The translations under genes and the position numbers were made by a program. Below the pieces are notes generated by a model. The model was not told the origin of the DNA. It saw only the letters and a program-made list of their open reading frames with translations, and ran no database searches. DNA of 64,000 bases, taken from NCBI GenBank assembly GCA_033439265.1, contig JAVTVX010000010.1, positions 3,534,001 to 3,598,000 on the forward strand, read 5' to 3'. Below, in pieces: positions 1 to 64,000 of this stretch (the first letter of the stretch is position 1; every line of letters begins with the position of its first letter). Source of the stretch: Dillenia suffruticosa. Taxonomy: Eukaryota > Streptophyta > Magnoliopsida > Dilleniales > Dilleniaceae.

Positions 1-265
1 TTTTTCAATATAGGAACACAATGCAACAAATACCCTCGAAAGCTATCGACGGAGAGTAATAAATTTTAGTAAATTCTTCGCCCCCCCCCCCCCCACCTTA
101 TGGATTCGTTGCAATTTTGAAATTTACAACACAGGAAATGGAATACGATGAATCACCTGTACAAAGCTGAAGTGTCTCACAAATACTATGTATTGCATTG
201 CTAGGCTTTTCTTTCACCTTAATTTTCCTACATAAAGATGGAGAGAGGAGAAAATTTACAAACAT
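1..265. other. 3' flank of the BRIZ1-like gene
   Basis: Contains the presumed 3' UTR of the minus-strand gene and a run of 14 C at about 81-94. No clear poly(A) signal or other gene was recognised. Confidence 0.4.
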
Positions 266-3200
266 CTAGTCTTTTTTCGGGTTATTGCTCCTTGTAGCAC
301 CTCTTGGGCTATTCCTTGACAAATCTACAGGTAGAGACATAATAGACCCATCGTTATTTTCACCTGACTTTGGCGGTTGTTCCACTGTATAACCTGCTTC
401 GAAGCGTATCATCAATTCTCTAAGCTACACCACAAACATTTTAATAAAAAAGTGGCGTCAGTATATCAAATGTACATGCAGCTAATTACAGCAAATGGAA
501 GAGATGGAAGGATGTACACTCGTCAAGCAGGTTTCACCTGATCCTCCAGTTCTTCAATCTTTTCATCCTTCAGGCTTAACCCGTGTTTCTCCCTGAAACA
601 ACACAAGGTCAAACAGAAAGAAGAGGACAAAATTTACCTACTTTTGCCACAGAATCAAGCTAAATCAAAAGCGCATCGCAATTCTATCGTGACCACCAAA
701 ATGTAGTCCTAGGAAAATTTTGTACTGCTTTAACACATGTTTCGTACAAGGGGGGAAAAGAATGTGTAAATTTAAAGAAAAGAACATTGCACATGTCTAT
801 TTTTGTGTTTGCTCGCCTTATTATCTAAACAGAAGGGGCTATGCTATTATACCCTTGTGGGGCAGATATGTCAACCAACCCTAGAAAGGGTTGCCCTATT
901 ACACCTTCCTCCTCATCCCCTTCCTATAAAAAATAATAAAAAATGGACAATTCAGGATTTTGATAACAAATTTAATCCATCCATTTGTATCGCACAAAAT
1001 GTCAACCTTCCAAGTTTAGTCTAGCTCTGAATTTTCTTGCTAATATGGGAACTAGGACAGCACAAAGATATCAGTCGAACTTGCCTTTCCAAGGAACTAT
1101 TGCAGAAATACCAGCAGTGTAGGGTACGTCAGTTAAAAGGAACGAACTACAAATAGTGCTGCAACATACACATGATAATATTGGCTATTGCCAACCATTT
1201 GGTTTGACTACAGAAATCTAATCAATTATTCATGTCACATGGGCAAAGCAATGGAGCATAGCCTCCATACAAGAACTTCAGCAAGTGATAAAAAGGGCTA
1301 CATGGTACAGAATTTCATTTTAAAATCCTCATCAGACCATCTGCGGATGGATAATCCTTGTAAGAAGTATGTACAAGTACATCTATGGGTTTGATGGCTC
1401 AATAAAATAGTCCTATTAAACCTGACTTGGGACTTGGAAGATGAGGTGCCACAGATATTGTAGCACAACAAACTCCAAAGGACATAGGACACCATACTTC
1501 ATCAAAAAACAAACTTAAGAAAAGAATTATATTTTTGCATTACCATGTTTGTGTGTTTTCCATGAATATCAAATCAACTAATACAAATTAATACAGAATG
1601 GTAACCACAGAAATAAACAATCCAAAGTAAACCTTTCATCAATACAGTTAATTAAGGTCACTATCTTTAGTATTACCGTTTCCCATTCTGGAAAAAAAAT
1701 TATTAAAAAAACCGTAATGAGGTAGGCATGTCCGGATCAAGCTAGAGAAGAAGGCCATACCAATGACCATGATTAGTTATCTCATATCTGATATGTTTTA
1801 AGGGCAAATCTATGTCCAAAACATGGTAGACACCTGCTCACCCCTTTGAAGAACTGCATAAAACTGTCCTCACAAAGGGCTTTCTTATTGTTCCCTCTAA
1901 TGGCCATGTGATGTCATCTTGACTATCATCATCCCACACCATCATGCTCTTTTATTTTTGTTTTGATAGAAACAGCAATTTATTAAGAAGAGGAGAATGA
2001 ATAAAAAGGCTCGGAGGGCATGCTTAAAAAATAAATAAATAAAGCAAACAGAAAAGCCAATGAAGGACTTCTTTCCGGTCTCTTTAGATTTTCGAGGCTA
2101 TAATCTTTGAAAACCCTCAATGCAGGATCCCAAACGGTACCATAAAAAACAAGCAAACCAGGAACAGTCATGCTCTTGCCATTAATAGATTAATGTAAAC
2201 AGCAAATGTTACTTCCTCCTCTTACTCTTTTGCACTTCTACAATATGTTGGTTAGGCATATTCTCTTTTGTTTTTCATTTTATTAGATTCGCTAAAACAA
2301 TTGAAGCTTCTAAAGAAAAAAGAGCCATAAAGTCCCACAAAATTGAGGAATTCACCTCGTACAAATCTGAATAATAAAGTGAGAAAAACTGAGCTGAGTC
2401 AGAAATTGCCTAAAGCAATGACATCTATCAAACATCCGCAAAGTCTGAAATGTGTACTTGGCTTATCCAATACTCTAATTCCACTTGAATGCGGCATTAT
2501 TTGATTAGGAAAAACATTATTTGATGAGTTTTATGTGTCACATCTTCAATTTGCTGATGATACTATACTCTTTCTTAAAGAGGATAGTGAAGATTTTAAG
2601 GATATGATCACTCTTCTTAACATTTTAGAGAGAATTTAAGATCAATAAGTCCAAAGTGAACTTCTAGGCATAAATGTTTCTGGTGAGAATCTAAATCAAT
2701 TGGAAGATATTAGTAATTGTTCAAAAAGGGAGTGGCCTATTTCAAATTTACAACAAGATTCCAAAACTGAACACTTCTATGCTCCTTTGAGGAATTATCC
2801 TAGATGTGTTCAGTTTTGGAATCCTGTTGTGAATAGAATCCATAAGGGACTTGATGGTTGGAAGGGAGCTTTCTTAACCCTAGGAGATCGTATTACCCCT
2901 ATTCAGGCTTGCATGTCTAGTATCCCATTATATTTTCTCTCCCTCTTTAGGATTTCAGATCAAGTGGCGAATGAGGTTCAAAAACTGATGAGAGACATTC
3001 TATGGCCTGAAATGGGTTGGATAGAAAATTATTTGGTTAGTTGGTATCTGGGGCCTAAACCTAAATCTGAGTGTGGGTTGGGCCCAAGTAATGTGGTATC
3101 TAAGAACATCTCTTTGGCAAGCAAATTGCTGTGGAGATTTCCCCTATAACCAAATTCCCTTTGGCATAAGGATACAAAGAGCAAGAATGGCCTCTGTCAG

Positions 3201-6200
3201 AATGGATAAGATACGAATGCTGGAGCAAGAGTTTCTTATTGCAGTCCTTTAAAATTCATTTGTAATTTATATGTGATCTCTAGATTTTTAGGTGTGCCCC
3301 CAAAAAATATCTGATTTGCTAATTGTTCTATTGCAAGAGTAACGTACAACACTTTAAGACATAAAATTCATTTCTAATCTTTTGGTGTGCCCCGAAAAAA
3401 TTTCTAATTTGTTACTTACAAAATTTAGATGTTTTTAAGGAAGAAAGATGCTCAATTGTTGTGGAAATGCATGTTCTTAGCCACCCTTATCTTTTGTGAG
3501 AAATTGCCAGAATTTTTTGTAATAAGTCCATTGGACCTTCTCTTTTGTGAGACAAAATTGTTTTTTTATGCTTCGTTATGGACTCATGCATCACAAATTT
3601 ATAATGATTATAGTCTAGAAGATTTGAAATGGGATTAGAGAGCAATTATGTTTTAGTCTTTTTGTTCTGCTTTGCGTTATTACTTCTCAGGTTTTATATC
3701 CTTAAGAGTGTTGTACATTTTTTCATACATCTAATGTTCTCTTCTTTTTCTATATATATATATATTTATAAATACACAACCTTTCTGTCCAAACCCAAAA
3801 AGAGAGAAGGAAAGAAAAAAGAAAGAAAGAAAACAAGGCATAAAGAGCCTAATTTCTGCACAGATCAACTTGACTGTTGCATAGTCATGGCTTCATAATA
3901 TTCTCTGCCAAGACAGTTGAGTACCTCAACAATCTTCTTGGAGCAATCGATGGCTTCAAATCAAATTACATTCCCTTACATCCAGAAATATGCAAATTCC
4001 AGAAATCAGTGATCCAAAGTCAACCCTTGATTTCTTCCCTTCTGTTTCCATAGTCCACCCACACTAAGTTTCATATATTGCTCCAATAATATCTTCTCTA
4101 TAGTCCTTGCGCTTCAATAAAACTCAACGTCTTATCCGAAAGAGAAAAGAAGATGAAAAAGATACAACTAGTATTGTGTCAACCTATAATGCACAGAAAT
4201 TTCTGAATACTAGCATTTCCCCATCTCCAAAACGTTTCCACACGTCAAATTAATTAATATTTACACAAAAGTCCTTATATTTTTTCATATTTACATATTT
4301 TTTCATATTTAATGAATTATTTATTTATTTAATCATAATTTTTATTGTTTATATTATTTATCTTATGTTTAATAATTATATATTTGATTATTGTTTATTT
4401 TTATTATAAAATATGGTTATTCTATTATTTTCGGAAAATAATTAATATTTATATAAAAATCCTTATATTTTTTATATTTACATATTTATCAACGTTTCCG
4501 TTTCCTGTATTTTTATAAAATGTTGTTTCACCGTATCATTTCGTATCCATTTCCGTTTCCCCGTTTCCGTTTCCATGCAACATAGGTGTCAACTTCCATT
4601 CTATTAATGATCTCAACTCCAAAAGTTATTTCTATCAATTAAGAAAGGACAGAAATAAGCAAAAATCAGTTGTTATAGTTCAAGCAGTCGTCAAGCTGAT
4701 TTTTGACAACCCATATACCATCATCCCTATCTCATTTGCAGAAAAGCAATGAAATATTGTTTCTAAAGTAAAAAGATACCTCTCTTCCAACTCTGCTATC
4801 TTAGCTTTCCATATTTCTTGATTTTTCAGAAGATTATCATTGATCTGCAGGTGAAAGAAGCTCTTAGGAGTTACAATAGAAGCAGCAAAAGCAATATAAT
4901 AAATGGTAGTGTGATGCTATTTATACCTAATCTACCTCCAAATGTACACAAACTCAAGGTTAGGAGCCTGGATTTGGGAACCAAGCAACTATTAACAAGC
5001 CAACACGTGAATGGGAGTGAGTTTTGGAACATAAACTGGAAATACAGATGATAGGTTTCTTGATATCTACGATCAAGCATTTTTAACTTTTGCATAAACT
5101 TTGAGTCTCAATAAGGCATGGACACATTATAAAGAACGTATTTGACTGTTTTAAACCCCTCCTTATTGAACATTCTACAATAGCATGTCTGATATGTCAT
5201 GCAAGTACACATTTCTATATTAACTTTTTGAAACACGTGTTGTGTGAGTTTGTGCATGTGCACGGGGAGAGAGGAGTTACAAAGGGGGTGGGAAGATTCA
5301 GTGGACAGAGGGAGAAAGCTATAATAAGAGTGGGAAGTTAAATTCAGAGTTAGAAAAAAGTGAGAAAGAAGGAAGAGTTAATTTAGGAGCAGGAGTGTGT
5401 TGTACTTTATCCTTCCTAGCCCCTGTAGATAAAAACATTGATCTTGTTTCTTATGATATGCAGGTTAATCTTGTTCAAAATTTTGTGCTAGAGCCTCATT
5501 TCTAGAACCAAGACTTCCTGTAATAGTAGATGAGATAAGAGTCTCTTGCTTTTTATTATCATTATTTTGGCAAGAGAAAGAAATTTCATAAAAAAACAAA
5601 ACAGACTGGAGGGTACCAAGGAAGTGCCAGTTGGCAGCTAACCGGAGAAAGGATTAACAAAATCTACAAGATCCACAAAGGAGGAGATAAGAATCTCTTG
5701 CTCAAAAGCAAATTATCATGATAACCACATTGAAAAATATAACTTTCCATTTACTAATTTTAAAATATTCATTAAGTAAAAAACAAGTAGGTTAAAAAAT
5801 AAAAAGAAAACTATTAGGTACATAATAAACCTTCATGCCCAGGTCTTATGCTGTCTCTTTCTTTAATTTCTCCCAAATTGTTTAGAGTAGTGTTCATCCA
5901 GACTTCATATTCAACCATTTAATACTTAATTCACGCAATGTGTATAGCAACATGGTATTCAAAATTTGCAAGAATTAAAGGATAAGAATGCATACATCAT
6001 TAAGAAATTTCCTTTCTTTGACACATTTATCCAGCTTGGCTTGCAGCTTCTGCAGTTTCAGGTTCAGTGCCTTCTGAACAGCTTCAGAAATTTCTCTCTC
6101 TGTTTCCTCTTTCGCTTCTAGCAGCAAAGACTCAAAATACTGTAGCAAGGACAGAACAATAATAAATTTCTAACCAAACTATTTGGTCAGGTGGTAACAA

Positions 6201-9200
6201 ACAACGTGACCATTGATTCCCCATCATCCAAAGGCATTGCCCTAGTTGCACCCAAAGAGAAAAACAACAATAAACTTCTATATGCCAATAGCATACTATA
6301 CATAAAGATTATGAGCTTCTTCTGTGAATAGGAGGTGCAATTGTTGGATCAACACAAATAATGGAGTTTAAACTAATATTCAATTTACCATGAAGATAAA
6401 AATTCACTTACTAGCTTCTGGTTCTCGAGTTGGGTTGTAAGGAGGTCATTGTACTCATTAACAATCTGGATATAAAATTTTGAAGAGCATAATAAATAAA
6501 AAGGGCTGATATTAATTGCAATCTGCATCTCTATAACATAAGGTATTTAGACATAGAGATAAATGCTTTACCGCCTCAACTTTACTATTCAAGAGAGTCT
6601 CACTGGTTGCAGAATCCCAACTACAGTCACAGCTACCACATCCATCACTAGCATGCACGCAATGAGAATTCAATTCAACTAACTTCCCATCAGTTTTTGA
6701 TTGAATTAAACGATGGACATAGTTGTCTCCACTATGGTCCCACACACGTTGTGTCTCCAACTCAAGGGAATAACAGTGTTGTGTCTCCTTCCAATGTCTT
6801 CTTGTGTGCCCTTCCTTCCTTCTGCACACAAAATTTTCTCCATCAGAAATAATGAACAGTAAGAAAATAAGTTGTGAGCAAGAGCTTGTGCTTCTATCTC
6901 TGTGTACATGTGACCTCTTCTTTTTTCTTTCTTTCTTTTTCCCTTTTTTTTCAGGAAGAGGGGGGTGGTTGGGTTGTTAGCATCACAAATTGATTACCTC
7001 CCACAACCAACAAATCCACAGATGACACAAATCCAGAGATCCTCGGAAGTTTGACAGACAAAACAAATTGATTTTTCAGGCTGTTGTTGACAATATCTGC
7101 AAACCTTTAAAAAAAATGACAAGATCCAATCAACAATAACCTCTGAGCAAAGAAAACATGTGATTTATGCCCTTCTTTTTACAGGTTCAACCACACCATT
7201 AGAGCCTGCTTGGCAAGCACAGCACAATACAAGCCAGTGCTTCCCCTTTACGTAGCTTCAGATGTAACTGTGTTTTTTTATGCTACAACTAGCAGTCAAC
7301 CTGTTCAATGCATGGGCTTCTTGATTCAAAATGCTATAAATGTCACTGGTTATTTAAATTCTAAAATTACAATCTTGATTCATAAATGGTTCTAAAGTCC
7401 AAAACTTTTGTTTAAAAAAACAAAAGAATGGTATCATTAAGGGATAAAGAATAAATAGAAAGAGAATAAGATATCCTCTTTACAAAGAAAAAAGAAAAGA
7501 GAGAAAACAATAGAAAAAGTTCTTTAGAAGATAACAGCTTTCGTATCCCAATCAACTCCCTCTAAGCTAATGTCTTTAGGCACCCGAAGCAGGAGTTTAA
7601 AACCAATTAAATGTAGGACACAACTGTGCTAAAATGCACAAATGCATGAGAGGGTGCCCATGCCAAGTGGTAAATGCATAATGAGCAGATTGGCGCTATG
7701 TGTGTGTGGGTGTGTGTGTGTGTGTGCGCGCGCGCGCATGCATATACACATTATTTTGGTTCATAAGATTCAGTCTCCTCCATATTGCATGAAGGTTTGA
7801 AACCAAAACACACAACTGAAGTAGAAATTAATTGCAATTATTTCCTTGGGAGATGCATATCTACCACCAGCTTAAAAAATAAAAAAATAAAAAGGACTCA
7901 GCAGTCTTTAAGACCATAGGACCATTGAGAAATGGTGATGTTCTACTGTCATTGGAGATTTTCTTTGCAGCAGATGGAAACAACAGATTCAATAGGACCA
8001 CCGAGATCATTCAAAGGTCAGTGGCCTTAGTACACTGTCGCTGTTTCAATAAGCAGTACATGTTACATACCCGATTTCTTGTAAGGATATGTGTGGTACG
8101 AGGGAAATTGAAGGGAAAATTTCCTCGCTTCCATTTATGGGTGTTTGGCAACCACTTTTTTCTTCTTCTGAAGATCCAATGGGAGGGAAATTTACACCCA
8201 AAATGGGGATAACAGGTTAGGATAAAGGGGTGGAAGAAGAAAATTTTCAACCTTCCAGAAAAATTATTGGGATTTTAAGCATGGAAACTAGTTTGGATCT
8301 TTCTCTCCCATGAAGATGCTGCACATCTCAAATTTCTGTCTCTCCCTCTCCATGAAACAAATGAAGCCAGCTCCATTCAGAAGCAAGGCCAATCCAAAAC
8401 CTCTACTTCTCACAATGATCTCTTTTTTCTCTTTTCTGAAACAGAAGCTCGAAGCTTGACTCAGTTGCAAGTGGAAGAAAATTGGGTCTTCTTCTTTGAC
8501 TGGTTGCCCACTCTTTCCTCCTCGATCTATTGCATGTTTTTCCTTTTTTTTGGGGGGGACCCCAATTTTCACTTCTATTTACCAAAATTAAGTTCCATTG
8601 TAAAACTGAAGATTAAGTATGTTGACACATTTTAAAATTCATCATCATCCTGTGACAGTGACAAAAACTGCTTAACGCCATCCGTCATATAGTCAAATCC
8701 ATCACACCATTCAAAGAATTCCATCAATCTCCAAAGCTCACAATCTTCAAGATCATCGTTAAACAGCTTGATTGGAATTGCATTCTACGGCTGAAAGCAG
8801 TATGCATTTGGATTATCATCAACAATTGCAACACTTTTCAAATCCGTCCCCCAATTCCCCAAATCCTTCACAAACTCCCCATCAATTTCCCCTCGAGGAT
8901 GACGAAACAAATGATGCAAAAACACTGATTTGACATCAAGATGATCAAGAACCAGTGATGCATACTCTCACCCTGCAGTAAAAACAGCGATCCCAAATTT
9001 CTCCCCAATTTTTCAAAAGTTCATCAACCCCAAGTCGTTTCAAAACTAAGTCATGATCTCGCCATAGACCTTTGGTCCGACGATGAAATCGAACTTTTCG
9101 GGAGGAGGGTCTGACTCAGAATGGATCAAAGTTTTGTCAAGATCGAGAAAGATCATTCTCTTTGTGGGAAATGGCACCAGAGGAAGCAGAGGACTTTCGA

Positions 9201-12200
9201 AACAGAAAGCTTTGCATAAACTTTGGCTAACACATAAGGGTAAAACCGAGAATGGGTAAGAATAATTGTCCATAAGGACTTACGAGAGAATGTAGTAAGA
9301 AGGAAGGGAGATAGAATCTTACTTGTCAAACTAGTTAGTGGAGAAAACATAATTAATATAGTCAATATTTATACACCTTAAACAACTATATATGCAACTA
9401 CTAAATAGCAATCCTGGAAAGACCTACATAAATTTCTACAAACCACACCTGGTAGGAAGAAATTATTTGTCAGAAGAGATCTAAATGGGCATGTAAGTGA
9501 GAATAATGAAACATCTGAAATCGTACACGAAAACTTTGACTTTGATAGTAGAAATGAGGCCAGGTACTATTTTAGAGTTTGCAACATCATTTGATTTAAT
9601 ACCCAAAAATACCTTTTTTCAAGAAACGCAAGTTGCGAATAATCACATACAAGTCGAATGTGAGCCAAATAGATCGATAGAATGACATGCATTGATTGCA
9701 AAATTATACCAGATGAGAATATAGCAACTTAATATAAACTTTTAGTTTTACATGTATGTGTGCCTTAAAAAAATTAAAATAAAAAAAAAATAAAAAAAAA
9801 AAGATGGCCAATTTATGGATCAAGAATTAAGTGATGGAATCTGAAAGAGGAAAATGCGACAACCTTTGAAGGTAAGTTAATTCAAGAAGCTATCTAGCCT
9901 ACTAATGACGATTTGGAAACCATGTGAGTAGAAATGTCTATTAATATTAAGAAATTACGTTGGGTGGTTCTTGGAGTATCTAGAGATTGGGGGGCAATAA
10001 GCAAGGAGTATGGTGGTGGAATGAAAAAATCCAAACTACTATACGAACTAAAACAGAGTGTTATAACAAGAGAGGTACAAATGAGTTTGAAAAGTACAAG
10101 ATTACGCAAAAAAGAGATGAAGAAGATTGTTTACGAATCAAAGAGTAAGGTATGTAACGAATTATATAAGAAACTAGAAATTAAGAACGGAAGGAAAAAA
10201 AAAAACAAACAAACTTTTTCATTAAAGGCACAAGAAATATCGATAATATCGCAATTCCTATAGAAGAGATCAATGCAGATTTTAAAAGCAAGATTCATCA
10301 TCATGAAATAAGGGAGGTCTTAAAGAAAATACAGAATAATAAAGCTATAGGACCCGATGGCATCCCCATTAAGGTGTAGAAGTGTTTTAGATGAAATGAG
10401 AATAGAAATATTAACAGATTTTTTTAACAAAATTTGACAAATTAAGAAAAAACTCCAAGCATGAACAGAGAGTACAATTGTACTACTACATAAGAAAAAA
10501 GGCAACAACAAAATTGTTCCAATTACAGGGGAATTAAACTAATTAGTCATATTATGAAATTGTGGGAGAGCGTGATGGAGGATAGATTGAGATTGGACGT
10601 GTGTCTTAGAATCAATTTGGGTTCATGACAAGACAATCCACCACAGAAGCCATTCACATGCTTAGAACATTTGATGGAAACGATTTGAGCATAAAAGAGA
10701 GATTTGCATATGGTATTTACTGATGTAGAAAAAGCGTATGATAGGGTTTTAGAGACATACTATAGTGGGTGTTGAAAAAGATAAAGATCTCCTTGAGATA
10801 CATTGATCTCATCAAATACATATATGAGGGAGTTATCACCAATGTAAGGACCTACGGGGGTTTAAGTGATAACTTTCCAATTAACATTGGGTTTCATCAA
10901 AATTCGGCATTAAGACCCCTCTTATTTGCAATAATGATAGATAAAATAACCAAAAGCATTCAAAATAAAATACCATGGTACATGTTTTTTGCCGATGATA
11001 TAATACTGATCGATGAAATTAGAGAGGATATTAGCGCTAAATTGGAGTTATGGATGGACACATTAGAATCCAGAAAATTTAAATTGAGTCAATCAAAAAC
11101 TAACTATATGAAATGTATGTTTGGTGGCAGTCATCACAATGATGGAGAAACAATTAAGTTAACAGAATAAGATACACTAAAAAGTTTACTTTTTTAGATA
11201 TCTTGGATCTATCATTCAAAGCGATTGCAAAATAAATAAGGATATGAATTATAAAATTCAAGCGGATTGCATGAAATGAAAACATGCATCTAGAGTAATT
11301 TACAATCACAAAATACCATTGCAGTTGAAGGGGAGGTTTTATAGAATCGCAGTAAAACTCATATTATTCTATGGCACCGAGTGTTGGGCCATTAAACAAT
11401 AATAACAATATAAAATTGATGTAACTAAAATAAGAATATTCGGATAGATGTATGATAAAATTAAAAAATATAAAATTATAAATAAAGATATACGTATTAA
11501 GTTGGAAATGGATTCAATTATAGATAAGATGAGAGAATATCATCTAAAGTAGTTTAAATATGTGCAATCAAGATCTAAAGATGCACTAGTTAAGAAGAGC
11601 GAAATCTTAAATGTAGGAGATTTAGTAAAATATCGAGACAAAGCATTGACATCGTGGATGCAATTTATCCATAAAGATTTGAGTGTTAAGACTTTAGTTA
11701 TAGAGATGATTTTAGATAAAAATGAGTGATGTAGGACAATTCGAATCAGTTAAATTAATGCACTATTATTATTTCTTTTTTTAATTTCTTTCGATGTTTT
11801 TTCCCCTCCTATATTGATGTCAACAAATAACCAACCCCAAAATTTTGTTGTTGTTATCATTGACATTATCATTAAAAGTAGATTGAATAAAATACACATT
11901 GACATTGTTATACAAAATGGTGAATATACCAAAGGAAATACATCAATACTTCAGTAAAACCATTATGCAATTGCTATATGGTTGCTAATTTACATTGATT
12001 TGCATATAACTTTAATTGACATTGCTTTTGTCCACTTATTCATAGATATCATTTTCATGAAGTAACTAACTTTGGGGAGGGAGAGAGAGAGAGAGAATCT
12101 TACATGTCTTCTAACTTCTAAGGCAGCTTAGAACTTAATCTTTCTAATTTAATTCGTTACACCAAACGTGATTCAAGATCATGGAGTTAAAGTTTATCTC

Positions 12201-15200
12201 TGTTTGTTAATTCAACCACATATATGGAAAAAAGAAAACATTACTGGAGCAACATTTATCTCTCCTACCGCACATGTCCTAAACGTATAGACATTGCACA
12301 ACTATTCAACTCTACACCAAATAAGTCAAATCTGCAAGTCTTAACCTTTTAGTGCAGCAAGAATTCTCCTCAATCTTATGAACAAATTTTTTAACTTTAA
12401 TCTCAAAGAAAAGTAGTTTCCCCAGAAGTAAGAAGCCCTACAAAGTACTCTATCAAAGAAGAGAGAAAAAAAGCACCAACAAAGTAATAATGGTCATTAC
12501 CTGCGCTCACCTAACCAATGAAACAATAATGTAATGAAGAAGGGCATTTAAGGCTTTCCCCTCTTCTTTAAACTTGGGAGTATAAAACATAAGAAGGCAA
12601 TATTTCTTTTTTTAATAGAAAAAGAAATTGTATTCAATGCATTAAAAAATGGACAAAAAATTCTAACAATGAGAAATTCTCGTAAGTGGGAAAAAGAACA
12701 ACACGCTGCTCTACTTTACTAAACTATAATGTTTATGATTCCCGAAGCACAGGTAAGTATAAAATATTATATTCTCCCATAGAAGTGAAGAATCCAGTTC
12801 TGAAGATTCCGGTATTCCACACTATCCAAATAAACAAGAAATAACCATAAATGCACATCTTAAAAGCAATCAAGCATTTTTCTACTCTCCAAAATTTCTA
12901 AATTTTGTGCGAAACAAATAAGGAAGAGTCGGTCATTGTTGCACGTAGCAAATAGGGAGCTCCAACAAAAATGTGTGATCTCTATTATCAGAATTGTTAT
13001 AACACGACACAAATACCGAAAGAGATAGCTTTCGAATGTCTTTCTTTTGTAGCAAATTGCTAGTATTGATCTTATTAAGCACCATCGATCAAGTAAAAAC
13101 CTTAATGTTCATAGAATTCTTTTCCTTCCAAATAAAATTAGTTAAAGGAAAGGAGAGTATTGAGGAAGACAAATAAGATGTGGGGAAAAAAAAAAAGGGA
13201 TTTGCAAATAGAAGCACTCTCAGTATCACGACTCCAAATCCAAGTATTAGGAACATTGTGTGATCACTTATTTCCCAATAAGAAGAAATTAAGAAAGAAA
13301 GAATTTAGAAGTCTTTAGCACAAGTAAAATGAAACATTTAGAAGTGAAAATTAAGAAAATTAAGAAGAAAATTTAGAACTCAAAATCTCAAGAGATTGAA
13401 TGATCTCCCAATTATAGAAGTCTTTAGTACAGGTGAATGAAACATAAACCTATTGAGTCGAGGGAAAGTAATCAGCAAAGGAGAATCACCAATTCAAGAC
13501 TTCTTCCAAAAAAGGACATGAGAACCATCACCCACTTTGGAAAGACTATAATGAGAAAATTTCACTCCAGCATTGGGATCTCAACTATATTGTCGGAAAC
13601 CAATAATTACTCTTAATAACTTTATGTCATGAAGAATACAATTTTAAGGGGAATGTTCAAGGCCATGTGCTTACTAGAGAAATATTTTTAGATACCACAT
13701 TGTTGAGACCCAAACCACACTCTGACTAAAATTTTGAAACTTGATCCCAACTAGCCAAATGATCTCTTTTAGTCCGACAAGAGGAATTATCTCATCAAGT
13801 TCTCAATTGTGTCAGCCAATCCAACAAGAATCTAATGGGAGAGAAAATATAAGGGGATATAGGACAAACACGCAAGGATAAGAGTGATACGTCAATCTAA
13901 CGTAAGAAAAACTCCGTTCCACCCATCTAATCTCCTACTAATTCCATCCATAGTAGGATCTCAAAGATGAGCACTCCTAGAATTTCATCCCAAAGGAACC
14001 GATAATAAGGCATTGGCCTCTTCCTTCGCATAATTATAATATTAACCAACAATTAACAGTCTCACTACATGCATTTATGGCAAAAAATCACTGTTGACCA
14101 TATGAACTTAAGCTAATAGGCTTACTCAAAGATGTTACGCAGGGTGATCATACTTCTAAGACTCTCACTATCCTATTTGACAAAGAAAATAGTATCATCA
14201 GCAAATTGAAGATGGGAAACATAAACATCATTACCTTCCAATCTAAAGCCAGAGAAAAGCTAGCATGAAGCCCCCTCTCAATCAAGCTATTCATGGATCC
14301 ATCACGGGAGTGAAATGGAATAGGATCTCTGAGTCTTAACCCACCCACAGGAAGCCAAATCCAATTTTTGGGCATGAAAGAGTCCTAAAACTCTTGTTCC
14401 CCAAAACATTATCCAAAAAGCACCAATCACAGACTTCTTTAAAGTCTAACTTCAAAATTACAATCCTATTATGCTTCTGAACGTAATCAACAATCTCATT
14501 AGCAACTAAGACTATGTTCAAAATCTGTTTATCTCCTATAAAAGCAATCCGGTTACAAGAGATAGTATCATCAAGCACCACACACAACCTATTAGCTAAA
14601 AACTTTTGCCCTATCTTGGTAAAAACCGATGGTGAGACTAATAGATCTAAAACCGTTCACCTTCAAGGAATGAGATTTCTTTGCAATAAGAGTAATAAAA
14701 GGGGAACTCATACTTTTTACCTACCACCCAACTGGAATAAAACTCAACAAAGATCTTAAACAAATCTTCACAAATGACATCCCAAAATTCCCCCCAAAAA
14801 AAGTCATAGTAAAATCATCAGGACCAAGGGCTTTACTTCTATCAAAACCAAAGACCACTCCACATATCACATCCCTCTCAAAAGGTCACTCTCAGTATTC
14901 CTCAATGGAAACAAGATTTTTAATCATATTTCCTTCTCATCCTCAAATTCTCTATGATATATATATTACAAAAAAAAAAAAAAAAAAAAAAAAAAACCTA
15001 GCATTACAATACCCCCTCTGACTGACTTCATCTGAGTTTTCATATGCCAACTAATCTCCTTCTTAGGAATAAGCTCCTCAAGATAATTCCTAAGATACTC
15101 ACAAAACCCTTTCAAGTTCAATCTTATCTATCTCATCTATTCCCCCAAAGAATAGCACTTTTCCTTTCTCTAGTATCACCAAAGACCTTGTCCCAAACTT

Positions 15201-18200
15201 TGAGAGTTTGTTTTAAACCCTTCAATTTCTTTGTAAACTTGAGACTCTCCCAACCTTCTACATTAGTCTCTCTCCAAGATTTTACAACTACATTTCCAAG
15301 ATTTCTCCACATGTTTTCGGTGTAGGACCACAAATGATATGGTTAAACTCCCATAGGATAGGGAAAGGGTCAGAAGTGGTTCTACTGAGGATATCGTGTA
15401 TAAGATAAGGGAAACAGGACTCTCAATTATCAAAGCTGAGAAAATGATCAATACAGAAGGCAGCCCTTTGCTCCTAGACACGGACAAATACATTGAATAT
15501 TGGTTAGAGGAATGTCCCACAATTTGTAATCCCTAATAAAAGAATCAAAAGCTGACGTACTATTGGTAGTCGTAATCTCATTAAATTTCTCCAACCGAAC
15601 CCAGCAACGTTATAATCCCCTCCAAACACCAATTTGAGGAGCACAAGCCAAAAACCCCATACATCACCTCCCAAAATGAATGATGTATCCTCAATGTATT
15701 CAGACCATATATAGAAGTAAACCAACAATGTTGGAGATCTCAAATATGAAACAGAATAAAAAGGAAAAAGGATCCATAAAGACTATCAATAAGAAGAAAG
15801 GTTCAAAGCTCTCAAATGATAATGATCTGACTTGAAGGTCTGGTAAATGGAAGACATTCCAAACTGGTAAACCTAGAGTCTTAAATTAAGCTAACCAAAC
15901 TAGCATCCATCTCCTCTAACTTAGATTCGTGAATAAAGACAATATTGGGAGCGGCGATCGTATCCCCAACCTATCTCCTTTTCCTTCTATCGCTTAAACA
16001 CCTAACATTCCAACTAAACACCTTCATTATATACCTGAGGCATAACTCTTTCTCAAACTCTAGATTTGTCTCACCGTGGCCCATCTTTTTATTCTTTTTC
16101 CTTTTGGTTACGTGAACAAGGAAGTGGAATCTATGGGGGCCACTAGGTTGACACAACCTCAAGTCCAATTTGTTGAGAAGAGTTCATTTTCAGCTATCCC
16201 TCCCACTCTCTGGTGCATTAGCTATAGTTCGATTATCGGGGAACTCATTCTACACTAGTGTTACTTGGACAAGTATGGTGACCGGCAATGTCTTATGAAT
16301 ATCAAGATTGGGTGGATTGCTTTCATTATGGACACAAGAAGTGAGACATAAATATGGACTCCCTATGGTTCCATTTTGAAAATCAATGTGGTTTGGTATA
16401 AATAAAGTTGAAGACAAAGGCTATCAACCTCTTGCAAGGACAGAAAGCTTTATAATGCTTTAAGAACAAACGAGAACTAAAAATATACACTAAACATCTC
16501 TAGATAATGAATGAATTTATTTGTCAAAGCGATCAGATGTATAAGCATGCACTCATCAGATATGACACACAGCTAGGATATGTACGTCTATACCACCTTC
16601 TTGGTAAAAATTGGTGACAATATAGTACTTTTGTAAAAATTAGTGCAAATATACAACATTCAGTTCTTCCCATTAAAGCATCTTTTAAAAGAAGAAGAAG
16701 AATGAGGAGTCTAGCTCTGATGGTGAAAGGCCACTCTCACAAAGATCTCAAGAATATGGACTAAGCTAGTAAAAACAGGAAGATCTACAACATCAAACCC
16801 ATGATTGGTTTTTATCCCTCATGTGCATGGGTGTATGTGAGATATTGGGAGTGGAGGTTGTTAGTTTCCAAATCTTTTCTAAGACTTATTTTCTCGTCCA
16901 ATATACCTAATAAATCATAAACATCAATAACTCATATATATACATATATATGTGCAAGAAAGCATTATAAGGATAACAGAGTTTTGTCATGCTGGTGTAT
17001 AATTGACATCACATGGTTTATTAAAATACTTAATTTGTTTTTTGGCAATTGGACATCAAGAATATTGTGACCGGCATGTTTCCCATGATACTAAATTATC
17101 ATTTAATATTGCAAGAAAGTCATTCCGCATCAACAATAGCCAACTTCAGGATGTCCTTATAAGAATATCCATGTACTCCAATGACTGTGTACCTGAAGTC
17201 AATAATTCTTTTTTTCTGTTCTTATTTTCTCTTTCGGAACACAAGGCAACATATAAAATTCATAGGCCATTAAGTTCAGATAATTTTTCTTAAAACCCCA
17301 AGGCTCTCTTTTTACAAGAAATGAAATTTAAGGTGCCTACTTCTGCTTAATCAATCAAGCCTCAAGGAACTTTTGAGGCTTAAAAGGTATTTAGATTGTT
17401 GAACATACACATTAAAAATAAAGATAGGAATCCACCTAATCATATAAGAGAGAATTTGCAGCCCACTTACTGGACAAGAAGAATCTGTCCATTTTGAAAT
17501 ACAGGAACAATGGAAAGTGTGGTTGCAAATAGTTGTTAGAATTCCGCCCATGTCTTGATCTAATCTCTCTGCAGTACACATGAAAAAATGAAGCATCCCA
17601 TCAAGAGAATTTTCAGTTGGAGCATCCACACTTACTTTTATACGCAGGTTTATGTGAGCCTCAAGTAATTAAGAAGAATAAATAGATAAATAACCTCACC
17701 GTCTTGATGTGAAAACAAAATATATAAACTCCATACGACTTGATAATCCAATTCAAAATTGCTGGGAAGGGACATCTCATCTTCTCCTGCATTATATGGT
17801 ATAATTATTTTCCCTCTTTATAACATATCTTTCTTTTCCTATTAAAAAAATCCCAGGTCAACAGGCTTCGAGCATCCCTCTAAGCATATCCAGTATAGGA
17901 TCCGCAAGATGATAAAGATTACTTGAACTACAAAGATACCATGCACGTAAAGCTTCTCCCCCACATAATCAAGCCACAATCATTACACGCTTGCACCGCT
18001 AAACAGCACTTGACTTTGGAGTATAGCAGCGATCAGCATGCATTCCACCTTCTTCCAGGCATGTGTCCAAATGTACATGAATGAGTCATTCTCAGTTTTT
18101 GGAGCTAACAACCATATCAACCTTTGCACTGTTATTTTGCAGACTTCTTTTTCCAGTTCCCCTCGATAACATTTTTTTAGTTAAAAGTCACTCGGATGCT

Positions 18201-21200
18201 TACTTGTGTATTTGCATTGCTAACAATAGACGCTTATTAGACTGTTATGGAAGCAAGACATCTTAAGTGTGATCTCAAATAACTATATAGCTTATTGGTA
18301 TTAACAGTTGAGTTTACATTTTCTACAAAGATAACTATGATAACTAGAAAGGACTCCAAGCAAAGCATGTTAAGACTACAACACTCCTTCAGAACTGGAA
18401 AACTGGAAAATATGCACTTTGATTGCTACTTTACAAACTGAAAAATCTCAAGCTCTAAAAGCAAGTATTCTTCAACTCCCATTTCTCACTTTGTCTATTT
18501 TCAGAGAGCCCTATGACCATAACAAGTCAAAGAAATGTTGAAAAGGTTCAATAAAGAAAAGTTGGGGGGTGGGGAAACTCTTGTGATTAATCAAACATAA
18601 TGTCTAGAAGAAACTACGCTCTGCTGCAGATGATATAAGAATATTCCTTATTTATTTTTCCTCTCGTTCTCCACGATATAAATACCCAACTTTGAGTTTC
18701 ATACAGTTAAAAATTAGTGCCCTGTTTGGTAAGGGGCTCTTTCTCTTCCTTTTCCTTCTTTCATCTGTGTGTCATATGACATTTTGTCTTATTTCATTTA
18801 TGGCATTTCTCAACTGGGACAAAAAGCTTACACATGAAAAGTAGGTTTTTTAAGTGATAAAATTTCTCCATGACTGAGCATAAAGTGGTCATTATACAAA
18901 TAAATTTCAATTTTAAATGAATAAGAGATCGTAACAAACCCTACCTAAATGACATTGCACTTCAAAAGGTTCAAATAAAGGAGGGATCACAATGCTTAAA
19001 ATTGAAAGAGAGTAAATAACAATCAGGTTTTGTAAGTACACAACATGGCAGAAATAGGATGGTATGAGAAGTGTGTTCTTGTATTAATTGTAGCGATGGA
19101 TAACCTTGATCGCAATTTTGACATGGTATCACAACTTTGACATGGTATATGCCTTCACAGAGTTCTCACAACACGTTGGGAGATTCTAAAGGAGTTTTTA
19201 AGTGTGATCTTATTGTGCATACAGAGGCAAATTCCCTTGAACATTTCTCTTTTTAATTAGCTGATGGATTTTATAGACAACTTTTTACAGAAAAAAATCT
19301 TAGGCAAATGCAAATCATTGTTTAGACTAGACTTAAGCTTTGATTAATGCACAGAAATTTATCAACATGTAAGTTATTTACATTTATCTTACACTTACAA
19401 AAAACATTATTCACAGATAAATTATTTATTTTGCAAAACTGTAAATGAAAATTCATTTTTTATCACATATAAATGAGTATTCATATAATTGTGCATTCAT
19501 ATAGTCATGCATCCTTTAATGCTTAGTAATTAGCATGCATACTGTGACAAATAGACTTTTCAAATTCTTAAATTTTACAACTTGTGACATGCCACATGTT
19601 GCAAGATAGCATATCACTAGTTTTAAACTTTTACTTGATACAACATGTATAATGAACGGGGAGATTGAAGAGCCAATTAATCATTCAGCCACTAATATTA
19701 ATATAACTTACAACTTGGCTCAGTGATCTATTTATTGTTATCAGATTGATTATCCCAGTGGATGCTGCCTCCTTTGACTCATTGGGAAGGTTAACGTGCA
19801 ATCAAAGGTTTGTCAAGGCTCAACAGTTATTTAGAAAAAGTGCCATTTGAGTATGTCTGCTTTGAAAGGTGTTTATCCAGGAGTCATATAATTGTCCATG
19901 GAGTGAACTTCAGATATTTGATATCATCAACAAAAGGATCTAGGTGAGATATCCCTCAAATTTTTGACTAATACTCTAGAAGTATTTGTAAACTTGTATC
20001 TGAATATGTTCTTTTTCTATCAAAAAAAAATTATATCTGAAAATGTTTAAGGCTTCTAACTTAATCTGTGCTAAATAATTTTCACATAATCTATGGCATT
20101 CTTCTGCAATAACACTGACTACTAAGTAACTTCAAAGTTTTAGTTCTACATGACAACTTGTTTTCATAGAAGGGAACAACCAAAGACTCCTATATCTAAC
20201 TGCTGATGTTATTTAATCATTTCCATCATTTATAGAAAGAATAGAAAGGGAATTATTCTACTAACGTAGAAGAAATTACCAAGACAGACTGGACAGCTAG
20301 GGGCCTCGGTTGAGTTTGCCGGCAAAGACAGGGCATGTTCAATCAAACCAGTGTACTGTACATTAACTGTAAAAAGCACATGGCAAGCTTCGACCTACAT
20401 TCAAAGAATAACAAAAGCATAATAAGCAGCAAGTACCTTACTTTTTAACTGAATTAAAATTAGAGAACAAATTAAAACTGCATATTTTGGGTAGAAGAAA
20501 ATCAAACCTCTAACGAAGAAAAGCGTCTGCCATTAAAATATTTGTAGAAGTTATCTGCGGAATCCTGACAATCAAACCTTATCAAAATGCTATACCGATC
20601 CTCCATCCCATCACTCCTGAATTCCGAGTAAGCAAAATGTTAGAACTCAAAGGAGATAACAACAGTATATGTGGCTATCTTGCGTGTCATCAAAGACTTC
20701 AAAATTCCATATTAAAACCTGACAATTCGCATCTCCAATATATGTTGAATGAATGATCCACAAAACTGACAAAAATCTGCATAAGTCATGTAGTTTGGAA
20801 CCCCAAGCACGCCAACAAGTGGGTTTCTTCCAACCTAACATGATTACAGAGAAAAACATAAACTATTGATTCATCCAGCACTTATCACATAACACTATTA
20901 CGGCTGCATAAATTTATTTGAATGGGAAACACTAAAAGGGCATACTTAAATAAAGTTGACCTCTAAAACTAGTGTTACTAAACAGACTCTGCTCATTGAC
21001 CACATTATGCCAATAGCAATTCAGTAGATACAACAGGGATTCACATTTTGCTTTTATGCTTTTATTTATTCCAAAAACTTCCCCAGCAAAACAGAACTCA
21101 AGTTTTTGGGTTTTGTTACTCTTGCTCTAATGAAAAAGGCACATTCAAGTTGCCATGAGCTTCATATACCATGTTGTGAGGAGACTATGAAGTTGTCACA

Positions 21201-23089
21201 TATCATGACACTAAAAATTTCACCAGCAACCTTTGCAATTGAGAATCACCAAATCAAATCTGCTCCCATCTTGTGCAAAAGCAGACGTGACTTAATTTTT
21301 ATATAATTAGAAAGCATACGTTGAAACCTGAAAATATAAGTCCAGTGACCATAATAAGACCGTCTCTCCTCAATCACTTGTTGGGAAAATGTAACACCGA
21401 AGGGGGTCAGATTATATACTTGGGGTAGTTCATAACAAGGAATTATCAGAGAACTAAAATTTCCATAGATGGATATGATATAGGAGCCTCAAATTAGCTA
21501 TTTTGATGACAAAACTCACGTTCCCTTTTTGCCTTTTTATTAGAATACATTGATATTAGAGAAAATCGGAGAAGTTACTTTAAGTAGAGAAAAGAAGAAA
21601 GACCTATATACGGTTTTAGGGCTTCATTCACAACCATGGAGACTCAAATTTGGTGTAATGAAAAAGCACCTTTCTATCTTAATTCTTTAATCACAAGGAA
21701 AAAAGTAAACCCAAAATTTGGTATCCTGTTATGCATTTAATGCATAAAAGTAGAGTATTCAAATTGTGTTTAAAGGACATGATTGAAAAAGCACCCAAAA
21801 AAGGTCCGATAGCCTAGATATCATAATTAGCAATAAAAAACTATTTATTTCAAAGGTTTAAATAGGTAAAATAAAGTATTTAATTATTTTAATATCTTAA
21901 TACTTTCTAACATATGTGAAATCATAATCTTATAAAAGGAATTCAATAACATTTAAATTTAGAACTTGTACTCTAGTACTATGTGAAATATCCTCCACTC
22001 TTAAAATTGAAATTGAGATATAAAAAATGATAAAAATATGACAATCTTTTAGTTCATAAATTTAGAGTAAATGATTGTTTAACGGTTATCAAAGCTATTT
22101 GTGCTATGATTAAATTTGTATTCTCAAGTCAATGCAAAGAAGATCATTGAATGCAGCTGTTAGAGGAAACCATTACGAGTTTAGTGTACACCAAGAACAA
22201 GAGTAAGATCTAAGAAAACTCTGGAACATAGATCTTAGAAAACTCTGGAACATGTGATAAAATATGATATGATTATTGATTTTACATGGTTGTTTAATAA
22301 AGTTGAATAGAAAAGATGCATTCATATATCCAAGTACAAATAAGCAGAGATGAAGTCTTAGTTGAGTTGAGTTCTTCAGCATAAGAACAGAGCAGTTTTT
22401 CAGTTCCCCACTCCTACTCTGACGAGAATTTTGCACATTAAAGTTCCAATATCCTATGTTTCAAGGAGAAGACACAGACTGAATTAGAGAAAGTTGTGGA
22501 AATGTTCACCATGAAATCAAAAGATTTCACCAGGATCCAAATACCTTCAATTTTAGACAGAAAATAGGTATCAGTCGCATTCAAATGGCAATGAGTAAAG
22601 TCCACTTGTTGAGAAATTCACAACACGAAATTGAAGAGGAAATCAAAAACCGATATGATCATATAGCAGCTCAGTCGAATTTAAGCTATATTCTTGGCAC
22701 AATTCATGCTTAGGGTTTCAATTCAGCAAAAAGATCAACAGTTATTGCTCCAAAAGAGAGAAAGAGAGAGAACTGATGGTAATTGCATCAAAGTGTCGAG
22801 GTGGATATGAACGGACAAATTAAATTAGTTGCGGCTAGTAGAAGTAATTTGGTAGAGAGAGAGAGAGAGAGATTACGGGAAGATGAGAAGAGGATTGATT
22901 GGTGAAGAGGTGCATAACTCCTTTGGTTTCTTCGATTCTAGGGTTTCCTGATGAAAAGGAAATGATCTCCGTCAGGTTTGATTCAGACTCGGACTGACGT
23001 GTGTCGCCGGAAACCGAAACCATCTCCTCCAGCGCTGAGCCGGTGGCAATAGTGCTCGCACTTGCAGTTGCTGTGGAGTTCGTCGACAT
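266..23089 (-). CDS. BRIZ1: BRAP2-type RING / ZnF-UBP E3 ubiquitin ligase (BRIZ1-like), 12 exons, 494 aa
   Basis: Minus-strand exons in order: 23089-22877, 20834-20719, 20616-20508, 20394-20280, 17568-17471, 7104-6998, 6821-6572, 6465-6412, 6139-5996, 4844-4780, 592-538, 424-266. All junctions are GT/AG, phases close, and the sum is 1485 nt. The order matches plant BRIZ/human BRAP2. A BRAP2 N-terminal domain begins near residue 50 (GNPRIEETKGVMHLF, then GVPNYMTYADFCQFCGSFIQ). A C3H2C3 RING starts at C180 (SCPVCL, CNHTFHCSCISKW, CPVCRYC). A UBP-type zinc finger covers about 225-300 (CFVCQTSEDLWICVICGF, GHTRRHWKETQHCYSLELET). A coiled coil covers about 335-440 (KLQKLQAKLDKCVKERKFL). The C-tail is basic (ATRSNNPKKD). 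BRIZ proteins form a heteromeric E3 complex needed for seed germination in Arabidopsis (family knowledge). The start is the first ATG in the open frame. Intron 5 is 10.4 kb and full of retroelements. BRIZ1 rather than BRIZ2 is inferred. Confidence 0.9.
2512..3160 (+). mobile_element. L1-type LINE reverse-transcriptase fragment
   Basis: Plus-strand reading gives the RT catalytic block (SHLQFADDTILFLKEDSED) at about 2530-2600. Downstream is the typical plant L1 'connection' region (GLDGWKGAFLTLGDRITPIQ; SIPLYFLSLFRI; NVVSKNISLASKLLWRFPL). A frameshift and stops separate the two parts, and neither the endonuclease nor the 5' RT is present, so this is a dead fragment. It lies in intron 11 of the BRIZ1-like gene, antisense to it. 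Its wording closely matches the L1 at 12608-16170 (both have VSHLQFADDTI), so they belong to one family. Confidence 0.85.
4247..4575. repeat. AT-rich direct repeat pair with a GTTTCC-rich edge, in intron 11
   Basis: Two similar stretches of about 50 bp (near 4247-4300 and 4440-4490), each reading AATTAATATTTA, then CCTTATATTTTTT and TATTTACATATTT, lie about 190 bp apart. They are followed at 4490-4575 by several CCGTTTCC/CATTTCC units. No coding potential. It may be the remains of a small non-autonomous element; class not determined. Confidence 0.35.
7698..7740. repeat. (TG)n(CG)n alternating purine-pyrimidine microsatellite
   Basis: An unbroken alternating tract apart from one GG step: TG repeats, then TGTGTG, then CGCGCGCGCG ending in CATGCAT. 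Such tracts can adopt Z-DNA in vitro (established knowledge). It lies in intron 5 of the BRIZ1-like gene, about 600 bp from exon 6. Confidence 0.9.
8632..9273 (-). pseudogene. Broken retrocopy of a CTD-like small phosphatase (HAD/NIF family)
   Basis: The minus strand reads KRMIFLDLDKTLIHSESDPP near 9150, which contains the HAD nucleophile motif DxDxT. After an early stop and one frame change it continues with EKFGIAVFTAG, EYASLVLDHLDVKSVF, DGEFVKDLGNWGTDLKSVAI, VDDNPNAYCFQP, NAIPIKLFNDDLEDCELWR and a natural end (SLSQDDDEF, stop at 8632). This is a near-complete SCP1/FCP1-like phosphatase core. At least two internal stops (one in place of the Glu after CFQP) and the frameshift make it non-functional. 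There are no introns, and a short A-rich tract lies 80-90 bp past the stop on the same strand. It therefore looks like a reverse-transcribed mRNA landed in intron 5 of the BRIZ1-like gene. The parent gene is not in the window. Confidence 0.85.
9355..11745 (+). mobile_element. Degenerate RTE-type LINE retrotransposon
   Basis: Fragments read in order along the plus strand. The endonuclease remnant includes LFVRRDLNGHVSENNE and ENFDFDSRNEARYYF (9460-9580). RT follows: KIQNNKAIGPDGIPIKV (10325), FGFMTRQSTTEAIHMLR, LHMVFTDVEKAYDRVLE (10705), NFPINIGFHQNSALRPLLFA (10872), and the catalytic block FFADDIILIDE (10985) with AKLELWMDTLESRKFKLSQS. The C-terminal part gives LKGRFYRIAVKLILFYGTEC, AIKQ and IIDKMREYHLKWFKYVQS (11320-11580). 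This wording is typical of the plant RTE clade rather than L1. Many stops and frameshifts are present and no start is preserved. It begins about 80 bp from the phosphatase retropseudogene, head-to-head with it. Confidence 0.88.
12608..16170 (-). mobile_element. Degenerate L1-type LINE retrotransposon with a 3' A-rich tail
   Basis: The minus strand starts with an endonuclease beginning, MKVFSWNVRCLSDRRKRR (about 16027), then VFIHESKLEEMD. An FGGDYNVAGF endonuclease motif lies near 15610. RT pieces follow: IVILKLDFKEVCDWCFLDNV (14440), a degraded LRxGDPxxPF box (14320) and VSHLQFADDTIFFVK (14190). The post-RT region includes VGDGSHVLFWKKS and PLLITFPRLNRFM (13450-13550). The 3' end at about 12610 reads TTTTTCTATTAAAAAAAG, the usual plant L1 tail. 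At 3.56 kb it is shorter than a full L1 and has stops in every domain. It runs in the same direction as the host gene, so its tail and splice-like signals lie in the sense strand of intron 5. Confidence 0.85.
17569..20279 (-). other. Intron 4 of the BRIZ1-like gene
   Basis: 2.7-kb AT-rich intron in which I see no gene. Near 19990-20030 the plus strand has a LINE-like tail (TTCTTTTTCTATCAAAAAAA), which may be a short retroelement remnant. Confidence 0.6.
20835..22876 (-). other. Intron 1 of the BRIZ1-like gene
   Basis: 2-kb AT-rich intron between the N-terminal exon and the BRAP2-domain exon. It holds one 24-bp tandem duplication (22206-22253) and no other recognised feature. A GA microsatellite at 22851-22871 lies just inside the donor end. 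Confidence 0.6.
22206..22253. repeat. 24-bp tandem duplication
   Basis: Two adjacent 24-mers beginning AGATCT and ending CTCTGGAACAT differ at one base (22206-22229 and 22230-22253). Confidence 0.95.
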
Positions 23090-25006
23090 ATCCAACAGGG
23101 AGAGACAAGGGGGAGAAGGATTTTGTTTCGCCGGCGGCCTGTGCTTTCTATTTCCGACGAAATTAACCGACTCGCGACTCCGATTAGGCCCAGCATGGAC
23201 GGGCTTAGCCCATGAAAGCCCTCGGCGGCCTTTTTGGTGGCCTAATGGCTAATATTTTCTTTCTTTTTTTTTTTTGTTTTCCCGGCAAGAACAACTATCT
23301 GGTATCCAAGATTTTCTCCCGATTAATCTGAACTAATCCATTATTGGACCATCTTTCAGGGGGATCTCCTAACTTGATTTTTTCAATTTCCATATTAAGT
23401 CGAACCATGATATGATTAAGAAATTTCAACGCCCTCAACCAAATGTTGGTGACTAATATTTTCTTTCTTGGAAGAAAATAAATCTAATAATTTTTAGAGA
23501 AAATTACATGTAAAGCCTTTATACTTCTACCTCAAATTTTAATTGATTTCTTAAAATTTATTTATTTTTACAATTATGATTGAATACTTGAATTAAAATT
23601 TAATTCAATTAGATTCTTTATTGATATCGTGACATATAAATATTATTTGTGATACATGACATGTCATTGTCAGATGGGTGTCTATCATATGGGCATGCAT
23701 TATTTAACAATGAAAAAATTATATTAGAATATCTTGTCTTAAATTGATTCCGACAACATTCGAATTGGATTAATTAAAATTTGATTTTGAATATTAATTA
23801 GTTATACAAAAAAATTGGGCATGTATTACTGATGTCCTAATTAACACATAAGCAAACAATCCAATCCAATCTCATCTCCACATCTCTCGCCCTCTCTCTC
23901 TTTGTGCAAATCTTTGTGTGAATCTAACACCCACCTCCACTTGCACCCGAGAACAAATCGCCACCACCCTCAAAACCATGAAGCTCCATTGCATCGGGCT
24001 CCCGTTGAAAACTAACCCGATATAGTTTGTTTCATCTCTTACTCTAACTTCTCTCTTCTCAATTTCACCAACTCCCTCATTCAGTGTCTCCTCCAACTAC
24101 TCAACCACCCTCCAGTGGCTTAACCGCCACATTATTCCTCTCTACTCGAGAGCCCACATCACCACCATTTGTCAAAGCAACCATCCTTGACTCTTCTAAC
24201 GTCGAGATAGTACGAACCTCAATGACTACAATTGAATATGAAAATTAAATGATTGAATAAGATTAATCCCTAATTCTTCAATCCCTCTTTTTCTCTTTTT
24301 TTATCTTTTCGATTTTTCAATTCCTTCACATTCTCAAATTCAAACTCATCCATGCCATCTAAGCACTCTCAAAAGCATTATATCATCATCAAAGTCAACC
24401 AAGATGTTGAAATCCACCATTAACAACAAGTTTCGAGCTCCTTTTCACTACTTGTGGTCTTATTTCGAAATTAAAACTTCAAACATAATAAAATTTTTTA
24501 AAAAATCTAATTGAAATGGACAAGAGTTAATAATTTTTTTAATTTGTTTAAAGTTGATTAAGTGATCAAGTTTCAATTGTAGTATAATTAAAATTTAATT
24601 ATAAAATTATCTGATATCGTTTTAATAATTTTTTATAATTATGTTAATTAGCATTGATATAAATTATCAAAATTTTCAATTTTGTCGAATCAATTATGTG
24701 TTAAAATAATTTTCCAAGCCATTTTTTATTAGAAAAAGGAAAGTCAATGCTCATGGACCAACAAAACACAAATAGAACAAGAGTACAAGTTGGCGGCACA
24801 AGTCACGAATATGAATATTTTATTCTTCATAACACCATGACAATTAATTTCATTATTTGTACAAAATCTCTCCTTATTTCCAAACATGTTTACAAGTTGA
24901 TTATTCCACAATGAAGAGAGAAAATTTAGTAACGAAATATGTAATTTATCCCTTGTTTTATTTCAATTCATCAAATAATTGAGCCGTGTTATCTAGTCTA
25001 ATCCAT
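23090..25006. other. Spacer upstream of the BRIZ1-like gene
   Basis: The first 100-150 bp are GC-richer and probably hold the promoter and 5' UTR of the minus-strand BRIZ1-like gene. No TATA box could be assigned with confidence. The remainder (23260-25006) is AT-rich with short open frames that resemble no family I know. Confidence 0.5.
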
Positions 25007-25015
25007 CCCTCTTCG
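25007..25015. repeat. Target-site duplication of MULE A, left copy
   Basis: CCCTCTTCG, identical to 31408-31416. Confidence 0.8.
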
Positions 25016-25019
25016 TCAG

Positions 25020-25103
25020 GTTATTTACCTAAATAGTGTACTTTTGAAAAAAAAATTACGCAAATAGCGTTATTTTTTTTTACTTCCCAAAATATCGATT
25101 TCG
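25020..25103 (+). repeat. Terminal inverted repeat of MULE A, left
   Basis: Pairs with 31321-31407. Shared blocks are GTTATTTACCTAAATA, ACG(C/T)AAATA(G/A)CGTTATTTTT, and AAAATAT(C/T)GATTTCG. Just inside is an imperfect palindrome, TTTCGCACTTTCAGAGTGC. Confidence 0.88.
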
Positions 25104-25265
25104 CACTTTCAGAGTGCAAAATCTTTTTTTTTTAATTTTTTGGTTTTTTTTATGATTTGTTTTTATTTGTTGGGGAAATTGAGTATCGCACTCCCTAAGT
25201 GCGAAACATGTTCTGCCCCCTCCCTACACCCACCTGGCCGTGCCCCTGCCCCAACCTACATACAG

Positions 25266-25410
25266 CACATGTCTCAAAATAGTGTTTTCAATCACCAATA
25301 TACATATACCAAATAACATCACCCATACTCCAGAATACTTGTCTGAAGATAGTGTTTTCAGCCACCAGTATATATATATCGAATACCATCAACCATACTC
25401 CAGAGTACTA
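25266..25410. repeat. 70-bp tandem duplication inside MULE A
   Basis: AGTGTTTTCA recurs at 25281 and 25351, and CCATACTCCAGA recurs with the same 70-bp spacing. It lies between the PMD stop and the left inverted repeat, where elements B and D also carry tandem repeats. Confidence 0.8.
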
Positions 25411-25664
25411 TATGAACAAAAGTACAGACTATTAAACATAAACAATAAAAATACGATAAATCAATAAAACAATATTTTGAAACGAAATCATCACGTAATG
25501 TTAATCAACTATTCTAAAATATGTAAGAAATATATAACAATAAGAAACCAATAAAGAAAATCACTTTTAAAATAAATGAAGGTAATGATTATAAAGTTCA
25601 AATTTAATACAAATCAAATGAGAAATGTATATTAAGTGCCGCAAGGAGGTCGTCCAGCATGACG

Positions 25665-27869
25665 TCATGGCTGACATCTCACGGGAATATGAACTGGCCT
25701 ACCAGGTACAGGTGGAAGTATATCGTATAACGGTATACCCTCATCCACCTCAGGAAATGCAACTGGAGGGACATCAACTGAGTATCGAGAACGACGACGT
25801 CTCCGCTCATAAACACTAAGTCATGGTGACTCCTCGTAAACACTAACTCGTGGCAGCTCATCAACATCGTCCATGCATATCGGAGTTGGAGTGGGGTAGG
25901 AAGACGATGGATCTAGCTCTGTCACCGCATCATAATCATCCACAACACCCGAAATATAAGGTATATCGAAGGAGTGTTTGTGCGCGAATGTCGAGGGAGT
26001 GGAGTCGTGAAATGGCACATAATCGATATACTGAAGTGCACACTATAACACATCTATGAACTATTCAAATCTCGGATCCACTCCCTCCTTAGCGAGTAGA
26101 TCTGATGCCATTAAGTGCATATTTTCCGACTCAAGATACTACAAAAGATAAAAGAAAATAAATGTTATATCAAGTATAGAAGAATAAATGGGTAGGACAC
26201 ATAAGATTAACTATAAAACATATATTGACTTACAAAATACTCCATTTGTGTCGCGGTCGGTCGGTATCCGTGGTGATAACGATGGATAGGAGATACAATC
26301 TATAAACGGGTGATCCAATAATACCACCGCATATAGTCAGATGTGGTTCTCGGCTCGTCGAAAGAGTCATCAACCTGCACAATATGAGATGTCTGGTTAT
26401 TTCATAGTTGCAAGTGTACAACATGTCTCCTCGTCCAATCACACCCTTGCCTCTCTCGTCTAGATAGACGATGTAACTACTGTGCGTAGGTACTAGTAAA
26501 GAAAAATGTTGCAGAAGTCCGAACTGTCTCATTACCCTCTGAGGGTAATGATACTCGACTACTTCAAAACAAATCAACGGAATCTCGGCACGCCATATAT
26601 CACTACCAACGAGACAAGAGGCAAGCAACGCCTTCAAATCGATATGCGAATATAATATCCAAATGAACTGAAAAAAAAATGATCATATTAATAAAATATA
26701 TATAAATTGAATGACATGTCAATAAAAGAAATTTATACCAACCCCAGTATCTCCCATATGATCCAACTAGTCCCTATACGTTCTAAGAACGAATTGCTCT
26801 GTGTGAATATAACAACGAGGGATATCCTAACTATGTATAAATAAATTAATGTCAACACTCCATATAACAAAGTTAAGATAGTTTAAATAAATTAAAAAAA
26901 AAGAACAAATCAACATTACGTACAGTAATCCTCGAGGCTCAACGGGCAGGTGTGGAGCAGATAGTATCGGATAAACGAAGTATATTTAATAAATGGGAAC
27001 TCTCTCTCATGCCCAAAACTAATAAGATAAAATATATTTAATAAATGACCAATTATTTATAAAAAAATATTATTAGAAAAAGGAATCAATTATAAAGTAG
27101 AGGAAAATACTTGTACAAGTAAAATAGGATCACAAATCTATCTAACTCAATCAACACAAGCCCGAAACAGGGATCTGTAAAGTGTTGCCAAGACAGCACT
27201 GTCCCAACTATACTGTCCTGCGCACTCTAAATCTCGTAAAAGCTCCAAATAACAAAATTTAACTCTCGATCCCGACTAATCCCCAAAAAGAGTACCCAAC
27301 AACTGCATAATACGACAACATGCATGGAATTCCACTAATATCACATCTGAGTCCTGCCAGAGGATGTGCATCAAGAAAATCCGTTATTGCCCGTATCTTA
27401 AGACGGTCTCCAAAAAATTCCTCCAGTGCAGAATAGAAACCCAACAAACCACGACAAATGTCCTGCCACTCAGCAATAGAACGGGAGTAATCTACTCCTA
27501 TAATCGCATCTCCATCTACAGGCAACCCCAGTAGGACTGAAACGTCTTGTAATGTAATCGTCGTTTCACCGACGAGTAAGTAAAAAGTATACGTCTTCTG
27601 TCTCTACCGCTCTACAAACGCGGTAATAAGAGTATGATTATGTTGAATGTGGCCACACCTGTATACACCATAAAACCCAACCCACAACAAAATCTCTTGT
27701 ATCCTAATATCAAGAGGTCGAGTTGCCCAAAACGCATGGTCCGAACATCGTACCTCTAGAGGGGTATCAGTGCCCGTCTTCTAGATAGACTCAGATCAAT
27801 GTGTGGCCTATAAGGTCAGGACACTAAGGTCCTGAGGGATGGAGTAAAGTCTGCAATAGTGTACTCCAT
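25665..27869 (-). pseudogene. Plant mobile domain (PMD, MAIN/aminotransferase-like) gene of MULE A, decayed
   Basis: The minus strand starts MEYTIADFTPSLRTL (27869). It then reads TTITLQDVSVLLGLPVDGDA and IIGVDYSRSIAEWQ (27490-27560), CAGQYSWDSAVLATLYRSLF (27180-27240), GSDIWRAEIPLICFEVVEYH with YPQRVMRQFGL (26500-26610), and an end with PEVDEGIPLYDILPPVPGRP and a stop at 25665. These are the successive blocks of the PMD family (MAIN, MAIL1 and their transposon relatives). Several stops occur, for example in the usual RW of the first block. AT-rich gaps near 27060-27110 and 26640-26760 look like introns, so exon borders are uncertain. Host PMD proteins help silence transposons and maintain meristems. 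The transposon-borne forms have no established function that I can state. Confidence 0.82.
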
Positions 27870-28009
27870 ATTTAAAATGATGAAAAATAAATAAGATTAA
27901 CATTAGTAAGTAGAAAAAATAAATGAAATGAACACATTAAATCATAACTTATGAAAATAATTAATAATATGCATAATATGATAACAATCAATTATTTATG
28001 TCAATCTTC

Positions 28010-30601
28010 TCAATCTTGTCTAACTCTCACTTGTAAACGAGTCATATTGGGGCAATGATGACGATTATGACCGTTTTCACCACATACCTTACAATGCTGC
28101 GTTCTTCTTATATCCATTTCGTTGTGTATCCGCATATTTCGAGATCTACCTGGTTGGTAATTAAATCGTGAGATATTGTGTACCAAATTAAAAGAAGTTG
28201 GAGGCCAATAGTCTTTGTGTGGAGGGGGATGAAATCTCCCATAATATGTTTGTTCAAAAGATTAACAACTATAGAAACTATCAATAAAAGTCCTAAACTT
28301 CCCGACCCATATCCACACAAACTCTTCATATATGTGAGTAAAGAAGTTTAAATATTGTATATTTTCCACATATACATGATGACTCGTCTAACATGACGGT
28401 ACGGTTGTTTTCGCCCCTTTCACCATGAAATCTTGTTATTATCTCAAACTTACCCCTAAATCTATCAAACGCAATGATGCGATAATATTTGGCTTTCTGC
28501 TCAATTCTCACTAATTTTTTCATAACATTTGTTGGCCACATTTTCTCGTCCCTTATACTGTTAGCTACTGCTTCTGGATTCTTATTAAATAATTGAATCA
28601 TACGATATAATGTCCCCTGGGCACATATAGTTATTGGTAACTTTCTTACACCCTTAAACACACCATTAAATGATTCCGATCGATTGGTGGTCATGTTACC
28701 CTATCTATACCCATCATTATAACACAAAGTTCATTTGTCGAGCGGAATCTCCATCAACCACCTATATGTCGCCTCGTTAAGTTCTTTGATCTTGTTCATA
28801 ACAATATAAAATTTTCTTATCTGTTTTTATTTGACGGCCTTATGCATCAACTATGTTAGCGGTTTATTTTTGAATCGCTAATTAAAATTAGCCTCCACAT
28901 GACACAAACAAAGTCTGTGATATATAAGTGGTGGTTGGGGATTAGCATTCCGTTCTATGGTTCGTATTATACCCGGTACTTTGTCTGATTTCAAACACAC
29001 CCCATGCCGATTACCAATAATGTGCACTATCAAGTTCTTCAAAACCAATCCCAACTAACAATTGTTTTCTCATTAATAATAGCAAAACACAAACGAACAA
29101 TGTGGTTAGCTAAATTAGTTCCAACGGCAATTAAAATTTTCTCTCTATATCTCCCGTATTGAAATGTGCCGTCAATACTAATAACCGGCTTGCAATGACT
29201 AAATGCTTTGATGCACGACTTGAAACCCTAGAAAACCGAGTGAAAGACCCTGTAATTATCCCCCGATAATTTAGTAAACCTCTACTGAACAACTGTATTA
29301 GGGTTACTTATCTGCACAAATCAAGAAACTATAGCAATAATATGTAAGAAGTCTCCCAATTCCCATACACTATTTCAATGGACTTTCGACGTCCCATCCA
29401 AGCCTTTTTATAAGATGAATTTATCTCGTACGTTGTCATATTCTCAACTATATCACATACTTTATAATCAACATTTTCTTTGATGTGACTTCTAATCATA
29501 CAACCCACCATGTTTGAGTCCACATTCGGATGATCTCCCAAAGGCAATTGAGGGAAACACGTGTTTTGCATTGAACCTCATAATTTCCCAAAACTGATGA
29601 CTTTTCTTCAGTCTAGCCCGAACATGCCGCAAACAATTATTTTCGTCATACAAATAACACCTTACAAACCATATGGTTGAAGAACTTTCATGGACTTTAA
29701 AGTATCTATGTTCTCGCATCGAGAACCACTTGACAACATATTGAACTTACTCTTTCGAAACAAAAACCATCCCAACTTTTAACTCAGATGTTTTATCATT
29801 ATCCCACGTTGGATGATCAGTTTCATTACCCTCATCAACCATCATGGTTCCTTCATCCATAGTGTATAAGTATGGTATCTCCTCTTCCCCTTCAACAACT
29901 CCATTTTCTTCCTCTTCCACGGCTTTATCTTCTTCATTACTAACATGCTGCTCCTCATCACTTGCATCCTCTAATTCATCAACAACAAATGCATATACCG
30001 GATCTGTCTCCTACCCCTCATAGGCTCTACTTGTACTAGTCCCCAAAACAATATTATCTGACAAAAATGCACCATATTGTAATCAATCATTTCCAATATT
30101 CTCACCCCTCAATAGCTCTGTGTAATAACCGAAATTTCTCTCATTACTATCACCCACTACTTCTGCACTGTTTTCAATCAGCGTTGAGCCATTCGGGACT
30201 TCTACCACATTTTCTCTACTCCAACTTGAGCAACCCACTGTGGGTGCATCAATAGGTGTACCCACAATTGCTTCTGTCTCTAAAAATGGTTTAACTGCCG
30301 TCAAACTTCCGATATATTTTGGAAGTGATAACACTTCCGATAAAAATTTATCATTCTCCACAGGTAATACACAATAAGAGAGAGATTGTCCAGACCATAG
30401 AGAATATCTACATGCAACGTTCAGTTTGAATTGTTTACAATCAAACCCACTTTTGCGATATAAGATTTTAATAAACTCCTATCATTTAATTCTGTTATAA
30501 CCACAACACCCATTTTTGGTCCAACACTATATCAATACTTATTCAACACTGCCAATTTCATCTCCCTAATAAAGTACCAATCTCACACGGCCGTCATCCA
30601 T
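28010..30601 (-). pseudogene. MURA-type transposase of MULE A, decayed
   Basis: The minus-strand start is MDDGRVRLVLY (30601). Recognisable parts follow: a ENDKFLSEVLSLPKYI block (30350); an acidic stretch; the MuDR DNA-binding-like block VVKWFSMREHRYFKVHESSS (29700) with FVRCYLYDENNCLRHVRARL; and the DDE-type core, PVISIDGTFQYGRYREKILI (29180), holding the first catalytic Asp. The second motif reads GNRHGV, with Asn where MULEs usually have Asp. Next are MTTNRSESFNGVFKGVRKLP (28690) and a SWIM finger, CICGKYTIFKLLYSHI, whose third Cys is Tyr. A C-terminal CCHC knuckle, CKVCGENGHNRHHCP (28060), ends just before the stop at 28010. Many in-frame stops separate the parts, so it cannot encode a working transposase. 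Confidence 0.88.
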
Positions 30602-31320
30602 GTTTTTTTTATTTCTATCTACAACAGTAGCGGGTCGAAGAAGAACCCTAAATTAAACAAAATAAATAAAACAAAATCCTAAGTTAAAGAGACAAACCTT
30701 AAAAAAAAGAAAGAAATGCTGCTTAAATATCTTGTCATCATCATATAATTTCTTAGTCTGCCAAAAAGAAACATGAAAATCACAAGCCTTTGAATCCTAC
30801 AACATATTCTTCGGTACTAATATATCTAAGGAACCATGCACTTTTATCTAACACAGTCCATGACAAAGTAATTGACAATGAAATTAGGGTTGAAGAATCC
30901 TAATTCGGACAATGAAATTAGGGTTGGAGAACACTAACTTAAACAATAGATAACCTTAATTTGGATAACACAAAACCCTAAAATAATATCCATGCATAAT
31001 ATGACAATAGAGGACAGAGCAGAGGCAAAATTAGGGTTCAGTCTACACGTTACCTTGGATGTTCTTCACGGTTGGAGAAGATGTGAGGAGATCAACCTTC
31101 AGAGAAGATGAGAAGATGCGAGGATGATTTTCGCCGCGATGCAGGAGACAACAACCAAAAGAGAAAATGAATAAGCAGAATGCGAAATATGTTTCGCGTT
31201 CTAAAGTTATGTCCGTAAGTTTCACACTTTCAGAGTACAAAACAGGAATTCAAAAAAAAATATTTAAAAAAACATAAAAAATTTCAAAAATGATAAACTT
31301 AATTGTGTAGTTTAAAAATA

Positions 31321-31407
31321 CGAAATCAATATTTTAAGAAGTAAAAAAAAAATAACGTTATTTACGTATTTTTTTTTTAATAAAAAGGGGTTATTTAGGT
31401 AAATAAC
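31321..31407 (-). repeat. Terminal inverted repeat of MULE A, right
   Basis: Reverse complement of the left repeat with scattered changes. The last 24 bp, including flank (31387-31410), are also almost a perfect palindrome on their own. Confidence 0.88.
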
Positions 31408-31416
31408 CCCTCTTCG
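31408..31416. repeat. Target-site duplication of MULE A, right copy
   Basis: CCCTCTTCG directly abuts the terminal inverted repeat. Confidence 0.8.
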
Positions 31417-31529
31417 ACTCTCGTCTACGCCAAGGGAGGAAAAAAAGGGGAAAAGACAAAGCCAGATGCCCCTTGGCCTAGTTGTACCAAAAGCAAGAAC
31501 GGGATCTTCTGTCACTTATGACGCCTCCA

Positions 31530-31582
<53 letters not shown>

Positions 31583-31695
31583 ATTCCAAACCCTATCGCC
31601 TTCACAGTCACTTCAGGATTTGGAGAATAAAATAATTGAACTTTCAGCAGCATATCATGCTCAAATCTCCACATTTGGAAATTATTGTTGTTCCG

Positions 31696-31727
<32 letters not shown>

Positions 31728-31805
31728 AACACCAACAATTTTTTCCCCTCCTAGCCTCTATAAATAAATTCAACAATTTCTCAAGTATCTCAAACTCATT
31801 CAATC
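31417..31805 (+). promoter_or_regulatory. Promoter and 5' leader of the acetylornithine aminotransferase gene
   Basis: Squeezed between MULE A and the ATG. It contains two pyrimidine microsatellites, (CT)n at 31532-31581 and 31701-31727, and a TATAAATAA box at 31759-31767. The box is only about 40 bp from the ATG, so either the leader is very short or transcription starts elsewhere, for example at the CT tracts, a common feature of plant core promoters. Confidence 0.6.
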
Positions 31806-34800
31806 ATGACTTCTTTCACCATGTTCCTCAACAACTCAGTTTCAATTTCTCCGGCAAGCGATCTCCGCCGTCAGTTCAATCTTATCAACGGAAGAGAGAA
31901 CTGCGAATTCGGAGGTTTGAGAAGGGGAGTCAGTGCGTGTCTTAGCGTGGACGTGAACGCACCTGATTCGGGGAAATTAGGGTTGGGAGGGGGAGGAAGT
32001 AAGCAAGTGATGGAGGAAGAGGGGAGGGTTCTTGTGGGGACATATGCACGGAATCCATTGGTGCTCGCGAGTGGCAAGGGTTGTAAATTGTACGATACTG
32101 AGGGAAGAGAGTATTTGGACATGACGTCAGGGATTGCTGTGAATGCTCTTGGGCATGGTGATCCTGATTGGGTTGGGGCTGTTACTGAGCAGGCTCACAA
32201 GTTGGCTCATGTTAGCAATGTCTTTTATTCTATTCCTCAGGTATTTTTTTTTTTATTTTGATTTTTATCTTAATTTTAATTTAATTTTTTTTTAAAATTT
32301 TGATGGCGCTTTGTGTTTTCCTATGTGGGTTTATACGAGGCATGCAATTTTAAGATTTTTCTCTGGTTATTGAAGATAATGCTTGAGCAGAAGTGTATTA
32401 ATTTGTTTAAGCATTTAACAAATTTAAATACATTAAAGAGAGGAAATCCTGCTTAGATTTCTGATGTATCGTTTCACCTTATGGTGTTGCGTTTGCAAAT
32501 GTCGGCACCAAAGATTATTGAGAAATGAGAACCATCTTGGCGTTGATTTCATATACTTTATGAATGATTGAGATTCAGGAAGTAGTTTCCAAATTATAAG
32601 CACATGTTACATTATTATATAACATATATATCCTTTGAATTCTCATCTTTTTAAGCATCACAATTTCAACAGTATAGTTGAATTTTGTAGAAACCCATTT
32701 TAGCATTTAATGTATTTTAATTAAACAAAGGCTTAGCACAATGAATGTATTCCGTTTTTCTTCTTTATAAGTAAAGATAGTGGAATCTATCATCAGTGGT
32801 ACTTCAATTTCAATAAAATGGTGAAGCATGATTATTAAGGATGTTACATTTTGCACCTCCAAAATGTTATATTTTAGGACTGTGCAGTGAAAAGCTGTAA
32901 AAAGAGGTTGTTTTCATGCGTGGGAGATGGTAACATGCTGAAATTAGTGTGTGGGGCCCAGAATAAAGTTGTTTTTTGTGATCCTACTGTAATTAGGGTC
33001 ATTATTCATGTTGGGATATACTGATGCGTGTAACATCTGGAAAGGTTAGAACCACTAGATGGTAGCTGAATTTAGTTTGGACTTTGCCGTGAACTCTAGA
33101 TTTCAGTGGAGTTAATCTACAAATGCAGGGTTTATGGAGTTAGCACGTGGATCGAGGTGCGATATTAAAATTTGTCCTTATGGGGAAAGCCTTTGAGCCT
33201 GTGTAATGACGTCAGCTTATGTGTCTGTCAGTGGCCAAAATTATATGAGTAATTTGGCATGTGATTCCGTGGAAGCACCAAATATTGAGAACTCAGGTTC
33301 TCATTCTTCTTGTTTCAAGCTTTTTCTTTTTTCTCACTTTTCCTCTTCCACTGTTTCTACACTGGTTTCTGTACCATCTAAGTTTAGATTGTGTTCATTA
33401 GTAGGAGTCATAGCGTAGGGATGCCAGTTTGAGTTGGCAGAGTCATAAATTGTTGCAAACATGACAACTTAGAAACTTGGCATAGAATTATGAAAGAGAA
33501 AAGCATTTAAATAGTTATTTGGTTATATAGTGATTGATGTCCACAAAGACTAGCTGCTTTTTTCAGTAAATCACACTGTGAGGCTAAGTGGAATTGAATC
33601 ACATATTCACTTATCCAGGAATCATTCTTAATGCTTGCTAATGTTTCAAGCACTTCTGAATCAAAAATTAAGATCTTCACATGACCAGCATTAAGGCGAA
33701 AGTTTCCTCCCAGCACCATGCAACTACAATGCTTCTTGGACCTGTCTTCTGTCTGAGGCATATAGCGTCATCTGCTGGGTAGGATTTGGACTTAATAGAA
33801 AGGGTATTTACCATTTCACAGCTGTTCTTCAACAACTACCAGTTGCATAACATGATCACTGAACTAAACTAAGAATTGTATAGGAAGGAGAAGGAATCAA
33901 CATTCCTTCTTGTCCTGATTGGGGGCATTGTTACTTTGTCCTTGCGCTGTGTACCTGCATCCCTTGTAGTTTGAGTAGTATTGCTATCCCTGTTTCCATT
34001 CTTCTTGTTTTTGTTTACCCTATGCTCGGAACCAAATGAAAAAGGAGTTTTGTTCATTTGAAATGAACTGAATATGGAGTTCATTTGCAAATAAAAGCAT
34101 GTGCTTGAAAGCAAAAGGTAAAATGTTGGTTATTTAGCTCCTTGTTTTTGTTTTTCTTGTCACTTTTAAAGATTTCTCATCTTTGGGAGATTTTGTATTT
34201 TCTTTCCTTCATCTAATATAATTCTCTTTTTTTATCCAAAAAAAAATGTGAATCCCCATTCAATTTTCTCTGCTTGGAACAACAAAATGTAAAACACCGA
34301 ATTCATTTCTAAATATTGTTATTTACTAAGTTACCCTTTATCTTCATTAAAAAATATGATAACTTGAAAAATAAAAGAAAAATCTCTACATGCTTGTAAA
34401 TTTATCAAAATAAAGATTTTCATGGCAGCATTTAAAACAAAATTAATATCAAATAAGCATTCAGGAAAGAGAGATTCTTATACAAAATTATGGGGGGAGA
34501 GAGATAGAGTCATATGTTTTCCTTTGAAAAGAAACTGGGTTCCCTAAAAAAAATAAAAAATAAAAAAAGGTTTTCCCTCCCTATCAAATTAGGATAATAT
34601 GGTAATAAGAAATTTTATGTAAATTAGGAAATTCTTGTGGAGTTCATTTGCAAATTCAATCTTTTTTTGCTAATTTGGAAATTCATAATTTTTGTGGAGT
34701 TAGAAATTGGAAATCAAGTTCAGCCATAAGGATTTTAGCTGTATACAGGGTCATGTCCATCTTCTCAAGCTTTCCAAATCAGTTTGCTGGCAGATACTGT

Positions 34801-37800
34801 GATTGTTAATCACATTCTGTTCTCATATAATTCCTGCATGGTACTTTTAGTTCCTGCAATATTTTGATTAAGCCGTTTGTGTCCAGCCCCATGTTTGAAA
34901 TTTATGTAAAAAATCTAATGTTTATCATTATTTTAGAAAATTAGAACTTTTTGGGCACTTCCCAAATACATCTTAGTAGTAATACTTTATATAGTGATTG
35001 TAAGCGACAACAACAAAAAACTGAGCCTTAATTCCAATATTTGGAGTCGGCCATTTGAGAGACAAATTTAGAAAAGATAGAGATAAAAAAATAAATATTT
35101 AAAATATGTTGGTTTAATTTGTGCGGATTTTTCTACGCCACTCATTCTTATCCAAAATTATTTTCTTGTCTAAACTCTTAAGTATCACGTCTTTACGGAT
35201 AACTTGCATATAAGTTTTCAACGGTTTATATTTACGTTTTACTAGATCTCATATATTTAAGTTCTTGATTTTTCTAACCGGTGCATCTTTGGGCCTTCTT
35301 TGCACATGACCGAGTCATCTCAGACGACACTCTTGTATCTTATCCACAATTGAACTAACTCCTAAGTTGTTATGAATCTCTTCATTTCTAATTTTATCTC
35401 TTCTAGTTTTGCTACACATCTACCTAAATATTTTTATTTATGTTATAGTTATTTTTTGTTCTTGTTGTTGTTTAATAACCCAACACGTAATACTATATAG
35501 TGATTGTATTGTAAATATAATCAAAGTAATTGATTATTTTAGAATCTTACTAGAATCTCATATTCAAGAGGAGACATATTATCATTTATGTAGTATAAGC
35601 TTAGTTCCTTAATTTGAATATGCATAGGGGAATTTTTTCAAATAAGGTCGTTTTATGGTCTTTTTTTATGATAGGCATTAATTTATAGTATTGTACTTGA
35701 GAAAATTATTTTAGTTTTATGTCCTAACCATTTTGTGTCATGTTTTCTGAAATTTTGGGTTTTCACCATATCTGAGTCCTGTATCTATATCTGTGCTTTA
35801 TGGTTGGACTGCCTTCAGTTGTTTTTGTGACTTTTTTGCCTTAGATATTGTGGGGCCATACTTGTGCAGTTTCCTGTGTCTCGTGCTCAGGATATAAGTA
35901 TGGAAATGACCCTCCTTTTTGGCAAGTTAAAAGTTATATTTGATTCGAAATTACTTATTGTAAAGACTAGGCAGTGGAGAGAAACTTTACTCAAGGTGAC
36001 TGTTGTTTTTGTCACTAATCCTAGGTCTTTATATCCTTAATTCTGAGAATACTTGTCCTTTTATTCTCTGCTTCATCATTGACTTTAATAATGATGGATT
36101 TGGTTTATTATGCATCAAAGAATGTTAATGATCAGGAAAGCCCGCAGCTTTGATGGTTACAACTTGGAAAAAAAATAGGAGCCATCAGGATATAAGATCC
36201 AGCAATTATGCAAGAACTTTGTACTTATTTTGCTGTTCCTTTTCTGGATGTGTCTAGATATGTGTGTCATAGGAGATGTTGCTTGCGATGCCTCCACCTA
36301 TTTGACACCTTATTATTACTACTAGTCTTGGCTTTTCTCTTCACTCTGGAGCATCAGGTCAACCTATAGACCACTTCCAAGTAAATTGCAATATGTCCCA
36401 GCTAGCTGATTCTCCTGGTCTGTTTTTTAAAGACTCACATGTTACAAGAACTAAAGCCAAACAAAAGGCAACCTGTTTCAGTGTTGCTTTGCTTCTAGAG
36501 ATATTGCCATGATGTTATCTGTTATTGCTACCATTATCACTCTAAATGAATTCACTTTTTGCAACATCGTGGATTGCATGGACCTGATCCAGGTAAATAT
36601 AATCTGTCTCGAATTGTGATCTCTGCCATTTCACAAACAAGTCACATATCATACAATATAATTGCCCACCCAAATGGTTACCTCTGGTTTGAACTACATT
36701 TGTACCCACATTAACAAAATAATCCCCACCTGAGGTGAAACCCTGAAGACTTACAGGTTCAGGCATGCTACTGCCACTTCTCAAGGTAAAGTAAGCATGA
36801 GGGCCATAGAGTTTAATACTTGAAGCCAGGCTAATGCACCATAAAAAGTGAATGCCTGTGGGAAGGCCAACCTACTATATAGTAGCATGCAAATATACAT
36901 TTACATTACATTTATTACAACACAGTCCGGAAAGTTATTACACAAACGCAGATCATAATGAAAATGCTGTTGGCATCTCAACCTCAATTTTTGGTTCTCA
37001 TTACATCCTTATTGTGTCAATTGGTTATAGGTTGTAGGCAATTGTTTGTTTTTGTTGTTACTAAATGGAGAATTTCTTGTTGTAGGTAGAGCTTGCCAAA
37101 CGCCTTGTGGCCTGTTCTTTCGCTGATCGTGTCTTTTTGACAAACTCTGGAACTGAAGCAAATGAAGCTGCAATAAAATTTGCAAGAAAATTCCAAAGAT
37201 TTTCACATCCGAATGAGAAAGATCCAGCAACAGAGTTCATTGCTTTTACCAACAGCTTCCATGGGAGGACCATGGGTGCCCTTGCATTGACAAGTAAAGA
37301 GCATTACCGATCACCTTTTGAACCTGTCATGCCTGGAGTTACTTTCCTGGAGTATGGCAATTTAGAAGCTGCAAAAGAACTAATTCAGAGTGGCAAGTTT
37401 GCTGCAGTATTTGTGGAACCCATTCAAGGCGAAGGTGGTATTCATAGTGCAACAAAGGAATTTTTATTGTCCTTGCGTAAGGCTTGTGATGAAGCTGGCT
37501 CTCTATTAGTCTATGATGAGGTGGGTTTGTTTGTGATTTTAAAGAGACATACTGCACCTGGACATGGTCTTTGTCAAAATATTAGATTAGTTTTAAATTC
37601 TGATAATTGTTGTTATGCATTTGCATGGTGGAGCCTTTAATTCCACAGCCCAATTTAGTAGCTGAATTTTATGATGGCAATCATATATCTTTTTTCTTTA
37701 TTATCTTGACCCTAAATCAGCTTCAATGATTTCGTTTCCAGGTCCAATGTGGGCTAGGCCGATCTGGTTATCTCTGGGCACACGAAGCCTATGGAGTATT

Positions 37801-38275
37801 CCCTGATATAATGACGCTTGCCAAGCCTCTTGCTGGAGGTCTTCCCATTGGAGCCGTACTAGTGACTGAAAGAGTTGCTGCTGCCATGAAGGCTGGGGAT
37901 CATGGTAGCACGTTTGCGGGTAGTCCATTAGTTTGTCATGCTGCCATTGCTGTTTTAGATAAAATCTCAAATCCTACTTTCTTGGCTGGTGTGGCAAAGA
38001 AAGGGCAGTATTTTAAAGAACTGTTAGTGCAGAAGCTAGGAAAAATTTCACATGTCAAAGAAGTGCGAGGCATGGGGCTTATTATTGGTATAGAGCTAGA
38101 TGTGTCAGCCTCACCCCTGGTAGATGCATGTCTGGATTCTGGCCTACTAATCTTGACTGCTGGCAAAGGGAATGTCGTCAGGCTTGTCCCACCATTGATT
38201 GTATCAGAGCAAGAATTGGATTATGCTGCTGATATTCTCCACAAATGCATGCCAGTATTGGATCAAAGTATCTGA
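31806..38275 (+). CDS. WIN1: N-acetylornithine aminotransferase, plastid; 3 exons, 467 aa
   Basis: Exons 31806-32240, 37086-37520 and 37742-38275 (435+435+534 nt) join in phase with GT/AG borders. The enzyme converts N-acetylglutamate semialdehyde to N-acetylornithine, the fourth step of plastid arginine synthesis, using PLP. Motifs: [11 protein letters not shown] at 166-176 (phosphate binding), [20 protein letters not shown] spanning exons 2 and 3 with the PLP-pyridine Asp at 289, and the Schiff-base Lys318 in [17 protein letters not shown]. The first 55 residues are Ser/Arg/Asn-rich and suit a chloroplast transit peptide. Length and wording match Arabidopsis WIN1/TUP5 (457 aa). The first ATG opens the frame; a second lies 5 codons on. 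Intron 1 is 4.8 kb. The 5' end lies close to MULE A, and a decayed PGG exon lies tail-to-tail downstream. Catalytic residues look intact. Confidence 0.95.
32241..37085 (+). other. Intron 1 of the acetylornithine aminotransferase gene
   Basis: 4.8 kb and AT-rich. It holds a LINE-like tail near 34160-34250 (TTATCCAAAAAAAAAT) and a dispersed repeat at 35005-35420. The rest (32260-34140, 35430-37080) shows no recognisable gene. Confidence 0.7.
35005..35420 (-). repeat. Dispersed plant repeat, probably the 3' end of an RTE/LINE or SINE
   Basis: Begins CGACAACAACAAAAAACTGA, followed by CCTTAATTCCAATATTTGGA and GTCGGCC. Downstream are CCACTCATTCTTATCCAAAA and CACATGACCGAGTCATCTCA. These phrases recur in interspersed repeats of many dicot genomes, usually as the complement of a TTGTTGTTG-tailed retroelement 3' end. 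Assignment is by remembered pattern only. Confidence 0.55.
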
Positions 38276-38431
38276 AATAAACAGAAAATATATCATTAGT
38301 TCTTTGTTGGCCATTGGTAAGGTTTGTAATATCCTCATGATTATAGATGTTCTTGGGACCTATTTATTAAAATTTTCTAGTAATGAAAAATAAGTTGGTC
38401 ACTTCTTTATTTTCTGTTTCTATTTTATTAC

Positions 38432-39043
38432 TTACATAGTGGAACAGCTTGATCTTGGATAGCAGAAGGCATCCAGATCCCAAAAGACAGCATCTGTCTG
38501 ATTTATGGTACAAAGTCTGTCCACTTGAACTTTACCGGTTGTTGCTGACCCAATCGCTGGAGATAGGGTAGCATGAAGTAGACTAACTTCACAGATCCTT
38601 TTGGCTCTACAGCTCCAATAGCAGCACCACAGGTGCCCATCATCGCATGTGGCAATCAGTACCTCTGTATAGGAAGGACATCCAACGACAAGGTAAGTAA
38701 TCATGTTCAACAATGCAGAAAAAGCCAGGGTATTGCAGAACTTGAAAACTGCATAGGAGGCTTTAGTAGAAGCCAAGACCGACTTTCCTGCAACGAGATC
38801 ATCCTCAGTTGAGTTGTCTTGCCATCCGCTGCCTGGTGCATTGATTCCAGCTTGGAAAGTTGTGGCTGCAGTCGGGGCCGCCACCACCAGGAGAGCATTA
38901 GAGTATCGTTTGGCTAGTCTGAAACCAGTAGTAGTCGTACCAGTTCTTTGGAGGGTCTTTTGGAGGGTCAACCAGAGTTGGAGCCATTCTTTGAAGCAGC
39001 AAATTGTCCAAGTTGTTTTAAATAGAGACAAAGCAAATCCCAA
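38432..39043 (-). pseudogene. PGG-domain (ACD6/ITN1-type ankyrin protein) C-terminal exon, decayed
   Basis: A minus-strand frame of about 200 codons has no upstream ATG of its own; only a non-ATG codon opens it. It contains NALLVVAAPTAATTFQAGIN followed by APGSGWQDNSTEDD, AGKSVLASTKASYAVFKFCN, and TLAFSALLNMITYLVVG. This is the PGG domain, normally a four-helix membrane region at the end of ankyrin-repeat proteins. The name-giving Pro-Gly-Gly reads PGS. No ankyrin repeats precede it; the upstream frame is broken after GC-rich low-complexity sequence near 39190-39230. It probably lost its 5' exons. Confidence 0.75.
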
Positions 39044-40439
39044 TTGGTTAATTATACAAGTAAAGTTTCTTGGAGATACACAATAGCTAAACCAGCAAGA
39101 ACAAATTTGTCGAAATATACAAGAACTTTCTCAGGAGATGAGATACCAATTGCTGATACCAAACATACAAATGGGAAGCAGCCAAGCCCGAGGGGGGGTC
39201 GTCACCCCCGGGGGGGGAGCCCTATTGGGGTGGGAAGAAAATTCATGTGCGCATTTTCTAGCACCATGTGCATTAATCAAGTTTACTTAACAAATTTTAT
39301 ATATGAACTCGAAATATATTAAATTGTCATAAAAAAACAAAAGAAAAAATCTTACTTAAATATGATATTGGAATTAGTTTTGAAAACTAAACTGATATTG
39401 TTTATACATTTATCACACCTAAAATATCCTTATTTTTTATTACGATTATTATCGTGTGAGATAGTTTATTGAATATAAAATTAAACATTTCATAAATTAA
39501 CATGTACAGTACCAAATTTAACACAATTAAAATCATTTGATCATTCATAAATTAACATATGGTGTCCGATCCATTCATGGAGTATTACTACATACGAATT
39601 CAAACTCGTGAACATGCAGAAATAATAAATGTCGATTCTTTTAGGCATTTAGCTTTTAGTTTACCAACTAGTAATGTTGGTAATTTGTGATGGCAGCCCA
39701 ACCTCCTGTTCTAAAGTATGCATCCACAAAGGCACTTTGGTGGACTTTCATGGGGTGCTAGACCAGTCCAATTCAACCATGTATCTACTTGCCAAGTGAC
39801 CTCATTCTCATTTGGTTATTGTTTTTCTGGGGCGATATCTTCAATGACGCTACTTTGAACCTTCTCTCTCTCTCTCTGCGCGCCTGTTTCTAAGCTGTAA
39901 ATCAGTTCCAAGATCAACAGCCACATAGAGCTCCAGGAATGAGGTCACCTGGACGGTCACTTGGACTGTCCCATCTTAAAGTCCAGGATAAAAGGTGGGT
40001 ACAGTTGGCTTGAGTGACGTCCTCAAGTGACCGCTATTAAGGAAAGGGAGTGAACATGGGCTGGTTCTGACCCAGCCCACCGCATGAGATTCAGTGACTC
40101 GCTTGCAAGTGTGAAAGATGCAAACCGCAGACATCAAGCAATCAAAATGTTTGGAAATATTTGCAGCCTCTTGATCATGCAAGTCCAGAGCAGATGTTTG
40201 CTTTCTGGGATTTTCTTACATGTCACAGACAGATTCAAAGAATTTTGAACAAATCACTAACTAGTAACTACACAAAATGATAGAATGAAAATGCAAAAAT
40301 TATATATTTGAACCGTAGATTACAGAGTGGAAAGTCTTCATAGTCTCCACAAGTATGAGATAAGCAAGACCTGCCACAACAGTAAAAAAGAAAAAAAAAA
40401 AAAAAAGAAATCAAAGCCTATACTATCAAATATGGGGTT
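39044..40439. other. Spacer between the PGG remnant and SCL3
   Basis: Holds an odd G/C-run segment at 39189-39232, AT-rich sequence, a short CT tract at 39862-39876, and the presumed 3' UTR of SCL3 (40320-40439, with an A-rich run at 40384-40407). No gene recognised. Confidence 0.5.
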
Positions 40440-41852
40440 TTATCTCTTACATCTCCAGGCAGACACCGTAAAAAGGGCTCGGTCTTGCCAACAGATAACC
40501 AAACAGCCATTTTCCTCCTTTATTTTATAACCTTCACAACCATAACCTTGCAACAACCTTTTAGCTTGCAACATGCCATAATAGCTCAAAGGCACTTTCC
40601 CAAACCCGGCTGAGTCGAGCCTTTGAATCCATTTCTCTAGCTTTTCATGCCTTTCTTTTCTATCAGCTCCTTCACTTGCAACAATGTTTTTAATTTCCTC
40701 TCCAAATAATGACTTCTCTACCTTCAGTCTCTCCACTGACGCTCTAGATACAGTTGATTCCAAACAGTCAAATAGCGCTGCATAGTAATACAAGGCTTCC
40801 AATAGCCTCTCCATCAAGGTTGATCCATTGTGATTGGAGTCTTGCTCGGTTATCACCATAAGCTTTGGTGACAAACACCACAATGCATGAAGAAAGCTAT
40901 CTAACTTAGCAGAGGTGCTCGTGGAAAGGGGTGAGGATGAAGCCGAATCATGGCTTGGGCTATAACCATTAACCAAATCTTTCTCCAGCAACTCACCTAA
41001 TGTGCTTGGATTCATTTGTGCAACTCTTTGAAATGGAATTCCATTTAAACTCTTAGATACAAGTGGTGACCTTTTGCGTGGCTCATCGTCAAATGCCAAA
41101 AGTGGATGTAACTGCAAAGCCGAGCAGATTGCTACAGCTTCCCCAGTCTTAACCCGCAGTTTATCAACATCAAGGTTCTCTAATTTTCCAACTATGGGAT
41201 TGAACTGAAACGGGATGTCCAACTTTTCTGCTTCTTCAGTCAACCTGTGAGTCATTTGTTCCAAAACTTCTTTCTGCGGATGGATTCCTGTAATTCTCAA
41301 ATGGGGCGGCCCTTCAGGGCGTGCACTCAAATCTTGAATAAGTGCAAGCCACTGAGCAGGCTCAGCTGCATTGAGATCAATTATGTGGACCACCTTTTCT
41401 CCTTCCATGGCTTCAACAATAGCTTGGTTTGTCACCACAAAAGCCACCTTCAAGAATGGAAACATATCGAAAAAAAACTTCCTAACAAGAATTTCTTCAG
41501 AAACCAAAGAGATTCTAGTGGAATTCAAGGCCTTGTGGATCCCAGGCCATGCCTTGAGAATCCGATGGGCCAATGCCTCAGTGAAGTATGCAGCAATTCT
41601 CTGCATAGTATCGCCATCAGGCGAGGCGAGTTGGGATATCTGCTCAAGTGCAATGTTAGCATTTTCTAGGCTTCCAGAAGCCACATGATTTGCACATGTG
41701 AGCAACAAGTGAATCAAATACAAGCCCCTTTCTTCAGATTTTAGCTCTCTAACCCATGGATATGGTGACTCTATGCTAGGAGAAAGTGACATCATTGAGA
41801 AAAACTGCAGAGGTGATGATGTTACAGACGATGATCCCTCGTCTTGAAACAT
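40440..41852 (-). CDS. SCL3: GRAS transcription regulator SCARECROW-LIKE 3, 470 aa
   Basis: One uninterrupted coding exon. The ATG at 41852 starts MFQDEGSSSVTSSPLQFFSM, matching the start of Arabidopsis SCL3. The whole GRAS domain is present. Leucine heptad region I covers about 45-105 (GLYLIHLLLTCANHVASGSL), and the VHIID motif is at 155-159 (EKVVHIIDLNAAEPAQWL). The second leucine-rich region surrounds MTHRLTEEAEKLDIPFQFNP, followed by a PFYRE-type region (LLEALYYYAALFDCLE), the RVER-like RASVERLKVEKSLFGEEIKN, and the SAW end (ICWQDRALFTVSAWRCKR). The N-terminus is short and lacks DELLA/TVHYNP motifs. SCL3 acts in the nucleus with DELLA and SHR/SCR proteins to promote gibberellin responses and endodermal patterning (known in Arabidopsis). 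No frame damage seen. Upstream codons are open but lack another ATG. Confidence 0.96.
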   Translation of the reverse strand: MFQDEGSSSVTSSPLQFFSMMSLSPSIESPYPWVRELKSEERGLYLIHLLLTCANHVASGSLENANIALEQISQLASPDGDTMQRIAAYFTEALAHRILKAWPGIHKALNSTRISLVSEEILVRKFFFDMFPFLKVAFVVTNQAIVEAMEGEKVVHIIDLNAAEPAQWLALIQDLSARPEGPPHLRITGIHPQKEVLEQMTHRLTEEAEKLDIPFQFNPIVGKLENLDVDKLRVKTGEAVAICSALQLHPLLAFDDEPRKRSPLVSKSLNGIPFQRVAQMNPSTLGELLEKDLVNGYSPSHDSASSSPLSTSTSAKLDSFLHALWCLSPKLMVITEQDSNHNGSTLMERLLEALYYYAALFDCLESTVSRASVERLKVEKSLFGEEIKNIVASEGADRKERHEKLEKWIQRLDSAGFGKVPLSYYGMLQAKRLLQGYGCEGYKIKEENGCLVICWQDRALFTVSAWRCKR

Positions 41853-42440
41853 TGTTATAATGCTAAAAATGCACCACAAGTTCTCAGAAATCGGGAGGAA
41901 TTCAATCTGTAAACTATTGCAACTTCAATGAAGACAATCAACAGAATATTGGGGCTTCTGAAATGGGGAAACTCAATAATGAGATAATCTAAGAATGGGA
42001 TTTATCTCCTCAATTCATCAGAACTTAGGCAGAAAAGAAGTAAATTCACATCAAATTCAAGCAAAATGAGGATTTTCTCAGCCGTTGAAGCTGTGCTCAG
42101 GTTAATGTGCAGAGAAGACGAGAGTTAAATCTAGGAAAGAGGGTGTCACATGTTCACAGGATAAGTTAAGATGGGTATCGAAAGATTCATCAATTCAGAT
42201 CCGATTGAAGCAGATTTGAATCAAAATAAATGAAAGAAGACAAAATTGCTTACTGGGTCTTGAGTTTCAAGAAAAACCCTATTGAAGCCCTCGTCAAAAG
42301 TTGATAAATTATGCAAGCCAACAGAGAAAGAGACTCTGCTTGTCCCCAACAGAGAAAGAGACTCTGCTTGTCCTCTCTGGTCTGCTTCTTGCAGAAGAGA
42401 GAGAGAGAGAGTGTGTGTGTGTGTTTGATTGAGACTGAAA
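41853..42440 (-). promoter_or_regulatory. 5' leader / proximal upstream region of SCL3
   Basis: Contains a perfect 28-bp tandem duplication (42318-42345 and 42346-42373) and GA and GT microsatellites at about 42397-42424. A 5'-UTR intron is possible, but I cannot place it. Confidence 0.45.
42318..42373. repeat. Perfect 28-bp tandem duplication upstream of SCL3
   Basis: Two identical adjacent 28-mers beginning CCAACAGAGAAAGAG and ending CTGCTTGTCC. Confidence 0.97.
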
Positions 42441-42697
42441 TTGAATTAAACCCTTTCACCAAAAAAAAAAAAAAAAAAATGAATTAAACCCCAAAAAAAA
42501 AAAAATGAAAAAGTAGACCTTTTGTTTTGCCCAAGGACTTCTCAATGTTTACGTCGGCGTCAATGCGTTTTTGGGAGGACGTTTTTGTCGTTATTATTGT
42601 GGTGTCCTTCTCCCTTGCCAGAGGAATATGGAATTTGTGAGAAGAAGAGCCCTCTTCCTTGCAGCAGTGCACAGACTCCTCTCCCCCCTCCCGCCCG

Positions 42698-42729
<32 letters not shown>

Positions 42730-44485
42730 AATTTCGTAATTTCCTTAATATTTTGTCCTGATCTAATGTGGATGGGGAATCCAGGGGTGGCCAAGGCAAA
42801 GCCAAAGCACCCCCCCTATTCACACTTACTTCCAAACATGTCCTAACAAAGACAAACAAATTCCCCTTCACTGCTGTTTTGTTTCCTAGTGGATTTGGAG
42901 CAGAAAGGGTGCGTGAGAAGTCTCCCTTCCGCGTACTACCAAACTCCTCTTTTGTTTTCTTACTAAAACCTCACTGAACATCCCATGGATATTATTATTA
43001 TTATTATTTTTAACTCTAATAATAAAAAAACTATCTTAATTGATTTATAATTCATTAATATTATTATTTTATTATTTATTTACACTTCTTCTAAAATTTA
43101 TCAATGATATCATGAAATTAGAAATTTGAAAACTTCGTCATACAAATATGCATAAAATTTTTAAATTTGATTTTTTTTATATAGAAAAATCACAAAAAAT
43201 TACAAAAAAATATATACGTATATAAAAATTTAAAATTAAATTTAAGGGAAGATTTGAGATTTGATAAAATATCAAAAATCATGTAAACTAAAGAAATGAT
43301 AAATTAATAAATAATGACTCTTTATAATCAATTCGGGACACTCTATTTTTTCTTTTTATTCTATTCGTTTTTATTTTCCTATTTTTAATATAATATTTTC
43401 CTATTCATTTTTTTCTGATTTCAAATATTCAAAACATTATTCATCACTTCATTTATATTAAAAAAGATCAAATTGGTTATAACAATATTATAACCAGATA
43501 GCAACGAAAATAAAATTTCAATATATGTTGCTATGTTTTAGCCCTCCTTGCATTTTCACCGCTGACTTTTTACTTTTGTTTTTACCGCTATTTTATTACA
43601 TATTATAATTGAAGTTAAAACTATGAAAAGATATTATTTTTTATTTTATAATTATTAATGAATTATTTATTATTTATCATATCAATATAATTATACTCAC
43701 TGTGTTTCTCGAGCCTTACCAATTTAAGATTTTGAAAGATCTTTATAACATTGCTAAATGCTATGTGGAAGTTTATATCAATGAAAAATAAATTAAAATC
43801 TTTTAAAATTGAATAATTTTGAATTTGTCGAAATAATTTTTTGATCAAGTAAAAAAATAAAAATATAATAAGGTGTACTGAACTCGACCAATTTTATTTA
43901 TTTTTTGCCACGTCATTATATCAGGTATTAGGTATCCAATTGTGGGTTGCCAAGTCATCCATGTCCCATTTTTGAAGTTCCTATCCTATGTAAGGACAAG
44001 GATTAAGACATCCCCCAACAACCTTATCCTCTGAATTTGCCCAAGTTGAAGCCAGTTCTCTGGTTTGTTTTTTATGAGTTGAAAGACAGGAAAGTAATTG
44101 AGGTGATTAAGATTTGGCATTTGCGAAAAACTTGGACACTAAGAAATGCATGCATGCATACCTGATCTAAAATTTCTCAGAAACTGCTCTCTACAAGAAT
44201 TATTGATAGATGAATAACAGAGGACATGGTGAACTTGGTAAAATGTCAGCTCTGGATTGATTACAAATTTTAAATCATAAAATGGTAAAGTCTTGCATCT
44301 AGTAAAGCAAAAAAGGGTTTTACATTCTTCTTTAAACCATAAAATCTTATAATTCTACAACCCCATGTTCAGTCTGCAACTTGATGCTTAAATCCTCACC
44401 AACAGAGGGGCAGCTTGGCAATCTGTTGGTATGGACGAAAATCCAGCTCTCCAGAGAATTGAAGCCTTGACGAGCATTCCAAAGC
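42441..44485. other. Spacer between SCL3 and the pseudouridine-phosphate glycosidase gene
   Basis: 42460-43000 holds A-runs and a CT microsatellite (42703-42729). 43000-43900 is very AT-rich. 44230-44485 is probably the 3' UTR of the downstream minus-strand gene. No coding sequence recognised. Confidence 0.5.
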
Positions 44486-47400
44486 TTATGACTCCGCATT
44501 ATCTGCAACAGAGAGATCAAAATATTTTCTTATAAATCTGCCCAACAAACTGCAGTAATCCATGACGAGGACCAGAACTCTGTCAGCACACACATGCTCA
44601 GGCATACAAAACAAGTACAATCAGAGAACAATGAGTGGCGGAGGGGGGTGGGGTTGAGGAAGGCCCCTTTAGCAAATTTTAACAACCGGGTCCTATTTCA
44701 ACAATAACAAGTATTTGTAAGATGAGTCTTGATCCAAACATAACAAGTGATTTGTAAAGACATGAAAATGGTGCAAATATTTGGGATCCATCTTCGATAG
44801 CTATAATTTGGCGTCAATGGTTGGAGAGGAATACCAGTATCTTCAGAGCAAAAATTACCAATAGACATGCAATTTAGAGCAATTGGAGCTTCAGAGGGAT
44901 CTCTGCACATGATATAATGAGGGATTAGATGGCCCTAATCTTTTGATGGTTGCGTTCTATTTTTTACCTTTTGTTTTCCTTTCTCACATGATGTCCCATC
45001 CTCCTCAGATATTCATTTTGTGATTTCCCTCTTCTAATGAAATCTTTTCTTTTTGATCCAGAAAATGGGGCAAATAATTAGGGGGGATTGAATGCCTTTC
45101 CACTGGTTTGGTAATTGTGCCATCTTGGCAAATGTTATCTCAAATGAAAAATCTCATGCATAGAAACTCAGCTAAAATTATAAGAACTCATATACACCTT
45201 TAGGAGAACTCTGGAGTGATTGGGTACAATTTTTTTTCCATAAGTTATTTTTGGAATAACTCACTTGTATTCAAACTCTAATAAATGCAAGCTTTTTAGT
45301 TTTCAAGTTCATTTATGAGGCTAAAAAATATGCTCATCTATGTGACTAAAAGAGCTTCTCAATCCCTTAGTTATAGGTCGCAGACAAGTTTTCTGAACGA
45401 TGAGTCCATTATTTAATTGCTTAGGACTTACCTAACCATGCTAAAATGTTCAATGCCAAAATGTGCCCTCTTTTACTAGTTTGCTCCTCCAAAAGTCTAT
45501 CTTCTCTCTTGCAAAAAGCAAAATGCTTAATACTTGCTTCAAACAATCACAAAGAAAAATACAGTACAAACCTCCATTATTCTGCTCTCTTAGCTGAGCA
45601 AGGCAGACAGCGATCTTAGCCCCAATGAGTGCATTATTCTTTACAAGTTCAATATCTTGAAAGTTGTCAAGAAAATATCAAATACCATGGAAATATCCCA
45701 AATAAGATAACCAAAAAAGGAAAAACACAAAGATAATAGATTTTCAAACAGGTAACTGTATTGATATATGTAGACATAATGCAACTAGCCACAAAATGTT
45801 GTCAATGCTCTAATAAAAGGATACTTGAAGCCAGCGAAGCACCTCCAGTCAGTTCATTCACCCTTGCAAGCAAGAATGGAGTTTCAGCACTGCCTGTTAT
45901 ATTCTTATCCCTGAAGGGCCAACACCAAGTCCATGTCTATGTAAATTAGGAAAGAAAAGAACAAATGAATAGAATGATGCAAAGCTCAGAGAGACCACTA
46001 GAAGTACCTAGCTTCTTTAATAGCCCTTTGTATCGCAGACTCGATTATGCTACCTGAAGCTGAGTGCTCCTTTGGTATTGGCACAGCAATCAAAACACCA
46101 TTTCCCAATTTAAGTCTTTTGTGTGCATCTGAGAGAGACAGAGATATATAATTAAAGTCCGACAGAGCAGGAAAAACAACATTGAATCCAAATTTTGTAT
46201 GGCATCAAACCTATTAGCTGAGCACAATCTTCTGGAGAATCAACCCGACAGGGCACCTGTAATTGCACAGATGACCTCCATGAGAAGACTTCAAAAGTTA
46301 AATCTAATACTTGGGACCAATAAAATTTCGTGTGTCTGTGTGTGTGTTTTGGATACTACATAACAACACAAAATAAGCCCCACATCTCAGTTACTAGAAA
46401 ACTACTGCTACATCCATTTTCTCCACTCACCATCCAGCGGCCACATAATTACAAGCACTGAATGCAGCAATGTTATCAGAAACTCTGTGGCCATATCAAA
46501 TCAAACCCTGTCGGGTGCTACATTATGCATTATAATTAAGGCCAAACAGCCAGAACAACGGCTGCTAAACCTTATAAGAAATGCTCTAAGATCAAGTCCC
46601 TCAGATCCAATCATTCAAAGCATTGAAGTTTGGTGGTTCCAGCCACGGTAAGACCTAGGAGTCTAGGTGCATTTATCATGAAAAGAGAAGGACAATACCC
46701 ACAAAAACCTTCAAATGGAGGAAACCACAAACAGCCTAATCAGGTTGCATTACAAGTCTATATCCAGACCAAATCAACTTATCAGGTGAAAAGAAATTCT
46801 GCTTTGACAACTTCAGAAAAGATAAGAGTCCAGAATTAGCACCTTGCATCCACTTCTTTCTGTGAAGAAAGCAGGAAATTCATCTGTCCGATAGCCAGCA
46901 ACACAAACGCCTTGGGTCTCCTGTATTAATGATAACAGAATTAAGCACATATGTCAAATAAATCATAATCAAGTTTTCTTGAAAAGAAATTTTAGATGCC
47001 ATATCAGCTACCAGGTATTCAAGAGTCCTGGGAATATCTAGTATTGACTTTGCACCAGCACAAATTACAGCAACAGGAGTTTTTCCAAGCTCAGTGAGAT
47101 CAGAGGATATATCCATTGCTGCAAGAATTACATGGAAAAATAAATAAAATAAGAATAAAGAAGACGTACCAACATAAAATTAGAAATCAACATATAGCTT
47201 TCAAAACCAATTGAACTTAGTTTTTAAGTAGACAAATGACTTCGTGACTCAAAGTATATGTTTAAATTACTGTGATTAAACATCTGAATAGTGGGAACCA
47301 GACCCAATGATTCCACGAGAACAAAACTCCCAACTCATAACAACTCTTGTGGTCCGTTCAAACTCTGCATCCATAAATTTAAAATGAAAAACGGAAGAAT

Positions 47401-50400
47401 ATCCAATTGCTCCTTTTCTCCAATGTGTTGCTCCCCAGGCAAACTATAGCCACGTGATTTTTCTTGCTAGCTTCACACAATATGGTCCTTGACTCGCATC
47501 TTTTCATCATAACTGGAATGCCAGAAACAGATGGATATCTACCTCCAACATTTTTTAGGCAATACCATGAATCAAGTCTCGATTTATCAAACAGCACACC
47601 TAAATGGCTAAAAGCTTGAACCCCACACCTGCTCCACAGCCACAAAACATGAGCATACAAAGAAGAATCTACAATTCAGAGGGCCTGGTCCTAAGTTCTC
47701 TCTTGCATTGCGTACTGATGCAGCCCACTACCTTGCCTGGATTGAATGGCCAACTTTAAACTTTCTTCTCAACACTAATAGATCAAGGACAAGAATGGCT
47801 TAGCCATAAATTAAACATCATGTAGGTACCAGAAGCATGGCATATTGTCATAACAAGTCATCTGTCATAAGTTAATAACAAATTCCAGAAAGACTGATGT
47901 TTAAACTAACAGACAGTGGCTTCATTAATAAATCAGAATAACTCTTGCATCAAAATTATATAGACATGCTTACTATGCTGGCCATGTCTATGTACTCCTC
48001 CAATGCCCCCAGTAACAAAAACAGGGATCCCAACCTGCAAATATTTGTACCATAAGAAACATTACTGATATTTTAGACAGGGAAAAACATGGATAGCAGA
48101 CCACGTGTAGAACACAATGGAAGATCACTGTAATTGCAATTACAAGTAGTCACCATCGAAGCAAAAAACATGGTCGCAGAAACAGTAGTTGCACCATTCC
48201 CTTTGCTTGCCACCTAAAACATAATAAAATAAAAGCACAAATCAGTAACTCATCGAACAGGTGATTAACATTCTTCTTTAGGAGGTGGATGACATGTGCA
48301 CTTTTATGCAATCAGGAGACTCCTGTTGTCAAACTTACACTCACACACAGGAGTGTACTGAAGGAGTATACTAGAGACAAAACAAAAGCACCTTTAACAA
48401 GCTAAAATTTTGAACCTCACTAACACGAACTGCTTATGAAAGTATGACTTTCTAATCAAGATCAACTTTAAACAGAAAACGTTAACAACCAAATTTGAAG
48501 GAAATTGAACCTCTTCCCACAGATCAACCACGAAAGATATTTGCCCAAAATCTATGCAGAATGGAGCCTTCTATTCAAGAGACAAGATTATGGTGGACAC
48601 CATTCCTTCAATTTGTTTTGGACATACATACATCTTTATGTTCTGAGCTTTAAAACTTCACCAAAGCTACACATGTTCATTAAGCTTGCAGCCATAATGT
48701 TTATTCATTTATTTATTTATTTTAAAAAGATCATAGTATTTGGCACTATCACTATCCTCATCAGCAATATCCATCCCAATATTTCTCCCGGCAAATTTGC
48801 TTGCAATAAATTGAAATACCAGCCATAATAGTCTCCATCAATAATGGCACCACGAGGGACCAATTAATAAGCAGACAATTTATGTTCCAAAATTATATTA
48901 TTAACCCACTGTGTATCTTATATAGGCCCTTCATAGCTGGAACAGTCAATGGACAAAAAGAAGGGGGAAGATGCTTGGGGGATGGGAGGTGAATAATAGA
49001 GGAAGACAAAGAAATGGCTAAGGAAGCAGAACACGAATATAATGAATAGGAGAATAAGTGGAATGGAAAATGTCCGAAGCCCCTTCAGACAAAAAATATG
49101 AAAAAAAAAATTCCATTACAATAGCATGTGGAGCAGTTGTTATTTTATACACATGCATGCATTGTCAATGTAACCAAGTCCATGTTAATACAAGCAGTTA
49201 CTCCAGAAGCACATTAAAACCTCATCCTGGTTGCCAAATAATATAAAACAACCAAACTTCCCTTAAAAAATCTATGAGACGTTCTAGTAGACACCATTTC
49301 CCAATTATTATGATAGGAAAGCTGCATCTATAGAGTAACAAACACCTACAAGACATACATCAGAAGATAAAACACAATGAAAGTATCCATATTCCATGCA
49401 TCAGATGAACATGCCATCACTTACAACATATCCTATGTCCCTTCGAGCTGTCTTTTTAGCTGCAGGCCCCAAAATAGCAAGTCTTTCCAGCTCTTCCATG
49501 CTCAGACCTACAGAGAGATGAATGAACGACTAAAGGAACAACACCCCGAAAAGAGAATCTTGCCAGAAATGCCCATAATTGGAGAATCAGAACAGAGAAA
49601 GACCACATAAATAACCCAATATAAGAGTTACATCCTGAAAGTGAGCCAACAGAGGATAGAAAGCACATTAATTTCTCTAAGTCCTTAATATTTTTCCTTT
49701 TTTTTTGGTAATTAGCTTCCCGAACAGGATGAAAAATAATCTTCAAAACGATGAACAGAAAATATCTCAAAAAAGTTGGAATAATATAAGGACCTACAAA
49801 AGACCAAGGCCACTTACAAGCAGTCTCTAAAAATATATGAAGCAAAACAAAGAAAAACACATGTTTTAGCTTACACCAAAAATTAATTCAGTTAGTCCAA
49901 TCCCCCAGAAACTAAAAAAATGTGGTGAGCAATTGCATTGTATAAGTCAACACTTCTTAGAAGATATAAATATTCTTCCACCCTAGAACCAAGCGAATAA
50001 AAACTTTGAAGCACAACTCCAAAAGGCAGATAAAGCTACTGGATAGGAGAATTCACGACACAAAACACTACCCGAAACATCACTCTTTAAAAAACCTAGG
50101 GGAATGACTGTCATGTAAGTAAAAGACTTGCACCCTTCTGACAAAAGGTTTGGTCTCATCTTTATTTATTTATTTTCTTGGTACAAGGGTGCGAGCAAAA
50201 CTCGAACCCAGGACCAATATCACAAAAAATTGTTACAAGCGATACCATTTAAGCCAAAACTCTGTGTCAATATAAGGTCTCATCTTGCCATAAATATAAA
50301 CTGAAGAACCAAATTTTCAGGTAATTAGGTTTCCCCCATCCAAGGACGCTAAATGTCTAAAAGTCATTTTGACCCGGGGGGGGAGAGAGAGAGAGAGAGA

Positions 50401-50804
50401 GAGACCTATGCAAGGAACGCCATCCAAAATAGCAATAATTGCAGGAACTGCACCACTTTGCTTGACGATTGCCATCACTTCTTTTGCAGTTTCCAGATTT
50501 TGAGGATAGGGCATTCCTGATCAAAAGCAACAGTAAGTACAACACCATTGAAATCAATGCCCACCAAATTTTGAGAAATACCATGGCTGATGATAGTGGA
50601 TTCAAGAGCAACAACAGCTTGGCCACATGATAGTGCCTCTGAAACATCAGCAGATATCTTCAAAACACCTCTTTCACCCTGTTCACTTGGTTATTTAATA
50701 CCAAATACCACTGGGAGAAGAAAAATGAGAGGAATGAAGATTTTTGTTACCTTGAAATGCCTATGAAGATTCTCAATTCTGGAGAGAGCCGAGGAGTACG
50801 ACAT
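44486..50804 (-). CDS. PUMY: Pseudouridine-5'-phosphate glycosidase (IndA/PsuG family), 13 exons, 334 aa
   Basis: Exons: 50804-50751, 50678-50582, 50516-50406, 49507-49425, 48213-48154, 48034-47974, 47118-47012, 46920-46843, 46256-46211, 46128-46008, 45910-45825, 45655-45572, 44502-44486; all GT/AG, 1005 nt. The enzyme splits pseudouridine monophosphate to uracil and ribose 5-phosphate. The catalytic Glu44 is in [11 protein letters not shown] and Lys119 in [15 protein letters not shown]. Other conserved blocks are [82 protein letters not shown] and [11 protein letters not shown]. In Arabidopsis PUMY works with the kinase PUKI in peroxisomes. Here RIENLHRHF at residues 9-17 resembles a PTS2 signal. 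The first ATG was used. It shares its strand with SCL3 and is divergent from the unrecognised gene at 52.4 kb. Confidence 0.94.
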
Positions 50805-50997
50805 TTTTTTTTGTAGGTTATGATAAAAGGATCAACTTTTCTACTTCCCGAGTTCCAACTCCACTGCCGCCTGCGCCTGCGGGTTCAAGGTTGTGCGTCT
50901 GTAAGTCTCCTCTCTCGATTTTTCAAACATATATGTAAGTTCCACTCATCCAATCCTTCTCTTGTTAATCGGTGTACATATATGTATTATAAATTTA

Positions 50998-51030
<33 letters not shown>

Positions 51031-52111
51031 TCTTTCCTTTTCTTTTCCATCTAATAACATTTTACGAAATATTTAGCCGTAATTAATAATATTTGATAAA
51101 CTATTTTAGGTTATGACTTCTTTATAATTTATTATCAATTTTATTTTTCTCAATTGAAATTTTCAAAATTTTCAAAATTAATCTTTGAATAAATCTTTCC
51201 AATTTGAAAATAAGCTTAAAATTTATAAAGTTATTTTTCGTTTTCATCATTTTTATTTACTATTATTATATTTTTGTTAAAATTATATTCCGTTAAAATA
51301 TTTATATTCCGTTAAAATTATAAGGGTTTGAAATATCAAATTATTGTTTTTTTATTAATAATATAATTATATAGACTTGTTTAAGGAAAGAAAATTAAGA
51401 AAATTTTGTAGAAATGATTTCATTATTGTACAGAATTGTTGTTTGCAAATATTTGAGACAATGCAACTTTTATTTGAGACTTTTTTTTTTTTTTATAATT
51501 TATCTCAAAAATATATATATTCTTTTGTAGTTCAAAACTTGTCAACCTTTTATTTTTCTCTCCATAATAAAGACTAAAATTCCAAAAACTAAAATGATAA
51601 TATTAACACATGATTTAAAAAATAAAAGTAATTTTTTAATTTTTTAACTTTATCATTTTATGGTTTTCTATATTATTTTTCCGTATAATGAAGTAATATT
51701 TATTTTATTTGATTTTTTCTTTGTAAAGGATCAGTAATTTATTGCTACCCGGCAACTTTGTGAATCTTTGGTTGTGATCAGAAGTGTTTCTTATCTAAAT
51801 TCAGATTGCTTGTTGATTTGTCTGTTTTTTTTTTTTTTTTTTCTTGCTTCTTTAACAAATCAAGAATAAATAACAGCCATCTAATTTCAAATAAGTTCAG
51901 GAAACACCCGGGTATGATTGTACAGTTTTGATGATTAATACTGTGGAATAATGTTGGAAAGTAATTGAAATGTTTGCCATGAAGTTGCTTGTGTAGAGGG
52001 TCTGCAACTAGCAAGAATCTTGTTCGACTTTGTTTTTAATTTTCTTGTTCCACTTCTTGTGAGTTTTGTATGTTTGATATCCATAGATTAAAGATTTACT
52101 TCCTTTGAGTA
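50805..52111. other. Spacer upstream of the pseudouridine-phosphate glycosidase gene
   Basis: Contains a (TAA)n microsatellite at about 50998-51030, long AT-rich stretches, and T-runs at 51480-51494 and 51826-51842. A region around 51720-52080 may be the 5' part of the plus-strand gene whose exons appear after 52418, but I could not place an exon there. Confidence 0.45.
50998..51030. repeat. (TAA)n microsatellite
   Basis: About 11 uninterrupted ATA/TAA triplets. Confidence 0.95.
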
Positions 52112-52418
52112 GGAGGTTTGTGCGGATATGGTCTCGAAGAAAACAAAATTTTAAAATATTTTTCATGATAAACTAATTTAAAAAATATCACAACATATTC
52201 AATATTTAAAACTTGACATATACTATTCATGGAACAGTACTATGTCGAGTTTTGAAAACTTAACATGGTACTGTTCATAACCAACTTATGTCGAGTTTTT
52301 AAGACTCGACATGGTATTGTACATGTCAAGTTTTGAAAACTCGATATGGTGTGTTATTTTTGAAATTTTTTTAATATTTAAAATTTTTTTCTTCGAGGCT
52401 ATATCCACACAAAGCTCC
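52112..52418. mobile_element. 307-bp MITE with inverted ends and three tandem palindromes
   Basis: The left end reads GGAGGTTTGTGCGGATATGG, then TCTCGAAGAAAA. The right end is its reverse complement with few changes (CTTCGAGGCTATATCCACAC, then AAAGCTCC), and AT-rich similarity continues inwards. Inside are three near-palindromes of the form ATGTCGAGTTTT...AACTCGACAT at about 52241-52267, 52287-52313 and 52322-52347. No coding capacity. No convincing target duplication was seen, although AGTA occurs on both sides. The GTCGA-type inner palindromes recall the ends of elements C and D, so a MULE-derived MITE is possible. Confidence 0.75.
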
Positions 52419-53457
52419 GGTTAGTAGTATCATCTTTACTTGGCCAAAATATCAACTCACGCCTGATATTACGAGATCCTAAGAAAGCAACTGCTTGGTT
52501 CGATGGACAAGATGAAGAGAAATCACAGGTACCATGTTTTTTCAACGACATTTCATATGTTTGTTTATTCTAGTTGTATAAAACATTACATGCAGTTTTG
52601 CACACCATTATCTTCCTCAAATATGTTCCTTATTTGCTTAAAGCTTGATGGGTGTGGACCCTGGTGATCTAGATCCATTAATTTTTGAGGTTTGTGCCTT
52701 TTGATCTCTGTCTTGAGTTTTAAAATTATCAGTTGTTACTTCAGATATTGGAGATATCTGTTTAGTCTTTAGTATGATACCTTCTCAGTTTTTTTTTTCC
52801 TTGTGGGGAGTTACGAATGTATGTGTTACACTGGAACCACAGCCTTCCCTTCAAAGGGCAGGGATGGAGATAATTCACCAGAAAGAGTAGGTTAGTTAAA
52901 TGCTTGGACAGTGCAAATTTTGACTGGAATCTTTTAAGGGGTCTATTTAATAAGAAATTTCTTGATCGAGTTATGTCAGCAACTGTCAAGATTTGCATTT
53001 CGTACTTTCTGTTGACTGATTGCCCTTCTTTTCTTCCCTAGCCTTTGAGGACAGTTTTAATATTCTTCTACGTTCATGGATTTGTAAACGACCTCTTCGG
53101 TGATAAACTGGCGGGAGAGGTTAGTAGGCTTCTTGTGGCTGAAGCTTGCATACAGCCGTTGGACAGAGAATTTTTACTGAAGGACAGATATATGAAATCA
53201 ACACCGTTGAGGTAATCATATAGAGGATTCTGTAGAGACATGTTTGTGTTTTGCAGACAAAGTATAAAATTCATCATTAAAATTATGTTCATCTAGATGA
53301 TTACAACAGTAAAGGTGCCTAGGAAGACGATGAATATTTTGCTTCTGCAGCCAAGGCTGCTCCGTGTTTATGGACTGAATTCATAAAACTTGTATGCAGG
53401 GTGAAGGGCCGGGGAGTGATCCGGAGAAGTGGCGGGAGCTATTCAAAGCTGCTCAAG
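52419..53457 (+). pseudogene. Exons of an unrecognised host gene, interrupted at its 3' end by a MULE
   Basis: Four plausible exons can be read with GT/AG edges. About 52424-52529 gives SSLLGQNINSRLILRDPKKA followed by TAWFDGQDEEKSQ. About 52646-52689 gives LMGVDPGDLDPLIFE. About 53041-53211 gives FYVHGFVNDLFGDKLAGEVS and RLLVAEACIQPLDREFLLKD. About 53400-53457 gives GEGPGSDPEKWRELFKAAQ. The last exon stops abruptly at element C. Past the far side of C the duplicated target continues as Gln-Ala-stop (61505-61513), which would be a natural C-terminus. I do not recognise the family. It may be a real gene with a slightly altered end or a decayed one; its 5' part was not found and may be displaced by the MITE at 52112-52418. 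Confidence 0.5.
53449..53457. repeat. Target-site duplication of element C, left copy
   Basis: CTGCTCAAG, 8 of 9 identical to 61500-61508. It lies in the reading frame Ala-Ala-Gln of the host exon. Confidence 0.7.
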
Positions 53458-53949
53458 TGGGTTTTTTTTTTTTTTTTTTTTTTATACCAAAATAATATAT
53501 ATTTTTTAATTTAAATAGTGTTTTTTTTTTCTTTCTAGAAATAGTGATGTTACGATTCCAGATTGCGACATTCAAATATCTGTCTCTCTTCCTTTCAATA
53601 CAAATGAAGCGGTTTCTCTTTTTTCCTTTTAACTGTTACACCTTTTTATTTTTTTTTCCTCTATTCTCAGTTTTACAAGCATGAAAAAATCATAGCCAAA
53701 CGTAGAGGTTCACTTAGATTGTAAATGGTATTTGTCCGGTGAAGTTTATTAAAGTGTTATTTATTAAAATATTATTTTTTTAATTAAAATTATTATTCAA
53801 TCATTTTTTTTAAACTATTAATTTCGCACGTTCAAAATACAAAATTAGTTTTTTTATTTTTTTTGTAATGCGTTTATTTTTAAAAAAATTGATTTCATGA
53901 TTTCACACTCCGTGTGTACAAAATCAAAGAAGCCACACATTCACACGCA

Positions 53950-54085
53950 TAGCTCATGGCCCGTTGACCTGTGGCTCGTGGCTCGTGGCTCGTGGCTCAT
54001 GGCCTGGTGACCTGTGGCTCATGGCTCGTGGGTCACTGCTCGTGGCTCATGGCTTGTGAGTCGCCACTCATGACTCGTGCCTTGT
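53950..54085. repeat. GGCTCGTG-type minisatellite
   Basis: About 15 copies of a 7-8 bp GGCTCGTG/GGCTCATG unit, in an otherwise AT-rich region, near the 3' end of element B downstream of its PMD gene. Confidence 0.9.
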
Positions 54086-54384
54086 CGCTTGTGTTTCTTA
54101 GATTATTGTTCACCTTATTCCATATCAAAACACCATTAATAATTCACACTAACTTACAAAATAAGCAAAAAGATCATCAACTCTACTTCATACCAAATAT
54201 CCATACTCCAACTCAATATCACACTAAATAAGTATACTCCAAGTAACTATACTTCAAAATACCACCAAATAATTATATTCCAAAATACTACCAAATAATC
54301 ATATTTCACGCTACAATATAACTTTAATCCTAAACAAATATATCCAACCCAAACACTTTCAACCAAAACACAATCAAACAACTT

Positions 54385-54930
54385 CAACCATGACCACCAC
54401 CAAATTTTAACTAAACAAATATCATCTCCAAAACCTTCAATATCAAGACAACATACACCAATCACTAAAACTCAACCAAACAAGTTAAACCATGGGTACC
54501 ACTAAATTTTAACCAAACAATTTCAACCAAATATACATTATCTCTAAAATCTCCAATATCAAAACAATATATATCAACAATAAAAATATACCAAATAAAT
54601 TAAACCATAGACATCATTAAGTTTTAACCAAACAATTTCAACCAAATATACATTACCTTCAAAACATTCACTATCAAAATAACATATACCAACAATAAAA
54701 AAACAATCAAAGAAATTAAATCATGAGCACCACCAAACTTTAACCAAACAATTTCAACCAAATATAAATCACCTCCAAAATCTTCATTATCAAAACAATA
54801 TACACCAATTAACAAAACACAACTAAGCATCTTCAACCATAATCAACACCAAATTTCAATCAAACAATTTCAACCAAACATATATCATCTCCAAAACTTC
54901 CGTTATCAAAACAATATTGACTAAACAATT
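54385..54930. repeat. About 116-bp tandem repeat, roughly 5 diverged copies
   Basis: The phrase (A)ACCATG/A...CACCAAA recurs near 54387, 54489, 54604, 54720 and 54836. Each is followed by AACCAAACAATTTCAACCAA or a variant, then TC(A/T)CCTCCAAAA and TATCAAAACAATAT. Copies have diverged by point changes. Confidence 0.88.
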
Positions 54931-55089
54931 TATAAACGTTTAAGTGATATAAAGAAAGAAATTATAAGAAATTTTGTTAACAAAAAATTATAAATAGAAA
55001 TTGAAATTACTATTTACAAAATTTAAATATAATATATATTAAATACTAAACCTACACTAAGTGCCACAAGGAGGTTGTCCAATATTGCA

Positions 55090-57125
55090 TCACGGTTGAC
55101 GTTTGATGGGAATACAAGCCGGCCTACCAGACAGAGGTGGAGGTGTATCATATAGCTATGTACCCTCATCACTCTTAGCGAATAAGACAACAACCGTCCC
55201 GACATCATCGAAATGTCGACGATAACGACAATACCGCTGGTCAACATTAAGTTGTGGAGATTCAGTTGATCAATATTGTATATAAATGCCAGAGTAGGAG
55301 TTGGATACAAAGATAACAGAGGTATGTCCATTGGCTCATCATAAGTATTTGCAGTACGAGAAGTGGAAGGTATTTTCATCGACTTAGTAACTCTCTGTGT
55401 CGATATCAAAGGACAGTCACCCTTAGATAGCGCATGTCCAACTAGCTGAAGTGAACACCATGACATATCTATGAGATATCTAACTTTAGGATCCATTCCT
55501 TACATTTTAAGGATGTCAGATGTCAATCGAAATTCCTACTGATAACAATGCGCAAGGCTCCCAATGTATATGCGGGCGATTTGACAATACCACGCCATAT
55601 AGTCACCTGTCATCATCGGCTCACTGAAAATCTCCTCTCCTACAACGATATGATATCGACAGTTAGTTCGCAACTGTAAGGGTACCGTATGTACCCTAGT
55701 CCAATCGTGTCCATGTCTCTTACATCGATCAGTTTGGTGCAACTCCTAGTCGATTTGCATAGATAAATGAATACTCTATAGTAAACCGGACTATTTTATA
55801 ACCCTTTTAGGGAAATGAAAATGAACGATTTCAAAACAGATAAAGGGGACACTAACACGCTATATATCGTAGCAGATGAGGTAATACGCGAGCAACGCCT
55901 TCAGGTCAGCATACGAATATGACATCCAAACAAACTGAAAAAAACGAAGAAAAATGATGTTAGTTTGATCCATAGTAATAAAAGTGGCTTTCAAAACCAA
56001 AAATGAAGTTTATACTCACCCGATCCTTACTTATATGATCGAGCTGATTTCGATAAGTTTTAATAACAAACTGACTTGTATGTATATAACTATGCGGAAT
56101 ATTCTAACATTTACAAATAAAACAATGTTAATGTGGAATTATACAAAATCAAGAGAATAAAAAAAAATAATACGAATAAATAAAGTAAACACAACGTAAG
56201 AGATACTCTGGGGCTGCTAAGCATGTGCGGAGTAAAGGGTATCTGATTAACGATATAGTGTTTAATCAGAGAAAAATGGGCACTTCTCCCATACCCAAAA
56301 CTGATAAGAGAAAAAAAGATTGAATAAATGAATGTTATAGTATGTAAATAGAGTATTATTAAGTAAAAATAATACATCAAATAAAGATACAATACATGTA
56401 TAAACAAGATTGTACCACAAATCTGTTTAACGCTATCAATAGAAATCCAACACATGGTCCTGTAAAGTGTTGTCAAAATAATATTACCACAACTATATTG
56501 TCTGGCACAATTAAGATCTCATATAAACTCAAAATACATGATCTTCACTTTCGATCCAAACTGGTCCCCGAAAAGACTACCCAGCAGTTGCATAATGTTA
56601 CCACGTGCGTTAACTCTGGATCCAAAGAATGTGAGTCAAGAAAACTCGCGATTTCTCGTAATTTAAGATGGTCTCCAAAAAGTCCTCTGGACTAGAAAAG
56701 AAAACCAAGAGACTATGATATAAATCCTGCCACTTAACAATAAAACAAGTCGAGTCCATTCCAATAACCATATGTCCATTAACAGACAATCCAAGAAAGA
56801 CCGAAATGTCATGTAATGTAATCGTAATCTTACCATTTATTAAGTAAAAGATATGAATCTCCTATCTCCATTTCTCAACAAATATAGTAATAAGCGCATG
56901 ATTGTGCTAAATATACTCACACCTATAGAGGCCATAAAGTCCACCAACAACAAAATCTCCTAGACCCTAATATCAAGGGGTGGAGTAGTGCAAAACTCAC
57001 GACCAGAATGACGTGCCTCTAAAGGATATCACCACCAATCCCTCATATAGACTGAGATCAGTGTGTGGATTGTAAAGTCAATACACTAGGGTCCCGTGGG
57101 TTCAGAGAAAACTCTAAGAGTAGTC
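55090..57125 (-). pseudogene. PMD gene of element B, decayed
   Basis: Aligns block for block with the PMD of MULE A. The tail near 55100-55500 reads SLYPTPTLAFIYNIDQL, then a GRPACIPIKRQP-like end with a stop at 55090. The middle segments (55560-55760, 55850-55920, 56560-56800) match the corresponding nucleotide stretches of A. The start is unclear and stops are more numerous than in A. Confidence 0.72.
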
Positions 57126-57289
57126 TATAACTATGATCACTAGAAAATAAAAAAAAAATAAAAATTCCAAATCCTCAAACACAATATGTATGATCACATA
57201 AAATAATAAATTTTGAAAATTATTGAACCATAATAATTGAAGAATTCAACGATACAATTAAAATAAGCATATGATAGGACATAAAAATT

Positions 57290-59839
57290 TTAGGCTTGTC
57301 TTACCCTCTCTTGCAATCGAGACATAATTGGGCAATGGTGACGATTATGCCCGTATTCACCATAAGTCTTGCAACCTAAGTTCTTCTATCCATTTCATAA
57401 TGGATCTGTGTAATTCGTGGTTTATCTATCTGGTTATTAAGATATGAAATATTGTGTAACAATGTGAAAGAAGGAAGGACTAATAGTCATTGTGTAAAGA
57501 ATGATGAAATTTGTTATCATATGTAAGCAGCAGTGATTGACACTATGCAGTCCGTTTATAAGTGTCATAAATTCACACCCCATGTTTGCATAAACTCTCG
57601 ACATATGGGAGTAAGTAAGTTTAGATATAGTATATTTCTCACAAGTACATGATGAGATATCTATAATTACGGTGTGGTTGTTCCCACCCCTCCCACCATG
57701 AAATCTAGTTATAACCTTATACTCCTCTATATATCTATTAAGTGCAATGATGTGATGAAATTTGGATTTGTACTCATTTTTAATCATATTTTTCATCACC
57801 AATATTGACCACATCTTGCCTTCCTTCATATTGTTAACTATTTTATCTCAAATCTTATTAAAAAATCTAACCATATGGTACAATGTCGTCTGTACACATA
57901 GTTATTGACAGTTTTCATGCACATTTAAATACACCATTAAATGACTCCAACGGATTGGTGGTTATTTTCCCCAATCTATGACTCCCATCATAACCCATGT
58001 CCATTTGTCGAGAGAAATCTCCATTAACCACCTATATGCCGGCTTACTAAACTCTTTGATTTTGTTTATCATGGTATTAAATTTTCTAATTTTTTTTGCT
58101 CGGTTGCCGTATGCATTAACTCCATTAGTGGCTTGTTCTTAATTCGCTGGCTGAAATTAGCTTCTATATGGTGTAAACAAACTCTGTGATATACAAATGG
58201 TGGTTAGAAATTACTATTCCTCTCTATGGGTTGCATTATACCAGGAGCCCTATTCGATATCAAGCATACTCCAGGCTAATCACCAATGATGTGCACTATC
58301 AAATTCTCCAAAAATCATGCCCAGCTCACAGTGGTCTCCTCATCAACCTATTCATTCTAATAATAATTAGAATTTTTTCCTATATCTCCCATATTGAAAT
58401 GTCTCATCAATATTAATCACCGGCTTTAAATGCCAAAATACATTGGTGTATGGTTTGAAAACCCAAAAACCTATGTGAAAAACCCTCTCATTAGATCTGA
58501 TACTTTAGTAAGGCTCCACTCAACAATAGTTTTAGGACTACTCATCTGCACAAATCTATAAATTGAGACAACAATATGTAAGAGGTCCCCCAATTACCAT
58601 ACACTATTTTTATAGATTTTCAACTTTTCATTCAAGCCTTTTTGTGTAACAGATCTACCCCATACAATCTCATATCATTAACCATATCACATACTTTATA
58701 GTTAACAATCTCTTTTATGTAGTTTCAAATTAAATCATCCTCCATATTTGAGTTCATATTGGGGTGATCCTCCAAATGTAATTCAAAGAAACAAGTACAT
58801 TTTGTTTTCAACCTTGTAATTTCCCAAAGTCCATGACTTTTTTTTTGTTTTGTCCGAATATGTCACAAACATTTATTCTCACAGTACCATAAATACCTCA
58901 CAAACCATATGTTTGGAGAACTTTTGTATACTTTAAAGTACCGTACTTCTGCGTTAAGCAGCACTTGACAGCATGCTAAACTTTCTCTTTGGATTTGAAG
59001 ATCATCCCAACTTATAACTCTGAAGTGTGATCATTATCCCATGTTGGACGGTTATAGTCATTGTACTCATCAACCATCATGGTCTCTTCTCCTATAGTGT
59101 GTAGGAATAGTATTTCATTTTCTTCTTCAACAACCTGATGTTCTTCAACTACAATATTTAGCTCATCATCACTTTCACCCTCTGATTTCTCATCATCAAA
59201 TGATCTATCTCCTCCCCTTTACAAGGTCTACTGGTACTAGGTTCCCCATAATCACTTGCAATAGGCATACCTGATTCATGATGACTAGCCAAATCAATAT
59301 CATTTGAAATGAATACCCCATACTGTAACCACTCATCTCCAATATTCTCACTTTTTAACATCTCTATGTAAAAATGAAAATTTGTCTCATCCCTAAAATC
59401 AGGAAAATTTTGAGTCCCAGATGAGCTATCTAGGTTGTTTGACATATTTTCTCTATCCCAACGTGAACAATCGACCATGGGTAGACCAAGAGATGTACTC
59501 ATAATTGCTTTTGGCTCTAATAGTAGTTTAACTGCCATCAAACTCGGGATATATTTGGAGAGTGACAATACCTCCGACAAGAATTTATCATCTTCCACCG
59601 GTAATGCACAATAAAAAAGAGACTGACTAGATAAAAAAATATATTTACATGTCACATTTAGTTTAAATTGTTTTGAACCAATCTCACTACTGTAATACAA
59701 AATTTTTATAAACTCCTACAATTTAATAGTGCTATCAACCACAACACTCATTTTTTGACCCACACTATACCGATACTCATCTTCGACTCCACCAATTATA
59801 CCCCCAATAAAATACTAGCTTTACACGGTTGTCACCCAT
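57290..59839 (-). pseudogene. MURA-type transposase of element B, decayed
   Basis: Starts MGDNRVKLVFYWG (59839), with DKFLSEVLSLSKYIPSLMAV near 59580. The second catalytic motif reads GD-stop-PGVCL, so the Asp lost in copy A is still present here. The SWIM finger is CTCEKYTISKLTYSHM (57630), with Tyr for the third Cys as in A. The end is a zinc knuckle with its second Cys changed (CKTYGEYGHNRHHCP, 57340-57390), then a stop at 57290. Multiple stops make it inactive. Confidence 0.85.
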
Positions 59840-60925
59840 ATTGTTTTTTTCTAACAATTACAACAATAACAAATACATTATCAGCAAAATCAGAACTAAT
59901 TTTAACACAACATCAACAGCAGTGCATCAACAACAACTATAATAAAAACCCTAGAGCTAACTCTAATAGAGTGTTGACAACAAATAAAATACAAACCCCA
60001 CATTTTAATGTATAGTGAATTTATAGTTAATTAATAGTGATTTTAATTGATTTATAGTGATTTAGTTGCTAATATTGCTACAAATATAATGCAACAATCT
60101 ACAAATATATTGAAACAATCTTTTTTTTTCTCCAAATATATTTGCATCAAAATTCTTTTCTTTTTTTTTTGAATGCAAACCCTAGAGCCATCTCTCAACA
60201 ATCTTTTTTTTTTTTTGTGAATGCAGACCTTAGATTCAAACAAGCAAAGCATAAAATAACATAAATGATTTGTAGAGCATGAGAATAAACTCTAAATTCG
60301 TAGGAAACCCTAGAGAACAAACACTAGATTCGTAAAAAACCCTAACATATATTCGAATAACTCTAGATTAGGTCTAACATATTGGTGCATCAAACAAATT
60401 TTGCACATATAGGAAAAAATAGAGAGAGAGAGAGAAGAAATTACCGAGTGGATAGGAGGAGGAGAGAACTTCTTTTCACAGAATGGGAAAGAGAGAACTT
60501 CTTGTTGCAAAGCAAAGCAGTAGCGGAGAAAGCTTCTAGTCACGAAGGAGGTTAGGGTTGGCTAGGGCTCTATCATGGAGAGAGCACAGGCAAATGGTAA
60601 TAATGACGATAGAGAATGAGAGAAATATGTTTAAGTGTTAGGATTTAGGGCTTTTAGCCAATGGTTTTGCACTCATAGAGTGTGAAATATTTTTTTTCAA
60701 AACAAAAATTAACGCATTACAAAATTAAAAAATAAAAAATAAAAAATAAAAAATAAAAAACTGATTTCGCATTTCGAGAGTGCGAAATCAATACTTTGAG
60801 AAAGGAAAATAACAATGACAGTGTAGTAATTTTAATTAAAAAACAATATTTTTGTTAAAAACCCTTTATTAAACCTCTTTTTGCTCACAAGCACCTTTCA
60901 CTTGTACCCTCTGTCTCTCTCTCTC

Positions 60926-61150
60926 TCAAATAATAGCTTAAGTAGTACTTTCTGGTTCAATTCCAATGCTTCCCTAGTTTTGGATTTGTAACCTCCCCTC
61001 TAGCTCGTGTTCTGGATTTGCAACCTCCCATTTCTTTCTCTCTCAAATAATGGTTAAGTAGTACTTTCTGTTCAATTCACAGGTACTTTTTTAACGCTAG
61101 TTTTGGATCTGCAACTTTCAAACTTGATAACCTCGTTCCTTCAAGCCTGA
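60926..61150. repeat. About 114-bp tandem duplication in the right arm of element C
   Basis: CTCTCTCAAATAATAG/GG..TTAAGTAGTACTTTCTG followed by TTCAATTC, then TAGTTTTGGATTTG/CTG..CAAC, occurs at about 60928 and again at about 61041. The CT-rich, leader-like character may reflect captured host sequence. Confidence 0.75.
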
Positions 61151-61499
61151 TGTAATTTCTAGTTCTGGATCTGCGAAAGTCGAGCCTGATTTTCTTCCAA
61201 TTTCTCTTGAAAACTTGCCTGAGGTTATCTGTTGATTTAATTGTTGCTTTTAATTGTTCTTCCAGATTCAAGCAATTTCGTTTGAGAGAGAACAAGAGGT
61301 GAGGTGGATAGAGATGAGAATGGATGTCGTGCCATTGGCGACGCGATCTCGAATCGCGACATAAATTTTTATTTTTAAAAAAAAACTCGTTATGAACAGT
61401 GATATAGCACTCTACATGCTCGACATCATTAGTTTTGGAAAAAAATTAACACTAGTTAAATAATTTTGAATTAATAAAACATTACTTAGATAAAAAACC

Positions 61500-61508
61500 C
61501 TACTCAAG
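61500..61508. repeat. Target-site duplication of element C, right copy
   Basis: CTACTCAAG, immediately followed by CATAG, giving Gln-Ala-stop in the frame of the interrupted exon. Confidence 0.7.
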
Positions 61509-61959
61509 CATAGTAAACATGCTATGTAGTTAAAAGCCCATCCTTTGAAATGGCAGGCTTGTGTGTATACCATAGGAGTACCATATGTAAATAGTTATTG
61601 AGCGTCCATGGGGTTTTTTATGAAAATAATATTATTTTTATTCAAAATTATTTAAATAGTGTTCTTTTTTTGGTTCCAAATCTAGTGATATCGTGGTTTT
61701 AGATTGCAACATCTGCTATTCATTTCGCCTTTAAAAAAAATTGATGTCACGGTTTGAGGCCACGACATCAGTTTCGTGATCCTTGATTGCGACATCCATG
61801 TCGTGATCACTAACCGCGATATCTCATTGCATACTCTACAATGCATTGGGCACTTGTGCATACACCAATAGTACATACATATAACCTTAACTTAGCCTAC
61901 TATTTGTACATGCACCATGTGCGCTATACATACATACTACCCTACTCCACATCACAAAA

Positions 61960-62480
61960 TAAATTCAATCAAAAACAAATATTGACGATCAAAATACCAA
62001 AACACCAACAACCATGATCAACTAATACACCAAAACACCAAGAACTAATAAAATATCAAAATACCAACAATCAAACAATTTCAACCATGGCCAACCAAAA
62101 TACCAAAACACCAAAATATCAAAATATCAACAATCAACAAAATATCAAAACACCAATAGTCAAACAATCTCAACCATGGCCACCATACCAAAACACCAAT
62201 AACCAACAAAACATCAAAACACTAATAGTCAAATAATCTCAACCATAGCCACCAACACGCCAAAACACCAACAACCAACAAACATTAAAACACCAACAGT
62301 CGAACAAGCTCAACCATGGCCATCACCAAAATACCAAAATACCAACAATGAGCAAAACATTAAAACACTAACAGTCAAACGAGTTCAGCCATGGCCATCA
62401 CCAAGACACTAAAACACCAACCAATACGCTAGAATACCAAAACACCACCAACACAACCAAATAACGATATTCCAAACAAC
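61960..62480. repeat. About 70-90 bp imperfect tandem repeat in element D
   Basis: The unit contains CAAACAATCTCAACCATGGC and CCAAAACACCAA. Copies start near 62083, 62172, 62241, 62312 and 62387. It lies between the PMD remnant and the left end. Confidence 0.85.
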
Positions 62481-62639
62481 AGATATCACCTCCAAAACTA
62501 AAAATATGAAAACAACATACATCAAAACAATTTATAAATGTTGAAATCAAATAAAGAAAGAAATTACAAAAATTTATAATTAACAAATAATTATGAATAA
62601 AATTGGAAATTATAATTTACAAAGTTTGAATGTAATACA

Positions 62640-63520
62640 TGTAATATGTGTAATCTAGAGTAAGTGCCGCAAATAAATCGTTCAGTATTTCATTGCGGCT
62701 AATGTCTAGTGGGAACACGAACCGACCTACCCTCATCACTCTCAAGAAAGTTAACTATAATAGTCTCAGTATCCTTTGAATGTCAACGACGATGACGGCG
62801 GTAAACATTAAATCGTGAAGGCTTGCTTGATGCAACGTCGTCAATATCGTCAATAACAGGTGTAAATGTCGGAGTAGTAGTAGGGGTCGGATACGAAGAC
62901 AATATAGATATCTTCATATGCTCATCATAGGCACCCGCAGTACTAGAAGTGGAGGGAACTTCTGGATTAGTAGTTCTCTGTGTGAATGTCGAAGGACAGT
63001 AACCCTCAAGTGACATATATCCAAATCGTTGGAGTGTCTCCTTTGTCCTATCTCTGATATAACCAACTCAAGGATCTATTTCTTCCACTATGAGGATATC
63101 GGATATTACTCAATAGATATTCTCAAGACTATATAGCACTGCATAAAAACAATTGTAAGTACAAAAATATTACAAACATAATAAAAGAAATATTAAACGA
63201 TAAAGTTATTTTGACTTACCACGTACGCCATGTCGTCTGTTGTCTGTTGTCTGCCGAAATCCCTATTGCTACTGATGTGTAGGACTGCCAATCAACATGC
63301 TGGTGATTTGACGATACCAAGTCATATATTCACCTGTTGTTGTGACATTACCATAACACTCCTCTTTGTAATAATATGGTATCGACGGTTATCCCATAAT
63401 CGTATGGGTACCGCATGTTCCCTCGTCCAATCTCAACCAGCTGTCCCATGTCGATTAGTCCGATACAACTCCATGTCAGTTTGTATGGGTAAAGGAATAC
63501 TCTATTGCAAACTGGACTTT
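62640..63520 (-). pseudogene. PMD gene remnant of element D
   Basis: Contains ILSSYPTPTTTPTFTPVIDD (62880) and the C-terminal part. At 63270-63520 it has the region matching 55540-55800 of B (WYRRLSHNRMGT-like stretches on the opposite strand of the same alignment). The N-terminal two thirds of the PMD gene are missing. Confidence 0.7.
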
Positions 63521-63539
63521 CTTGTATGCAAATCGAACT

Positions 63540-64000
63540 TTCATCTGGTTCATCACAATATCAAATTTTATAATTTTTCTTTTCTTGGCTGCCTTATGCA
63601 TTAACTCCGTCAGCGATTTATTCTTGAACCGCTGGTTGAAATTAGTCTCAACATGCCACAAACAAAGTCTGTGATACACAAATGATGGTTGGAGATTAGA
63701 ATTCCTCTCTTCATCGACAATAGCAAAGCACAAAAAAAGAATGTGATTAACCGAATCAATTCCAAAGCAATAAGAATTTTCTCCCTATATTTTCCATACT
63801 AAAATGTCCCATCAATATTAATCACTAGCTTACAATGTTTAAATGCATTGATGTATGGTTTGAAGACTCAAAAAACTAGGTGAAAAACCGTATTATTAGA
63901 TCCCGACACTTCACTAAATCTACAATTAATAACAGTTTCAGGAATACTCAATTGCACAACAACCATAAACTAAAGCAACAATGTGTAAGAAGTCTCTCAA
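63540..64000 (-). pseudogene. MURA transposase remnant of element D
   Basis: The frame holds FAIVDEERN, VYHRLCLWHVETNFNQRFKN and KKRKIIKFDIVMNQM, matching the MULE transposase core after the DDE domain as in copy A (YHRLCLCHVEANFN). It breaks off at about 63540, where PMD-related sequence begins. SWIM and zinc-knuckle regions are absent. Confidence 0.78.

Follow-up and report, generated by a model that had tools for sequence, protein, structure and literature searches.

Mutator-like elements (MULEs) that carry a plant mobile domain (PMD) have been described in grasses and Amborella by Ikeda et al. (2017, PMC5418596), where the transposase and PMD are presented as fusion proteins; such elements were first noted in rice (reference 30 of that paper). 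The paper by Ikeda et al. also cites the PMD-A of Ty3/Gypsy retrotransposons, a transposon-borne PMD in another class of element. The first-pass annotation of the DNA analysed here had said that links between PMDs and transposons are known in general, and the published MULE-borne PMDs agree with this. The host genes MAIN, MAIL1 and MAIL2 (PMD-C) have the PMD domain in common with the MULE PMDs, but are stated to stand alone (PMC7156037), and eudicots hold mainly genic PMD-C according to Nicolau et al. (2020, PMC7156037). The family reported below adds further lineages to an established kind of element. Like the grass and Amborella MULEs, its members combine a MULE transposase and a PMD in one element; unlike them, they comprise two lineages in one genome, one of which has many near-identical copies. 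If the source plant is a eudicot, its genome departs from the statement made in PMC7156037.

Element A and its relatives in the window

The window, the whole stretch of 64,000 nucleotides that was analysed, contains a MULE, element A, both of whose genes are decayed, as well as two related copies, B and D. Their features are as follows (L025 and L031 are elements elsewhere in the genome).

25007..25015, unstranded: left target-site duplication of A, CCCTCTTCG, exact 9 bp
25016..25164, plus strand: left terminal inverted repeat of A, match from 25019/25020
26230..27871, minus strand: broken PMD gene of A, two pieces, Pfam PF10536
28010..30601, minus strand: broken MURA transposase gene of A, by Pfam and homology to the L025 and L031 MURA
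31252..31407, minus strand: right terminal inverted repeat of A, match end 31407/31408, pairs with the left repeat
31408..31416, unstranded: right target-site duplication of A, CCCTCTTCG, exact 9 bp
53745..53753, unstranded: left target-site duplication of B, TTTATTAAA, exact 9 bp
53754..60864, minus strand: copy B, of A's lineage but more diverged, 69% over 4.2 kb to A, with its own inverted repeats and target-site duplication
56610..56861, minus strand: PMD piece of B, PF10536 E 5e-6, 26.4 bits, below the curated 34.9
60865..60873, unstranded: right target-site duplication of B, TTTATTAAA, exact 9 bp
62469..64000, minus strand: copy D, shortened by an internal deletion (junction about 63526/63538) and truncated at the edge of the window

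MULEs are characterised by target-site duplications of 9-10 bp and by terminal inverted repeats that are usually long. The ends of A (25019/25020-25164 against 31252-31407/31408) match at 75% over 156-157 bp with a score of 94 bits, and the best score among 200 random 200-bp pairs from the window was 32.8 bits. The MURA gene, whose likely first ATG is at 30601, has 13 stops across a 348-codon piece, and its MULE transposase domain (PF10551, 29039-29227, minus strand, E 8.6e-7, above the curated cut-off) is the sole Pfam match in A from the MULE-transposase-associated set of PF10551, MuDR DNA-binding and SWIM domains. The PMD gene follows it, also on the minus strand, with PF10536 matches at 27259-27603 (E 1.7e-13) and 26230-26682 (E 3.8e-11), both above the curated cut-off; the interval between them contains an intron in the relative L025. 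The start of the PMD gene was placed by similarity to L025, and the gene may extend to about 25680. The first-pass description of A, with inverted ends, a 9-bp flanking repeat, and a MURA gene followed by a PMD gene on one strand, is therefore confirmed by the exact duplication, the 94-bit ends and the Pfam domains. L025 is a further A-type copy, 84.9% identical over the main 5.3 kb, with matching ends, the same gene order and flanks (GATGAGTGG/GACGAGTGG) that form a target-site duplication with one mismatch; the PMD tree and the MURA tree each place L025 as sister to A.

B and D had likewise been said to keep this arrangement, which holds for B but not for D. In B the inverted ends score 67 bits, MURA pieces are recognised by homology, Pfam matched none of PF10551, MuDR DNA-binding and SWIM domains in the B pieces scanned, and the PMD piece falls below the cut-off. 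The terminal inverted repeats of A and B are about 130-157 bp long and 72-75% alike; the duplication of B is weaker evidence than that of A, because TTTATTAAA is AT-only. D was rejected as a third two-gene copy because of its internal deletion, about 2.25 kb equivalent to B 55800-58054, which has removed the 3' part of MURA and the PMD core, so that a MURA piece (from 63538) abuts the C-terminal end of the PMD and the part downstream of it (63526 and below). Pfam matched no PMD in the three D pieces scanned, and D extends past the window.

MURA and PMD pairing across the genome

Two MURA-PMD MULE lineages are present in this genome, that of A (lineage 1) and a recently active lineage 2. The candidates scored were the best 110 of 1529, 150 of 897, 52 of 2499 and 117 of 1536. 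In lineage 1 a PMD lies downstream on the same strand at 77 of 107 scored merged MURA loci. A search with the first PMD exon found it there at 67/107, on the opposite strand at 0/107 and upstream at 0/107, and a second PMD-exon search raised the count from 67 to 77; the opposite-strand control covers the first search. All lineage-1 copies seen are broken. In lineage 2, which has many near-identical copies, a PMD lies 35-1567 bp downstream on the same strand at 46 of the 52 scored MURA loci and upstream at none (0/52). The whole MURA query is open, at 99-100% identity, at 15/52 scored loci, and MURA together with all 347 PMD positions is open at 11/52, so that copies with both frames open, of the sort for which the first-pass annotation had proposed a search, exist in lineage 2. 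It had also reasoned that intact relatives without a PMD would speak against a stable unit; among the loci scored, all 15 with a fully open lineage-2 MURA have a downstream PMD match.

Four lineage-2 elements were mapped end to end; they are 7.7-8.2 kb long with ends 82-90% alike, and the flanking repeats are exact in two of the four (L031 and L032) and imperfect in L033 and L035. In L031 PF10551, PF03108 and PF04434 all score above the Pfam cut-off, and PF10536 matches its PMD across all 347 positions (E 8.8e-88). In this element a stop separates the open MURA frame from the open PMD frame, in contrast to the fusion proteins described for grasses and Amborella (PMC5418596); a spliced MURA-PMD fusion is nevertheless possible in L031, because a splice-acceptor-like AACATTTCAG immediately precedes the PMD ATG.

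Among scored matches, MURA loci without a PMD number 30/107 in lineage 1, one of which (L047) was inspected and ends abruptly inside MURA, and 6/52 in lineage 2, all six of which carry MURA stops. Conversely, 83 of 150 lineage-1 PMD matches lack a scored MURA of that lineage, and 79 of 125 PF10536 matches lack a scored lineage-2 MURA. Only the best-scoring matches were scored, so an unpaired MURA or PMD locus does not mean that its partner is absent; elements without a PMD may exist in these lineages.

Constraint on the PMD and its possible role

Fragments of host genes occur in some MULEs, known as Pack-MULEs (PMC8616336), and the PMD might be such passenger DNA, a transduplicated fragment carried by chance. 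We consider this very improbable, in view of the many copies whose PMD frame is open over its full length, the single arrangement at 123 loci (77 + 46) in two lineages, and a dN/dS of 0.16 at dS 1.45 in one pair. Nor do the PMD flanks have inverted repeats above background in any of seven copies tested (7/7), so the separate terminal repeats that the first-pass annotation had named as contrary evidence were not seen. Co-occurrence, dN/dS and the absence of inverted repeats of its own led us to reject the PMD as a chance insertion or passenger, and the pairing counts uphold the earlier view of MURA and PMD as a stable unit.

The dN/dS value comes from a single distant pair with dS above 1, lineage-2 members L027 and L031, in which MURA gives 0.13. 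Between lineage-1 subgroups the values are 0.25-0.35 for PMD and 0.31-0.47 for MURA, and young lineage-2 copies, with few changes, range from 0.30 to 2.08. By the L027/L031 ratios the lineage-2 PMD looks constrained about as strongly as the transposase. A two-gene MULE, MURA plus a constrained PMD, is very probably the correct description of the family, and the results point to the PMD as a second gene under constraint in both MULE lineages, not a stray passenger. Element A is a dead copy of such an element. MURA would cut and paste the element via the inverted ends, as is established for the family, and co-occurrence, partly matching trees and constraint show that the PMD has long travelled with MURA.

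We consider it most likely that the PMD acts as an accessory protein and aids persistence of the element. Its role could be in transposition only, in DNA or target-site binding or the handling of MURA, and so be unrelated to host silencing. In maize, MURB may have such an accessory role. PMD constraint about equal to that of MURA, and a constant position, are expected of a part of the transposition machinery, and Pfam found no significant domain besides the PMD in the PMD protein; on the other hand, silencing and gene control, rather than transposition, are the functions of the closest characterised relatives (PMC7156037, PMC9899485), and we regard a purely transpositional role as possible but somewhat doubtful. 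Arabidopsis MAIN and MAIL1 function with PP7L in transposon silencing (PMC7156037, PMC9899485), and a counter-silencing role for transposon PMDs has been proposed previously (PMC8616336). The mechanism we favour, although at less than even odds, is that the MULE PMD, as a MAIN/MAIL relative, would mimic or compete with the host PMD/PP7-type complex and so weaken silencing of the element. VANDAL21 with its anti-silencing VANC21 (PMC8616336) is comparable, being a DNA transposon whose additional gene bears on silencing, an action reported there and inferred here. The many near-identical lineage-2 copies are material for testing the counter-silencing idea. VANC is a protein different from PMD. 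An AlphaFold model of the PMD (15 rows) had a mean pLDDT of 45 and was unusable, and the PDB yielded no solved PMD relative, the only match having E 0.83.

PMD trees and PB1-like-PMD genes

The first-pass annotation had proposed a PMD tree with host genes and transposon-borne PMDs; built from this genome's sequences, it separates lineage 1 and lineage 2 as groups, but the order of the two lineages and the host genes shifts with the rows used (one tree omitted B, L034, L036, L037 and L040, 5 of 22 rows). Host genes L021, L022 and L045, which we take to be MAIN/MAIL-like, form their own clade (100/100), and the MULE PMDs group with them against L029/L030, presumably PMD-B-like. Host MAIN/MAIL proteins have a start motif in common with L045/L021 and an intron place in common with lineage 1. 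Each lineage may have acquired a host PMD separately, the scenario deduced by Ikeda et al. for the grass and Amborella elements, and we give this slightly less than an even chance. The separate grouping of the two lineages favours it, as does the lack of an intron through 347 positions of the lineage-2 PMD, while the lineage-1 PMD breaks after LLVQ, the intron place in L021, L045, L039 and L023. Against it are the identical gene order and strand in both lineages, a single MULE-PMD clade that is not rejected (p-AU 0.376), and the domain that L023 and L039 have in common with the MURA N-terminus.

In L023 (C11:19836964) and L039 (C13:1589561) this domain is joined directly to a PMD, without a transposase core, and neither has close copies in the genome. 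PB1 (PF00564) scores 15.0 bits in L031 and 20.3 bits in L039, both below the curated 23.6, and has no match in L023 at E up to 1; the L031 MURA N-terminus, L023 and L039 are alike by BLAST, and we therefore call the domain only PB1-like. By their domain make-up L023 and L039 look like host genes derived from MURA-PMD elements that lost the transposase core; genes of this kind would be expected were host PMD genes able to originate in such elements. That traffic also ran from MULE to host, with L023 and L039 made from MURA-PMD elements, is nonetheless rather unlikely in our estimation. Were the same origin to hold for older host PMD genes, MAIN/MAIL would be descendants of a MULE accessory gene, reversing the published capture scenario. 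Which way PMDs moved is beyond what a tree of one genome can decide; the PB1-like-PMD genes offer a concrete handle on this question. We found no report of PB1-PMD genes or of this MULE family in the literature searched, most subscription journals lying outside it. L045 (C18:22222852) was considered as a duplicate of L039 and rejected, since it looks MAIN/MAIL-like, as presumed above.

Element A and its relatives in the window

The Mutator-like element (MULE) A, at 25016–31407, has a transposase gene (MURA) and a plant mobile domain (PMD, Pfam PF10536) gene, and the first-pass annotation placed it correctly: it has exact CCCTCTTCG flanks, inverted ends, and MULE and PMD domains on the minus strand.

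25007–25015 and 31408–31416: target-site duplication of A, CCCTCTTCG, exact at both ends
29039–29227, minus strand: MULE transposase domain of A (Pfam, over the curated score)
27259–27603 and 26230–26682, minus strand: PMD of A, in two parts (Pfam, over the curated scores)
53754–60864: element B, with its own exact 9-bp repeat TTTATTAAA and inverted ends (67 bits)

The inverted repeats at the ends of A are about 150 bp long, 75% alike and score 94 bits; the best of 200 random 200-bp pairs from the window scores 32.8 bits. Stops and frame breaks are present in both its MURA and PMD genes. The further claim that two more copies in the window, B and D, keep the MURA-then-PMD arrangement stands for B, which has the 9-bp repeat, the ends and a PMD piece whose Pfam match is significant yet under Pfam's cut-off, and fails for D, in which a deletion of about 2.25 kb fuses the middle of MURA to the end of the PMD and the PMD core is lost.

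An acetylornithine aminotransferase gene with open frames (31764–38275, plus strand; PDB match E 5.6e-36) begins about 350–400 bp from the right end of A, and is followed by an open frame of 494 codons (40440–41924, minus strand) that we take to resemble the GRAS protein SCARECROW-LIKE 3.

Two MURA-PMD lineages and the co-occurrence of their genes

MURA and PMD co-occur as a two-gene element in the 596-Mb assembly that contains the window. The PF10536 search of this genome gave at least 125 matches (117 of 1536 candidates scored), and every genome count given is a minimum. The loci opened include two MURA-PMD lineages: lineage 1 (A, B, L024, L025, L026 and L028) and lineage 2 (L002–L017, L019, L020, L031–L038 and L040, and more distantly L027), whose MURA is 26–50% identical to fragments of A. 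At least 119 lineage-1 MURA matches merge into 107 loci, and in 67 of these a PMD first exon follows on the same strand at a distance of at most 4.5 kb, mostly at 1.1–1.7 kb; chance would give about 0.06 such loci, and the exon is found downstream on the other strand in 0/107 scored loci and upstream in 0/107. Extending the search to a second PMD exon, up to about 5.5 kb away, brings in ten more loci (77/107). The single locus opened from the 30 without a scored PMD is cut off inside MURA, and 83 of 150 lineage-1 PMD matches, among those listed, are without a scored MURA upstream. The PMD of lineage 2 lies 35–1567 bp downstream of MURA on the same strand in 46 of 52 scored loci and upstream in none of the 52. 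The whole MURA query is open at 99–100% identity in 15 of these 52, all 15 with a PMD match; both genes are open in full at 11, and MURA has stops in all six loci without a PMD. Among the PF10536 matches listed, 79 of 125 are without a scored lineage-2 MURA.

Outside the window, L025 is a further copy of the A type that shares A's ends and gene order (84.9% identity over the main 5.3 kb; flanks GATGAGTGG/GACGAGTGG). Four lineage-2 copies mapped end to end measure 8054, 8177, 7967 and 7749 bp, and their ends are 82–90% alike over 142–151 bp; flanking repeats in this lineage are exact in L031 and L032 and imperfect in L033 and L035. The pair had been proposed to be a stable unit rather than a chance insertion, and the PMD indeed has no inverted repeats of its own in seven of seven copies (A, B, L025, L031, L032, L033 and L035), where the two 600-bp PMD flanks gave none that scored above random pairs drawn from the same sequence. 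L031 has MURA and PMD in separate frames, and the AACATTTCAG that abuts its PMD ATG looks like a splice acceptor; the two genes may be spliced into a fusion, or the PMD transcript may have an exon upstream of this site. Near-perfect palindromes, for example pairs of the GTCGCGGGTTCAACCCGCGAC and AACGCGGAA type, lie just inside the inverted repeats of L031/L041 (ends near C20:1159577 and C20:1167630), and A has a weaker one, TTTCGCACTTTCAGAGTGCAAAA; they may function in the binding of MURA or in the formation of hairpin small RNAs.

Origin, constraint and possible role of the element PMD

The PMDs of lineage 1 (98/99), lineage 2 (100/100) and the MAIN/MAIL-like genes L045, L021 and L022 (100/100) form separate clades. 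The PMD and MURA trees agree in making A and L025 sisters. A single MULE PMD clade is compatible with the data (p-AU 0.376; 0.467 with L039 added), and the tree of all 22 rows places lineage 2 beside host genes at 82/87; the branching order among the clades changes with the rows used, and this genome is compatible with the pairing having arisen once or twice. MAIN/MAIL-like, and PMD-B-like for L029 and L030, are presumptive labels, based in part on exon structure. L021/L022 and L029/L030 are very similar PMD gene pairs with members on different contigs, L029 and L030 sharing a kinase-like neighbour, and these pairs suggest that large segments, or the genome, were duplicated fairly recently.

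By Nei-Gojobori ratios, which are rough because dS values above 1 approach saturation and codons that are broken were left out, the constraint on the PMD is about as tight as that on the transposase. L031 and the distant L027 give a dN/dS of 0.227/1.45 = 0.16 for PMD (426 codons) and 0.145/1.12 = 0.13 for MURA (837 codons). Closer lineage-2 copies give 0.30 to 2.08, based on few changes, as expected if copies decay after insertion. Lineage-1 values are 0.25–0.35 (PMD) and 0.31–0.47 (MURA) between subgroups (A and L025 versus L024, L026 and L028), and 0.45–0.68 and 0.50–0.71, respectively, within them.

MULE-borne PMDs are already known as a kind, and what is new here is the analysis of constraint, together with the PB1-like-PMD genes described below. 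Rice provided the first description of a PMD with a MULE; MULEs of grasses and Amborella were later seen to have one too, interpreted as two captures of a host PMD-C gene (PMC5418596). According to Nicolau et al. 2020, what eudicots have is mainly genic PMD-C (PMC7156037). A tea study reports phased small RNAs from 175 loci at PMD genes (PMC10673657), which suggests that transposon-borne PMDs may be common elsewhere. In Arabidopsis, MAIN and MAIL1 reportedly bind PP7L, and both MORC1 expression and the silencing of many transposons depend on them (PMC7156037, PMC9899485); transposon PMDs have been proposed to act in counter-silencing (PMC8616336). The element's PMD might accordingly enter, or compete with, the host MAIN/MAIL1-PP7L complex, and such action would weaken silencing of the element; on present evidence, a simple accessory role in transposition is roughly as probable.

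PB1-like-PMD genes L023 and L039

Two further loci fit, as far as their sequences go, domestication from a MURA-PMD element.

L023:3965–5896 (C11:19836964 on): MURA-N-terminus-like domain in frame with PMD
L039:3562–6640 (C13:1589561 on): PB1-like exon and PMD

The open first exon of L023 (373 residues) runs from the MURA-N-terminus-like domain, 44–49% to that of lineage 1, directly into the PMD, and we read three more exons with apparently ordinary splice sites after it; the transposase core is absent. The reading frame is disturbed close to the C terminus of the PMD, so L023 may be shortened. Its PMD groups with lineage 1 (94/94), with dN/dS of 0.10–0.11 in four pairs with lineage-1 PMDs (dS 2.7–3.2) and a fifth pair undefined. 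After L023 itself, the highest-scoring genome match is at 62% (lineage 1), and identities among the matches listed reach no more than 66%; 107 of 113 other matches have stops, and the six without are partial or L039. A search for inverted pairs around L023 gave a single flanking pair, 18 nt at 78%. Its neighbour is a gene that we take to resemble a DRM-type DNA methyltransferase.

L039 reads as a seven-exon gene with one GC donor and an unsure first-exon join, and has the PMD N-terminal exon motif (DPGP...) in two copies. Its N-terminal domain is homologous to MURA N-termini (29% to lineage 2, 31% to L023), with no identity above 37%, besides itself, among 139 matches listed. The Pfam PB1 model is under cut-off in L031 and L039 and has no match in L023. 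Inverted pairs are present in the L039 region, the longest being CT/GA repeats, with short ones of 20–27 nt as well (best 25 of 28 pairs).
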